Part shown: positions 1 to 64,000 of the stretch, in pieces
How positions within the stretch are numbered: position 1 is the first letter of the stretch
Layout: every line of letters begins with the position of its first letter
DNA from: Bryoerythrophyllum caledonicum
Lineage: Eukaryota > Streptophyta > Bryopsida > Pottiales > Pottiaceae
NCBI GenBank assembly: GCA_963971425.1
Contig: OZ020523.1
Coordinates: 18,100,867-18,164,866 of the forward strand
Direction: 5' to 3'
Length of the DNA: 64,000 nucleotides
Made by a program: the position numbers and the translations under genes
The notes under the pieces: generated by a model
Told to the model about the DNA's origin: nothing
The model's input: the letters and a program-made list of their open reading frames with translations, nothing else
The model's database searches: none

Positions 1-43
1 CAAATGGAGGATATCAATCCAGGCACCTTTGGGTAGTCCTATG

Positions 44-67
44 AGGGGTGTGCGCGCGCACACCCCT
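44..67. repeat. 24-bp perfect palindrome, copy 1
   Basis: A perfect 24-base inverted repeat with half-site AGGGGTGTGCGC and a CG-rich alternating purine-pyrimidine centre. A second copy with one mismatch lies at 1174-1197. Function unknown; they may mark the ends of a ~1.15 kb repeat unit. Confidence 0.85.
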
Positions 68-1173
68 GGCAGTAGTTGTGAGGGAGGTTGTGAATGTGAG
101 AGCCTAGGATTTGGAGGGAGACAATGAAGGTGTGAGAGAGAGGGGTTTGTGAGGGCGGGCAAGAGGGTAATGGAGGGAGGGTAATGGAGGGAGTATGAGA
201 GAATGTGAAGGTGGGAGGGAGCTGGGGCGTGAGAGGAGAATGTGAGGGGCGATAGGCGTTCAACAATCCCACCACCTATTGTGGCAGGCGACCACCGCCT
301 GCGCTCCACCGCCTGCACTCCACCGCCTCCTCCGGCAGGCGACCTGAACCGCGATGAAGGCCTGTTCCTGCACGCGAGATGAGCAACAGCCTGCTCCGGC
401 AGTACTTGCAAGCGTACCGCGAACGTACTGCAACAGCCTGATGAGCAACATGCTCCGGCAGTACTTGCAACAGCCGCGAGCAGGCTGAACGTACCGCGAA
501 CGTACTGCAGATCTTCGGCGCTTCTACCGGCACTTCGACGGATCTACTTCGGCGGATCTACTTTGGCGCAGAAGCTGCACCCGGCGTAGGAGCTGCAGAT
601 CTTCGGCGGATCTGGAGGCTGCAGACTACTGGCGCAGGAGTTGTTTCCTGCAAGCATTTCGGCGTAGAATTCCTACGCATGCACTATCGGACGCAGGCAT
701 GATTCGGGCGCAGGAGCTATTTCATGCACCCACTTCGGTGCAGAATTCCTGCGCAGGAGCTGCAGGCACAAAAGTTCTACCTGCAAACTTCGTTAGTCAT
801 GACATGAACTTCGTGAGTCAGGACAGTTGTAATGTGGTCAGTTGCACACGCACAGTTGCAATGTGGTCATGTTGGAGAACTTCGGTCGAGTGCAGAAGTT
901 GAAGGCGGCCCGGCGTAGCTTCAACTTCGTGTTTATACTCGTGCTGCACACTTCGTGTTTATACTCGTGCTGCACACTTCGTGCTTTCTGCAACACACTC
1001 TTGATCTCTTGTGTCGCGCTTCGACAAGCAAGCAGGTCATGATCTTCTTGCGCAGCGCATCTGCACCCTCGAACTCCTCCTACTCCGCGCGAAACTCTGG
1101 AAGCTCCTTACTTGGATTTTTTGTTTTTGGCCTGGACGTTTTCAGATATGCTGGATGGAGAAGCACCAGCAGT

Positions 1174-1197
1174 AGGGGTGTGCGCGCGCACACCTCT
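1174..1197. repeat. 24-bp palindrome, copy 2
   Basis: Same half-site AGGGGTGTGCGC as the copy at 44-67; the right half differs by one base (CACACCTCT instead of CACACCCCT). See that copy. Confidence 0.8.
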
Positions 1198-1247
1198 AGT
1201 CTGCGGTTACTCCATGAGGCGTCACGCAAACTCTACGGACATGTGGT

Positions 1248-1352
1248 GACTAGGGTTTGGGTTTCTGGTTGCGGCGGCTAGGGTTTGGTTGTGGCGGCTA
1301 GGGTTTAGCTGCGGCGGCTAGGGTTTGGGTGCCTGGGTGTGGCGGCTAGGGT
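1248..1352 (+). repeat. Minisatellite with GGCTAGGGTTT unit
   Basis: Five repeats of about 20-25 bases, each holding GGCTAGGGTTT followed by a GGTTGTGGC-like spacer. The AGGGTTT core resembles the plant telomere heptamer or a telo-box, but the units are too long and diverged to be a telomeric array. Confidence 0.7.
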
Positions 1353-1474
1353 TTCAGGTAGTGTGCTGATGTGCCGTAGTAAGGATTTAGTGCCATACTA
1401 CTAGCTACTCTTTTCACTTCAGTTATGTGTGTTTTTGGTGTCATTATTTCAGTTGAATGAAGGCTGAACTGGCT

Positions 1475-1694
1475 ACACTAAAGATCACATTTAGTGTATT
1501 GCTCAGTAAATGACTTGGAAACGCAATAAGTTTTTACTCTTGATGCCAATTTTTACCAAGAGCACAACTCTCTATACTATTCAAATAAGAGGAGCATTAT
1601 AAACATAGTAGGTAAAAAAATTCACTTAAAGTAAAAACTTATCGCATTTTCAAGTCATTTACTGAACATTACACTAAATGTGATCTTTAGTGTA
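1475..1694. mobile_element. MITE with ~65-bp terminal inverted repeats
   Basis: The left arm (about 1475-1538) and right arm (about 1630-1694) are inverted copies with few mismatches, starting CACTAAAGATCACATTTAGTG and flanked on both sides by TA. The total is about 220 bp with no coding capacity. The TA flanks suit a Tc1/mariner-type insertion, although the CACTA start also resembles CACTA elements; no 3-bp target duplication is visible. A diverged relative with the same AAGTTTTTACT inner arm lies near 51735-51915. Confidence 0.75.
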
Positions 1695-1699
1695 GTTGT

Positions 1700-4600
1700 T
1701 GACTGCTATAATGTGTAAACATTACTTTTGTTGAATTTGCAATATTGAACATACTCATGTTGATGTCCTCATTTGTGTGCTCAAATATTGGTACGCACCT
1801 TACAATATAGTAACTATGACTGACCTTTTATCATCATGAACCTAAACCTCGAGTTCCCTCATATTCAAATTGAAACAGAGTCAGAAACTTACCAAGTTTA
1901 CAAAAATCTCCGCGATGTACAAATTTCCTCTTCCAATCTACATAGTATACACAAAGTTGACAGAAATTAGTGAATGAAGTAAAACTTCACATGGTTTGGA
2001 GGTTTTGAGATTTTGATTGCAAGAGAGCTCACCGTAAAAAGTGGAAAGAGAAGAGACGTCTAGGGTTTGCAAAGAAACTTTATATCCATGTTGGAACCTT
2101 GTGCCTCAAGTTTACTAAGTCCAATTGTAGAAGCATCTATATTTAGTTTCGACCATTGTATGCATTATGTACTACGTAGAATATCTTTAATCAACTGCCA
2201 ACCCTTGCATAATGTATGTTTTTTTGTGATTACGCCTGTTTGTATACTACAATCCTTCAAATCTATCTTTGATATATTGTGAAACTATATTAAATACACA
2301 TTTATCTAGTGTTAACGAGGGGCCACCAAAAATTAGTTGAAAATGCCAAAAAATAGCTTCCAATATTAACAACCATGATTGTATGTAATATTGTTGCAGA
2401 AGCTCAATTTTTTTCCTTTCGAAAACATTTATTTTCTTTGTTTTTTTTTTTTTTTTTGCAATTTTGCCACTTTTGTTCGCAATGGCCGCCGTTGTACCCA
2501 AGTGCACTTCTAAATGGCCAAGTGCATAATTGCTTAATTACGTGTTAATCTTAGGATTATAAGTAAAAGAGAACATGATTTGTAACCTTTTCTATATGAA
2601 GGAAAAAAGTAATCTTGAAAGAATCTTGATAACCATAATTAGAGATTAAAATTAAACTATAGTTTAGTAGATCTTCTATTTAAATTTGTGAAATATAACA
2701 AGATCAAAATTTGGATATATAAAATATATTAAGCATGAATGACATTGACACGATATGGTATATAACTTTGTATTGTTCATCCCTATTTCATATGAATCAC
2801 AATGAAAATGGTGCTTCTAGATAACAAAAAGTAATTGATTTAATTCCACTTATTATAAGAAATTACAATATTCATAGAATTTATAAAATTAATAGTACAA
2901 ATTTAGTCCATTCTCAATATTTTGATAATTTTGAATCAAAGAAAATATTGGAAAACATGGAACTTCATATTTATAGTAGTATTTATATTATATTTAGGAT
3001 ATACAATTGCAAAAATAGACTCTATTGAAGCTATTGTTTCATATATTAAATGGCTTTACTTATTAAAAAGAAATATTTCTCCTCTGCAATACAAGCCAAG
3101 TTTCCTACTAGAACAACTTCAAATGAAATTTAACTTAAAAAGATATGAAAGCAATACATTTCTCAATATATTACAAAATGACTTTAATGAACACATTCAC
3201 TATAAATATCATTCGTGGTATTTCTCTTCAAACATATTAGATCTATATTTCTACCAAAAACAAAAAAAAATTGACTTTAAAAAAAATCTCAAATAATGTC
3301 ACTCAAATATTAACATCATATAGACTTGCCATTTGAACTTCAAAAAGTCCCATTTTGTGGACAATAGTCTTTTTAAGGATTTAAATAACCATATTTCTTC
3401 CAATATTTTTCTTTGTGGCTTCTCCAACATGCAATGACAAATTGCATTTTATTAGTTCTTATTTTCATATAAGAGGCAACTAAGTACCTATATTTTTCAA
3501 CAAATTCAAGTAATTGAAAAATTATTTCTTAAAACAATTTATAAAATTCACTTACTGTAATCTAACCAAGTTCTTGATCTCATTGTATGATTACTTGGCA
3601 AAAGAAAAGAACATGATATCCATCCACTAATTTCCATATATAAGAGCAAAAATACCTCAGGCTATGTATTAGTATCTCAATATACATCTTTAAATATGAT
3701 GAAAATTATGATTTGACTTTCAACCATTTTTACAACAAGTTGTGAACAATTTCATGATTTGGTACCCATATTACAATTTCACAAGATTGATATCATGTGT
3801 TGTATAGCTTTATTTCACTGAGAACAATATATCATGTATAAGATTCTCCTAATCCCTCCCATCAACTAACTCTACCAAAATTTTGTTTGACCTCTCTAAG
3901 ACTTATTCCACCTTTAATAAGATTTATGAAACTAGTTTGGAAGATTCATGAAGCTACTAGAGGTAAAGGTCTACTATTATGAAATTGAGGTGTGCCACAT
4001 GTAAAATTGGTCTAGAAAGACTGTGAACTAATTTAGAAGGTTCATGAAGTTGGAAGAACACTTTAGTAACATTTATTAAATGATTCATGGCCTTCATAAA
4101 ATTATGTTTGCACTTTTGTGAAGTCATTTACCAAAGGAGTAAAGTTGGTCTTAACCCCTTAAGACCAAAGAAGTCCAAGACGGGCCTTGCAACACTGCTC
4201 CATAGATCAAATGGTCAAATAATAGATTTTCTCTCCGCATCTTATACACAATTCAAAGGTTTGTGATATGCAGGGCTACATGTTTTACAAGAATAATGGA
4301 GGTAGATAGTCATTATCAAAATCAATATGAAAATAGTGATCCCCCTCAAAGACATCCAAATATAATTATAGTCATTGTTACACCTCCTACGTATCTTAAG
4401 AAGTATAATCTTTGGCAATGTGGAGAATTAAAAGGGACCAAATTTGTAATATGATCTTCAAGGATATTGGTGTGACACTCTTCTTTGATGATCACTAGAA
4501 ATGTAGAGAGAAGTGTTACCCTCACAATTAACCTACAAGACAAAGTAGACATGAAAGAGAATCTCCAAGGAAATAAGTTTTCAATTTGAAAAAAAATTAT

Positions 4601-5020
4601 GGCTATTACAAATTGCATGTGGTATTGGAGAAACCAACTTCTTTTCCAAACATACAATTGAAAGCTAGTAATATTAGTCATCAACAAGACACTATAAAGA
4701 TGATATAAATTTTATTTTGACCCCTAAAAAATTGTTTTCTCCATGAGGGACTTAATTAACTTAGACAAATTCCCACAATGTCAATTTTAATCAAGAATTT
4801 TCATAAAGATTCATAGAGACGTGGCATAGAAGTAGCAATGTGGAAATATAATCTATTTTCACTCTAGACCCTTAGAAATACATTTATGCTATTCTAATTG
4901 TAATTCAATAGGTTTTGAGCAACTCCAATTTTTTGTCACAAGCTTTAGCATTGAGGTTTATTGTACAGATAAACATTCTTTGAGGTCGAAAAATCGTGTC
5001 TCTAGTGTACAACTTCAAAT
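1700..5020. other. AT-rich intergenic DNA
   Basis: No gene supported. The region is strongly AT-rich, with an oligo-T run near 2440-2458. The longest frame (2922-3296, 124 codons) is Lys/Asn/Ile/Phe/Tyr-rich as expected by chance at this composition, and has no motif or splice context. Short words such as CTTAACCCCTTAAG near 4150 recall the TTAA-bounded transposon ends found further on. Confidence 0.5.
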
Positions 5021-5692
5021 TTAACCCTTATATTTCTTTGACAATTTCACACCAAAAACACTTGAAAACTGCTCGTTTTAGTGCAGTGAGTAAGGACAAA
5101 ACAAAAAATCTTTTAACTTCTAGTTTTAACCGTAGGATCTCAATGAGGACTTGTAATGTAACTTTTGTTTAAAAAATTCATAAAATTTGACCACACGAAT
5201 TGTAATATTATATTGTTTGAAGTAGAGAAAATGGTCCATTTTCTTCTCTGCGTTTAATGGATCAGCAAATTTTGGCTTCGCTTGGTGTCAAATTTTTGCA
5301 CTACACAAGGTCTAAATTCATTTCCATCATGTTAAGCATGATATTAGCTCCTTGTACTCCAATTTTAAGAGGTAGAGAATGGGTGCAACATATTCAAAAC
5401 AATTGTGCATGGAGTACAGGTTCAAAAATTGTCAATTTGCGTCATATTTTTTGTGAACTTAGTATGTCTTAGAATGAGAATCCAAATAGTCAATAAGAAG
5501 GTTAACACCACATAATGCTGCAAAAAAAATAAAAAGTAAAAAAATATGATGATCTCGAAGTTTTATGTGAAAATGAAGAACTTTTTTTGGTACCTTGCCC
5601 GACAATGTCCTATAATGTGTGAATGTTTGACTTGGATTTATATGCCTTTTTTCTCTAAAGACAAGAGATTTTTCCTTGACAATATGAAACAT
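5021..5692 (+). mobile_element. TTAA-bounded DNA transposon, copy A (3' truncated)
   Basis: It begins TTAACCCTTATATTTCTTTG and is collinear over ~670 bp with the intact copy at 33371-34312 and, inverted, with 6238-7188. Shared landmarks include the CCGTAGGATCTCAAT block, the TTAAGCATGAT block and the TTTTTGGTACCTTGCCCGACAA block. Similarity stops after GACAATATGAA near 5690, where unrelated sequence takes over, so the right terminus is missing. No transposase is encoded, so the copy is non-autonomous. Confidence 0.75.
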
Positions 5693-6237
5693 CACTACAA
5701 TTCGCAATGTAATGTACCCACAATGTAAATGATGTAGTGATTAGTTGAAATGAAATGTACCCACTCGTGGCATTTGCTAGGCGTGGTCTCATATGCAGTT
5801 CTTAAAGGGGTAATGTAAGTCAAACAATTTAACACACTTGCCATGCGACAAACAACTTCTTCTATACATAAAAAGGAGAGGTTTTTATGTTTTTGACTAC
5901 GAGATGAGGTCAGAACCTTGTTTTTGACTCTTTAGACAGTCTATAACAAAGAGAGTTCAAAAAGATAAAAAATGTCGGATTTAGGAAAAAATCCCTCTAA
6001 GGACGACGGGTGACCAAGACTAGGAGAATCCACAAGTGTAAAGATCATGTAGAACAACATCTACACAATGGGTACATTTCATCGTGGTTGGTCACTACAA
6101 ATTTGTTACAATTGGTCCCACGAGCAATTGGCCTGGCTTTTAGACCTTGTGGAATTACTTTGTGAAATCCAACTTACATATCAAATTCCAAGAACATTGA
6201 GGTTGTTACCTTACATTGTGGTCACTTTTGTAAATTA
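5693..6237. other. Spacer between inverted transposon copies
   Basis: No gene seen. It contains its own imperfect inverted repeats: GAAATGTACCCA at 5752-5763 matches TGGGTACATTTC at 6069-6080, and ATCACTACA near 5690 matches TGTAGTGAT near 5732. It may be a further small insertion that replaced the right end of copy A. Confidence 0.45.
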
Positions 6238-7188
6238 TTAACCCTTAAGGTACCAAGTGTCAAAAATGGGCTTTTTGAAAGTTCGGTTAAGTTCCTATGG
6301 TGTCAATTTCCAACATTCTTCTTTGAAATTTTTACTATAGAAAGACATTACCAAGAGCTTAGTGGGAAAACAATTTTTTCCTAAATTGGACATTTGATGA
6401 AAAAGTTATAGGGTTTTGAACTTTAAACGGGGAGGGCGGGCACCTCGGGCACCTCCAAAAACTTTTGATAGGACACTCTATTGAATGTGAGATTTTCAAT
6501 ACTCGCAAGTAATATTATTTCCCTTCATGTTGTCAAAAAAAAGTTCTTGTCTTGAGTGAAAAATAGCATACCAACCCAAGTCAAACATTTTCACACATTG
6601 TCACTCATTGTTGGGCAAGGTACCAAAAAACTTCTTCTTTTCCACATAAAACCTAGAGATCTTTATATTTTTCACTTTTTATTTTTTCCACATCAATATG
6701 TAATGTAAACCTTCTTATTAACCATTCGGATTATCAATCAAAAACATATTAAGTTCAAAAAAATTAAAGTGTGAATTAACAAATTTCAAGCCCCCACTCC
6801 TTGCACACTTATTTTGAATATGCTACACCCCGTCTCTACCTCTAAAAATTGGTGTGTAAGAAGCTAACATCATGCTTAACAAGATGGTAATAGATTTAGA
6901 CCTTGGGTAGTGAAAATTTTTGACACCAGCTGAAGTCAAAGTCTCCTGATCCACTAAACGAAGGGAAGAAAATGAACCATTTGCTTGACTTCAAACACTA
7001 TAATCATTCAATCCCTGCGGTCAAAGTTTATGAAATTTTGTACATGTATTACTTAATAAGCCTTTATTGAGATCCTACGGTCAGAACTAAAAACAAAAGT
7101 TTTTGTTACCCTCTTTAATCATTGCACTAGAATCCAATAATTTTGAAGTGTTTTTGGTGTAAAACTATCACGGTACCTTAGGGGTTAA
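6238..7188 (-). mobile_element. TTAA-bounded DNA transposon, copy B (complete)
   Basis: An exact TTAA lies at 6238-6241 and another at 7185-7188. The 943 bp between them start CCCTTAAGGTACC and end GGTACCTTAGGGG, a 13-bp terminal inverted repeat with one mismatch. The internal sequence is the reverse complement of the copies at 5021 and 33371. There is no coding capacity. TTAA targets with CCC...GGG ends are the hallmark of piggyBac-type elements; the superfamily assignment is inference. Confidence 0.8.
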
Positions 7189-7239
7189 TTTACAATGAAG
7201 AATGTTCAAGATTTTTAGAAAATTCAAGAGATTTGTCTA

Positions 7240-7340
7240 GGTGATTTGCATGTAATGCCTAGATGAAACCCGTGTAATACCAAGGTGATATCCACCTAAC
7301 GCCTAGATGATACTTGTGTAATACCTAGATGATTCTTGAG
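7240..7340. repeat. Degenerate ~30-bp tandem repeats
   Basis: Repeated words of the form TAATGCCTAGATGA...TAATACCAAGGTGA...TAACGCCTAGATGA...TAATACCTAGATGA, about four units. No coding potential. Confidence 0.55.
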
Positions 7341-7351
7341 CGAAGCTAGTA

Positions 7352-7418
7352 TGTGAGCGGGGAGCAAGGAGCAGGGAGCAGGGAGCAGGGAGCAGGGAGC
7401 AGGGAGCAGAGAGCAGGA
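7352..7418. repeat. (AGCAGGG)n microsatellite
   Basis: Eight to nine copies of the 7-bp unit AGCAGGG, starting GAGCGGGGAGCAAGGAGCAG. A related array on the opposite strand occurs at about 21885-21915. Confidence 0.85.
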
Positions 7419-7899
7419 ACTTGCCAAAATCTCTCTTGAGATTTTAAAAATTCGGTTGTCAAAATATAAAAATCATGTAACTTATATTTCTTTAAAAATT
7501 AGGAAAAAGATGCCTATGACCGTGTACCACAGGGGGTCCTAAACCGCGAATAAAATATGGATTTGCACATTTAGAGACGTTGAATCTGGTTTGAAAAAAT
7601 TCTAAATTTCAAAAGTTTGAGGGGATTGGAATTTATTATTCACTACCTTATTTTTTTACTCAATTGGTGAAAAGATAAATTATAAACTTGAAAAAATAAG
7701 CTACGGAAGATTTCAAAAACTTGGTAGTGGCCCTTTTTGTCGCACTCCATATTCAAATATAACTCATCGAACTTAATACACAATTTCAAACCCTACAATA
7801 TAAAGGAAACTACAAATTACTTTCTACATCATGGTGATACGTGGCATAAAACCCCAGTTTCTAGAACACGCTTCACTTCATTGAAGCTAAAGCTCGGGG

Positions 7900-10800
7900 C
7901 ATGCATAAACACATCTACTGCGGAATTCAAACTACAGATAATAGTAAAGATGTAGTAAAGATGCTTGCATTGGGTCCATTATCCTCGTTTCCCTAAGGAC
8001 TTTGTCAACATCTCTTTGAAGTATAGACATGAACAATCTGGAAATGAACCTATAGCGATCATGAACTGTTGAGAATTGGGAACTATACCAGATTCTAGAG
8101 TAACGATACATCCAAATCCTCGATGAGGTACCATGGTCACTTGATGAATGCGACACCTGAGGGTGACAGCTGATGCACAATTGTTGAGATGTTTTGTTGT
8201 AGGAGCCCTCATATTCCTGTGAATATTCTTCCCAGATCTGATCTTAGGATATTCATCAGGGAAATCCATAGTGGGATGAAAATTCATATCAAGGGTAGGA
8301 CCTTGACTACCAAAAAGTCCTCTTGGAGACATCGCCACACATTGAGGTAGTTGAAAACCTGCATTCTCGAGTGCCAAAATTTCTTTCTTTGAAAGATTAG
8401 TTCCAATTTTAACTGGCCAGACACTTGGAACATCAGGTTTCGAGAGGACCCACTTGCGTTTGGTGCCCTTCACACAACGCTCGATGTCGTCATTGCAGAA
8501 GAAGAATTGCATGCGCTCCACCTTGTTCTTCTTATAATTGTCCATCATTCCAACATAAGTAGGAGCAACAGTGCTTTTATTGTCTTGTACAATTCTTGCA
8601 ATACATTTCTTCTTGGTAACTGCCTGTAATGCAAAACATGCTTTTGCAGAAGTCTTTGGCAATCTTGCAATGTGCCATTGCGACTCATTGCATACAGTCT
8701 CCTAAACGGCAGTAATATGGCTTGAAAGAGATCTCAATGGAGATTGAATCACCTCTGTTGCCATGGGAACGGTTTCTTCTTCAGGTACGGTAGAAAGAAA
8801 CTCCTCGTGAACATTACTCATACTAGGTACACCCGTACGAGCTCTGGATGTTCTGGTATTGATTCTTGGATAGGAATAGTTTACCTTGTCAGGCCGATGG
8901 AACTCATGCTCGTCACCTAAAGGCATGTCGGGCTTGCATTTCTGACTACCAAATACTTCTTCTACTTCCATGTGGGGATGACGAGTGCAAAATTCATCAG
9001 CTCCAGGCATTTTTGCTATAGCCTCGTTGAGAACCTTGGGGTTTCTAGAGCGAGAGACAGAGCGTTGGGCAACCCTTAATAGCAACTCCTCCTTTCCAAG
9101 CCCATTGCCTCCACGTTCCCCTTTAAGAAACTGATAATACTTCACCACTTGCATAAATGCCCTAACAAAGTCATCCACAGTGGCCACATACAAGTCATTA
9201 CCTCGATTTCCGGACTGCTGGAGCAATTTGTTGTGGGCTGTCTCTGCAAGATTGCATGAGGGCATCTTGGCAAGCTCAGCCTGATTAAGATTCTACACAC
9301 ATGAACAAAGGTGTTATTCAACCAATAACATGAAAATTGATGAGTACGAATATTTGGGCATAGAAATGAATGGTTTCATAAAACATGTTTATGGCTTTCG
9401 CTTACCAATTGCATAAAGCCACCCCACTAGCGGTATCGAAAATGCCAAAATGCTAGCCACAGCTCCAAACGACTCAAGCTCTCCCCCGTTGTGGCAACTG
9501 AAGAATGCCACCATCCTACGATGGCGTGGTAGCGAGTTTCGGCCTCATGAAATGTTGTTGCATTCTTATATTGCTTGCAAAGCTGTCGATGTTGATCTTG
9601 GAGGTCAGCCCTGATGTCGGCCTTCGTATGCTTCTCAAGAGATTGGGTCCAATGGAAGAGGCATGTTCGTTCTTGATTGGCCATTGGGATGGATGCATCG
9701 CCACTTCCATAGATGATCCGCACTGCATTCCAATTTGCTTGTGTGCTATCAGCCATGAATCCTTTGAACTTAGGATCCGGTATGTCATGCCTAGCTGCTA
9801 CTGCATTTAGATTCTTCCAAAAAATGCATTGAGTAGCGGCATCCTCAGACTGCATATCACAAACCGCCAGAGTCATAACCCTACAAAAAGTTGAGTCGTA
9901 CACATGGCAAGCCATCGTGGTCCACTGCTTTACACGCTTGACATGGTCAAATATCAACCATGCGTCTTCGAGGTCGCCGGTGGGCTGCATTTGTCTTATT
10001 AAGTCAACTCCACTTCCTGGCCCCACTTCAGACATCTTGAAGACAAATACCATATCTGAATCGGATCCTTGGCCCGGAAATTTATTTTCCTGAATGAAAG
10101 CCCAATTGCTGCAACCCCTCAATTTTGTGATACTATCCATGATGCCATACCGCCGTAGGTACTTGAAACTTGTGACCTGATTTCGAATACTAGGTGAACT
10201 GATAGGACTTGCACATATCCAAAACAGGTACTAACTCCTCCAGGTTCAAGGTCTTCGAGGGAACATCTTCAGGCCGTAGAAGAAGCTCTCTAAGAATATC
10301 TTTACTTGCCTCCAAAACAATTGCAGAGGTAGTAGCATTTGGGGTCCTTTCAATATGCTCCCCAAGAAGGGCATTGGTCCTCTCGGTCAACTCCCTATAG
10401 TCACCAACTTTGACAGGATGTCTATGAACCTCTAAATGCACACATACACGAGTCATAATTGAATTGCCAAACACATAGTATATTCTAGAATCACAGCTAG
10501 CAAGGCAAGAAGGGGGTGTCTTACAAATCTTACAAACCAGTGATGAACCGTTCGGTGGAAGACAACCAAGCCCAAACTTTGCCGATGTCGAGCCCTCCCA
10601 CTCCGTACTGTTGATGGAAGATGTTCGATGGACACGAGTCAAGTAGGCACAGTTGCGATTATTGCATTGGAGATGGCCCACGCAACTGGATGTGCGAAAT
10701 GTCAGTCCCGTGTCATTCTTGATATGCGAGGTAATTGTCTTTGTCCAAGCGTGGCCGTCGTATCGCTTGTCCATTCCTGTCATCAACTTCGCTTGTGAGA

Positions 10801-11506
10801 GCCTTCCAGAGGCTTGGATGGGAGGTAATTCAAAAACGACATCCTCATTGAAAACAGGGGGTAGACTATGTACTCTTTGAATACAAATAGTACTATAGTC
10901 AAGCTTTTTGAGCATATTTCTAGATCCTTTTCCATCACGTAATTGCTTTAGTGAGTCAATAATACTAACAGAGTCACTAAAGCTCGTAGGAGAAGATCCA
11001 CTTCTACCCGAGATGCGATCAATCGATGAATCTGGCCTTGAGTAATCAACGGTGGTACGCGACGAAGGAATCTTACGAGTAGGAGAGTCAGCATCGGAGT
11101 CATCACTTATGATAGTCACAAAGTTAGAATCAAGCTCAACCTTCACTTCAGAGAGTATGGGAGCATTTGAACAATGAGGAGTACCATCCTCAACCGATGG
11201 GTTCTCAGCAATGAAACTTACGCCATAGACTCTAAATCTATCTGGCTTAAGCAACCACTGCTTCTCATTATCAATATATGTATGATGCTGATCTAGCGTA
11301 TGAGTAATACGTCCAGAGGAACCATCAAACATTTCTTCGTCAAGATACAAAGAGTCTGCTTTCAAATGAAATCTCAGGCTCAATTGTGACGCAGAAATAT
11401 GAGTAAATCCATCTTCAAAGAGAGGGATTGTGAAAGGCAAACTATCATGAGATGCGCGTATGACAACCATACTGTAGTGACACTCATCTATCTCCTTTGC
11501 GGCCAT
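7900..11506 (-). pseudogene. Mutator-like (MULE) transposase with GCM/WRKY-like zinc cluster and SWIM finger, decayed
   Basis: Reading down the minus strand from ATG at 11504-11506, the N-terminal ~430 residues hold a Cys/His cluster (CVGHLQCNNRNCAYL, then CKICKTPPSC, then CVHLEVHRHPV) like the GCM/WRKY-type fingers of plant MULE proteins. After a frame change near 10190 follows the MULE transposase core (9427-10180: WLIFDHVKRVKQW, FMADSTQANWNAV and the conserved CLFHWTQSLEKH). An intron with GT-AG ends spans about 9290-9402. The C-terminal part (8702-9289, 7900-8700) ends in a SWIM finger, CSC followed ~18 residues later by CKH. In-frame stops at 9426-9428 (TAG), 8702-8704 (TAG) and 7979-7981 (TAA, inside the SWIM finger), together with the frame change, show a dead copy. 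Terminal inverted repeats and target duplication were not found by eye. Confidence 0.8.
9290..9402 (-). other. Intron in MULE pseudogene
   Basis: On the minus strand the donor GTAAGCG follows ...TTTATGCAATTG and the acceptor TGTGTAG precedes AATCTTAATCAGGC. Joining the two gives a continuous MULE frame leading into the NLAETAHNK motif, apart from the TAG stop just upstream. Confidence 0.6.
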
Positions 11507-11559
11507 TCCGCCAGAGGTACTATCACACAATTGCAATCTGGAAAGGACTCTAGAAGTCA

Positions 11560-13440
11560 ATGTTAATGAATATATTCAGTGCCGAAACCATTATATCAAA
11601 TTTGATGTCTACGGTGAAGGAGTTGAGATTTGAATCAAGTGCATCGGAAGAAAGTCACGGATCCCAACATATCGCACTGGCTGAGGTAGGTTTTGTCGAT
11701 TGCCTTGTACTTTTGGAATTATTTCATTGTTTAATGAGAATTATACTGTACAAATCTAATGATTTGCAGTGGTGCACCATTTTGCTAAATGGACTTCAAT
11801 TTAGAGAATTGAAGAAGTAACAACACTATAATCATTGATAAGAAGCTGAATATGTTCATTCCATTTTGCAACTAGACTGAGAGGGTGGCCTTACTGAATA
11901 TGGAGGCTGGCAATAAATAAACTAGATAATACTAGTTAATACAATAACCTTAACCCACATTTAGTGATTGAATTATGTCCCATAATTTGTCCATTGTCCT
12001 TATACATCAACTGCTTCATTGACCAAGAATATTAAGTAAATTAAACTAAATTGCGCATAACACCATAGTTCCATGGTTGAGTATAATAATTTTGATTCCA
12101 TAAATAATTTATGAATCATCAAAATAACTTATTATTAGCTAATCACTAGTATAGACTTCTCAAAATTTGGACGGGAAGTCGAATATTCTGTTCAGTAGGA
12201 TCTAAAAGAATACTATTCGTTATTACTACGGGTTAATGAGGATGCATTTCAGTTGTAAGTTTGCCATGGACCAATCTTCAAAATGACAGGTAACAAAATT
12301 GGACCGTACTTGAAGGCCTACGAATTCAGTAACGTTCGTACTTGCTGAATATAGTACGAATACTGAACTGAATGGTCGTCTTCCTTTCGAGCCGGAAACC
12401 CTTGGCCAGGCTAAATGCTCTTTCCCTTACTCAACTCGAGCGACGAAACCCCAAATTTCGCTTACCGCCTTATTCCTATCTAATCTCGAGCGTGGAAATC
12501 CCAGAGGTCGCAAGCATCTTCATCAATTCTTCTCTCTTTGGATCAGGTGGTCTTATGGTCGTTCAGCTTCCATGTAGGGTTTGATCATTGCTTTGCTGAC
12601 AAAATGAACTGTGATCTATGTGATTCTCAACAAAATGAGGCTCATGCACAAATGGATTGATGGGGATGCATGAGTGTGGTCACAGTAAACGCGGCAACTG
12701 GGCAGCAACGCAAATTGACTACCGCTAGGACTTTGCAATCAGGAGTGGCGGTTTCCGCAAGGTACATCATCTCACAAACATTGAACAGCATGTTGTATTC
12801 AAGCTTCACAATTCTGATGCTAGGGTTTGATCGGGCTAAGTTCATTTGATAACTGAATATCGCTTTAGGGCACGTGCTATCACTTGGGAGCCGCCCGGCG
12901 TGAATGGATCGTCGATTAGGTTGAATTCTTGACTGCGTCGGTGCCGACGTTGTTCGATCCTGGAGTCTCGTGAGTGTGGATTCGTGAGTGTCGCCGACTG
13001 AATGTGCGCAGTAGGAGTTCGGATTCGTGCATCGTGAAGTCTCCTGAATCTGGATTTGTGAGTGTCGCCGACTTCACGAAAACTGGTTGTTTTTATGTGG
13101 TCGCCGACTGGTTCTTTTCTATGTAGATAATTGCGTGGTATATCATGCGTATTCCATTCGTGACCAGGAGAGTGAGTGTTTTTGGGGGTGACAGTGGGGA
13201 CGGTTGAGTGTTGCGGGAACATGATCGAGGGCACCACGTGGTGGGACATGAGTCCTCGGGTTGACTGTGTTGTTCGGGTTGGACTGGGTTACGATCACAG
13301 CGGGTGGTGACGTGGTCGGGGACCATATGACAGTGGTGAGCATCCAACGCAACGATCGATGTCATGAAATGAGTGTGTTGTTGCTGCTACGAAAGGAATG
13401 AAAGGAGTGAAGGAATGGGGGGACGTACTTTGGAAAGGAA
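11560..13440. other. Intergenic DNA, no gene recognised
   Basis: The first 800 bp are AT-rich and contain nothing recognisable. From about 12880 the composition becomes GC-richer, with repeated TCGCCGACT words (about 12989, 13067, 13102) and the first CGTCGGTGCCGACG palindrome at 12936-12949. Overlapping open frames of 69-135 codons on the minus strand at 12842-13365 share the same bases and have no domain signature, so they are not called. Confidence 0.5.
12936..12949. repeat. CGTCGG palindrome, copy 1
   Basis: CGTCGGTGCCGACG, a 14-bp inverted repeat with one mismatched pair at the centre. It is the first of seven in the next 3.8 kb. Confidence 0.8.
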
Positions 13441-13444
13441 TAGC

Positions 13445-13736
13445 AACCTGCTAGATCCTGCCATGCATGCATGTGTATGTATATACCCTTTTGTATTGTG
13501 AAACTGCAAATGGCTCATAAAATCAGTTATAGTTGCTTTGATGGTACCTTGCTACTCGGATAACCGTAGTATTTCTAGAGCTAATACGTGCACAAACTCC
13601 TGACTGGGCTCGCCAGGAAGGGACGTATTTATTAGATAAAAGGCCGATGCGGGCTTACCCGGTATTGCGGTGAATCATAATAACTTGTCGAATCGCACGG
13701 CCTCTTGTGCTGGCCATGTTTCATTCAAATTTCTTG
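13445..13736 (+). rRNA. 18S rRNA 5'-domain fragment (non-functional insertion)
   Basis: The stretch starts AACCTGCTAGATCCTGCCA, matching the universal 18S 5' end, then passes directly to ATGCATGTG, which implies loss of about 38 bases between two GCCA words. It continues through recognisable 18S blocks: TGAAACTGCAAATGGCTCAT, GGATAACCGTAGTA, CTAGAGCTAATACGTGCA, TATTTATTAGATAAAAGGCC and TCGCACGGCC, ending at CATTCAAATTTCTTG. This is roughly the first 330 nt of 18S with many substitutions. It lacks the rest of the gene, so it is a relic and not a working rDNA unit. A perfect 18-bp palindrome begins five bases after it. Confidence 0.9.
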
Positions 13737-13740
13737 ATCC

Positions 13741-13758
13741 AGCGTCGGTACCGACGCT
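13741..13758. repeat. CGTCGG palindrome, copy 2 (perfect, 18 bp)
   Basis: AGCGTCGGTACCGACGCT is a perfect 18-bp inverted repeat at the right edge of the 18S fragment. Confidence 0.9.
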
Positions 13759-13932
13759 GAATGTTTTCCACCATTCTGTTGCACGATATACCAATATGAA
13801 TTCACAACTTCTGTTCAATGTCAATGGCTGTAATGTGAGTTGGGCCATATACTTGAGCTAATTTGCCCGGGAGATGTTGTTATGCGAGAGTTGAATGCAT
13901 TTCAACCATCCAGGGCGTTGAGTAGAAATCGT

Positions 13933-13950
13933 TGCGTCGGCACTGACGCA
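13933..13950. repeat. CGTCGG palindrome, copy 3
   Basis: TGCGTCGGCACTGACGCA, 18 bp with two mismatched pairs. Confidence 0.75.
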
Positions 13951-14103
13951 CCTGCCCCCCGATTTTTTTCAGTGAGGAACTCAATTGATTTATCGCATTA
14001 GATGCATTTGTTGTTTCATTGAATGAGTAGTTCTCTTTCAGAATTAGATCATCTGGTTAATAATTTTTCTTTCTCATGATCATTAGTCAGCCTCAAATGG
14101 GCT

Positions 14104-14117
14104 CGTCGTTACCGACG
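14104..14117. repeat. CGTCGG palindrome, copy 4
   Basis: CGTCGTTACCGACG, one mismatched pair. Confidence 0.75.
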
Positions 14118-14280
14118 ATCTTTCTTAGCAGATCAGAAATGCCGAAGAAATGACTCCGGATTATTGAAAATGCTTCAGAGGGTCCAATTTCACAATAATG
14201 TTCCGTCAAGATGTTGATTCTGCTTTCATTGTATGAATATTTTGTTGAAATGAATTGATTATAAGAAGCACCACCATGAT

Positions 14281-14294
14281 CGTCGGTGCCGACG
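14281..14294. repeat. CGTCGG palindrome, copy 5
   Basis: CGTCGGTGCCGACG, identical to copy 1. Confidence 0.8.
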
Positions 14295-14410
14295 TAGTCA
14301 TTTCGATTCATCTCGATTCATTTCGAAAGCACAAACATTTATAAAATAAAATCAATGAAAGTGTCACTTGACTAAATGTTTTGGTTCCTTGGTTGATAAT
14401 GAATGGAAGG

Positions 14411-14424
14411 CGTCGGTACCGAGG
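14411..14424. repeat. CGTCGG palindrome, copy 6
   Basis: CGTCGGTACCGAGG, one change from the perfect form at the right end. Confidence 0.75.
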
Positions 14425-14429
14425 TGAAC

Positions 14430-14670
14430 TTTGGAAGGTTCCGTTAAGTTCTTTTCTGTTTAGTTCATCACAGTAATGTTCGTTTGATCTTCAAATTGAA
14501 CTAGTTATATTGGTCAACATTAGCCTAATAACATTTCTAGTTGCGAGTTGCCAGCCAGTCTATTCGGAAGCTGCAGCAGGGTTGCCGTTGTCGTGTAGAG
14601 AGGGGAGCGCTTTGAGAATACGCGAGGTATCTGGCTGCGACTTCGTATAGTCTGCTACGGAGTTCTGTCA
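14430..14670. other. Intergenic, nothing recognised
   Basis: Between the sixth CGTCGG palindrome and the TCTTCAG array I see no coding frame, RNA gene or repeat. Confidence 0.5.
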
Positions 14671-14678
14671 AATCTTGT

Positions 14679-14744
14679 GGTCTTCGGTCTTCAGTCTTCA
14701 ATCTTCAGTCTTCAGTCTTCAGTCTTCAGTCTTCAGTCTTCAAA
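14679..14744 (+). repeat. (TCTTCAG)n microsatellite
   Basis: About nine tandem copies of the 7-bp unit TCTTCAG, with small variants (TCTTCGG, TCTTCAA) at the left end. Confidence 0.9.
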
Positions 14745-15219
14745 CTCCTCCCCGTTGGCCTATCTTGTGGTGGCTCTAAAGGGTTAAGGGTAAAGGTGGG
14801 TGATAAGAAACCACGGCCTCGGACGGGTAAAACGGGACGGCCAGACCACAAGCTGAAACCGTCTGAAAGATTGGCTCCTAAAATTCAAACCCACGGTGAC
14901 CAGCAAACGTGCCTCACCGGTGGGAACGACATAAACACCACCGTGTAGGCAATTAACCCCACTTTTCCGCAACAGAGTTTACAAGAACAGAATTGAAATA
15001 CAACTAGCCTCCAAAGCTGGCTTGGAATCACAAAAAAAGAAATCGGACCACAAGCCACAACACACTTGTCTCCATCTTCTCTTCTCTTCAAGCCTCAAGT
15101 CTTCAATTCCTCCACCCTTCAACTCCAAAGTCTTCAAGTGTTCAAAAACACTAAGAAACTCAAAAGAAGTGTTCAAAAACACAATGGAAAAGTTTCACCA
15201 AGGCTGTAACCTTCAAACA

Positions 15220-15865
15220 AGTGACACAGATGACTCAAAACTCCAAATACTAAGTGTAATAGCTCTCTGGAAAGCTAATTTAGACAACTAACACTCCTCC
15301 AAATTTCAAGTCAATCTAAACTACTGTCCAAAAGTTATACGAGTTCAAAGTTCTGCCCCTCTAGATATTCAATCGCTCATAACTTCTTCTTCAAAACTCC
15401 AAATCTCAATTGTAATAACTTTTTGAAGAGCTATGACCATTGTTCACGCAAAATCCAATTCTCAAACAATTCTAAACTACTGTCCAAAAGTTATGGACAA
15501 TCAAAGTTCTGCCTATCCCTATTCATTCAGATCTCTATAACTTCTTGCTCACAACTCCAAATCTCAATTATAATCTCTTTCTAAAAAGCTAAGATAGAGA
15601 TGCACAGTCCCTTAAAATCTCAAATCAAATTGAGAACTATAAAAAAAGTTGTGGCTCCTCGAAACCTCTGCCCCTCAATGGATGGCCTCGGGTTATAACA
15701 GAATTAAAACCTCAATAACTTTTTCTCTACAACTCCGAATTCAAATTTTAAAACGAATATGGAAAGCTCTTGAAACAAAACACAAGATCACAAATTTTCA
15801 ATTCCATATCATTCAAGCTCAACGAGTTACACACAGTCAAAGTTCTGCTCCAAACCCTTGCTCTC
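15220..15865 (+). repeat. Old tandem array, ~155-178 bp unit, about four copies
   Basis: Four diverged units each contain AACTCCAAATCTCAATT-like and AAAGTTCTGCCC-like words; starts of the shared word fall near 15240, 15395, 15552 and 15728. Two units share CTAAACTACTGTCCAAAAGTTAT exactly or nearly so. The array ends in CACACACACACAC at about 15872. No gene; the frames through it are chance. Confidence 0.7.
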
Positions 15866-16137
15866 TCACCCGCACACACACACACACTCACTAAGGAATC
15901 TCTTCTCCAACTTTTTCCCCTCAAGTGGACGTGGGCACTCCAGCCCATGTCACCCTACCCAAAGTACCCCACAAGGTACTTCATTACTTTCTTATCCTTT
16001 CCACTTTCAACCACATAAAATCCCCTAGTCTTTTATTTATTGGAAGACTAAAAACTTAGACCTTCCAACCAACAAGATAAGTAAAATAAAAAAATAACTA
16101 AATAAAAATAAAAATAAAACTTATCGTAAGATAGCTG

Positions 16138-16375
16138 ATGGTACGGACGTATAAAGGTGTTGATTCGTACAACCTGATCTCCAAGTCGTGGACTTGGTTG
16201 GCTGGAAATGTCGTGGTCAGTGGCCGCCGCCGGTCCGGGTTCGAACCCGATCGAGTCCGTCGAGTGGTTGGGCGGCCCACGGCTTCGCTCGCTAGTGAGG
16301 CAGGAAAAATACCAGTCAACCCGCTACCTACCCCCCTGAGCAGTGACAAGAACGGTGCAGCACCTAAATGCTAAC
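16138..16375 (+). other. Possible tRNA-derived SINE fragment
   Basis: GGGTTCGAACCC at about 16237-16248 is a perfect RNA polymerase III B-box. A candidate A-box (GTGGTCAGTGG, 16213-16223) is only about 15 bases upstream, too close for an intact tRNA; an alternative weak one lies near 16186-16198. There is no cloverleaf or poly-A/T tail, so this is a suggestion only. Confidence 0.25.
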
Positions 16376-16481
16376 ACTTGCCCAAATCCTCAAACCGTGG
16401 TTCTCACCACGACCAAACCTTTTTACCTCATCTAACCGAAAGCTGTAATCAAAACATATCTACACTGGTATTAATATCTAC

Positions 16482-19400
16482 ATGATGGAAGAATTTCCAT
16501 CAGGACACCGTCCGCTCCGAAGTGCGGCGGCTGCTAGTTCCAGGGTGGCGACCGTAGTCGACGCGGGCAGTGAGAATCAGGCTGAGCTTCCGCCGCTGCT
16601 GGCAACCGTGTTGGTGCAGGGGCTTCCACCGTGCCAAGGGAGCCTATTCTTCGAGGAGGCGCTGGAGTTCGTGAGAAATGTATGAAGAGTATATGGCTGC
16701 TCCCGGAGTAGCGTCGGTGCCAACGCTATTTTTTGACAGCCCATGCATACCCATTTGAACTGTGTATGGATTGCCTGAGAACATTTAAAATAATTTTGAT
16801 AGAGTTCTCAGGTTGATGTTGATTCTTGTCTGGTATTTGCCGTTGCTCTCGTCTCATTATATTATCAATCTTTGTCGAATTGTGTTGCTTAGAAACTAAT
16901 TTTGTTATGACGCAAAATTCAGGTCATAGAACCGTCATCATCTCAACGGTCTACCCGATCACCCGAATTCTCTGGTGGCACAAGTTCACATCCGGACGCG
17001 GATGTTTCGGTGGCGGATGAGGTGGATTGTCACCTACATCTTAACGAAGATGAGCTTCGTCAACACCAAAGGGAAAATTGTATCTTTGCCATAGACAGCC
17101 TATGCATTGCACCCAAGGCTTCCTCTCGCTTTGATGTGCCATTGTGCAGGCTTGTTTACATGTCACTTGTCCGACCGACACTGGAGTCGGATATTAAGCG
17201 GTTGGAGGCTGAATTTACTCATGGATATCGTCCTGGATCTACTGTGTTTTACGTTTCTCTTTCCAATGACCTTGGTGAGGAGTCCTTTGTCACCAAGGAG
17301 GATAAAGAAAAATGGGGCCCTTTGTGGAACGCAGCCAATGATTGCTTTGAGTCAAATCTTTTGGCTACTCCCCAGTTAAGCTTCTTGAAGAATCATAAAC
17401 TCTTCATATGTGATGGAAATCATCGGTTCAAGGCATGGATGGGATATATTGAGAGAATGCACAATGCTGATGTAAATTGGCACATCTCCGTGGATTGCAT
17501 TTGTTTGGATATCAAAGGCAGTGTCGGATTGGTTCTTCATGCTAATAGGTGAGCATCATTCACTAAGTCCTTGCAATATTCATTTGGTACTTGCATCCTG
17601 GATTCATTGTTTGATTTTTGATTCTACTGTCCTTGTGTAGAGCCACAGAAAACTCACACGTCAAAACCAACTTCGTGCACATACTCCATCGAATTAAGGT
17701 GATTGAAAGTCAACCACTTGAATCATTCAAGGATTTGTTGACTGCAGAGGATTATCACAAGTGCTTGGCTAATCCTGGGAGAGGGAAGTCATGGTATCCA
17801 TTAACAGTCGATGTCTTCGTCTCTCTACTCTTTCGGATAAGTATTTTCACTTTGAAGTTTTTTGGTTGTAAATGTATGCATTTACTGGTAATTTTATTTT
17901 ATTCTTACTTATTAATTATGTTTGATATGGAGTTATACCATTTCTCACCTCTTTAGCAATTTCTATTGGACCTCAGCAAGAGATTGCTGATGCATCAGAT
18001 GAGGTTGCCAGAGTGTACCACGAAAATACTCCTGTGGAACTTTGGATTGACTCTGAGATTACCACTTCTATGCGAGCTGCAGCAAAGGCAAAATTCAGAT
18101 GTACAAGGGTCAGTGGTCTAAATATTCGGCCGTTGCAAATCCAAAGCTTGGTGACCAGTTCCTTGAAGAGGTAAAAATGATTCTTGACTATATTTGATAT
18201 TTCATTTGAAGTGATACACCTACATAGAGTGATTATTCAAAATAATTTTTCTTCTTATAATTTCATATTACAAAGCATTGGAGTTCGAATTCAAAGCCAG
18301 AGATGACTTTGGATAAGTAACAGTTGATTGCAACTTCCAATGTCCCACCCCATTTCAAAGTTCGATGGCTTCAGTGGTGGAATTCTAGCAATGCCACTAA
18401 GGAAGCTCTCCACTTTCCTCCAAAAGGATTCAGCGATAAGGAGTTAGACTCGTGGTTAAACAAGGCATCCTTTTGGGCCGGAGTAAGTTTTGTTTAGCAA
18501 ATTTCTTTATTTCTGTGAATTTAGATCATCATATTTTGGAATCAGTTCGTTCATAAAATGCTTTCAACCCAGTTGAGCAAGATAATGTTGCAAAATTTGA
18601 TCATTGTAGCTTGAAGTCGCCGTCTCTGAGGAGTTTGAGAGTGTTCTTAAAGCCGACAAGCTGCCGCTGAAGTTGGACCTACCGGAGAGACCTTGATCTC
18701 CACAAGAGTATGTGGAAGCATCGAGGGTTAAACTTTGGGTGCATGCCTTTCCAACACTCTTAAGAAGCAAGACCACATTCTCAAGGTCAAAAGAATTTAA
18801 GAACCACAAGAATATTGACTTGGCTGTGAAGCGAGTTGTTTGGAGGTGAGTGGGATATTCTAGAGATATCAATTACAAATCATTGCCTTTAATTTATTTA
18901 TCTAAATGTGTTATTGCAACTTACAGGTATTATATGAAAGAGCTCTTTGTTAAGGGTGCCCTTGAGAGTCATCAGCTCCCATTGTTTCTTCAGACATGGA
19001 TTGATAAAAATTCATCGCATTGTATGTTCACTCCTACTTAGCTTCAATCGTGGTCAACTTTGCATTTAAATGATGGATGTTGGTATCTCGATTGCACGAA
19101 GCCTTTTTGTCCATCTGAGGAGGAAGCGGCAAAGGCTTCTTATGACAAATCCGAGGTATCTGGAGTGGTTGGTGCCACCACTCAAACCACTGTTGACCTC
19201 AGTGATGAGAATATGGACACCGCTGGCGGGAGTACATTATCTGGGAAGGAGCAGTTGAAGGTCTTTTCTAAGCGCGCCAAGGAGGCTGAGAGCGAAGATC
19301 AAAGGAAAAATAAAGAAGCAAGGCGGGCTGTGGAGAAATCTCAAAGGGCTGCCGAATTGGCTACTGCGAAGGCAAAGGAGGCAGAGGCAAAGGCGGTAGC

Positions 19401-21260
19401 TCTTGGCTCACCAAGATCTGGCACTCTAGGAGATAGCCCCTCAACTGTTGGTGTGAGTCCAACCTCCTCAGATTCTTTATCTCGTCTGCATTTGAAGCGA
19501 GATGCTACATTTGAAGGGCAATCAATGTCACGGTTGGTTCAAGGTACTTCCCATGCACTTAAAGACATTGTGCAAGATACACAATTTGTCGATGAGTGCA
19601 TTATTAATGCCTTGTTGCTGTCCATGGATGCACACCTTTCAAAGTTCAAGTCTTTTCCATCGGCATGGACAAACTTGCAGGCCTTCGTTGATAAGGTACT
19701 TTATTTTCATTATTTCTGTTATATTTTTGTCCATTCATTAATTGATAGTCGATCTAATTACTATTTTTATTCCAGCACAAGCTTGATCGCCCTCGACATT
19801 TCTCAGGTCGTCCAGAGAAGACTTTTGGTCTTGATTTGATGGTTGTGGATATTCCGGAGAATTTACCAGTTCCAAATATTTCCACGTCTATTCCGCATGT
19901 GGAATGTTTTGGATGAGATCTTTGTGGATTTAATTTTTGCCTTTGCCAACAATCACATTCATGACGATGGCGGCTTACTTCTCTTTCATGCTGATGATCA
20001 AAATCTGAACTCCAAGTTGAAGGGCTTTATGAGAGCTTATCATTTCAAGATTTTCAAGGAGTGGATGGGTGTCAATCGGTTGCGTTTGACAAGTGCCAAA
20101 GATCCATCAAAAATTGTAAGTACCCTAAATTATATAGATATTTTAATCCTTCTATTTGGATTTTAAATGTTATTAGTCAATTTGTTTTTTAATGTTTTTT
20201 TCTTTGCAGACACTTCGATTTTGCATCAAGTTGTTAGTTCGAAATATCCCGAACTCCACACCATCTTTGTTCTCTTTGAAACCAGTTGACGAGTTGGAGG
20301 CTGTTGGAATCGACATTGTGGCTGATGATGTGCTGCACAATTTCGTTACAAAAGACTCACAACTTATTCGGGACACTATTCCATGAAGAGGAGCACGGGA
20401 GAAGGACCCCATTCTTCTTCAGATGCTTATTGAAGCGAGTACTCATGTTGGAGACATTGTGCTCGATTGTACTGCTTCAACTGGTATGTTGTCATTTCGT
20501 TACTTATTCTGATATAAACTCTTAGGTGTAGTTGGGATGTTTTCTCTAATTCATCTAACTGACATTTTTATTTACAGGTGCCTCCATTCATGCTTGTCGT
20601 AAGGCCGGTCGCCATGTTGCGGCATTGGAGGATGATGGAGAGATTTTTAACTCTATTTTGCAACCGCTTGTTGTCCAAAGGGTGAGCGACGACTTGAAGA
20701 AGCAACGCATTCATGCAGGGCAGACAAGTGCTGATGATGATGAAGAGCTGATAGAGGAAGACGAGCCTATGATCGATATTGTTCCACGAAACTGATTCTG
20801 TGCGTAAGTCTTGCATCTTGAATTTTAGTTATTAGACTAACCATTTTTCATGTAATTTTTGTATATTTTTCTGATCTTCATTTGGTTTTGTGAATTTTGT
20901 TTCAACAACTCACGTGTGAGGACACCTAGAGATCGACAACGCATCCTTTCTGATCGTTTGTTTTTGACTCTAGAGAAGTCGTTTCACTTACTAGTATATA
21001 AAGAGGCGTTGGCTCAAGCATCTTTATTCACCTCGCCAACTTTTATTGCTCCTTCTCGCTTCACTGGAGATCCTAGAGTACTAGAATCTATGGATGTGTC
21101 AGCTGTAGAAGATGTTCCGGTTCTACAGCCTTCTATTGTGAGTGGAGATGTGAGTTGTGATTACTCTTCGCAGTCTTCTACCAGTATGAGTTCATTATCT
21201 CCTCATCAATCTATTACTGCTTTTGACGACGGCACTTCAACTTCATCTTCTTCTAGCTAG
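16482..21260 (+). pseudogene. ParB-like plus N6/N4 DNA-methylase-like protein, multi-exon, decayed
   Basis: Exons placed by splice signals and phase: 16482-16670, 16923-17548, 17641 to ~17838, 17957-18170, 18276-18482, 18610-18845, 18927-19695, 19776-20115, 20210-20483, 20578 to ~20802 and perhaps one ending at 21260. Exon 2 has WNAANDCFESNL and LFICDGNHRFKAW, resembling the ParB/Srx-type DGxHR loop. Exon 7 carries an Ala/Lys/Glu-rich coiled coil (about 19255-19400). Exons 9-10 read PILLQMLIEAS, GDIVLDCTASTG and RKAGRHVAALEDD, matching motif I and neighbours of beta/alpha-type amino-methyltransferases (PF01555-like). The expected DPPY motif IV is DIPE in exon 8. In-frame stops near 18318 (TAA), 18695 (TGA), 19039 (TAG) and 20383 (TGA), frame changes near 18090 and 19900, and a spoiled donor near 17838 show it is dead. 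The ParB and methylase assignments rest on short motifs. Confidence 0.65.
16709..16728. repeat. CGTCGG palindrome, copy 7, inside intron 1
   Basis: TAGCGTCGGTGCCAACGCTA, a 20-bp inverted repeat with two mismatched pairs. It lies in intron 1 (16671-16922) of the ParB/methylase-like pseudogene and is the last of the seven copies. Confidence 0.75.
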
Positions 21261-21264
21261 TAAT

Positions 21265-23255
21265 ATCAATACACTATTTTGTGCTTGTCTAGTGACTTGA
21301 CTTTCGCCAGTGACTTTACGGTGATGTACATCATATATATATATTTATAATGTAGTAGTGAGACTACAAGGGCCACTACTTTGGTTTTACAGTTTCTTGT
21401 TGTCATCCTTCCATTCTATTTAATAGGATTGCAATAGTTGAAATTTACTGAGTACTACATAAGTTTTTTCGCATATACTTTGACAATTTGCATGATTTAA
21501 GATCAACCGTGAACAGACATCACTTAGTTTACTATTTAAAATAATTTAATTGTATAGACTGTATAGATACATGATTAGAACAAAATTTAGTAAAGTTTAA
21601 GCTGAATTGATGGTAGAGGATGGAATTAGAATTTCTGACTTTATCGATGTGTTTAATTGCATTTATTTATTCTCCTAGAAATATGCATTCATATTTTAGA
21701 AACTACACCGTAACTTCATTTTATTTTTGTAATATTCTTTTGTTATTTTCAAAAAACTCGCCCTAAACCCTTAACCCACTTTCACGGTGATAGGACCTTT
21801 ATTATCCATTTGGTGTTTACTTCCACCTATTAAAGTTCTTCGGGTTAAAAAAAAATATGAATCCACGCTCTCTGCTCTTCTTTTCCCTGCTCCCCACTCC
21901 CCGCTCCCCGCTCTAGGCTCATGTGACAGCTTTCCCCGGTGATTCTTTGTGTCTAAACCACCACGATTTGAAAAACATTGGTTTGGCAGGTACGGTAGGT
22001 GCCGAAAGTGAGCACTGCATACAGTAGTTCAATTCCCGGCTAAAAAAAGCCTAAACACTAACATAGATAGTGCAGTGTAGATGATAGCGGATATCGATTC
22101 TAGTATGGGCAATCATTTTCCAACTTAATTTTTGTTTCCAATTGGTCATCGAAGCCACACGGTCTGCCAATTGGAAAATAGTGTACCTGATTGCATTATT
22201 ATTTTATGCCTTTTCAGAAGCGCCCACTATTGTATATGATATCAGCTCTCCAGTCAGCAAGACCAAGCACAGTACGCATGTGGTACCATCACCCGTAAAG
22301 ACGGAGGGAAACAAACAACATCGCAGGTAATAAGACAGAGCGAACCACCCGCTTTTACGCCGACTCTTCCAAGCACGACGTTGTAATTAGTTCGGAGACG
22401 CCAATTATAGCGCCAACTGAACCCCACCTCCCGCAGTTTCTGTGGCCCTTCAACCTGTAAAGATGGTGCTCCGCCTCTCCACCTCTAGGAGGCCAACACC
22501 TCGGAGACCGCCAGCACCCGCAAAACTCCAAAGACAGCATTTCTGGAGGGATGGCTCATCAGTTTGTTAGGTGGCGGACGTTCTATTCTAGTTCCTGCCA
22601 ACTTGGCTGATTCCCTAAATCTGGTCTTTATTCTAAAGAGCGAAGGAGCACTTACACGGCTTGAGAATCACAGCTTCGGTGTCGACGCCTTCTCCACCTC
22701 GCTGAGAAACCCAACCTGAGAATCTGGGAGAGGATTCCTACTCTGTACAGGAATTGGGCTGAATGTACAATAAGACCTAACTAAACCTGCTTGAGCTGTA
22801 GACTCAATTCGCTCCAATAACTTAAGGTACTGGGTGATCTGAGATCCAGGCTCTCATATCAAACCATGTAAATGATAAAAACTAACCACTGGCTGAAAGA
22901 TGTGTACAACAGACTCATCCAAAACGGCTGTTCTTCCATGTGAAGCAGGGAATGCTTATGGAAGAGGGGGCCAAAATAGAAAATTACAAGACAGCAGAGC
23001 TTGCTGTACAGAAGGCAGCAACAGAGAGTATTTTCTGTTGATATGGAAAACATGGAAAATGCTTGTTAAGGAAAACCATGCCCAACTGTTAACTCCCGCC
23101 CTGTGAAGTGCCACTCCCGCCCACTTGTTTCTGGGAGACAGCCAGAACTGTGATGACCTCACAATTCCTGCTGCTGCTGCTGCTACATGAAGAGACTTGG
23201 TGGAGTACGAAGTTGACACTCGATTCTGAGTTGCTCCAGTCTTCCGTCATTCCAT
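21265..23255. other. Intergenic, no gene recognised
   Basis: AT-rich to 21770, then CGCCCTAAACCCTTAACCCAC near 21760, a CTCCCCGCTCCCCGCTC array at about 21885-21915 (opposite strand to the 7352 array), and a sequence with a B-box-like AGTTCAATTCCCGGCT near 22024. From about 22850 to 23259 the DNA probably belongs to the 3' UTR of the minus-strand CPSF30 gene; it has a (CTG)4 run near 23168. No coding frame is convincing. Confidence 0.5.
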
Positions 23256-23259
23256 GTAT

Positions 23260-26200
23260 TTAGAAGTTAGCTTCGTCAGGATCACCTGAATTCGCTTCCC
23301 ATTGATTGGTTACAGGGTCCCATCTCGGATCACCCGACTCCCCACCTTCCATCTCTTTCCGCCTCTTCTTCGCTTGCCCGTGTCTTGATCTTCGTGGTGC
23401 CTCATCCTCACTTTCACTTTCCTCCTCATCAACATAGCTTGTGGAGCCACCAACATCAGTAAATTGTTGTCGTTGTCCTGCACCGAAAATTTAACTCATT
23501 TCAGTAACAAAAGACCGTGAATTGAAGCTCTTTACAAGGAACAAGTTAATCTCACTCTTGAATTGTCCCTTTTTTCAGTTGGTACTTGCAATCTGAAGGT
23601 CCTTGAACAAAAAACTTTCAGGTAGCACATAAAAAACAAACGTAAGAGAGAGTGATGGTACATTTATCTACGAACGAAAATCAGTAAATAGCACAAGCCT
23701 CTAGTGTTTAGGAGTAGATAAGTATAATAACCTGGATCAGCCTGTGAGCTTTCTTCATTTGCAGATGCAGAAGGATTCGCCCGACCTTTAGAGCCACCTG
23801 ATCCTCCTTTGCTATTCCCACCGCGCTCACCCCGTCTCCTTTTTGGTTGCTGCTCTCCAGGACCACGACCCCCTCTACCAGCAAAGGGTGGGCGGAAAGG
23901 CGTGTTCATTGCCCCCCGTGGAGGTCCACGACCCCCCATAGGACCAGGACCTCCTGGGCCCCCCGGACCATTTAAGAACGGTGGACGACCCTCTGGCCCC
24001 ATCATCGGTCCTCCTCCCATCATCCCATGAGGTGGTGGTCCCATCATTCCCGGTCCATTAGGTCCCATCATATGTGGAGGTGGCCTACCTGGGAAACCCA
24101 TCGGACCAGGACCGTCCATGTGACCGAAGTTTGGAAAATCTGGACCTGCAAATGAAGCATTTGTTAAGATCAACAAGGAAAACACACATCAGCTACATAA
24201 AAATGACAATTATGCGTCTCTTCGGCCATAAATGAGTAAAAACCATCAAGTACAGCCACCAAACTCAAAGTCATTACAATGGGTGAGAGATTGGTGGTTA
24301 CGGACTGAAATTTGATGTAAGTCGGGTTAGAACTGATGTTAATAGGAAGAAAAGAAAACATGAGGTATTAAATTGGTACATGAGAGCGCTTAAGATGACT
24401 ATGCACAAACCAATCTTTATTGATTAAGCTTGAGTGAATAACGGGTTGGTCAAGCGGTTATTGTTAGCCTCTTGCAAAAAGACCTAAGAGAACTATTCAA
24501 AAAAATCAAAGTAATTTTTTCAACATTAATTTGGACCAGGTGCATTCCTTGGAGAGTTGCTAAGAAAATGATACACCTAAACCCTCATAAAATTAAGAAC
24601 TAACATTCTGAAGCACGAATCTGATTCAGCGTCATTAAGCTGAAACGTGCAATTATTAAAGGTCCAACAGGGACGAAATCTACTACCGTTTTTCAGAATG
24701 CAGAAAGTACCAAATGTTCTTACTAAGGGAAGGAGAGCAAAGCTGGGCAGAGACTAACCTCCAAAATTAGGTCCCGGACCACCAGGATGCCCGAACGGTG
24801 GGAACCCTCGACCAGGTCCAGGAGGACCTCCAAAAGGATCGCCAGGGCCCATGAATCCATCTCCGGGTCCCATAAACCCACCTCCAGGTCCCATAAACCC
24901 ATCTCCGGGTCCCATAAATCCTTCTCCTGGACCCATGAACCCCTCTCCAGGTCCCATAAAACCTTCTCCAGGGCCCATACCATATCTATCAAATCCCATC
25001 CCAAAACCTTCACCCCCCATCTCTGGATGGAAAGGCATACCTCTACCCCCAGGACCATTCATCATACCCCTTCCACCTCTACCCATCGCGTCAAATCCAG
25101 GGCCTTGAGGACCCCACATACCCCGTCCTCGTCCTATTCCAGGTCCTCGACCACGACCGCCAGGACCAGCAAGAACTGGAGATGTAGATTGACTATTCGA
25201 GTCGTCCTCTTCGCTGTCATCGTCTTCAAGCTCTTCTTCGTCGTTGTCCTCGAAAGGAATAATACCTGTTTCTTGCTCAGGCTCCTGGCCCCCTCTTGCC
25301 CTCTCTTCTTCTCGCTTTTCAGCCGATTCCTTAGCGAGTGTCTGCATTGCCACGTACTACTGTTAGAAAAAGTACGATGCGATCATCGTCTCCACCGATG
25401 GGAAACATTACGGAGTCGGGACGCTTAAGTATAAGATTTGACTTTGAGCCACATCGCAATCAAACGACAGCAGAAAGAAAGATCCTAAAAGTATTTCCAT
25501 ATCCACAGAGTACTATATCTTCTTTGTTCACTGATGATGGTTACAATAGTACATCAATTTATGAAGCAGATGAAGTGAAAAACTTTACCATGAGATCGCT
25601 GTCAGGTTCCTGATATAATGATTGCACCAATTGCTCTCCAACGCTTGGTTCCAACTCCTGACAATCTCTACTGATCTGTAATCATGCCAAGAAAATCAGA
25701 GAGTGTTAGGTACTGTGAAAGTGTTAGAATATTGTTTGAGAGCACACAACAAGTATGAACGGAAAGGTAGATGAATGTAATGCATAAAGCAAAAACTTTA
25801 ATGCCTTGCTGAACATGTTATGTAGCCCCCATGTACCTTTACAGGAAGATTCTCATTATAAGAGTTCCGCAAATGCCGAGTCTTGTTAAAAGAGAGCTCG
25901 CAAAGCTGCACAACAGAGCAGACATTACGTAAGTATTTCACAAATCTCACAACCAGTTTCCAGATTTATATCATTAGTACAGCCTAGGAAAAACAACATA
26001 CAAAGAAATTATGAACTTCCCACTGGTCAAAATGGGCCTCAGAAAGAAAAAAAGAATACCACAAACGTGACATAATGGCTAAATCTTAGAAGCGACATAA
26101 TGGCTACAACATGCTAGAATTCTTCTTTAAAAACGAGTGGACCTTCAAAATCCCTACAGACAAAGACCAGTTGAGACGTATGCAAGCAATATCGTCATTC

Positions 26201-28321
26201 CTAGACTAACGCTATTTAACACAAGAACCATGTCAAAAGCATGCTTCAGGACAAGGATCTTAATCTTTCTGTTCAGAATTGACAGTGTCGCATTGGTCTC
26301 TTCTTGAATTCTCCAGGAACAGGCGAACAACAAGTACCCTTGAGGCATCAAGACAGGAGTCCAGAGGGTCGAGCAATCACACCTCCCAATCAATGGAACT
26401 GGGATCCTCCGATGTATGCTCCAAAGCTCTAGGATTCCTGCCTTGATGCCAGATATCACGACTGCAAGCATAAATGCAATGACGCTCAAATGCAATCGGA
26501 CTAGATATTCGACCCGTCACAACGACGCAAACTGGAATGTATAGAGCTCTCGTGGATTGACCAGTACCACAGATAACCATAGATATATTAAAACCCAGAT
26601 AAAAGACCAACCTTTAGCCATTTTAAATGGAAATTGCGACCGTAATGAGCAGTGCCGTGAGCATATTTCCAAACCCCTCCACCTACAACACCTCCTATCT
26701 TAGACATCATCCGGGCACAACCCTGTAACATCACAGAGCAAAAATATTAATTTCAGCTACAGAACGTCTGAATCCATTGATTCACAAGAGAAATTGGAGA
26801 TATCCTGCATGGCAAACAAGGAACAGTATGCAGCAACTTACTCAAGTTAAAGCCATCACACTGCTTAACAGCCGCAAATGCGAAATGTGCACTCTTTAAG
26901 AGCGATTTGCCATAAAACAGAGTACTCAAATTCAGTTCGACATTGGCTCACTTCGAAGAGGTTAATCTCACCTGGAAATGTCGAGTTTCATTCACTGAAA
27001 ACACCAGCACAACATGGTCACATGAATCGAAGGCATCGTTTAGCTTAGCCTCGTTATTGCGATGTGTGGCCCAGAGTCCCCGCTCCACTGATAGCTCCAA
27101 ATTTTCCCTATTGCTACTCTTTACGATAAAATATCTGCAAATTTGAAGGTGAAACTTTTCAGTCTAAACTCAAACATCTCCACATGTCCAATAGTCATGG
27201 GAAAATATGATGAGCTTTCGAAATTGCAACATCTCTAAACTCCATACTGAATCGAAGAAAAATCACTCAGAAAACGAATACTCGGGGGAGAAACAGCTCA
27301 GAGTGATGTGGGCACTAAGAGCAAGGCCTGAAACCGAACAGAGGGGCGCGAAGCATCTATTGCAGCTCACCTACAATACCCGAGCGGTAATGGTAATGCG
27401 ATGGATGGGAAAGGGGCAGGGAGAACAGGCCCATTTGTCATCCCCTGAGCTGGGGGCATCTGAGGTGCCACTTGCTGTACTGGGGGACGAGAGGAACGTG
27501 GGGGTTGACCCTCTTCCGCAGCGGCCCGACCTCCCGATTGACCGCCCTCAGCATTTCGATTAGGTGGATACTTACCATGATGTGTGCTAGTTCCATTCGC
27601 ATTTGGCGCATAAACTCGATGTTGAATCTTTTGCAAGTTCTGCTCGACAGATGGTGGAGGACCTGGCAATTTTTGGTGACGATATCGACAATCGGGTCCA
27701 TTTGGGCAAAACCCTAACTTAAACCTGTCACAAATAATTGAACAAAACTAAGCAATGTGCACGTAATCTACTCAGATTTTTGTTGCACGTTAATATAAAA
27801 CTGCAACTCTTCATTCCCAGACCAGCACGCTCAGCAAAAAAATACTCACGCTACTCCAACAAATAACAAGCCAACTCGCTCGAAAACAAGCATTCCTCGC
27901 AAAACAACACACGACTACTTGTAGACACAACCCGACTACTTCGGACGAAAAAAACTTACATGTTGCACTCCTTGATGTCTTCATTCGTGTGCTTGTAAAT
28001 ACAATCCGGCTCCCGGCACTCCCCAAACTTGGCAAAAAACCGGCACACAGGCATGCGCGCCTTGTCAAACTGGTGCAAGAACCCGCACGCATCCCCCTTC
28101 ATGCACAACCCGCGCAACCAATGCCTGCACACCGTCTGCCGGTAGTTCTTTCGCGCCTGCTGATTCTTCGGCGCAGCGAGCGACGACGGCGCCTGGATAT
28201 TGTTGTTGTTGGCCGCTACGAGCTGAGACGCCCCGCCCGCTTGCGGGGGCCCGCTTGCGGCAACTGCCGCCTCCAAGCCCCCCTCGAAGTCAAAGCTGAG
28301 GCCTCCATCGGCGTCCTCCAT
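23260..28321 (-). CDS. CPSF30: CPSF30 long form (CCCH zinc fingers plus YTH domain)
   Basis: Nine exons in transcript order: 28321-27960, 27724-27371, 27134-26972, 26722-26612, 25905-25837, 25675-25589, 25341-24759, 24145-23732, 23477-23260; the total is 2361 bp, 786 residues, with phase kept throughout. Residues 65-83, 93-111 and 119-137 are three CCCH fingers (CRHWLRGLCMKGDACGFLH first), the plant number, where animals have five. Exons 3-6 encode a YTH domain from about residue 239 (YFIVKSSNRENLELS, GLWATHRNNEAKLN, VWKYAHGTAHYGRNF), which in plant CPSF30-L binds m6A in nuclear RNA. The C-terminal half is acidic, then Gly/Pro/Met/Arg-rich. The protein belongs to the cleavage and polyadenylation specificity factor in the nucleus. 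It is longer than the roughly 630 residues known for the Arabidopsis long form because of the Gly/Pro expansion. Start is the first ATG, giving MEDADGG, the family start. Confidence 0.97.
24845..24992 (-). repeat. In-frame 21-bp minisatellite in CPSF30 exon 7
   Basis: Seven tandem copies of a 21-bp unit encode the heptapeptide MGPGEGF (variants GDGF, GGGF). They sit in the Gly/Pro-rich C-terminal region of CPSF30 and keep the reading frame. Confidence 0.9.
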
Positions 28322-29685
28322 GACACCAAACTCCTACACCGCAACTCAACCAGACATTTGCTACTCACAAGGATAGTCTCACCTGCACAAGCAATTAGCG
28401 AATCGTCACAAGCTCAGCTGCAACCCTACACTAACTACTCTCAGCCGTCCCCGGCCTCAAAAAATCCAAACCCGAACCTCAACCAGAAATTCGAGACTTC
28501 CAAATAAGTACCATTCAAACAATAAGTACCCCCCGCCTACGCTTCCAAACCGTCCTTGTCTCTCCCAAAACGCTCTGAAGAGCTCAATCCAGACCTTACA
28601 ATAAATATTCTAAACCGTCGCCGAACTCATATTCCTAAAACCTTAACTTAACCTAGGGTTTACTCCCTCTTCCAAATGCTGTTAATGCTGTAAAATCTTA
28701 ATCCAAAACACCTGCTCCAGAAAACGTCCTCACCCCTCCGAATACTAAACCGCGCCTAAACTCGCCTCACCTAGGGTTTCCAAATCATCACTCACTCTTC
28801 CTCCGAGCTTCTGTTAAGAAAAAAAAAACACGAAGAGGCTGCTCAGAATGAGCGTTCATACCTCTCCAAGTCCTGAACCGCAACCCAACCAAACATGTCC
28901 AAACTCCTCGCCACCTCGCCTAGGGCTTGCTAACCGGCGATCTTCTTCTCTCAGGTACAAGAAAAAACGCTCGATAAAAAGCGGCTGCTGATAAGAGCGC
29001 TCGAAGAACCTCCTCCCGCCGAAGCAGCCAAGGAAACAATGTACTCTTCCGACGCTTGTGATCAAAACCTCGCCGCGGGAACAACACTGCAACTGGAATT
29101 TCGAGTGCAAGAGTGGCGCCCAAGTGTGCCGACCACGATGCAACCGAAGAAGGGCCTTCCTCTTCCGTCTTCTTAGACGACGAAACTTCCCCTATCTATC
29201 GTTCATCCAGTCCGTTTTCGAGCGAAGACGGATGACGAAGCGCCTTCGTCGGACACTCTCCGTTGACTGAATGTTGGAAAGGACTGTCGTCGTTCTACCG
29301 GATGAATTCACGAGGTATCTCTGTGGATGACTTTCATCCGAGTGCGAAGACTGTTAGTTTCCTGCGGCTTTCGTGTGAATAGTGCGAGGTTATATTTGTC
29401 GAGTATTGTAGCATTTTACCAATTTCGCTACTTATATACATTTTTATTACCCTATTTACTTTTACTTTTACTTTGGGAAATCCGACAATGAAAAGTAACA
29501 AATTTGAAGTTGATTTTCAGCTTTCGGGAAGAAAATTCTTTCGATTTGTTTTTTCAAAATCGTTTAATTAGTATTGATGTGACGAAGATACTATGCTAGA
29601 AGAGTTACAACAAAGTTTGTAAGAGTTGTTCAAACTTCTTCAACTCTCTTATGGGCATGAAATTTAGTTTATTGCATGCACACCT
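28322..29685. other. CPSF30 upstream region and spacer
   Basis: Probable 5' UTR and promoter of CPSF30 (minus strand). It contains CTAGGGTTT-type words near 28650 and 28765 and no convincing coding frame on either strand. I cannot place a TATA box or transcription start. Confidence 0.5.
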
Positions 29686-29689
29686 TTGA

Positions 29690-30182
29690 TGTGGTTATCA
29701 GTCTTTCTTTACACGACAGTTGTCATGGGACGTGGCGTCAAGGGCCTCTCCGTATCGTAGTATTTTCGCGTAGATTAGTTTGTTACTAGTCTATAGATTT
29801 AGGTACGTATGGCGGTGCACCGCATTCATCCGTGGATGATTTTCATCGAAGTAGGGTTGTGTGTGTACGTATAGCGCCGCACACGTCTTTGACTTGAAGT
29901 CTTTGGCAAGCCAAGCTTTGTGAGTGAGTTTGAGAGTGTTTAGCGATTACCTTTGCTTGTAAGTGATTGTTTATCTTTAGAAAAAACTTTGTATTCTTTT
30001 GTACTGTTTGTACTCCTTGATTCTCTTTGTGGAGTGCGAGACGCTTGAGTACCCTTGTGATTTATTAGTTAGTCCTTAGGGGTGTACTACGTATACTTGT
30101 TTTAGTGTATGTTTTTCATTTATTTGACGTTGGTTAGAACTCCCGATCTGTTGTGGTTATCGATCTTTCTTTACACGACAAG
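29690..30182 (+). mobile_element. LTR-retrotransposon remnant related to the 46-51 kb element
   Basis: TGTGGTTATCAGTCTTTCTT at 29690 and TGTGGTTATCGATCTTTCTT at 30152 are two copies of the sequence that also begins the presumed 3' LTR at 51362. Before the second copy, about 30080-30151 matches 51290-51361 (GTATACTTGTTTTA, GATCTG), the 3' internal end of the gypsy element. So this is an LTR, the terminal internal bases, and the start of a second LTR, with the coding part lost. LTR length cannot be fixed exactly. Confidence 0.65.
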
Positions 30183-33017
30183 ACATAGATTGAAAAAAAA
30201 ATATTGTGCGCTAACAAAATACAAAAATGTGGTGAGAACCATGACACTACATATAGTAACATGCTTCATATCTACAAAGGTAGCTTGGATGAGTTTTTTT
30301 GCAAAGGAATATCAATTGCTCTATTTTAATTGTTGTTTTGTTTTTTTTCATAAGGCAATTTATTGTTTTCTATCATCATAGCAATTGTATGCAATTTGCA
30401 TTCTTTCTAAATGTCCCCTTTCACGGTCATACGTTATTCCAACCTAATTGTCAAATTCACGTTCTATTTTATTTCATTATTTGATTGATGCAAATTTCAC
30501 TGTTTTTTTCCATTACTTGACAAAAGAAGAAGAAGAACGCCGGTCCCCGTAGGGGGCCGGCGTGAATAAAGTGTCCATTCATTCCACCACTAAGTCCATG
30601 CCCACTGGGCATGGGTTAGTAGTATGGAACCACTTCCCCCTTTCGAGGGTAGACACTATGTACCGAGTAACAGGTAGCCAATATCAAAAGACCCTAGGTC
30701 CCAAAAAAGTCCCAAAAGAGGAAGGGCGTGTATGGTGAAATGCAAATGCAGGTCTATGGAGGGGGGTTCAAAGTGTCAAGAAGGGGTTGGTTGTTTTCAA
30801 GTTTTCGTTTATGTAGGAGTATCAACATAGCATGTTGAATTGCAATAATGTTAATATTTGAAAAGGTGGTTTTGATTGACGTGATGGGGATTTTAAATGT
30901 TTCTTCAAGGGTTGTCATTGAGGGAATGAAGGTGGTGGCTCCCATTATTTGACAAATTCTTCTCGTGCGATAAACTATAACAACTTGTAAACATTTAAAT
31001 AAATCACATTTTGTTCATATTTCGCAGAACTATTTTATTAAAGTAAGATATATCTGCAAGCATCAATTATTAGTTAGCAAAATAGTAAATTTTTTAAATT
31101 AGAAAAACATTTTAAAAAATGGTTACACAATCTTTGCATGCACAAAACGTTGTAGCTTTCATATTAGGTGAAGACTTGACGATTTGAAGTTGACGCAATT
31201 TTTGAGCTATAATATTTTGGATAACCTCAATATTAGTTCCAAGGTGTATCTAGTGCTAAACTTTTATAAGACTGGACGTTGAAGGAAGTTCATACTTGAA
31301 TTCATCAATAAGACACATTTTGGTAGAGTTTGCGAATGGCAATATAGATTGTAGTTGTTATCATGGTGGAGGTCATATAGGCATTAAGCGAGGGTGATCG
31401 GAGAATATTTATTTCTAGGTATGTTGACTTCTACCTTGAACTTTTCATAAGACATCTCTTTCTTATGGGTTTTTGTTTTGACTAATTCTTGTTGAATTTG
31501 TTGAATCTATTGGTGATTGTAGATTTTGAGATCGGTGCCCAAATATGACACTACCTCATTTATTTCTTGGAGACTTCCACAAAACTTTAAACAAATGTGT
31601 TCTCCTTGCCACAATTTGTATGACATACTATTTGCCACAAGATAGGAGTCGCGTCCATCCACTTCAATTTGATGCCCTTCCGCCATACGACTTTCAAGCG
31701 ATATGATGTTGGGTAATATCCAAACAAATCAAGAAATTTGTGGATAACAATACTATTGATGCATCGTTGCGGTTGGCTTTACGAAAGGTAGAGATTAGAT
31801 TTTGTAATGAAAACATTGCGAGACACTATGATAAACAACGTTGGTTGAAGGTACAATCTATCACACACAGATTCAAATCCAACATTGTTCTAGCCATGGT
31901 GAGTGGATCCGTAAGTGTGAACCGGACGATGTCCCACGCCTTCAACATTTTCTCGAAACTCTTACAATAGAAGAGCTAGATTCCATGGATAAACTAATCG
32001 AGATGTTCCCATAATCTTACAAGAGCTCAACGGTTCAATGATAATGCCGAACCATGGCCTTCTAAAAACATAGCTTTAAGGTATCAAACACCTATTGCAT
32101 CTAAGTGGCGGTTGGACTGAGGCTACCACAAGCCCTCTAATGCAAGATAAATATTTTATGCCACAAATTCAAATGAGCTTAGAATTCTCCGTGGAGTGTG
32201 AAGGGTGTGTGGAAATAGAACTATGCGAGGGGCAACGAGAACTATTCTAAATTGGAGAACCTCAAAAGAATACCATCTGGATGTTTTAGAATAATCCACT
32301 ACAAGAAATTTTGGAGCGTAGAAGAACCAACAATAATAAAAAATTCTTGTTAGTTTAACTTTTATTTTTATTTATTATGAATGTACTTTGCAAGTTCCAA
32401 ATATCCCCCATGTGTGTATATGCACAAGTATTCCCATGCACAGTTTCTTTCTTCCTTCTATGTATCTTGTTTTTTTTTTAAGTATGTCAAATTACCCTCA
32501 TTCCTAAATCAGCGGCCATAAGTGTCCCTTTCGATTTTTGGAAAAATAGTTGCAGAAAAAATTCAACAATTCAGACTTCTATACATTCAAAAATCTAGTA
32601 TTTTGATGTTTATTCGTACATTTTTTCCATATCCTTTATAGACTGAATATAATCCACGGTCATATGTATCTCTTTTGAAATTAAAAAAAAAACCGTTGCA
32701 AATAAATTTCAAAAAATCAATGCTTGCCGTTCATTGCTCACAAGAGAACATTTCTTATTTGGACAAGAACTTCGTCCGCCATGTCCTTTCAAAGTTGAAA
32801 TGATCAAACAAGTAGACAAATGGAGGGAAGGTTAGTTTTGGATGTTTGCCAATACATGAAGTTAATTTTTTACAATATCAACAAGATAAAAGTTCCATTT
32901 AAATTTTGGATTGACATAATGTATGAGATGATGTGGATTTTTTTGGTACAATTATTCTACATGTCATTTGATTGATGACTGTAAATTTTTTTTTTCATGG
33001 TAAATTTTTATCAAACT
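30183..33017. other. Intergenic, mostly AT-rich
   Basis: There is a GC-rich hairpin at 30539-30563 (CGCCGGTCCCC pairing with GGGGCCGGCG) and a short hairpin ATGCCCACTGGGCAT near 30599. The remainder is AT-rich without a recognised gene. A 76-codon frame at 31740-31970 has no known motif. Confidence 0.5.
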
Positions 33018-34340
33018 AGGATAAAGGCACCGATTCCAATCACTTAAGCCATTTAGGGACTCAAATGACATGGTATGTCAAAAACATTTGTGTAGAAAGA
33101 TGCGGAATTAGGATTGAAACTCAACAAATATTTTTGCAAATTTAATCACAAAGTTTTGGAATTGATATGGAATTTAAAAGCCCAAAACCCACCGGAGCCC
33201 ACAATCATACTGTAGAGTAGGTGAGATTTGGTGCCCTCCTTTGTCCAATGCTAACAAGTGAGAGTGAGTAAACGAGAGAAGACATGCCATGGATAACCAA
33301 CTCATGGAGGGTACCCAATGCCGATTCTCCTTGTTTGACATTCAAGACAAAGCCACCAATGAGAGCTCAATTAACCCCTAAATTTCTTTGACATTTTCGT
33401 ACCAAAAATTGTTGGATTCTAGTGCAATGAACAAAAAAGGAAACAAAAACGTTGATTTCTATTTCTGGCCGTAGGATCTCAATTAAGACTTATTAATTAA
33501 TATCTTTAACAAATTTCATAAACTTTGACCGCACGGATTGAAAGATTATAGTGTTTGAAGTCAAGCAAATGGTTGATTTTCTTCATTGCGTTCAGTGGAT
33601 CGGCAGACTTTGACTTCACTTGGTGCCAAATGTTTGCACTAAGCAGGGTCCAAATCCAATACCATCTTGTTAAGCATGATGTTAATTCCTCAGACACCAA
33701 TTTTTAGAGGTAGAAGACGGGTGTAGCATATTCAAAACAACTGTTTAAGGAGTGGAGGTTCAAAATTTGCTAATTCACACTTTAGTTTTTTGTGAACTTT
33801 ATATGTATTAGATTGATAATCCAAATGGTCAGTACGAAGGCTTACACCACATATTGTTGTGGTAAAAATAAAAAGTGAAAAATATAAAGATATCTAGGTT
33901 TTATGTGGAAAAGAAGAAGTTTTTTGGTACCTTGCCCGACAATGAGTGACAATGTGTGAAAATGTTTGACTTGGGTTAGTATGCTATTTTTCACTAAAGA
34001 CAAGAGACTTTTTTTGACAATATGAAGGGAAACAATATTACTTGCAAGTATTGAAAATTTCACATTCAACAGAGTGTCCTAGCAAAAGTTTTTGAAGGTG
34101 CCCAAGGTGCCCGCTCTCCCCATTTGAAATTCAAAACCCTATAACTTTTTCATCGAGTGTCAAATTTAGGAAAAAAATATTTTCCCTCTAATGTCTTGGT
34201 AATCCCTTTCTACAGTAAAAATTTCAAAGAGGAATGTTGAAAATTGACACCACATGAAACTGACCAAAATTTCAAAAAGCCTATTTTTGACACTTGGTCC
34301 TTTAGGGGTTAAGTGATCAGAATTGGGTGCCTCCACCTTA
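33018..34340. mobile_element. TIR element with GGCACCCAATTCCGA ends, split by a nested transposon
   Basis: The left part (33018-33370) is collinear with 63483-63835, sharing blocks such as GACTCAAATGACAT, AGATGCGGAA and AGAGAAGACATGCCATGG. The right end (34313-34340: GTGATCAGAATTGGGTGCC) is the inverted terminus. Between them, exactly at a TTAA, sits the 934-bp element described next. Part of the host element expected by comparison with 63835-63980 is missing at the junction. Confidence 0.75.
33371..34312 (+). mobile_element. TTAA-bounded DNA transposon, copy C (complete, nested)
   Basis: TTAA at 33371-33374 and 34309-34312 flank 934 bp starting CCCCTAAATTTC and ending GGACC-like CCTTTAGGGG. 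It is collinear with copy A and inverted relative to copy B. It is non-coding and is inserted in the TIR element spanning 33018-34340. Confidence 0.8.
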
Positions 34341-34359
34341 GATATTGATACACCTAACC

Positions 34360-34475
34360 CTTTAACGCCATAGCCATGGGGCAGTCATCGATCTACGAGA
34401 GTAGTAGATGGTACGTTTCAGAGTCTATCAATCTCGTAGATGATGGTCGCACGATAGCCAGCCCGGCGTTAAAGG
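34360..34475. mobile_element. Small hairpin MITE with TTAACGCC ends
   Basis: It begins CTTTAACGCC and ends GGCGTTAAAG. Inner arms also pair: ATCTACGAGA near 34389 with TCTCGTAGAT near 34432. It is about 115 bp and non-coding. TTAA occurs at both ends, as for the larger TTAA-bounded family, but the inner terminus differs. Confidence 0.65.
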
Positions 34476-34868
34476 ATAAACTTATAAATAGGAACTTTAA
34501 TGATAGACTTTAAAGATGATGTTGGTCTTTAGCGCCGTGTCGAGAGAGTTTCGGGCGGGCTTTGCGTTCGAAATGCCAAGCTCGATCACCATCGCCAGAC
34601 CAAACCCTCGCGGGACCGAATTTGAAGGCGATTTAGCACGACAGCGCCTCTTCGGGCGACCGTCGACCATGGCCACACGCCGGCGGCCAGAGTTTCTGCT
34701 TCGTTTGAGACAAACGTGAGGGTCTGAGGACGAGTGAGCGAGGAGTTCGAAATGCGGAGTTGATGGGAGTGGAGGGAGGTTAAGAATGACGGAGGGAGTA
34801 GCTTTCTGGAGTATTTGAATGTAGGAAGCGGTTACTTTTGTAGAGTGGTGTGAGAGGAGGTGCGAGCC
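34476..34868. other. Upstream region of the NNF1-like gene
   Basis: Probable promoter and 5' UTR. A 164-codon minus-strand frame (34497-34991) overlaps the first exon of the next gene and shows no domain, so it is not called. Confidence 0.45.
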
Positions 34869-36761
34869 ATGGCTAGTAAGTCGCGGTACGAGCTTCTGTG
34901 GGAGAGCATGAGCGTCGCCAGCCGTGGCGCCTTGGACGCTGTTGATAAGAATGTAGGTCGTTGCTTTGCTGGTGTTAAAGTCGAAGCGCATTTTGATTGA
35001 TTGGATGGTTTTTATTGTTTTTGGAGTTTAAGTTTTCTGTTGTGGTTGATGGCGCAGGAGTTTATGGAATGTTTTTCGCAATTCACGCGTAAGGAGAAGG
35101 AGAAGCTGTTCCAGATTTACACGCGGGTGCGGTGTTTGCCATTGTTAGGGTTTCTGTGGTGTAATCTTTCGGCCTTTGCCGTTCTATTTAAAACTTCTAG
35201 TTACTGGAGCATTGTGACTGATGATATCTGGCTTTGCCAACTTCTGGTTTTCTCATTACAGGTAGTGGCTAAGCTGCAGGAAGATGTTATGGTGAGCTCG
35301 TCACGAACTCCGTTCATTGCACGCTTGAGATCAATCGTTCTGGTTTAGATCCGGACATGGAGTTTTTTCGGTCCTCTCCTGGAATAGAATGTTCTTGTTT
35401 GTATCAGAATTAAATTACCCGCATGGACAACCACGAGGATTTGACCTTAGTTCGCGTCATGTTTTTTTTTATTTCAGTTGGAGTTCAAGCCTCAATGTGA
35501 AGCCTGGGAGGTATGCATTTGCTTCTCCTCTCAGATATCAATTATAAGCTTGATCTTCACCTTAGGTTTTTTTAGTGATGCGTTTTTGCCTCAGTGGACG
35601 AAGTTAGGCCTGCACCTATATTGAGGGAATATTGTGTGTGAATCAGCTGAAGGAAGTTCTTGAGGAGTTGGAGGAACTTGTTGAACAGCATGAACGAGGA
35701 GGTGGATTAAGTTTCAGGTATGCTGATATCTTGGTAGAACTTTTCTGAACGGTTTTTTTTTCATCGGATGACCAAGATCACTAGATGATGTTATCACTTG
35801 ACAGTACAACGCTGGGGATTGTTCTAATTACATGTGCTCCTAACGATTGAAAATGTGTAATTCCACTGAATCTTGGTGAACTAGGTCGTTTTGAATATGG
35901 GCTGAAAAGTTGTGCCATTAGTTAATGAAAATGGAAAGCCAACTCCTAATCTGTTGGAAGGCGACTGTTTGTTTATGGATTACTGCTGTACGTAAGCTGA
36001 TTGCTTTTTCATTCAGGTCTGCGCCTCTAACTGATGCCGTTCGTGCAATGACGAACAAGATTAAGCAAGAGGAGATCGAGAGACTTAGACTCCTGGTTCC
36101 AAGGGTAAGATTGAGAAAACTTTTTCAATGTTACATGTTTCTCTCAAATTTTGGCCATATTTTCCATACTTTGTTACATTGGATAGGTTTGAGATGTCTG
36201 TAATCATCTCATTGTGTGTAAGAACAAGTCTAGTATTTTGACATCCCTAATGTGAGCAAAACCAGGAACTCTTTGCCTCCTCTGAATCATGTTCAACAGT
36301 TAAGTGCAATCGAGTTGTCAAGTGGGTGTTACAGTTATTATATTCAAAAGCGTTCCTTTTTTCTAGTCTGCTGAGAGTGTCGTCATTGGTTCATGTATCA
36401 GGAGGAAGAGCACGTTGCGCAGCTCAGGCTGCAGCGAGCGACGTTGCAAGCGAAAGCGCGTGAGCAACCAACAGCACTAGCAGCAAAGCTTGCCGAGGTA
36501 AAATTGCAGCGTTTAAATATGTCACCTAGTATGGTTTACACGTCTTGGAGAACAGAGCCTATCGAATAGGTATATTCAAGGAGCGAACCACGAGCGTCGA
36601 GAGAATCAGATAGTATATCCGGAATTTTGTTTTTGCAGAGTTCCGTGATCCCTGTTCTTAAAGATCACTTGGTATTTATGATGCAGGTCCGCAAAGAACG
36701 ACGGGAGCTTTTGTTGATAAGTGGAGTCTTCGATAACCAAATGGATGGAATGGAGTCTTGA
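34869..36761 (+). CDS. NNF1: NNF1/PMF1-like kinetochore protein (Mis12 complex)
   Basis: Eight exons: 34869-34952, 35058-35126, 35262-35291, 35478-35510, 35647-35717, 36017-36104, 36402-36497 and 36687-36761; together 546 bp, 181 residues, all introns GT-AG with consistent phase. The ATG at 34869 is the first in frame and begins MASKSRYELL. The order of features matches the PMF1/NNF1 family: a short helical start, a FMECFSQFTRKEKEKLFQIY segment, KLQEDVMLEF, the acidic LKEVLEELEELVEQ helix, then a coiled coil rich in Gln/Arg/Glu to the end. In the family this protein pairs with MIS12 in the complex that joins centromeric chromatin to the outer kinetochore. Length (about 180-210 in relatives) fits. 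The assignment rests on pattern similarity recalled by eye; an unrelated small coiled-coil protein is the alternative. Confidence 0.7.
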
Positions 36762-37943
36762 GCCGAGTGTGAGATAACGTACTGCTCATACCAACTTCTT
36801 ACTAGAAGTATACGTTGATCACTCAGACTGTTGCGGTATTTGTAGATCATTCGAACAGAGTATATTGTGATCACAAATATCAATCTCTAGCGTGCTAAAA
36901 TGAGATTGCATCCTCTCTTTCATGCTTTGGATCCAAGCTTGGAATCGACGTTCCTGTCAATTAAAATTTTACTATTTTGTACATTATCCATGATTTGAGT
37001 AACCGCTTTCCCTGGTGAACATGCAAGCTCAATGCTGCGGCAATCTGCTTGTGTCGGTCGCTTGCCTACGTGACTGGTGGCCTTATGCAGTCAAGCTGCA
37101 TGTCCTTGAACGCAGACTTGGTGGACACGTTCAAGTTCTTTATAATCTTGCGATGCTCTTCATCAACACCCTGTGTAAGTCAACGGTAGGTCATACGAAT
37201 CTTCACGCTTTATCTAACGCTGTCAAATCAGAACTTCAGAACCTTGAAGTGCTCCATTTTTAGTGTGACCAACCCTAGTAGCTTACCGATTCAGCCGGTT
37301 GCCTGCAGGAGATACGTTCGCTGCTTTTGCCGCTAGAAGCCACGTGGAAACACAAGATTCGTCACATGAAAACACGGTGGCTTTCCGAATGATACCCGGG
37401 AACCAGGTATTTCAGTATCCGGCCGGAATAGTAACGGCCAGAAAGCCTCGGGACGTTATCTCGACTTCAGCTGCCTTACGCCATCTTTCTCCAACAATCC
37501 TTTGGAAGAGATCAAATCCTCGCTTCGCAGTTGTTCGTCTCTCCTTCAATCCCAACCAATCCTGCCGCCGCCGACGAACAACCAGTGGAGGAGAGAATTG
37601 GGTTTTATTCAAAATTAGGTTGTAATGCCGCAGATATTGAATTTTCATCTCATGTACCCGGAGCATTTCTATTTGATGTTGTTGGTGTGTGGTTCATGGT
37701 CAGTGTTGTTGATCTCTCGTGCATTCAAAGGAAGACAGATTCTTGCTCTGGAGGTAGAGAATCTTGTCTGATTTTATTTCGAGGACTGCCCTAATAGTTC
37801 GGTCGTGACAATTTTGGGGTTTTGGGTCTATTGGAAATTCACTGAGAGTTGTGGGCGTTCTTGCAGCTTATCTACTCCGTTTGGTGGGTAGTTGTGACCG
37901 TGGGATGAAGAGTTGAGCGATATTGCGGTGGGGTTTCGGGGGG
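36762..37943. other. Intergenic between NNF1-like and TraB genes
   Basis: Holds the NNF1 3' end and the probable TraB promoter and 5' UTR. Short open frames on both strands (37015-37800) show no domain and are not called. Confidence 0.5.
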
Positions 37944-40266
37944 ATGGCGGCGGCGGCGGTGGCTGCGGGGATATCGACGAGGCTTGTGTGCAAAGCGGAG
38001 ACGAGCGGGAGCCCCTGCAGGCCAGTGTCGTCTCTAGGGTCCAAATGTCAAGCTGTGCCGTTCCGGATCGTCTATGTGCATTCCTCAGTGCGCCGCGTGG
38101 CCAACACCAGCGAGCAGTCGGATGATGGGGTGTCGTCGTCAGGGTTTGGGGGACGCGAGCGTTTCTTGAAGAGGGGTGGGCGGGTGGTTCCTAGCGCAAT
38201 GTTCTCGTGGGTGTCAGAGCCGCCGCCCCTCACAGAGACGGAGTTTGAGGATGCGCGTATGGAGGTTCTCGAGCGTGTCGGAGACTTGAATTCCATTGCT
38301 GATTTTACACGCTTTCGTGACAATGGCGTCCAGGGAGCCGAGTTGCAGACTGCTATTATTACTTACAAGACTCGGTTTCCCTTGTCCCTCTTCCGACCAC
38401 AGAAAGTAAGGATGCATCGACTCTTCCCTTTCGATTGAAGCTCTCGTCATTCAAAAACATTTCCTCCAAATTTTAGCTCAAGGATTGCTTCTGTCTTATT
38501 TGAGCAGAACTAGGATCGATGCTTTTGCTTGCTTGTTCTGATGTTGCTTTGTTGCACTTTTTAGGTAGACTTGGTGGCAGCTGTTCATATTGCTGATAGA
38601 GAGTAAGTTCAACAATTCCCAATCCTGGACTATGCTATCAGATAACTTTGCCCCCTTGGAGTTGGTCATCTGTGAAATCATCAGATTTCACCGTCGTTAT
38701 TTAGGTCGTTGAGATATGATAACTTCAAATCTCGACATTTTTGTGTGCAAATCTTGAAGTTGGCCTGGCCTCAGGTTTGGTTTTCTAACACGACGGATTT
38801 CTGCAACAGATACTTTTCCAACTTACAGAAAGAGTTGAGTAAGTATGATCGGGTCTTGTATGAAATGGTGGCAGACAAGGATAAGATGCAAACCAATAGA
38901 CTTGGGAAGATGCGGTGGAGGCCTCCGAGAAGACTTCCCGGTCGTCGGGGTGGCCACGGGTTTAGCATCATCGGCGCTATACAGCGAACCATGGCAGCTC
39001 TTCTAACTCTGGAGTTTCAGTTAGAGTGCATGGACTATCGCCGTGAAAATTGGTACCACGCCGACCTCGATTACGACACCTTCTCAGTTTTGCAGGTAAT
39101 ACCACGGCCAGTCCCTGATTTGGAGATTCACAAATCCACCTGCTTCTTCTTGCCACTTGAGAGTTAACAAGGTTGGTAGTGTTGCAGCGAGAGCGTGGGG
39201 AATCATTTCTGTCGTTCGCCAAGGACTTGACTGCCATGTCCAGCAAGGCCATCACCAAAGCAGCATTCGAACCGAGTCCAGGGCTGGACCCATGGCGGCA
39301 AAAGCTGCAGTGGATCTCCCGGGTGATGCCAATGCCATTGCTTGGGTTGTTGGTCATAGAAGGGGTGTGTGCACCCTCAGATGCCCCTTTGAAAACATCG
39401 CCCGAGATGAAGGCTCTCTTGGAGCTCGACATCCCCGGCGCCTTCAAAGTGTTCCTGGCCAAACAAATCACCACCGAGTAAGAATTCGCACCTCGTCTCT
39501 TCGTATTAGTGGAAGTTACTGCAGCTCAATTCTCAGCCCAATTCTTCTGAGAATGTGTCCCATGAAATAGTCACTTGAGTCAGAATGAGAGTTACCATTC
39601 TCCCAGTTCATGGAATGCTCGATGATGTGTGACATCTCCTCGAAGCTCGATACATGACATTCCGGGCTCTTTGGTGGAAGGTGGAATGGATTGAGGGCGA
39701 AGGAGATTTGAAACCTGCACTTTGATGAAGCAACTCGTTCTTTGAGAAGCGATTCCTCGGACTATTAATTTTCAAGCTCATGCAGTTTTTCTTAATTCTG
39801 ACCCATCATGACCTGCAGTTTTGCAGATAGTACATCTCCGCTGGTGGAGAACTCAGTGATCATCGGCGAGCGCAACCGGGTGGCCATGGACGAGCTTCGA
39901 GCCGCGTTCAAGGAGGGCTGCTCCAAGGTGGCCGTGTTCTACGGCAGCGGGCATCTTCCGGACATGGACCGCCGGCTGCGGGAGGAGTTCAACCTGTACC
40001 CCACAGGGATCAACTGGCGCACGGCATGGGCCATCCGGGGGCGCGAGCACAACGGCGCCAGCGAACTGTCCGTGTTCCTGAGCTCGCTGGCGAAGAAGTC
40101 AGGGTGGGCGCTCAACCGGTACCAGACCCTGGCGCTGCTGCTCATTTCCGCTGTGCTCGCGGTGGACCTGTGGTTCTGGGAGCTCTTCCTTGGCGCTTGC
40201 AACGACTACCTCGAGTCCACCATGGCCTTCATTGTGGGCCTGCTCGACAAAGGTTGGAGTCTGTAA
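37944..40266 (+). CDS. TraB/PrgY-family protein, probably organellar
   Basis: Five exons: 37944-38405, 38565-38602, 38810-39095, 39188-39477 and 39819-40266; 1524 bp, 507 residues, phases consistent. The ATG at 37944 begins MAAAAVAAG; an Arg/Ser/Ala-rich N-terminus without acidic clusters looks like an organelle transit peptide. The TraB domain starts near residue 155 with VDLVAAVHIADRE, followed by LYEMVADKD, the GFSIIGAIQRTMA and WYHADLDYDTF blocks, ERGESFLSFAKD, and later VFYGSGHLPDMDRRL. A hydrophobic segment near the C-terminus (LALLLISAVLAVDLWFWELF) is a likely membrane anchor. TraB/PrgY was first described in bacterial pheromone control; plant members have no firmly established biochemical role that I can state. 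The last exon is notably GC-rich compared with its introns. Confidence 0.88.
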
Positions 40267-40277
40267 ATCACTTGGTA

Positions 40278-40781
40278 TGTAAGTCACTCCCCTGTCAATT
40301 GATGGTGCATCCGAAGCGGATGCCTAACTTCTACATTATTGAAGTTGCTGACTCTGCAACTAAAGATTTTACCAGCTTGCAAGATAACTTGTCTTGATCA
40401 CACTTGTATGTATACTGCTTAATACTATTTTTTCTTCTTTGGCGCTTACCTCATAATCACCATGACCACGATGGCCTTTTGTGGGCTGAAATCTGTACAG
40501 TACCCTCCCATAAGTTTACGTACTCTCACTTCTCCAATGGGAATTTAGAAGTTGAATCTTATTGTATTAGAAGTCGACTGAATTCTTTGTTACAATAAGA
40601 TTTCACTTCTAAATTCAGCAACTTCTCAATACAGTAATATTTGAGTTCTAAATTCACAGTGAAAGAATGAGAGAACGTAAACTTATGGGATTGTACTGTA
40701 TATTTTCCTTTGGTATATACTGTATGTCACTGCCCTGTCAATTGATAGTGTCAACTGAGAGTGGGTCCGAAATGGATGCCC
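40278..40781. repeat. Diverged direct repeat flanking a MITE
   Basis: GTCACTCCCCTGTCAATTGA near 40282 recurs as GTCACTGCCCTGTCAATTGA near 40726, and the following TCCGAAGCGGATGCC recurs as TCCGAAATGGATGCC. The two copies enclose the MITE at 40498-40698 and unique sequence. Confidence 0.65.
40496..40700. mobile_element. MITE with ~37-bp terminal inverted repeats and TA flanks
   Basis: The left terminus CAGTACCCTCCCATAAGTTT and right terminus AAACTTATGGGATTGTACTG are inverted copies over about 37 bp. Each is flanked by TA (40496-40497, 40699-40700), as for Tc1/mariner-type insertions. Inner words such as TTAGAAGTTGAATCTTATTG also recur inverted. Length 201 bp; no coding capacity. Confidence 0.75.
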
Positions 40782-40806
40782 CATCGCCTGACATGATAGT
40801 TAAACC

Positions 40807-41030
40807 AAGGTAGAGGCACCCAATTCCGATTGGCCACCCAATTCCAATCAATCGAGTATGCATGCCATGGTGCATGAAAATGGCAAATGCTTGAAATGGT
40901 GCACGAAGTGACCCAAAACCGATAACTCGAAATCTGAACACACCGGTCATTACCGGCATTGGGTTATCATGTGTGCAATTTTGGGATGATCCAACTCAAT
41001 TGAGCTCTCATTGGTGGCATTGCCTTGAAT
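40807..41030 (-). mobile_element. Partial copy of the GGCACCCAATTCCGA TIR element
   Basis: It starts AAGGTAGAGGCACCCAATTC and continues as the reverse complement of the right half of the 63483-64000 copy: GGTGCATGAAAATGGCAAATG, GTGACCCAAAACCGATAACTC, CAACTCAATTGAGCTCTCATTGG. It is a truncated third family member. Confidence 0.7.
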
Positions 41031-42320
41031 CATGTGGTTGGTAAATGGGCGAAGGTTTTCAGAAGTAGAAATGGTAAAAGACATCGAAGAGTTTTAACAT
41101 GACTAAATGAATGATGACCAAAAAGAGATGGATCAGCACATGATTCAAAGTAATTTATAAATAAAAAAGGACATCTTCTTGGCACATATCGGAGGATGTG
41201 CATGTTTGGAAGGGGTGAATTTCGTGAAGTAATTGATAACATGATGTAAAAATATATATTATAATAGAAAAAATGGGGTATTGAATGATTTAGGCCAACA
41301 GTGAAAATATGACTTATCGTAGTCTAGTGGTTCGTTACTCTCAAAATTAACCAAAATTAACCAAAATTAACCTTAAGCAAGCCTACCTTACGAGATCGTT
41401 TCCAAGGATTTTTATCGTGCATTAAACTCTTTAAATCTTAACAACAATTCACACATAATACCTCGGCACATCCCGGAGGATGGCTTCCCCAGTACCTTAG
41501 TAACCGGTAACAAGTAACCACATGTGTTTCAGTTAAACTCTGTTGAGCGTCAGAGTAGATTTCCGGTAAGTAATTTACAGTGCCCGGAAACTCACTGCCC
41601 TCCGTTCTCGCAGTCCAGAGGCCACAATATCCACAATCTAACCCTACACTTTGAAAGAGTTGAAAAGGTTGCAGCCGGTTCACCGGTCTTCACAATCTAC
41701 CGGGAACTTGTTCCGGTAAACCGGTCACGCAAGCCCAGGTTCCAACTACAACCACACCCAATGAATCAAAGCAGGAAGATACAAGACTCGCAAGAAGTTA
41801 GTACTAAGCAAATCATATGAGCAAAACAACCTTCCACGAGGATCGTCGGAACTCATCCACTACAACGGTAATAATCCCGGAATTCTCCGGACTGAGGCTT
41901 AGCCGGGATGTCTCCCGGTGTACCGAGAGAAGGGAGATGTCACCCCCTACTCCCCACCAATCCGAACACTTCCCACTAAACGGAGGCTATCATAAATAGC
42001 TGTGGGCTTTCTGGATCCCATCCGGTAAAACAACTTTTTCCGGTCCCACCGGGGAAAAATCTAGAGCATAAGTCCCGGACCTCACTCTACCTATGTAACC
42101 TGGATATCCTAGCCCCTCGGGATGTCTCTACTCACACTTAATTACTTAACACACAACAAGTCACAACCTTGTACACCTAGCAAAGACACACTAGGAGGAC
42201 TCAACCCTCTCCCGGTCTACTCACACAAGCTCAATAAAGACTCTAGACACAAGCAATGAAGGCAAGACACGAGGAGATCAACAAAGAGAAGAGTACATAA
42301 CACAAGAGCCCAAGGCCCTT
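41031..42320. other. Repeat-like DNA rich in CCGG
   Basis: There is a short tandem ACCAAAATTA array at about 41347-41373. From about 41460 on, CCGGT/ACCGG words are unusually frequent (for example TTCCGGTAAACCGGTCACGC near 41712). Open frames are short with no domain. Confidence 0.5.
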
Positions 42321-42329
42321 AAGTACACA

Positions 42330-42535
42330 AAGGCCACTAGCTACCCTCCAAAACTAGATCCCCAAAAGGTGGAAATGGCATCTAAAGAGTGCACTGAAGT
42401 CAATAGCTACCCTCTAAAACTAGACCCCAAAAGGACAAAACAATATCTAGGGGGTGCACTAAAGTCAATAGCTACCCTCCAAAAGTAGCTTCACTAAAAG
42501 ACAAAACGGCATCTAAATCCTAAAATCAAGGGTAG
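42330..42535 (+). repeat. ~69-bp tandem repeat, three copies
   Basis: Three units share CTAGCTACCCTCCAAAA...CCCCAAAAGG...GGCATCTA...GTGCACTGAAGTCAA, beginning near 42334, 42402 and 42468. Non-coding. Confidence 0.75.
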
Positions 42536-44690
42536 CCTAGTCACCGGCGGATTTCCGGTAGACCGGTAAACCACAAGACTCCCGGTCCCGGGACGGTGAA
42601 CCTTTCCCTAACAAAAGTAAGTAGCCGCAGAAACCACTCAAGTGGTAGTGACCGGGTGCGCAATGGGGCCCCTTTGACATCACTACTCTCACCCTGGTGT
42701 GTAATTTTAGCAACTTAAAACAACATCACACTAACCAGTGAGGAAAATCAACACATAACATATAACGAAGACTCAACCGGAAGACTCTTCCGATTGAGAC
42801 GTATAGAGATTGTCACTATGTCTGGAGTATCCACATAGTCAAGAGAATCCCCCATGAGGTTGGATGTCTCAACCGGGAGGTCTACCGGTGGATTGGGAAC
42901 ATCCGCCGGGAGGTCTACCGGTGGAGTGGCGGTATCCACTGGAAGGTTGGGTGTATCTATAGATACATGCGGAGTCCCCTTAAGCTCGATTAGTATAGCC
43001 GCAGAGGACTCCACCAAGGACTCCAGGGTTGAGGAAGGGAGGTCTACCGGTTCCTTCCCGGTAGAAGTTACCGAGAGGTTTCTTTTTCTCTTATAGACCT
43101 TCAAGCCCCATTCCTTGGAGGATAGGAAATCCACCCGACTCACCGGAGAGCCATGTTGTCCGGGGTAGTCGAAATTCTTGAAATGTCTGTACTTCCACTA
43201 ATCTCCCTATTGACTTAACACAAACTTCGGTCCGGTCCGGAAACACAAATCTACCGGTCAACCGGTAAACAATTCCGGAACACTTTGCTAGAATATGTGG
43301 ATATAAGTGTCTCACACATCTAGCAACATACTAACAACATAAGGGCACATATAATCGTAACTAGGAGAGGACTTTGGAGACAAGGACTTAGAAACAGGTT
43401 CTTCCCGGTTGACCGGGAAGACCGGGAAAAATATAGGAATTGTGGGCAAGACCTAAAATGATAGGAGGAAGGAGACAACTCAAAATAACAACTTGCCACA
43501 AGGCTAAGACAATCGACAACAACTACACACGTAAACAACACAATAAGGTCTAGATGAAGTCCCACGGGGGAACTTTTTCTCTTGATCGGGGAGGATGCTA
43601 CCGGGGAGTCACCCCGGTAGAAAAGATTCACAAACAAGAAATTTGCACAAACAAGATAAACCCAACATGGACAAGAGTCACCTTTGTTGTTACACCCGCA
43701 ACCTCCTTCCTTTGTCTCTTTTATCTTCTCGCTTTGGCCACAAATCTCCTCCACCTCCGCAAAACCCTAGAATTCTCCACCACCTTCTTCAAATCTAGAG
43801 AGCGCGCACCTCCTCTTCAAAGCCTAGCTTGCGCTACCTCCTCTTCAAACCTAGCTGGCGCTACCTCCTCTTTAAACCACTTGTGCTACCTCCTCTTCAA
43901 ACCCTAGTTGTAACTCCTTGTTGCACCACCTCTTTAACTATTTCTTTAAACCCCAACTCCGAACAAAGACTAAATAGAGAGAGAGAACCTATGAAAGAGA
44001 GAGAGAACTAAAGAGGGAGATAGAGGAGAAAATTTGAGGGGGGGGAGAAGATTTTAGAGGAGGGGGGAGAAAGAAGAATTCTGAGGGGGGGAAGAACTTC
44101 TGGAGAAGAGGAAAATTTTGGGGAGAGGGGGTCGGTCAAGACGGCTGGAGATACCCGGGCTGCTGTCCGAGTACCTGGATATCAGCCCATGCCCGGGTTG
44201 ATACCCGAGTATGTATTTTTTAAATCTTTTTAATTTTTATATTTTATTTAAAAAATCTTTTCCTTTTCCTTTTCCTTTTCTTTTTCTTTTCCTTTTCCTT
44301 TTCTTTTTCTTTTTTGTCTTTTCTTTTTCTTTTCTCTACCACTACTACTAATTCAAACAAGAATTGGCATCTAGAACTACTTCTAACTACCTCCTAAACT
44401 TAACTAGTTAGTTTAGATTTAAGTGGTGATTTTAGACCTACATTCCGGGATCTCTCCCGGGACTCTTTTGAAATTGTTTCCCGGGACTTAAATTAGTGAT
44501 TTTAAGACCCGATTTTATCACCACTATAAACCTAATTAACTACTTAAGCATTTCTCATTTTCTCTATCCGCTATCTAATCTAATTCCACACAAAACTAAC
44601 TGCTTTTCTATTTAATTAACACTAAAAATCCTATCTTAACTAATTTTTTGGGTAGGGGCGACTAAGGGGGAGTTTTAGACTTCCACATGA
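42536..44690. other. Repeat-rich region with degraded minus-strand coding traces
   Basis: Frames on the minus strand at 43315-43091 and 43143-42748 overlap and may be pieces of one decayed protein: the second has a Pro/Val/Asp-rich series (PPVDLPA, PPVDLPV). I do not recognise the family; a transposon-derived protein is likely from the setting. A 28-29 bp tandem repeat (GCGCTACCTCCTCTTCAAACC) lies at about 43800-43915, followed by purine-rich and pyrimidine-rich tracts. Confidence 0.4.
43975..44330 (+). repeat. Purine tract followed by (CCTTTT)n pyrimidine tract
   Basis: 43975-44125 is almost purely A/G (GAGAGAGAGAAC, GAGGGGGGGAGAAG). 44259-44330 is almost purely C/T with repeated CCTTTT/CTTTTT units. 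The two face each other across about 130 bases. Confidence 0.85.
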
Positions 44691-44699
44691 CTAGTGGAT

Positions 44700-46210
44700 T
44701 TATCTTCAACCACACGGTCATACTTGACCGGGGTGAGCCTTATCTTCAAAAATATTCTTGCATCTTGTCACTAGCTCAACATTCAAGAGTGTCAACCGGC
44801 TTTTACACTGCTGAAATATCAACAGTCCTGGACCATGCGCCACACCAACTGTTCATACAATTTACACGATTTGTATTCTGAATTAGTTTAGTGTGGCGGA
44901 ATACTCAGCGAGTCCACTGAGTCGTGATCGATGTGTGTTGATATTATCCAGTGGTATATAAAGCGATTGTAGCACTATGGTTACCTAAAATATGTAAAAA
45001 ATCAATTACGGTTGGTAATATCTTTATAAGTTTGAAGAATATTAGAATAGTTGATAAATGAAATTGGAAGTTGATAAAGAAAGCTCACTTTGTACATTTT
45101 TAAATTAGTTGTAGTCTCTAGATTATTTAAGACTTAAATGTTTGATGATAAATCTTTAAGAAAAAATTTGGGCTTAAAGTTTAAAGTTTAGATGAAAATA
45201 TTTAAATTAATAAGATAAAGATAAAGATAATCTAAAGAATAAAATGACAAAACAAGGGGTTAGAAGGATAAGAGAGGTGGCAAGGGATAGAGAGAGGTGG
45301 CGAGGGATGGAGGGAGGATGGCCTTGAATGAAAGTCCTCATCCCATTCGCCAATTCCATGACCAATGAGGATTCAAAGGGCAGCCCGAGGCGGCTAGGGG
45401 GTTTTGAGCAACTATAAATCCGATTTGAAGGAAGAAAATATTAGAATTAGATAGATGAGATTGTAGGCTGTAGTTTTGATATGAAGGACATGGGTTTTGG
45501 AGCTTGGGTGAATATGACATAACCGTTTGAAATTAAGGTGAAGATTTACGACCTACTATTACTCTTTTGAATTTTGAAAGAGTTGTACGATAGCTGTTGG
45601 AGATCAAGAGGAGCAGTTGCAAAGGTATTTTTAAATTCTATCTATTGCTTGGAAGAATTGAAAGACTAGAAGTTCTTTTAAAGGAGATATTTGGAATTGA
45701 ACAGAGTGCATATAATTTCTAAAACTGTAAGTATATCAATTTGATGTTAGTGATGGTTTTGGCCATATTTTTTGCTTTTGGACGAATGTTTAGCTAAGAT
45801 TTTCATGGAAGGTGGTTTATAAAGTTGAAAACCTACAACTTAAAATTTTGTGGTGTTTGGAGATTTTTCTTGAGATTTATGAAGATTATTGTACGCGGGT
45901 GTTTGTAAACAAGGGTTTAAAGAGGCAGTGAGTATTTTGACGATATCTCAATATCCGTAACAGATTTGCGGTTGAGATTTGGTATGGTAATTATTTATAG
46001 CACATTAGTGCTACTTCAGAAAATAGAAGTCATTTCAACAGTTGGATTGAGAGCTCCATGCCCTCAAGATTCGGGATTGTTTCCCTTTCTAAGGTTTGTA
46101 AGTATTCCATCGTTTTCTTAACTAGTTGGACACTTTTGTCCTACAAAGACTTGTGTATTGAGGTGATTGTCTTTTAAAAGGGAAAATCTATCAATATATT
46201 TGGGTTACAC
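44700..46210. other. AT-rich intergenic DNA
   Basis: No gene or repeat recognised. This region lies upstream of the retrotransposon, and I do not find the 5' LTR here that a complete element would need. Confidence 0.5.
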
Positions 46211-46497
46211 CTCAAAGAACTATAATGAGTAAAAGTTGCAGCCAGAAACCCAATATTTTATCTTGGGACACAAACTTTGTGCTACGACAGCGATGACTTC
46301 TACGGCGGATGCTATGTTTGAGTATAGTGCTTTGGCATCCGTTTTTCCATGTGATTCTTTGCTTTTGGAAGAGACATATGCTTTTATGTTGAGGGTAGCG
46401 CCATTACACGAACACAGATCAATAGAGATTCTTGCACGATATAGAGGATCTTCTTCCTCCTAGGGGAACTTAGTTGGAGCTCTGAAGCCACAGTCGA

Positions 46498-47565
46498 GAG
46501 ATTGTAGAGGCCACTAATGCTCCCTACCTCGGAGTAGACTCTTCCACTCCGTTGTTGGCTCGCACTATTTAGTGGCGACCACCTAATGAGGGTATTACCT
46601 TTGTGGAGCTATTTGTCGGTATCAGTATGGGGCTCGCGGCTGTGTTGGAGGCCGGGCCGAAGATACGACAATATACCCACGTAGATAGTGACTTTGCAGC
46701 TAATCGTGCCGCTCACCATCACATTCAGCGTCTTCTGGCGTTGTATCCATAGCAGTTACCTTCTGCGATTCGAGGGTGTTTTGGCAAGTTGCTACGTGAT
46801 GTGATGATTATTAGTGAGGATGATCTTTGCCGGATAGGTCACGTGGACTTGGTGATTGCCGGATGGCCTTGCCAAGGCCATTCACGAGCGGGTGGTGAAC
46901 GTGGCTTGGATGATCCATGGTCGGGTCTCTTTGCAGATTTGCTCAGGCTCATCTAGTAGTGGATTACCCACCAATGGAAGCCACCGGGGTACATTTTTGA
47001 TAATGTACCCCTATTAGGGGATACACGGACGAAAAAGTGTGAGGATGGGGCATACATCCATCACCTTCTTAGTCCCCCCACGTTTTTTGATGCCACGGCA
47101 TTCGGCTCTTACACCCATCGGCCACGTTGGATTTCGACCAACACGGCATTATCCACGACGTTGACTTCTGCACTTGCTCAAGTGCAACGGCCTGTGCGCC
47201 GTGAGGTCAATGACATCTTGGAAAACTATCGTGTTTCCACGGAGGTTACGAAGGATGATGAGCCACCATTGGCTGTGGTGAACTGCGTTGATTTCACTCG
47301 AGGGGCATTTCCCACCTTGATGTGTTATTCGGGCTTTCTTGCCTTAAGGACACGTGGTCTGGGCATGGTTTGGGACTCCTCTTCCCAAACTTACGAGGAG
47401 CCTTCTGCCAATGAAAGAGAGCGGACAATGGACATTTTTATAGGCACCACCGCCGCAGCGGATCACTCTGAGGGCCAACGTCATTGTTTGTTGGGTCAAG
47501 CCATTGACCTCAACATCCTCGTTTGGGTTTGTGGCCTTTGTTTCGCTGTTCAGCGCTGTTTGAGT
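46498..47565 (+). pseudogene. Cytosine-5 DNA methyltransferase domain in the retrotransposon
   Basis: In one frame (codons starting at 46573) the sequence reads FVELFVGISMGLAAVLEAG, which is motif I, then VDSD (motif II). The catalytic motif IV is GWPCQGHSRAGG with the Pro-Cys-Gln nucleophile loop intact. Motif VI reads DNV where the family has ENV. The C-terminal part holds FPTLMCYSGF (motif IX region), YEEPSANERERTM, and LLGQAIDLNILVW (motif X region); this last arrangement resembles DNMT3/DRM-like enzymes. The frame is broken by TAG at 46570-46572, 46750-46752, 46954-46956 and 46957-46959, but no frame change occurs between motif I and X. In a working copy it would methylate cytosine in DNA; DNMTs inside retrotransposons have been described in dinoflagellates and charophyte algae. 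Confidence 0.88.
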
Positions 47566-48040
47566 GACCATTCACGTGTGTTGGCGGTAGACTCTGATGG
47601 TCAAGGGGTAGCGGTGCCACATTTCACTGAGATCGAGGAAGCAGAGTTGTTTTTTCGTTTGAAGAGACATGCAGTAGAGGAACTTCGTGCTCAGCATGTC
47701 TTTGCAGCTTTGGTCGAGGACTTTGGTCGAGAGGATGCCTGTGATATCTTTGCCCAATTTTATCATCACGACACGGGGATTTCTGTGGATTGCGTAAGTG
47801 AGGAGTCTGGGGGTCACAATGCCTTCTTTGCTACTAAGTAGCAATCACCGGTCGTGCCTGTATGCGGTGAGTCTTCTACAATAAAGACTACAGAGTTTGA
47901 TGATTGGCCTTTGGTTTTGGAGCCATATCTTACCGGTGCCGAAGCACGAAAGGTACGAGCGTTTATTCGTTCGTATCGTAGTTATTTTGTCTTTAGTCTC
48001 AATGATTTGGAGGGCTTCAAATGCAAATCAATTCACATCT
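47566..48040 (+). pseudogene. Linker between methyltransferase and RT, retrotransposon
   Basis: Same frame as the methyltransferase, with a TAG at 47839-47841. The first half (VDSDGQGVAVPHFTEIEEAELFF and on) has no domain I recognise; it is where a protease might be expected, but no DTG/DSG motif in suitable context is visible. The second half (FDDWPLVLEPYLTGAEARKV, IRSYRSYFVFS) is like the segment just before the gypsy RT domain. Confidence 0.55.
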
Positions 48041-49340
48041 AGTTGGAAGACGACCACCCAATCTTTCGACAACCGTATAGTCTCAGTTTATCTAAGAAAG
48101 TTGGATTCAGATTCTAGTCAGGAGTTGTTGGCCGCCAACTTTATTAAGCTTTCTAACGGCGAGTACGCTTGTGCCACGGTTATATCTTCAAATAATGATA
48201 TCTTTGGCAACTAGACGGAAAAGCGGATGTGTGGGGACTATAGGCCAGTCAATTGCAAGACCAAGTCAAACCGGTATCCCATGCCCACGCCAGAGGAGTT
48301 GTTTGATGCGGTGGGCCACACTAGAGTATTTAGTACTTTAGATTTGCGGTCTGGTTACCACTAGTTACCGTTGATGGTGGAATACCGGGTGAAGACTGCA
48401 TTCTGGGGAGTTGATCAGGATAGGAGAGATCAATTCTATCATTGAAAGTTTCTCCCATTTGGCCTTAAGAATGCACCCATTGAGTTTCAGAGGGTGGTGG
48501 ATCAAGTGTTGACCAGTTTATTGTGTGCTCAATGCTACATTGATGATGTTATCATTTTTAGTACCAGCCCACACAAGCATGTGAGGCATCTTCAAGCGGT
48601 TTTTGAGAGGTTACGGCAATGTGGATTGCGCTTGCACCATGGAAAGTGCAAATCCTTTGACGACTGGTTGCCATACTTGAGACATATGATTGTTCTAGGG
48701 GTCTTGGCGTGCAACAGGCCAAGGTGGATGTGTTGCAGAAGATTCTTGCCCCAATCGACGTCTCACGGATTCGAGTTTTTTTTGGCTTGGCAAATTACTA
48801 TCGCCGGTTTGTCAAGAACTTTAGCTTGATTGCTAATCCATTAACTATTCTCATGGGAAATGATCAACCATGGACTAGGGGGCGGGAGTAGCAAGAGGCG
48901 TTTGCTACTTTGAAGCTGAACCTCAGTTCAGCGCCAATGGTGCGGCGTCCAAATGCTACACGATCCTTTCAGTTGCACACAAACTGGAGTGCTATGGGTT
49001 TGGGGGTTGTATTGACTCAGAAGGATGATGAGGGACGGGAGTACGTTGTGGCGTTTGCTTCTAGGAGCAACAACAACGCGGAGTCCAACTATTCGTCCTA
49101 TCAGAGGTGGCCTTGGCCGCGGTTTGGGCCATAGCCCATTTTAGGCCCTATTTGTATGAGCAACGTTTTACGTTGGTGAGTGACCATCAGCCATTGAAGT
49201 GGCTCATGGAGTCTGACAAGCTTACTGGCAAGCCCAACAGGTGGGCTTTATTGCTTCAGGAGTATGACTTTGAGGTTGTACATCAGGCCGGCATCACGAA
49301 CTTGGATGCGGATGGTTTATCTCGCAATCCAAGTCGTTCG
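48040..49340 (+). pseudogene. Reverse transcriptase and RNase H, Ty3/gypsy type, decayed
   Basis: The domain begins LEDDHPIFRQPYSLS. RT landmarks are MCGDYRPVN, STLDLRSGYH, KFLPFGLKNAP and the catalytic CYIDDVIIFS (near 48535, the YxDD box). FFGLANYYRRFVKNFS follows, then RNase H with QLHTNWSAMGLGVVL, YVVAFASRSNNNAESNYS and DHQPLKWL. It is broken by stops at 48040-48042, 48212-48214, 48362-48364, 48443-48445 and 48888-48890, and by frame changes near 48080, 48700 and 49115. Confidence 0.9.
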
Positions 49341-50416
49341 GAGGAGGATTGGACTCGTGCCAAGTGGCATGGAGGCTGTGACAGGAAGTCAGTCCCGGGG
49401 TGGCATGCAGCATCTTACCTCACGTTGATGTCCGGCTCCGCATCGACATTGCTTGATTTGGCAGCGGATGAGGAATCGGATAAGGCCCAAGCTGTTAGCG
49501 ATGTGTGGGAAGATGGTCCAGTCTTGCACAAGCTTCAACACGAGACACTTCTACCAGCTCTTTCGGCTATGGAACGTGATAAAGTTGGGCACCGAATAGC
49601 AAGGTTCCGTTGGGAGAACGGCCTTCTATTTTGAATGTGGCTAAATGGAACTAGGCGCATAGTTCCAAGGCTAGATCAGAGGGCTTTGTTGGTACGGCAA
49701 GTACATGAAGACCTAGGACATTTTTATGTGCAACGGACTCATTCGATGCTGCGCAGCCAATATTGGTGGGCCAACATGTATCAGCAGGTCGCCACGTATG
49801 TTTCTCGGTGTGAAGTATGTGATCGTGTTAGATCCAGCTGCAACGCCTTATCACCTCTGTCGCAACCTTTGCCCATTATGGGGCTAGGATATTGGTGGTC
49901 TTTGGACTTTGTAGCTCCACTTGTCGTGACTCCACGCGGAGCCAAATATGTCTTAGTGATGGTGGAGCATTTCAGCAAGTGGAGTGAGCTTGTGGCTCTT
50001 CCGCAGAACTCTTCAGAGTCGGCGGCCATGGCATTCCTCGACCGAGTATTGGATCGCTTTGGAGCTCCTGTTGAGGTTTTGACAGACCAGGGACATGAGT
50101 TCCTTGGGGTTTTCGAAGCTTTGTGTACCAATGCTTTGATTGACCATCGTACCACTTCTCGGAATCACCCGAAAGCGGATGGTTTGGCAGAGCGTGTGGT
50201 TCAGACCGTGAAGCGTGGCCTATGGAAGTATGGATTTCTTCTAGGTAGCCACCATGATTGGGATCTGATGATACCATGGATCGCCATGGGGTACCGGTTT
50301 AGTTGGCAGACTTCGCTGACTGCTTTCAGTCTGTATCAGTTGTTGTACGGGCAAAAGCCAATTTTACCAAGTTTCGTTTGGGAAAAGTTCGCTCCGGTTG
50401 TGGATTTGGACATCTA
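49341..50416 (+). pseudogene. Integrase, Ty3/gypsy type
   Basis: The zinc-binding HHCC start is VHEDLGH then CEVCDR (near 49700-49830). The catalytic DDE triad residues are seen as SLDFVAPL, LTDQGHEF and the Glu in DGLAERVVQTVKRG. The frame is open from 49635 to 50416; a TGA at 49632-49634 separates it from the RNase H frame. A family-typical tail (AMENLSIAQHRDTLRYARI) follows in another frame at 50453-50530. Confidence 0.9.
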
Positions 50417-50613
50417 GAGGTGTGGGCCTAGTGTCTACGGGATTGAGCGAAGTTGTTCAAGCGGGCTATGTCCATGGCCATGGAAAACTTATCCATCGCT
50501 CAACATCGTGACACCTTACGGTACGCTCGTATATGTAGCGGTGCCTACCGACCTCAGCTACGACGTTTCTCCACGGGGATTACGTTTATCTACAGCGTGA
50601 GGCATCCACGACG

Positions 50614-50961
50614 TTGGACGTCAAGGTTGGGGGCACCATTCTTCGTGTGAAGGATGTGGTGCTCAGTGGCATCTTGTTGCTGGAAGGCAAGGATGGCCGG
50701 GAGTGTCGGGAGCACTTTATAAATTGTGTTCGATGTCATTTACCCATTGATGGCTTTGTTCATCCGGAGTTGGCGGTTGTGCCCGACGGCCTTCCGTGTT
50801 TTGTGTGTGGTGAGAAGAAGGGCGCAGCTACCATGTTTTGTGACTATTGCCAGCGTGGTTGGTATATGGCTTACTTGAGGCCGCCTCTTTCTACTCGACC
50901 GTCCAGGGATCGGATTTGCCCTCGTTATTGGAGGTTATCTCGGCCACGTTTCACCTTATGA
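50614..50961 (+). pseudogene. Degenerate PHD finger at the retrotransposon C-terminus
   Basis: TILRVKDVVLSGILLLEGKDG (an SH3-like integrase tail) leads into CFVCGEKKGAATMFCDYCQRGWYMAYL and, 15 residues on, ICPRYW. Spacing matches the C4HC3 plan of a PHD finger (CxxC, CxxC, GWH-C-L, WICPxC), but the His and two Cys positions are Tyr here, so metal binding would fail. PHD fingers read histone tails; in a retrotransposon this position is where chromoviruses carry a chromodomain. Confidence 0.7.
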
Positions 50962-51361
50962 AACGACTTGAATTTCTTGTGGACTTGCCACTGTGTGGTG
51001 CGTTGCCATCTAGTTGGAGTTTCTGGTTTCGATTTAGGCATAGGCAACGTGGAGATTGACCAAGGGATTGGCAACAAAGTTGCTTAAGGCGATTCAAGAT
51101 GTGGCTCACATTGCATCCGACCTACCCTCTCTTTGTTACTTCTCCATGTGCTATTTGATTCGGCGACGGGTGACATCTTCGACTGGATGCGTAGAGTTGT
51201 TGCAGCGACATCACCGTGGCATTTAGTCTTGTTAGTGTTGTATGGTCCTAGCTAGATAGAGGGTCTCTTTATCCGCTAGGGGCACTTGAGGGTGTATTAC
51301 GTATACTTGTTTTAATATATGTTTTTTGTTTATTTAATCTTGTTTAGGACTATGGATCTGT

Positions 51362-51391
51362 TGTGGTTATCAATCTTTCTTTACACGACAG
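51362..51391 (+). other. Start of 3' LTR (truncated)
   Basis: TGTGGTTATCAATCTTTCTT is the same LTR start found at 29690 and 30152. Similarity to the 29690 copy ends after ACACGACAG, where unrelated sequence begins. Confidence 0.6.
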
Positions 51392-51730
51392 CACGAACGG
51401 ATGCACGAACGGAAATCAATTCTATTAATAATATAGACTAGTGGAACCCGCGCCTTCCATTTTTATCCCTCATCTTGGCAGTTCTATTTTTATCCCTCAT
51501 GTACTGATCTTTAACCCTTAAGGAACCAAGGCAATTTTGTAGAATCTCAACTCTATTGATTAATGCCTGCCAAGATGAATTTTTATGAATGTAACCTTAG
51601 GATCTTCTTCTAAAATTATATGAGGTGAATGATGTGATAAATATATAGTGTTGTAAAGATATAGCTTAGTTGTCTTAGGAGATTAGTTGTCTTTGTAATT
51701 CAAAAATCAACTACTCTAAATATTATATTT
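51392..51730. other. Intergenic, nothing coding
   Basis: Contains TTTAACCCTTAAGGAACCAA near 51513, resembling the end of the TTAA-bounded transposon family (TTAACCCCTAAGGTACC), without a matching second end nearby. No gene seen. Confidence 0.4.
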
Positions 51731-51734
51731 AGTG

Positions 51735-51915
51735 TAGGTACACTATTAATATGAGTTGTCAATGCTATAAGTTTTTACTCTAGATGAATATTTTACCAAC
51801 CATGTTCACAATGATCGTCCTTTATCAGTAATATAAATAGTTGTACTCTCAGTAAAAATCCTTATCAAAAGTAAAAAGTTATAGTGCTTTCAAATAATAA
51901 AGAACCACTATACTA
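51735..51915. mobile_element. MITE related to the one at 1475-1694
   Basis: The inner arms CTATAAGTTTTTACTC (near 51765) and AGTAAAAAGTTATAG (near 51867) are inverted, and ACTCTAGATGAATATTTTACCAA matches ACTCTTGATGCCAATTTTTACCAA in the other copy. Termini are diverged, so the limits are approximate. Confidence 0.6.
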
Positions 51916-51918
51916 TAC

Positions 51919-52062
51919 TTAGGGGCAGTTTACACTACGGACCAAGAACTCGTTCCATGCACCTCTAAAATATGTGATTGGCCAATCGAGTTGATGGAGC
52001 CAATCACAGATTTTAGAGGTGCATGGAACGAGTTCTTGGTCCGTAGTGTAAACCGCCCCTAA
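51919..52062. mobile_element. Near-perfect 144-bp foldback element
   Basis: Two 64-base arms (51919-51982 and 51999-52062) are inverted copies with only two mismatches, separated by 16 bases. It begins TTAGGGGCAGTTTACACTAC. It would fold into one long hairpin if transcribed. Arms this similar suggest recent insertion or selection. No flanking duplication is evident. Confidence 0.9.
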
Positions 52063-52941
52063 TTTAAAATACAGATTTTCCCTTTGTCCTTCGAGGGTTT
52101 TACAAGTCTCTCTATGCACAACATAAGCAATAACATATATCATCAATATCAGGTGATACCCACTCCTTAACTGGGATATATTTGCAAGGAGGAGGACGTG
52201 GATGTTGCTTTTACTTTTACTTTTACGTTTACTATTAAGGTAAGCCTCCCCATAACCAACAAAAACCCATAGCAAACGGCTACAAAACTGGGGTATATCC
52301 AACCCTCTTCCATCCCATTACAACGAGGTGAGCTCCAAACGGAGGTTTGCTATTAGTCAAGACCCTTACTTTTGGTCGTTGGTTATGGGGGGTACCTACT
52401 ACTAGCCACCCACTAAACATGGTTGCACAGTTTGAAAATTCATAACTAATTCAATTTTCATGGAAAAAATATGAAATCACTTGGGTTGGAATCGTAACTC
52501 TATTGGCTATCACTGGAAAATAAAAGTATAATTATCTCCTCTCTCCATATATGCCCACTCCGTAACTTGTCGGTTTTAGGGGGGCTGAACTTAGTATCTG
52601 ATAACTGGGAATCCATCCCCGATACCCGGATCAATCCGATACCCGAGAACACCCTCCAGACATCCGCAGCAGGTGAACACGCTTCGTGCCGAAGCATTGC
52701 AAACCCGACTCGCGCTTTGCGGTGCGCTCATCTGCCAACTCACAGATCCATTGTTCGCACACAATAAACACCTCGTCCTTCCCCATCGCCATCGCCATCG
52801 CCATGCACGCACTGGCGCAGCCCTCGCCTCTGTAGCCACCACCGTCGTCGCCGCCCGCCACTCGTCCTCGCTTCTCTAGCACTCCTTCATTCCTCGCGCA
52901 AATTTCACTCGTCGGGCTTTGGCGATCGTTAGGGTTTTGCC
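52063..52941. other. Upstream region of 2-OGDH
   Basis: Probable promoter and 5' UTR. It contains (CCATCG)n at about 52784-52803 and CTTTTACTTTTACTTTTACG near 52210. Antisense frames here and across exon 1 reflect high GC and are not called. Confidence 0.5.
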
Positions 52942-55900
52942 ATGGTGTGGCAGCGCGTGACGTCCGTCGCGGCCCGGGCCGCGGCGCGATCCGCCCTGCG
53001 GCAAGCGCGATCTCGGCCCTCGCTGGTTGGGAGCGCGGCGCGAGCCGGATTGTACACGCGCAGCAGCGGTGGTGGTGTGGTGGAGGTGCCTGATTTGAGC
53101 TCGGCGCTGTCGGGATGGGCGCGCGCACTGCACTCGTCGCGGGAGAAGCTGCAGCAGGCGGCGGCGCCGATGAGCGTGCCGCTGTCGAAGCTCACGGACA
53201 ACTTTTTGGACGGGACCTCGAGTGTGTACTTGGAGGAGCTGCAGCGCGCGTGGGAGGTGGATCCGAAGAGCGTGGACGCGTCGTGGGATACGTTCTTTCG
53301 CAACTTCACGGGGCAGGCGGCAACGAACCTCGGGCTGTCCGGGCAGACCATCCAGGAGAGCATGCGGCTGCTGCTGCTGGTGCGCGCGTACCAGGTGAAC
53401 GGGCACATGAAGGCCAAGCTGGATCCGCTCGCGTTGGACGACCGCAAGATCCCGCAAGAGCTCGACCCTGCGCTTTACGGATTCAATGAGGCCGATCTTG
53501 ATCGCGAGTTCTTCCTTGGCGTGTGGCGCATGGCCGGGTTTCTGTCGGAGAATCGGCCGGTGCAGACGTTGCGCGCAATTCTGTCGAGGTGTGTTGAAAT
53601 TTTTGGTCCAATTAGGGTTGTTGATCCCTTCTTAGTTCTAATTGCAGCCGTGACTGCTTCTCTCAGTCTGTTATGTCTAATTGCAGTTGTGATTGCTTCT
53701 CTCAATCTCTAAGGTCTAATTGCAGTCGTAATTGCAACATACGTGAGAAATCTTGAGTTGAATCTAATATGCAGGGGTTTTGGTTAGTGAGAGATGGGCT
53801 CTGACCTCGTGAGCGGGGATTCGTTGTCAGGCTGGAACAGGCTTATTGTGGCACCATTGGATACGAATACATGCACATTCCAGACCGGGAGAAGTGTAAC
53901 TGGCTGCGTGATCGGATTGAGACTCAGCTTCCTGGGAAGTATGGACCGAGTAGGAAGGCTGTCATTCTCGATCGGCTCATGTGGGCAACCGATTTCGAGA
54001 ACTTCTTGTCGCAGAAATGGACCGCAGCCAAGAGGTTTGGTTTGGAAGGGTGCGAGACCTTGATTCCAGGTACGTTGATTCCATATTATTGAATGCCTTC
54101 AACTTGAAACGTCAGTCGGGAACCGTATGTGTAAGCACGTATTCTACTCTATAGAATACAAAAATGTATTAAAGTTTCACCTTTGGATTGAAGATTCTCC
54201 GACCTCCATCTTTCATTTGGAGGTCATTTCAATATATCTACCTTATCATGTTCAAATGCGATACCATACGTGTAGAATACTGTGACCAACAGTGGCACCT
54301 TGTGACGTTTAAGGGTTAATGTGAAGATGTTGCTGAGTGGCTTTGTCTTTGACAGGTATGAAGGAGCTCATTGACAGAGCGGCCGATCAGGGTGTAGAGA
54401 GTATAGTGATTGGTATGCCGCATAGAGGACGTCTGAATGTCCTAGCGAATGTGGTTCGGAAACCTCTGAGGCAAATTTTCAGTGAGTTTAGTGGAGGCAT
54501 CAAGCCGTCGGAGGATGCGGGTTACACTGGCAGTGGGGATGTGAAGTATCATCTAGGTACATCATATGACCGGCCTACGCGTACCGGGAAGAGAGTACAT
54601 CTTTCTCTGGTAGCTAACCCCAGCCATTTGGAGGCTGTGGACCCTGTTGTTATTGGGAAGACTCGTGCCAAGCAATACTATTCTAATGACAAGGATCGGA
54701 GCAAGAACATGGCTATCTTGCTTCATGGAGATGGTAGTTTTGCGGGTCAAGGTGTGGTTTATGAAACCCTCCATTTGAGCGATCTTCCCAACTATACAGT
54801 TGGAGGCACCATTCACATTGTGGTCAACAACCAGGTGCTGTACAGTACCGATTTTACCTCTTTGGAGATAGGGGCAACTAAATTACAACGAACCTTTATC
54901 TCTCTGGGTTTCTTGTATGTTCATAGTAAGGTGGTGGGGTTTATGATGGTGAATTGAGGCGATGTGCTGAATTTTGATTCGTGAACCGCAGGTTGCGTTC
55001 ACAACCGATCCTAAATCAAGCAGGTCTTCGCCTTACTGTACTGACGTGGCCAAGGCTCTCAATGCACCCATTTTCCATGTCAATGGTGACGATGTGGAGG
55101 CAGTTGTGCATTGTTGCGAGCTTGCAGCTGAATGGCGTAATAAGTTCAAGGCCGATGTCGTCGTTGACATTGTGTGTTACCGTAGATTTGGACACAATGA
55201 GATAGACGAGCCCTCCTTTACGCAGCCCAACATGTACAAGGTACCATCCTCTTCAAGCATGCTCCCGCGGCTTCCTCGCCAGATAATATGCAAATTTTAT
55301 CTTAATCACTTGGCTTTTGCTTTTAGAATTTATCTGCAAAGACCGTTCCTTTAGGAGCTTTATTTTGGCTATGTTAAGATTACTTTTCGGTTGTGGTTGA
55401 AAGCGTGTTTTGGATTTTTTTCTGATGACCGATGTTTTGATGTGTACTTAATGTATTCGGCCTGTGATTATTACAGGTTATCAGGGCTCATCCACCAGCA
55501 CTCGACATCTACATGACCAGAATGATTGAGGAGAAACAACTCTCACAAGAGGAGGTCTCGAGTCTTCAGGACAACGTCTTCAAAATACTCAATGAAGAGT
55601 TTAACAGCAGCAAGGATTATGTCCCAAGCGCTCGGGACTGGTTGGCTGCCTACTGGCAAGGTTTCAAGGGTCCAGAGCAGCTCTCTAGGATTCGAAACAC
55701 AGGGTATGATTTGATCATTCTTCAGCTGGTGATGATTTTGTGATGCTCTTTAAAGAACAGCTGTTCACCTAGACATCAGTGTTTGTAAATACCTAATGCT
55801 TTTAAAAATATTTGATTGCATCTATTTTTCAAGGATTCTTATGGTTTTATTTGGGGTTTTTCCAGTGTGAAGCCAGAAATTTTGAAGAATGTTGGGCAGT

Positions 55901-58784
55901 CAATTACTACGTTACCCGATGGATTTACTCCTCACAAAGGAATCAAAAGGGTGTATGATGCACGGATGAAAATGATTGAGACGGGCGAAGGTGTGGATTG
56001 GGCACTCGCGGAGGCACTTGCTTTTGCCACTCTGTTGGTTGAAGGTACCGTATTTTACCTATTCATTGCCTTTCATTGGTCAAAGCTCTCTCGTGTTCTG
56101 TGATTTGTTTTAATCTCATAGATCTGGCATCAGTGTCTTTGCTAGCTCTGTATTACCGTACACTCATCCCTCTCAGATAAGTCATTAACAGCTAGTTATA
56201 ATTGCCGCTAACTTCTAACATTTGCTGATGTGTCATCTCTGCTAAGTTATTGCTGCTGACATGTAACCTCTGCTAAGTTTTAACCCCTACTAAGTTTTTA
56301 CCACCCCCAATCCACCGGCGCCATTGTTAGCTATAACTTATCTGAGGGATGAGTGTAGGTAATATTTAGGAATTCCGTTCTGCTTGTAAGCAAAGTGAGG
56401 TAAAACTGTGTTCATTGGTATGGTTCGTCTGCTGTTTCAGTAAACTTACTTTGTTGAGTTTCGTTACAGGTAACCATGTACGACTTAGTGGGCAAGATGT
56501 GGAAAGGGGTACTTTCAGTCACCGTCACTCTGTAGTGCACGATCAGAAAACTGGAGCGAAGCACTGTCCACTTGACCATGTTCTTATGAATCAGGAGGAT
56601 GAAATGTTTACTGTCAGTAACAGGTAAGACCCTATTGAATTTTGATATTGACTGCCTCGTGGGTCTATATCTGTACGTTGTTCAAGATATGCAAACGTAA
56701 TGAAGGATTTATAGTGTCGTGTATCTGAATCCATGTGTTCTTGAAGTCAAAATCTAAGCTACATATCTGCTTTGGATGTGTGGGAACAATTTTTAAAATG
56801 CGGTCGTCAAGTTTTGACTTTTCTGTGCATGTTCTGCAGTTCGTTATCTGAGTTTGGAGTACTTGGGTTTGAGTTGGGTTACTCAATGGAGAATCCCAAT
56901 TCTCTTGTCTGCTGGGAGGCCCAGTTTGGTGACTTTGCCAATGGCGCCCAAGTCATTTTTGACCAGTTTTTGAGCAGTGGAGAAGCAAAATGGTTGCGAC
57001 AAGCTGGTCTTGTAGTCATGCTCCCTCATGGGTATGACGGACAAGGACCTGAGCATTCAAGTGGTCGTCTTGAAAGATACCTCCAGGTACATCTTTGACC
57101 TAAATGTGGTATATTTTTAAGAGCTCAGATTCCTTGACATCCTTAGGTCAGGTTCTATTACATCCCAAATTTAGGGTAGTGTCTTATTGTTGATCGCATG
57201 AAATGTTGCTCAATGCGCTCCAGCTAATGTGCTACCACTTCTTTTATCGCCTGATTAAAAGCCTGCCAGCCTGGTCGAAACCTGGTACTAAGGCTCATCA
57301 TCAGGGCGTGGAGCATGTACGACTCAGACGTACTATTACTAGAGCTAGACAGTTTTTATCTTTCACTTGAATGGCCATGTTAGAAAACTGTTTTCACTCT
57401 TTTTTTCATGGTATTAACTTGCACGTCTTACGTTTTACAAGATGAGCGATGACTTCCCGTTTGCTGTTCCTGAAATGGATCCAAGCTTGAGGCGACAAAT
57501 CCAGGAAGTGAATTGGCAGGTCGTCAATGTCACTACTCCTGCCAACTACTTCCATGTGCTTCGGCGTCAGGTATGTCTTCTTAATTATCTTTAAAATGGG
57601 TGCAGCTGGTCGAACCCTTCCAGGTTGTCATTCATGATGCTGATATTGAATCCAGTATATACGAAGCTTAGTTTGAGTAAAATGAATTTGGACTCAAGAG
57701 AGAATACCAGAGTTACTTGCAAGAAACTTATCAGCTTGTTCCTCTTGGCAGTCTCCAGGACACTTCAGCTTTGCAGTTCACAATACGTATTGCTCACCTT
57801 TTGGATGACTGCAGATTCACAGAGATTTCCGCAAGCCTTTAATTATTATGTCACCAAAGAGCCTTCTTCGGCACAGGTCCTGTGTGTCCAACCTCTCGGA
57901 ATTTGACGACGTTCAAGGACACCCAGGATTTGATAAGCAGGGCACAAGGTTCAAGCGTCTGATCAAGGATAAGAATGACCATGGTCAGGTTGAGGAGAGT
58001 ATCCGTCGTCTTGTACTTTGCTCGGGCAAGGTGAGTTACTGTAGCCTTTGCGACGGTTATAAACTGTGGTGGTACATGCTAGCATTTATGATGAACTCCA
58101 CTTTTGCGATTATACATTTTTTTTCTCATAATAGCACTGTACTTGTAGACTTGTCCAGGAACCATTAGTGCAGTCTTGGTGTTATAATTCTTGCATTTAT
58201 ATTTTGCAACTGTCTTTATGCGTCAGGTTTACTACGAGCTGGATGAGGAGCGCAACAGGATAGGTGCCAATGATGTTGCCATCTGCCGACTGGAGCAGCT
58301 CTGCCCGGTTCCCTATGACCTCATTGCCAGGGAGCTCAGAAGATATCCCAGTACGTTTTCTCTTACTTAGCCTGTGATTTCCTCCTCACATTTTCCTGAT
58401 GTTAGAAGTTATTGCCTTGAGTAAATAGTTGGCGTGTCTCGTGGCTAAGCAGGATAATCTGTGTAGGATATCGCCGAAGTCGCAATTCCTATCTCGCATG
58501 TGAGTGGTTAATATGGTGGCATATTTTGACTGGTTGGGCTGTTGGCAGACGCGGAGATTACGTGGGTACAAGAGGAGCCTATGAACATGGGCGCTTACAC
58601 CTACATGGCGCCCCGGCTTGCCACTGCTCTCAGAGAAGCCGGCCGTGGATCGTTTGATGATATCAAGTATGTTGGCCGCGGTTCTTCGGCATCCACTGCG
58701 ACAGGTTTCGGCAGCGTCCATCAACAAGAGCAGTTGGAGCTCGTCCAGAAGTCGATGCAGAAAGCACCCATCAAGTTTCCTTGA
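52942..58784 (+). CDS. OGDH: 2-oxoglutarate dehydrogenase E1 component, mitochondrial
   Basis: Twelve exons: 52942-53588, 53831-54069, 54356-54834, 54992-55240, 55477-55703, 55866-56044, 56470-56623, 56840-57086, 57442-57570, 57815-58030, 58227-58350 and 58549-58784; 3126 bp, 1041 residues, all phases agree. It decarboxylates 2-oxoglutarate with thiamine diphosphate in the TCA-cycle 2-OGDH complex. The Arg/Ala/Ser-rich first ~60 residues are a mitochondrial presequence. [18 protein letters not shown] (near residue 90) is the conserved N-terminal E1o signature. [29 protein letters not shown] (near 318), the ThDP-binding GDGSFAGQG...[15 protein letters not shown] (from residue 420) and [18 protein letters not shown] follow; the C-terminal transketolase-like half has [36 protein letters not shown] split in short runs and [13 protein letters not shown]. 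Length fits the family (about 1020). It converges with the signal peptidase gene, 1.3 kb apart. Confidence 0.97.
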
Positions 58785-60121
58785 TTGCTCTAGGTTCTAG
58801 CTCAATCCTGCCCTTGAAGCTGTGACATCTATCACTGATGTTATTTGTACCTCCAGGCAAATGCATCTCAAGTTCTTTCGTAGAGATCTCTGATTTAGAG
58901 AACCGTATAAACCAGAAGCGGTGCGCGCTCTTGTCATTGTGGGGCGTTGTGGGATTAGTAGGTGGTAGTTCACAGTGGCAAGAGTGTACCTATATTACTG
59001 GTAGATAAACGCCAGCTTCTTAGAAAAGGGCGTTTGACAGATCTGTTCACTTCTCCTAGAGTGTTGATAATTGGAAGTTGAGATGATTGTATTTTGTTCA
59101 ACACGTGAAGGTAAGGGAAATTTGCTAACTATTGGAGTGGAAAAAGCTGGCGTAGACGTATACACATTAAAATCATAATGTTTGAAAACGTTTTACTAAC
59201 AGCGGACGGAGATATTGAAAAATTTTGGAATTTGTGGAATGGGAATGAGAAAAAAATTATTAAAATATTGTTACAAAAGAATTGACATACAGAGTATAAT
59301 CTTCAGAGGAAGAAAACGTGAACAAATTACAAAATAATTACATGTATTTATTTCAAGATCAATGGGGTTGCAAAGTAATCGTTTCAACCTGACCACGGGG
59401 GCAATCAAAGCAAAGCCGAAAGGGAATTGAAAAATCCCGTTTCCAAAAAAGAAAGAGAAAATACGAAGAACAATCAATGTCCGGTACCACACATTCAGCC
59501 ACTTCCGCAACCACTGGTATGCTTGGCTCTCGATCGTATACATAGTTGGCCATGCTGTGCACATACTTGATGGTAGCACAGGGGCTCTCGAGCATCGGAA
59601 TAGAAAGGTTATCGATACACCTTAAATCCGAGGTAATACGCAAGCAGGTCAGTCTGCACAAACAATTGGAGTCCCCAGTTGAACATGGAAGTCTTGAGTG
59701 ATGATTCGACCACCAGGACATGTCAATTGCAGTGGAGAAGCCTCGCTGTCAAATCAGAGTGTTAGCGCGTCAACTTAGCACGCGGTGTGTGTGCCACACC
59801 GAAGTTTTCTTGATAAAGACCGAAGTATCAAAGCGGTCGACTTGAACCAGGGTCAGTTGAAGTCTTGTTTTTTATCAGTCCGATGACTGATCTTTTGATG
59901 CCTCTGAAGCCGGCAGACTCTTGGAGTCGATGAAACTTCACTCCAGACAGTGGACACGGTCAGCGACCTTCAGAGCTTATTCAGTAACTGATGTCGAGAG
60001 CCATGGATTATGCCAGTGGATATGGCCGGTATCCTTTTCATGTGTGGTCAATGAATGACGAAGTCGATTCTGACTGGGTAATAGGCCCAGGTAAATGTGT
60101 AACAATCGTTGGGCTGCCAGT
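58785..60121. other. Convergent intergenic region
   Basis: 3' flanks of 2-OGDH (plus) and the signal peptidase (minus). Minus-strand frames at 59271-59721 overlap one another and show no domain. Nothing else recognised. Confidence 0.5.
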
Positions 60122-61819
60122 TCAAGAGATTGTAGTCTCCTTCGATTGCAGTAAAGGTAAGGAGGACTTCAAGAGCTCACTCGCATCAAAGACTGTGCTG
60201 CCCAGACGCTCAGGTGGCCAGTACCGCACCACAGAACGTCCAAGAATATTTTCGGTTGGAAGAGGACCCCTGCAAGATACATCATATCATAATGTTAATG
60301 CTACGTACAAACCGTTCCAAATCTCTAAGCAGAATAGATAACCATTCAAGACAATTCCGGCAAAGATATTGAGATCTGTAGCCCCACTGAACGACATGTG
60401 TTCATCAGGCTTAGGGGAACATACCAGATGTGGGAATCAAAACTGTTGTTTCTGTTGTCCCCCATGACAAAAACGTGCCCTTCAGGTATTTTCTGGAGAA
60501 AATACGTCAGGTACGTCAGGCGAAACTCTTCGAAAAACTTCAGCATTTTTATCAGAATTTTCTAGAAATCGGATCAGATTCTAAGACAAATAAACGACAT
60601 GAGAATGAGAAGTTGAGGAAACGTACAATGGGTTGCATGTCATACGCAGCTGGTTCGTGAGTGAAGTCTTCGCTCCTGATGCGACCATTGACAACGAGCT
60701 TGCCATTGATCACCTGAACGAGGTCACCCGCCATTGCGACTACCCTCTTGATAAAAACTTCACCCGCACTGTAACCCTTCTGTTGCAAAATTGCAGGAGC
60801 CTTGAAAATGACGATGTCATTCACACTCGGCTTCTTGAAGAGATAAGAAACCTGCCAAAACAATAAAAGCAGAATACGTCAGATGTTACCACAAGGAAGG
60901 TAAAATGAAGGAGTAACTCATTCGAAGTCTCCAAGCATACCTTCTCGGCGATGATGCGGTCACCAATATCAAAGGTTGGATACATGGACAGCGACGGGAT
61001 GAAGCGCGGCTCTGCCACAAACCACCTGAATAGAAGCGACACCGTGAAGGTCATCATGATGGTCTTGCCATCTTCGGCAGTGAAGTTGATCCATTTCGGC
61101 AACCAGCTCGACTTCTCTTTCTCCTCGCTGTCATCTGCTATGGTCAGAGTATCTGCTACAGGAAGGCCTTCGTCGCAGTCCATGAACACTGTTTCTTCAT
61201 CATTCACCTGGCTGCTGCGGGAAACAGAGCGGCCGCTGCACCAGGAAGACTGGAAGAAAGAGGATGGGAGACGCTTCATGCAGTCCACGAAAGAACCCTT
61301 GGAGAACCCCATCGTGCTGGACTTGGTAACAATTTCAGAGCTCACGGCCGCAGATTGAGAGGGTAAGCAGGTTGAGAACGCCCTCGTAGGAAGAGCGCTA
61401 GAATTAGAGAATGCAGAAGAGAAGGAAGAAGGCGATGGAGTTTGAGCACGGTTCTGGTTCAAAGGATTCAAACCAGAAGCATTCGATGCAGAGGAGGAGG
61501 ATGCGAAGCTTGCAACACACGTCGCAACCTTCTTGTAACAATTGCGGGAGCCTGAAGAAGAAGCACTAGAAGGTGCTACATACTGTCCAATTCCCGACAT
61601 CAATGACACCATCTCCGTTGGGGCAGCAGCGCATGTCCCCTGCTTGAAAGCCTCCTTCCAAGGGGAGAAGAAACACCGAGCCCCGTCCCGGTCTACATTA
61701 CAGACACTCGTAGAACACCGGCTGCTGAAACTAACAGCAGCGAACAGGTTCCTCACACTGCAGCCCCGTGGTTCTCTTGCCACCAGAGCCGAGCGCGAAT
61801 AAATCATTTCCACAGCCAT
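60122..61819 (-). CDS. PLSP: Plastid type I signal peptidase (thylakoidal processing peptidase)
   Basis: Four exons in transcript order: 61819-60941, 60851-60627, 60492-60425 and 60269-60122; 1320 bp, 439 residues. The start is the first in-frame ATG (MAVEMIYSR). The long Ser/Ala-rich N-terminus is a plastid-targeting and spacer region. A hydrophobic segment ([18 protein letters not shown]) precedes the protease. Catalytic Ser278 lies in PSLSMYPT and catalytic Lys328 in [11 protein letters not shown], the Ser-Lys dyad of S26 peptidases; [17 protein letters not shown] is the conserved box E. Plant Plsp enzymes cleave lumen-targeting signals from proteins entering the thylakoid and process Toc75. 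The ~250-residue N-terminal extension resembles TPP/Plsp2 and not the shorter Plsp1 forms, but I cannot separate them here. Confidence 0.95.
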
Positions 61820-63007
61820 GATGAAGAGCTGGAACAGCCACTTCACGAACAGGAAAACTGAACGGAAGTAAAAAGCAACCAAAGTGACCAAAGTCACAAC
61901 CGTAATGCCATCGTACAGTTCCGAAAGAGGATCCGAGGGCCTCGAAGAAGAAATCAGCGGATTTATAAAGTTACAAATGCCATTGTCGAAGGGGAACGAA
62001 GTACGATTACTGTAACGCGAAATAACGTCGGCTACGCTAACCTCTAAACGAATTGCTCACTCAAAGAAAAACTTTTCTTCCTGACAAACACCCTCCCAAG
62101 ACAACGACACTCCACCTCCCACAATATACGACGTGAAAACTCCCCCGTCGCTCCACTGCCAAACCAATACCCCTCCTCTATCACCATAAACCAAACAACG
62201 ACTCACTACTCACCCCGTCAAATTTCCAAAACCCGGTGTACAGACAGCTCAAAACCTCCGATAAGTCCCGCTAATAAAGAAGGAAAAAAAACGCTGCCGG
62301 ACCTCTTAAGCGACGCACCGGAGCAAACCGGAGCAAACCGAAGCAAACCCCTACCAAAATCCGCGAGACGACACTCAAAAGAACGGCGATCGCAACAGCT
62401 TCACGTCCTGGCCGATCGCTCCCCCAACGGACGGGGCCCTCGCAGACCCGCAATCACCGCAACCGGGGCTCCAAACCCCCCGAGAGAGAAAAACTTGAGA
62501 ATGAGCTCCGTCACGAGGTCTTGAGCGAACCTAATGCTCGGAAGACGATGACGGTCAGCCGTTGATTATCAGGATCCAACGGCAGAGAGCTATTCAGAAA
62601 TAAATGAATGAGGATGACCGTCGATCCGACTGGTGAGGAATGTCGTCCATTCAATCCGGAGATGGATGGATGAAGTATGTGATGGATGAAGTCTGTGGCT
62701 AGTACCGCCACTCGGGGCATCCGGCGGTGACGGCGAAGTGGCCGTTGATCTGGGAGATCGGACGGCGCTGCTGTCGTAGATGGGGTTCGATCGGACGGAT
62801 GGCGCCGCGCGTACAGACTTCTCAATACCGACAAGGGATACGGTGCCGGGCGAGCATCTCCAGCGGCTGATGCCGATTGTGTAGGTCGTAGACTTGGGAA
62901 AAGTATATGCTCTATATACACGGTAGGATTGATTTTACCTTCACTCAACTTTTTTTTTTTTTTTTTTTTTAGTGTCGAGAACAATAGAGTTAAGAGCGAG
63001 TGTTGTG
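61820..63007. other. Signal peptidase upstream region and spacer
   Basis: Probable promoter and 5' UTR of the signal peptidase. It contains an 11-bp tandem CGGAGCAAACC repeat (three copies, about 62318-62349) and an oligo-T run at about 62950-62970. No coding frame with a domain is seen. Confidence 0.5.
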
Positions 63008-63482
63008 TAAGAGCACCTCCACCGGGGACGCGTTAGCCCGGTGGAGACTGCCCTGGGTTTTGGGCCTAAACCCTGCCCCGCGGTCAGGCTGTAGGGCGCT
63101 TGGCGCAGCGCCAGCCGGGAGCAAGGTTATCCGGCCTGGAAACCTGTCCCTCATAATAAAAGCCCTGTTGTGGGTCCCGCTGTGGAAAGTCCAAGGGGAA
63201 GTAAATAATGCAAAAACGCGTAAGTGAATAGATTGTCAGTGGCAGCCGCTTCCACAGCCATTGTTGCTCCACCATGTGCTAGAACTAAATTGGTGGCCCA
63301 GCCCCGGTGAAATTTTCAGTCGCCCGCCATATTCTCTCTTTTTCCAGGCTTGCTCCCAACTCCCTCCATCCCACCTGACCGGTTTGGCAGCCCCGACCAA
63401 CGCGGTAGGGGAGCATCTTCCCCCGGACCCACCAAACCTGACAGGTCTGCCAAGATGGGGGCTCGCGGTGGAGGTGCTCTGA
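63008..63482. mobile_element. MITE with GAGCACCTCCACCG terminal inverted repeats
   Basis: GAGCACCTCCACCG at 63011 and CGGTGGAGGTGCTC ending at 63479 are perfect inverted ends of a 469-bp non-coding element. The flanking triplets are TAA (63008-63010) and TGA (63480-63482), close to the TWA duplication of PIF/Harbinger-type elements. Confidence 0.75.
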
Positions 63483-64000
63483 GGTAGAGGCACCCAATTC
63501 CGACCACTTCAGCCAATTCAGGACTCAAATGACATTGTATGTCAAAACATTTATGTGAAAGATGCGGAAATAGGAATGAAACTCAACAAATATTTTTTCA
63601 AATTTAATCACAAAGATTTGGAATTGATATAGAATTTAAAAGCCTAAAAACCACCAGAGCCCATAATCAAACTCTAGTGTATGTGAGATTTGGTGCCCTC
63701 CTTCAACCAATGCCGATAAGTGAGAGTGAGTAAAAGAGAGAAGACATGCCATGGGTAACCAACTCATGAAGGGTATCCAATACTGATCGGCCTTGTTCCA
63801 CTTTCGAGGCAATGCCACCAATGACAGCTCAATTGAGTTGGAACAACCCAAAATTGCACACATCATGACCCAATGCCAATATTGACTGGTGTTTTCAGAT
63901 TTTGAGTTATCGATTTTGGGTCACTTTATGCACCATTTCAAGCATTTGCCATTTTTATGCACCATGCAATGCAAACTCCAGTGATCGGAATTGGGTGGCC
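63483..64000. mobile_element. TIR element with GGCACCCAATTCCGA ends, cut by the window end
   Basis: It starts GGTAGAGGCACCCAATTCCG, directly after the previous MITE, and the window ends in CGGAATTGGGTGGCC, the inverted terminus with only a few bases lacking. It is non-coding and the most complete copy of the family also seen at 33018-34340 (interrupted) and 40807-41030 (partial). Confidence 0.8.

Follow-up and report, generated by a model that had tools for sequence, protein, structure and literature searches.

This locus raises the question of whether a C5-methyltransferase (DNMT) lying just upstream of Ty3/gypsy reverse transcriptase (RT) sequence is part of the retrotransposon, and if so how it is expressed and used. 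The window (the whole stretch of DNA analysed, 64,000 nucleotides) carries a decayed member of a repetitive moss Ty3/gypsy family, which encodes a Gag-protease-DNMT protein and likely combines it with a leaky UAG, DNMT packaging, a splint-joined circle and PHD-finger targeting.

The copy in the window

The first-pass annotation had recognised a gypsy element with its own DNMT, of the kind described in the text of de Mendoza et al. 2018 (PMC5890265), and this is borne out. Its three DNMT motifs (VELFVGISMG, GWPCQGHSRAGG and LLGQAIDLN) are all found on the plus strand, and the window matches the Pfam profiles for DNA_methylase (PF00145, 4.3e-9 at 46753-46953), RVT_1, RNase H, H2C2 and rve. The span proposed for the element, 46498-50416, was too short at both ends (Table 1): comparison with a preserved copy (c3) places the 5′ limit within the protease-DNMT linker and the 3′ limit at the B1-GC|A2 repeat junction. 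The reported absence of gag and protease holds for this truncated copy but not for the family, preserved copies of which encode Gag-protease. The order DNMT-RT-RNase H-integrase is present as described, but the copy continues beyond the integrase into a PHD remnant and a repeat arm. The DNMT frame, thought to run into the RT lead-in, does continue to 48039 at the start of the RT region, but a TAG at 47839, the family's own stop, intervenes. This stop, the PHD finger and the split terminal repeats had all gone unnoticed.

ORF1 residues 888-1353 match 46444-47838 at 79% (tblastn). Because of additional TAGs in the DNMT frame (46570, just upstream of the domain, and 46750, 46954 and 46957 within it) and five frame changes in Pol, the window copy is a pseudogene. 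Relative to sites common to c3, c5 and a related contig (L067, see below), 277 of its 447 changes are C>T or G>A, with rates of 0.156 at CG, 0.184 at CHG and 0.077 at CHH sites, a pattern that fits host CG and CHG methylation and does not demonstrate methylation by the element's own enzyme. A candidate B repeat at the left flank was rejected (the sharing was limited to an 8-mer and did not exceed that of shuffled sequence).

Table 1 Features of the DNMT-gypsy family in the window.
Feature	Position	Strand	Evidence
Truncated, decayed DNMT-gypsy copy	46290..51392	+	blastn vs c3 positions 4339-9462 (9925-nt copy), 85.4%, 5126 columns
Protease-DNMT linker remnant of ORF1, with frame change and one TAG	46290..46602	+	tblastn ORF1 833-886, 888 onward
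DNMT3-type C5-methyltransferase domain, pseudogene, 3 in-frame TAG	46603..47838	+	PF00145; start = VELF motif
UAG CAA UCA, ORF1/ORF2 stop, fits type I UAG-CAR-YYA	47839..47847	+	
ORF2 N-terminal part, initially in DNMT frame	47842..48111	+	tblastn ORF2 1-92, 75%
Reverse transcriptase remnant	48119..48724	+	RVT_1 1.7e-17 on 48446-48826; tblastn ORF2 96-297
RNase H remnant, two frames	48892..49265	+	PF17919 1.3e-19, PF17917 3.2e-15
Integrase, H2C2 zinc finger and rve core	49635..50411	+	PF17921 7.3e-17, PF00665 8.5e-14
PHD finger remnant	50797..50922	+	E 0.009, below cut-off; c3 counterpart 1.7e-11
Repeat arm B1 and GC dinucleotide	51285..51392	+	blastn arm B to 51285-51390, 90.6%
Second family remnant, solo-LTR-like: B1 tail, GC, A2, B2	29687..30180	+	blastn positions 9429-9925, 84.3%

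Land-plant-type genes do lie beside the element, as first noted. The charophyte-grade source suggested as one possibility is not favoured: plastid psaB on contig C894 scores best against PDB 8htu, 6l35 and 7ksq, which we take to be Physcomitrium (P. patens) photosystem I entries, and from this psaB sequence we infer that the host is a moss. A second, different plastid psaA/psaB pair is present on contig C821, its psaB having the same best PDB entries.

DNMT as a component of the element

The genome assembly (437 Mb, 894 contigs) was searched with DNMT and RT-RNase H queries, the resulting match counts being lower bounds. The DNMT query gave at least 101 scored matches among 2424 first-look candidates, many of them on chromosome-sized contigs. 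For RT-RNase H the best 86 of 5856 candidates were scored, and DNMT sequence lies upstream in all 86, right at the Pol junction in 84. A scored DNMT match on the same strand precedes 67 of these, with a gap of 3 nt in 65 and larger gaps (362 and 1440 nt) in two; in the other 19 the DNMT 3′ end was found within 135 nt around the expected junction, one of them (L070) departing internally from the sequence expected. DNMT-less family members, named at the outset as the observation that would count against the element's ownership, did not occur among these 86 best-scoring matches; more diverged relatives may include some that lack it. Ten copies (c1-c10) were examined with long flanks, and in nine the DNMT lies between terminal repeats; c10 (L039/L040), with no paired repeats in the stretch examined, was left out of the nine. 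Since the DNMT is upstream in every scored RT match and between terminal repeats in nine of ten copies, it is a regular component of the element and not a chance neighbour. A host gene fragment adjoining a gypsy copy by chance, an appearance given only by the single decayed window copy, is thus rejected as extremely improbable on the family-wide arrangement, the more so as DNMT and Gag-protease share one uninterrupted ORF (1351-1353 aa) in eight of the nine long copies and 41 proteins in the database match DNMT as well as Pol. A second subfamily was sought with relative P0006 as query, and nothing above 74% identity was found (best 92 of 2395 candidates scored).

Well-preserved copies encode Gag-protease-DNMT (ORF1, 1353 aa), UAG-CAA-UCA and RT-RNase H-integrase-PHD (ORF2, 1047 aa), all in the same frame. 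ORF1 is open over 1353 aa in c1, c3, c4, c5, c7, c8 and c9 and over 1351 aa in c6, with one interruption in c2; ORF2 is open over its full length in c2, c3 and c5, whereas the six remaining copies have it interrupted. ORF1 has the Gag with zinc knuckles and the aspartic protease expected of gypsy elements, the two CCHC-like knuckles being identified by eye (Pfam zf-CCHC_6 only E 0.94) and the protease by a DSGA retropepsin site (Asp_protease_2 1.2e-4, 23.1 bits, below the cut-off of 24.3). The c3 DNMT matches Pfam at 2.8e-11, and c3 ORF2 has RT (2.7e-31), RNase H (3.1e-38), H2C2 (2.2e-18), rve and PHD finger matches, in the gypsy order RT-RNase H-integrase with an rve core. ORF2 pieces gave no match at E up to 1 to a tyrosine recombinase, as in DIRS elements, or to a chromodomain, as in chromoviruses; the integrase is of the rve type, and a PHD finger, solved relatives of which include CHD4, PHF12, KDM5, PHF21A and UHRF1, is found instead of the chromodomain.

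The DNMT is of the DNMT3 type and non-rearranged, with a catalytic fold nearest to DNMT3A/B (structure model pLDDT 82 with a 45-row alignment, 30 with 11 sequences). It is under purifying selection (the value for c8, 0.50, was discarded, the pol of this copy being frameshifted), and the catalytic PC and ENV motifs are retained in relatives.

An ordinary LTR, identical at both ends, is absent from all nine copies; the 5′ end has arm A alone and the 3′ end B-GC-A-B, a DIRS-like arrangement. Arm A (~361 nt) opens the element and recurs close to its 3′ end, and the second A has an arm B on either side (matched over 65 nt in c6 and 105-108 nt in the other eight copies), giving the order A1-coding-B1-GC-A2-B2 in 9/9. 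All nine elements end in TGTCAC...ACGACA, and 4-bp target duplications are exact in seven (c3 is mismatched at one of four bases, c9 has no match). The B1-GC-A2 junction reads ACAGCTGT, its GC being two bases absent from the integrated ends. One or two of the A1/A2 differences recur at the arm end.

Extinction of the family, with all copies decayed and any mechanism confined to the past, is rather unlikely: the window copy is a pseudogene and many genomic copies are interrupted by stops, but in the eight copies compared (c6 excluded) just 2-12 of 361-362 positions distinguish A1 from A2, and neither ORF of c3 or c5 contains a stop.

The stop between DNMT and Pol

A stop separates DNMT from RT in all 59 sampled copies (UAG in 58, UAA in one) and is directly followed by CARYYA in all 59, so that 58 have the full motif UAG-CAR-YYA, which the text of a review (PMC3542737) gives as the tobamovirus consensus for type I readthrough. 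TAG CAATCA is invariant in L001-L020 (20/20); L047-L066 have TAG in 19/20 and TAA in one, with CAATCA in 20/20, and L069-L087 have TAG in 19/19, followed by CAATCA in 18 and CAACCA in one. The first 40 sampled copies are the best-scoring and mutually alike, and the stop context is therefore weakly tested by them. L067, a 9285-nt contig filed under a cyanobacterial metagenome-assembled genome (MAG) and taken as moss DNA within it, is the only diverged DNA in this comparison; it represents the same element, with a DNMT 92% identical, the same stop context and ORF2 open over 1047 aa. From its sequence context, the UAG between DNMT and Pol is probably leaky. An RNA fold 3′ of the stop has a z-score of -2.7, yet no compensatory change or covariation was seen in four sequences. 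Among 63 DNMT-only database relatives whose alignment reaches the C-terminal part (proteins only), 17 have ATK-like and 12 STD-like ends at the position equivalent to the stop; the remaining 34 terminate at other points, in some cases perhaps because the contig stops there.

If the UAG instead truly ends ORF1, ORF2 would be expressed by reinitiation, internal entry or splicing. Codon 5 after the stop, GTG in general and ATG in 2/39 copies (L020, L050), could serve for reinitiation, but ORF2 continues the frame of ORF1 with no overlap, the hexanucleotide agrees with the type I consensus as that review gives it (PMC3542737), and ORF2 has no AUG among its first 116 codons, the first Met of c3 being codon 117, just before the RVT_1 match from 128. 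We consider a separate route to ORF2 unlikely.

Under the readthrough explanation, genomic RNA would mostly be translated into Gag-protease-DNMT, and leakage at the UAG in its tobamovirus type I context would add a small amount of Gag-protease-DNMT-Pol. Made at Gag dose, the DNMT would be carried into the particle and could there methylate cDNA of the element itself or host DNA close by. The B1-GC-A2 junction may act as splint or template to join both cDNA ends (B2 to A1) in a circle, from which integrase would trim the GC to leave TG...CA ends, and the PHD finger may guide integrase to a chromatin state. The window copy would then have decayed under host CG and CHG methylation. The more specific version, in which a Gag-fused DNMT3-type enzyme ahead of a tobamovirus-type leaky UAG places many DNMT molecules in each particle, methylates the element's own cDNA and accompanies PHD-guided splint-and-circle integration by a DDE integrase on split repeats, is put forward tentatively, at somewhat less than even chance.

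The DNMT might alternatively alter host silencing or act on rival DNA and not on its own cDNA, or be a structural part of the Gag polyprotein. Its location in the Gag ORF agrees with such roles, as does the defence role of transposon methylases proposed in the text of PMC6338049. Retention of the PC and ENV motifs and purifying selection argue against a purely structural role and do not distinguish the targets; we consider these alternatives together somewhat unlikely.

Relatives and known systems

Pol relatives number 990 at E 0.001 among 7994 scored, and the 120 listed include sequences from Klebsormidium nitens, Closterium, Haematococcus and Tetrabaena and from the liverworts Calypogeia fissa and Riccia sorocarpa. 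Among viral contigs, a single-sequence search gave no relatives and a profile search one 31% match (L068). Classified by BLAST, 112 RT-bearing proteins (c3 and L067 included) have the DNMT before RT in one ORF (12, including Klebsormidium P0066), between RNase H and integrase (28), or undetected within the predicted protein (72), as expected for split elements. As the 12 fused relatives have DNMT before RT in one ORF, the stop is not required in the wider group. In an RT tree (106 rows), the kind with DNMT between RNase H and integrase falls on the 32-row side of a 99% branch together with five DNMT-undetected rows, the 12 DNMT-before-RT rows are scattered, and four split rows form one 99% clade (c3 and L067, proven in DNA; P0013 and P0014, so labelled by start point only). 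A DNMT tree (79 rows), with mixed internal support and several long branches, separates a 20-row group (95%), to which the moss sequences belong, from a 40-row group with the other two arrangements (96%). On these two quick trees, the arrangement with the probable leaky stop seems to be a derived state in a broad family of the green lineage.

A DNMT3-gypsy element is already known, KnitGypsy-Dnmt3 of the alga Klebsormidium nitens (de Mendoza et al. 2018, PMC5890265), and the text of that paper reports de novo CG methylation by retrotransposon DNMTs. KnitGypsy-Dnmt3 and the moss element have in common gypsy domains, a non-rearranged DNMT3-type DNMT under purifying selection (Ka/Ks under 0.2 in the former) and DIRS-like repeats. 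They differ in host and in that the DNMT is described within the Pol ORF of KnitGypsy-Dnmt3, whereas in the moss it ends ORF1 before the conserved UAG; the main text of PMC5890265 uses none of the terms "readthrough", "Gag" or "PHD". SymbioDIRS-Dnmt3 and SymbioLINE-Dnmt are likewise retrotransposons bearing a DNMT, but belong to other retroelement classes and acquired it independently according to the same authors. For streptophytes and dinoflagellates, a 2025 survey (PMC12344493) names DNMT3 members that reside in LTR and DIRS elements; its accessible text says LTR Copia and mentions neither a moss element nor a stop.

Tobacco mosaic virus has the same type I context, UAG followed by CAR-YYA, but there the stop lies in the replicase gene and readthrough is evidenced (text of PMC3542737), whereas for the moss element the sequence context alone suggests it. 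In-frame stops between ORFs also occur in MuLV gag-pol, Tca2 and soybean SIRE1, for none of which a DNMT is mentioned in the accessible text of PMC2194720; the SIRE1 stop precedes an envelope-like protein (from a title cited there), and a local readthrough signal in Tca2 was tested in yeast and not found. In a literature search outside which most subscription papers fell, no report was found of a moss DNMT-gypsy element or of one having a leaky stop, and the accessible text of PMC9033089 contains nothing on either.

What appears new is the moss host of a DNMT3-gypsy element (moss as inferred from plastid psaB), a DNMT encoded together with Gag ahead of a stop that is probably leaky, the PHD finger after the integrase, and the existence of liverwort and Closterium relatives. 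DNA methylation usually has transposons as its victims, a view challenged by elements that carry a writer. According to a 2019 paper (text of PMC6338049), land plants such as tracheophytes lack transposons that encode methylases; in this moss genome at least 101 DNMT places were scored. Encoding the DNMT with Gag, before a probably leaky UAG, leads to a specific and testable expectation for how much of it is made and packaged, and mosses are plants from which host methyltransferase genes can be deleted.

Other features of the window and its assembly

Four further features were recorded in the window (table below). The inverted repeat, noted by eye just right of the DNMT-gypsy copy, has the appearance of a MITE or foldback element, and the large minus-strand ORFs may be part of another transposon. 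The assembly from which the window derives carries two differing plastid psaA/psaB sets, on contigs C894 and C821.

Additional features of the window
Feature	Position	Strand
Large ORFs	7979-11575	minus
Solo-LTR-like second remnant of the DNMT-gypsy family	29687-30180	
Long inverted repeat	51918-52061	
Presumed host gene for 2-oxoglutarate dehydrogenase E1 (read from sequence motifs)	52933-54957	

Family sequences filed under bacterial MAGs

In L067, a contig filed under a cyanobacterial MAG, the element spans 1-8488, and arm B1, the GC dinucleotide and arm A are followed by 5′-leader-like sequence in place of arm B2, as would be expected of a circle or a collapsed repeat. P0135, a DNMT of the moss-element family, carries the NCBI label of a bacterial (Obscuribacterales) MAG protein and is probably plant DNA inside a MAG.

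Related elements with another domain order

A second large group of elements, represented among the database relatives by P0058, P0062-P0064, P0069, P0071 and others, has the DNMT placed between RNase H and integrase; the RT clade of this group also includes proteins of Haematococcus and Tetrabaena.
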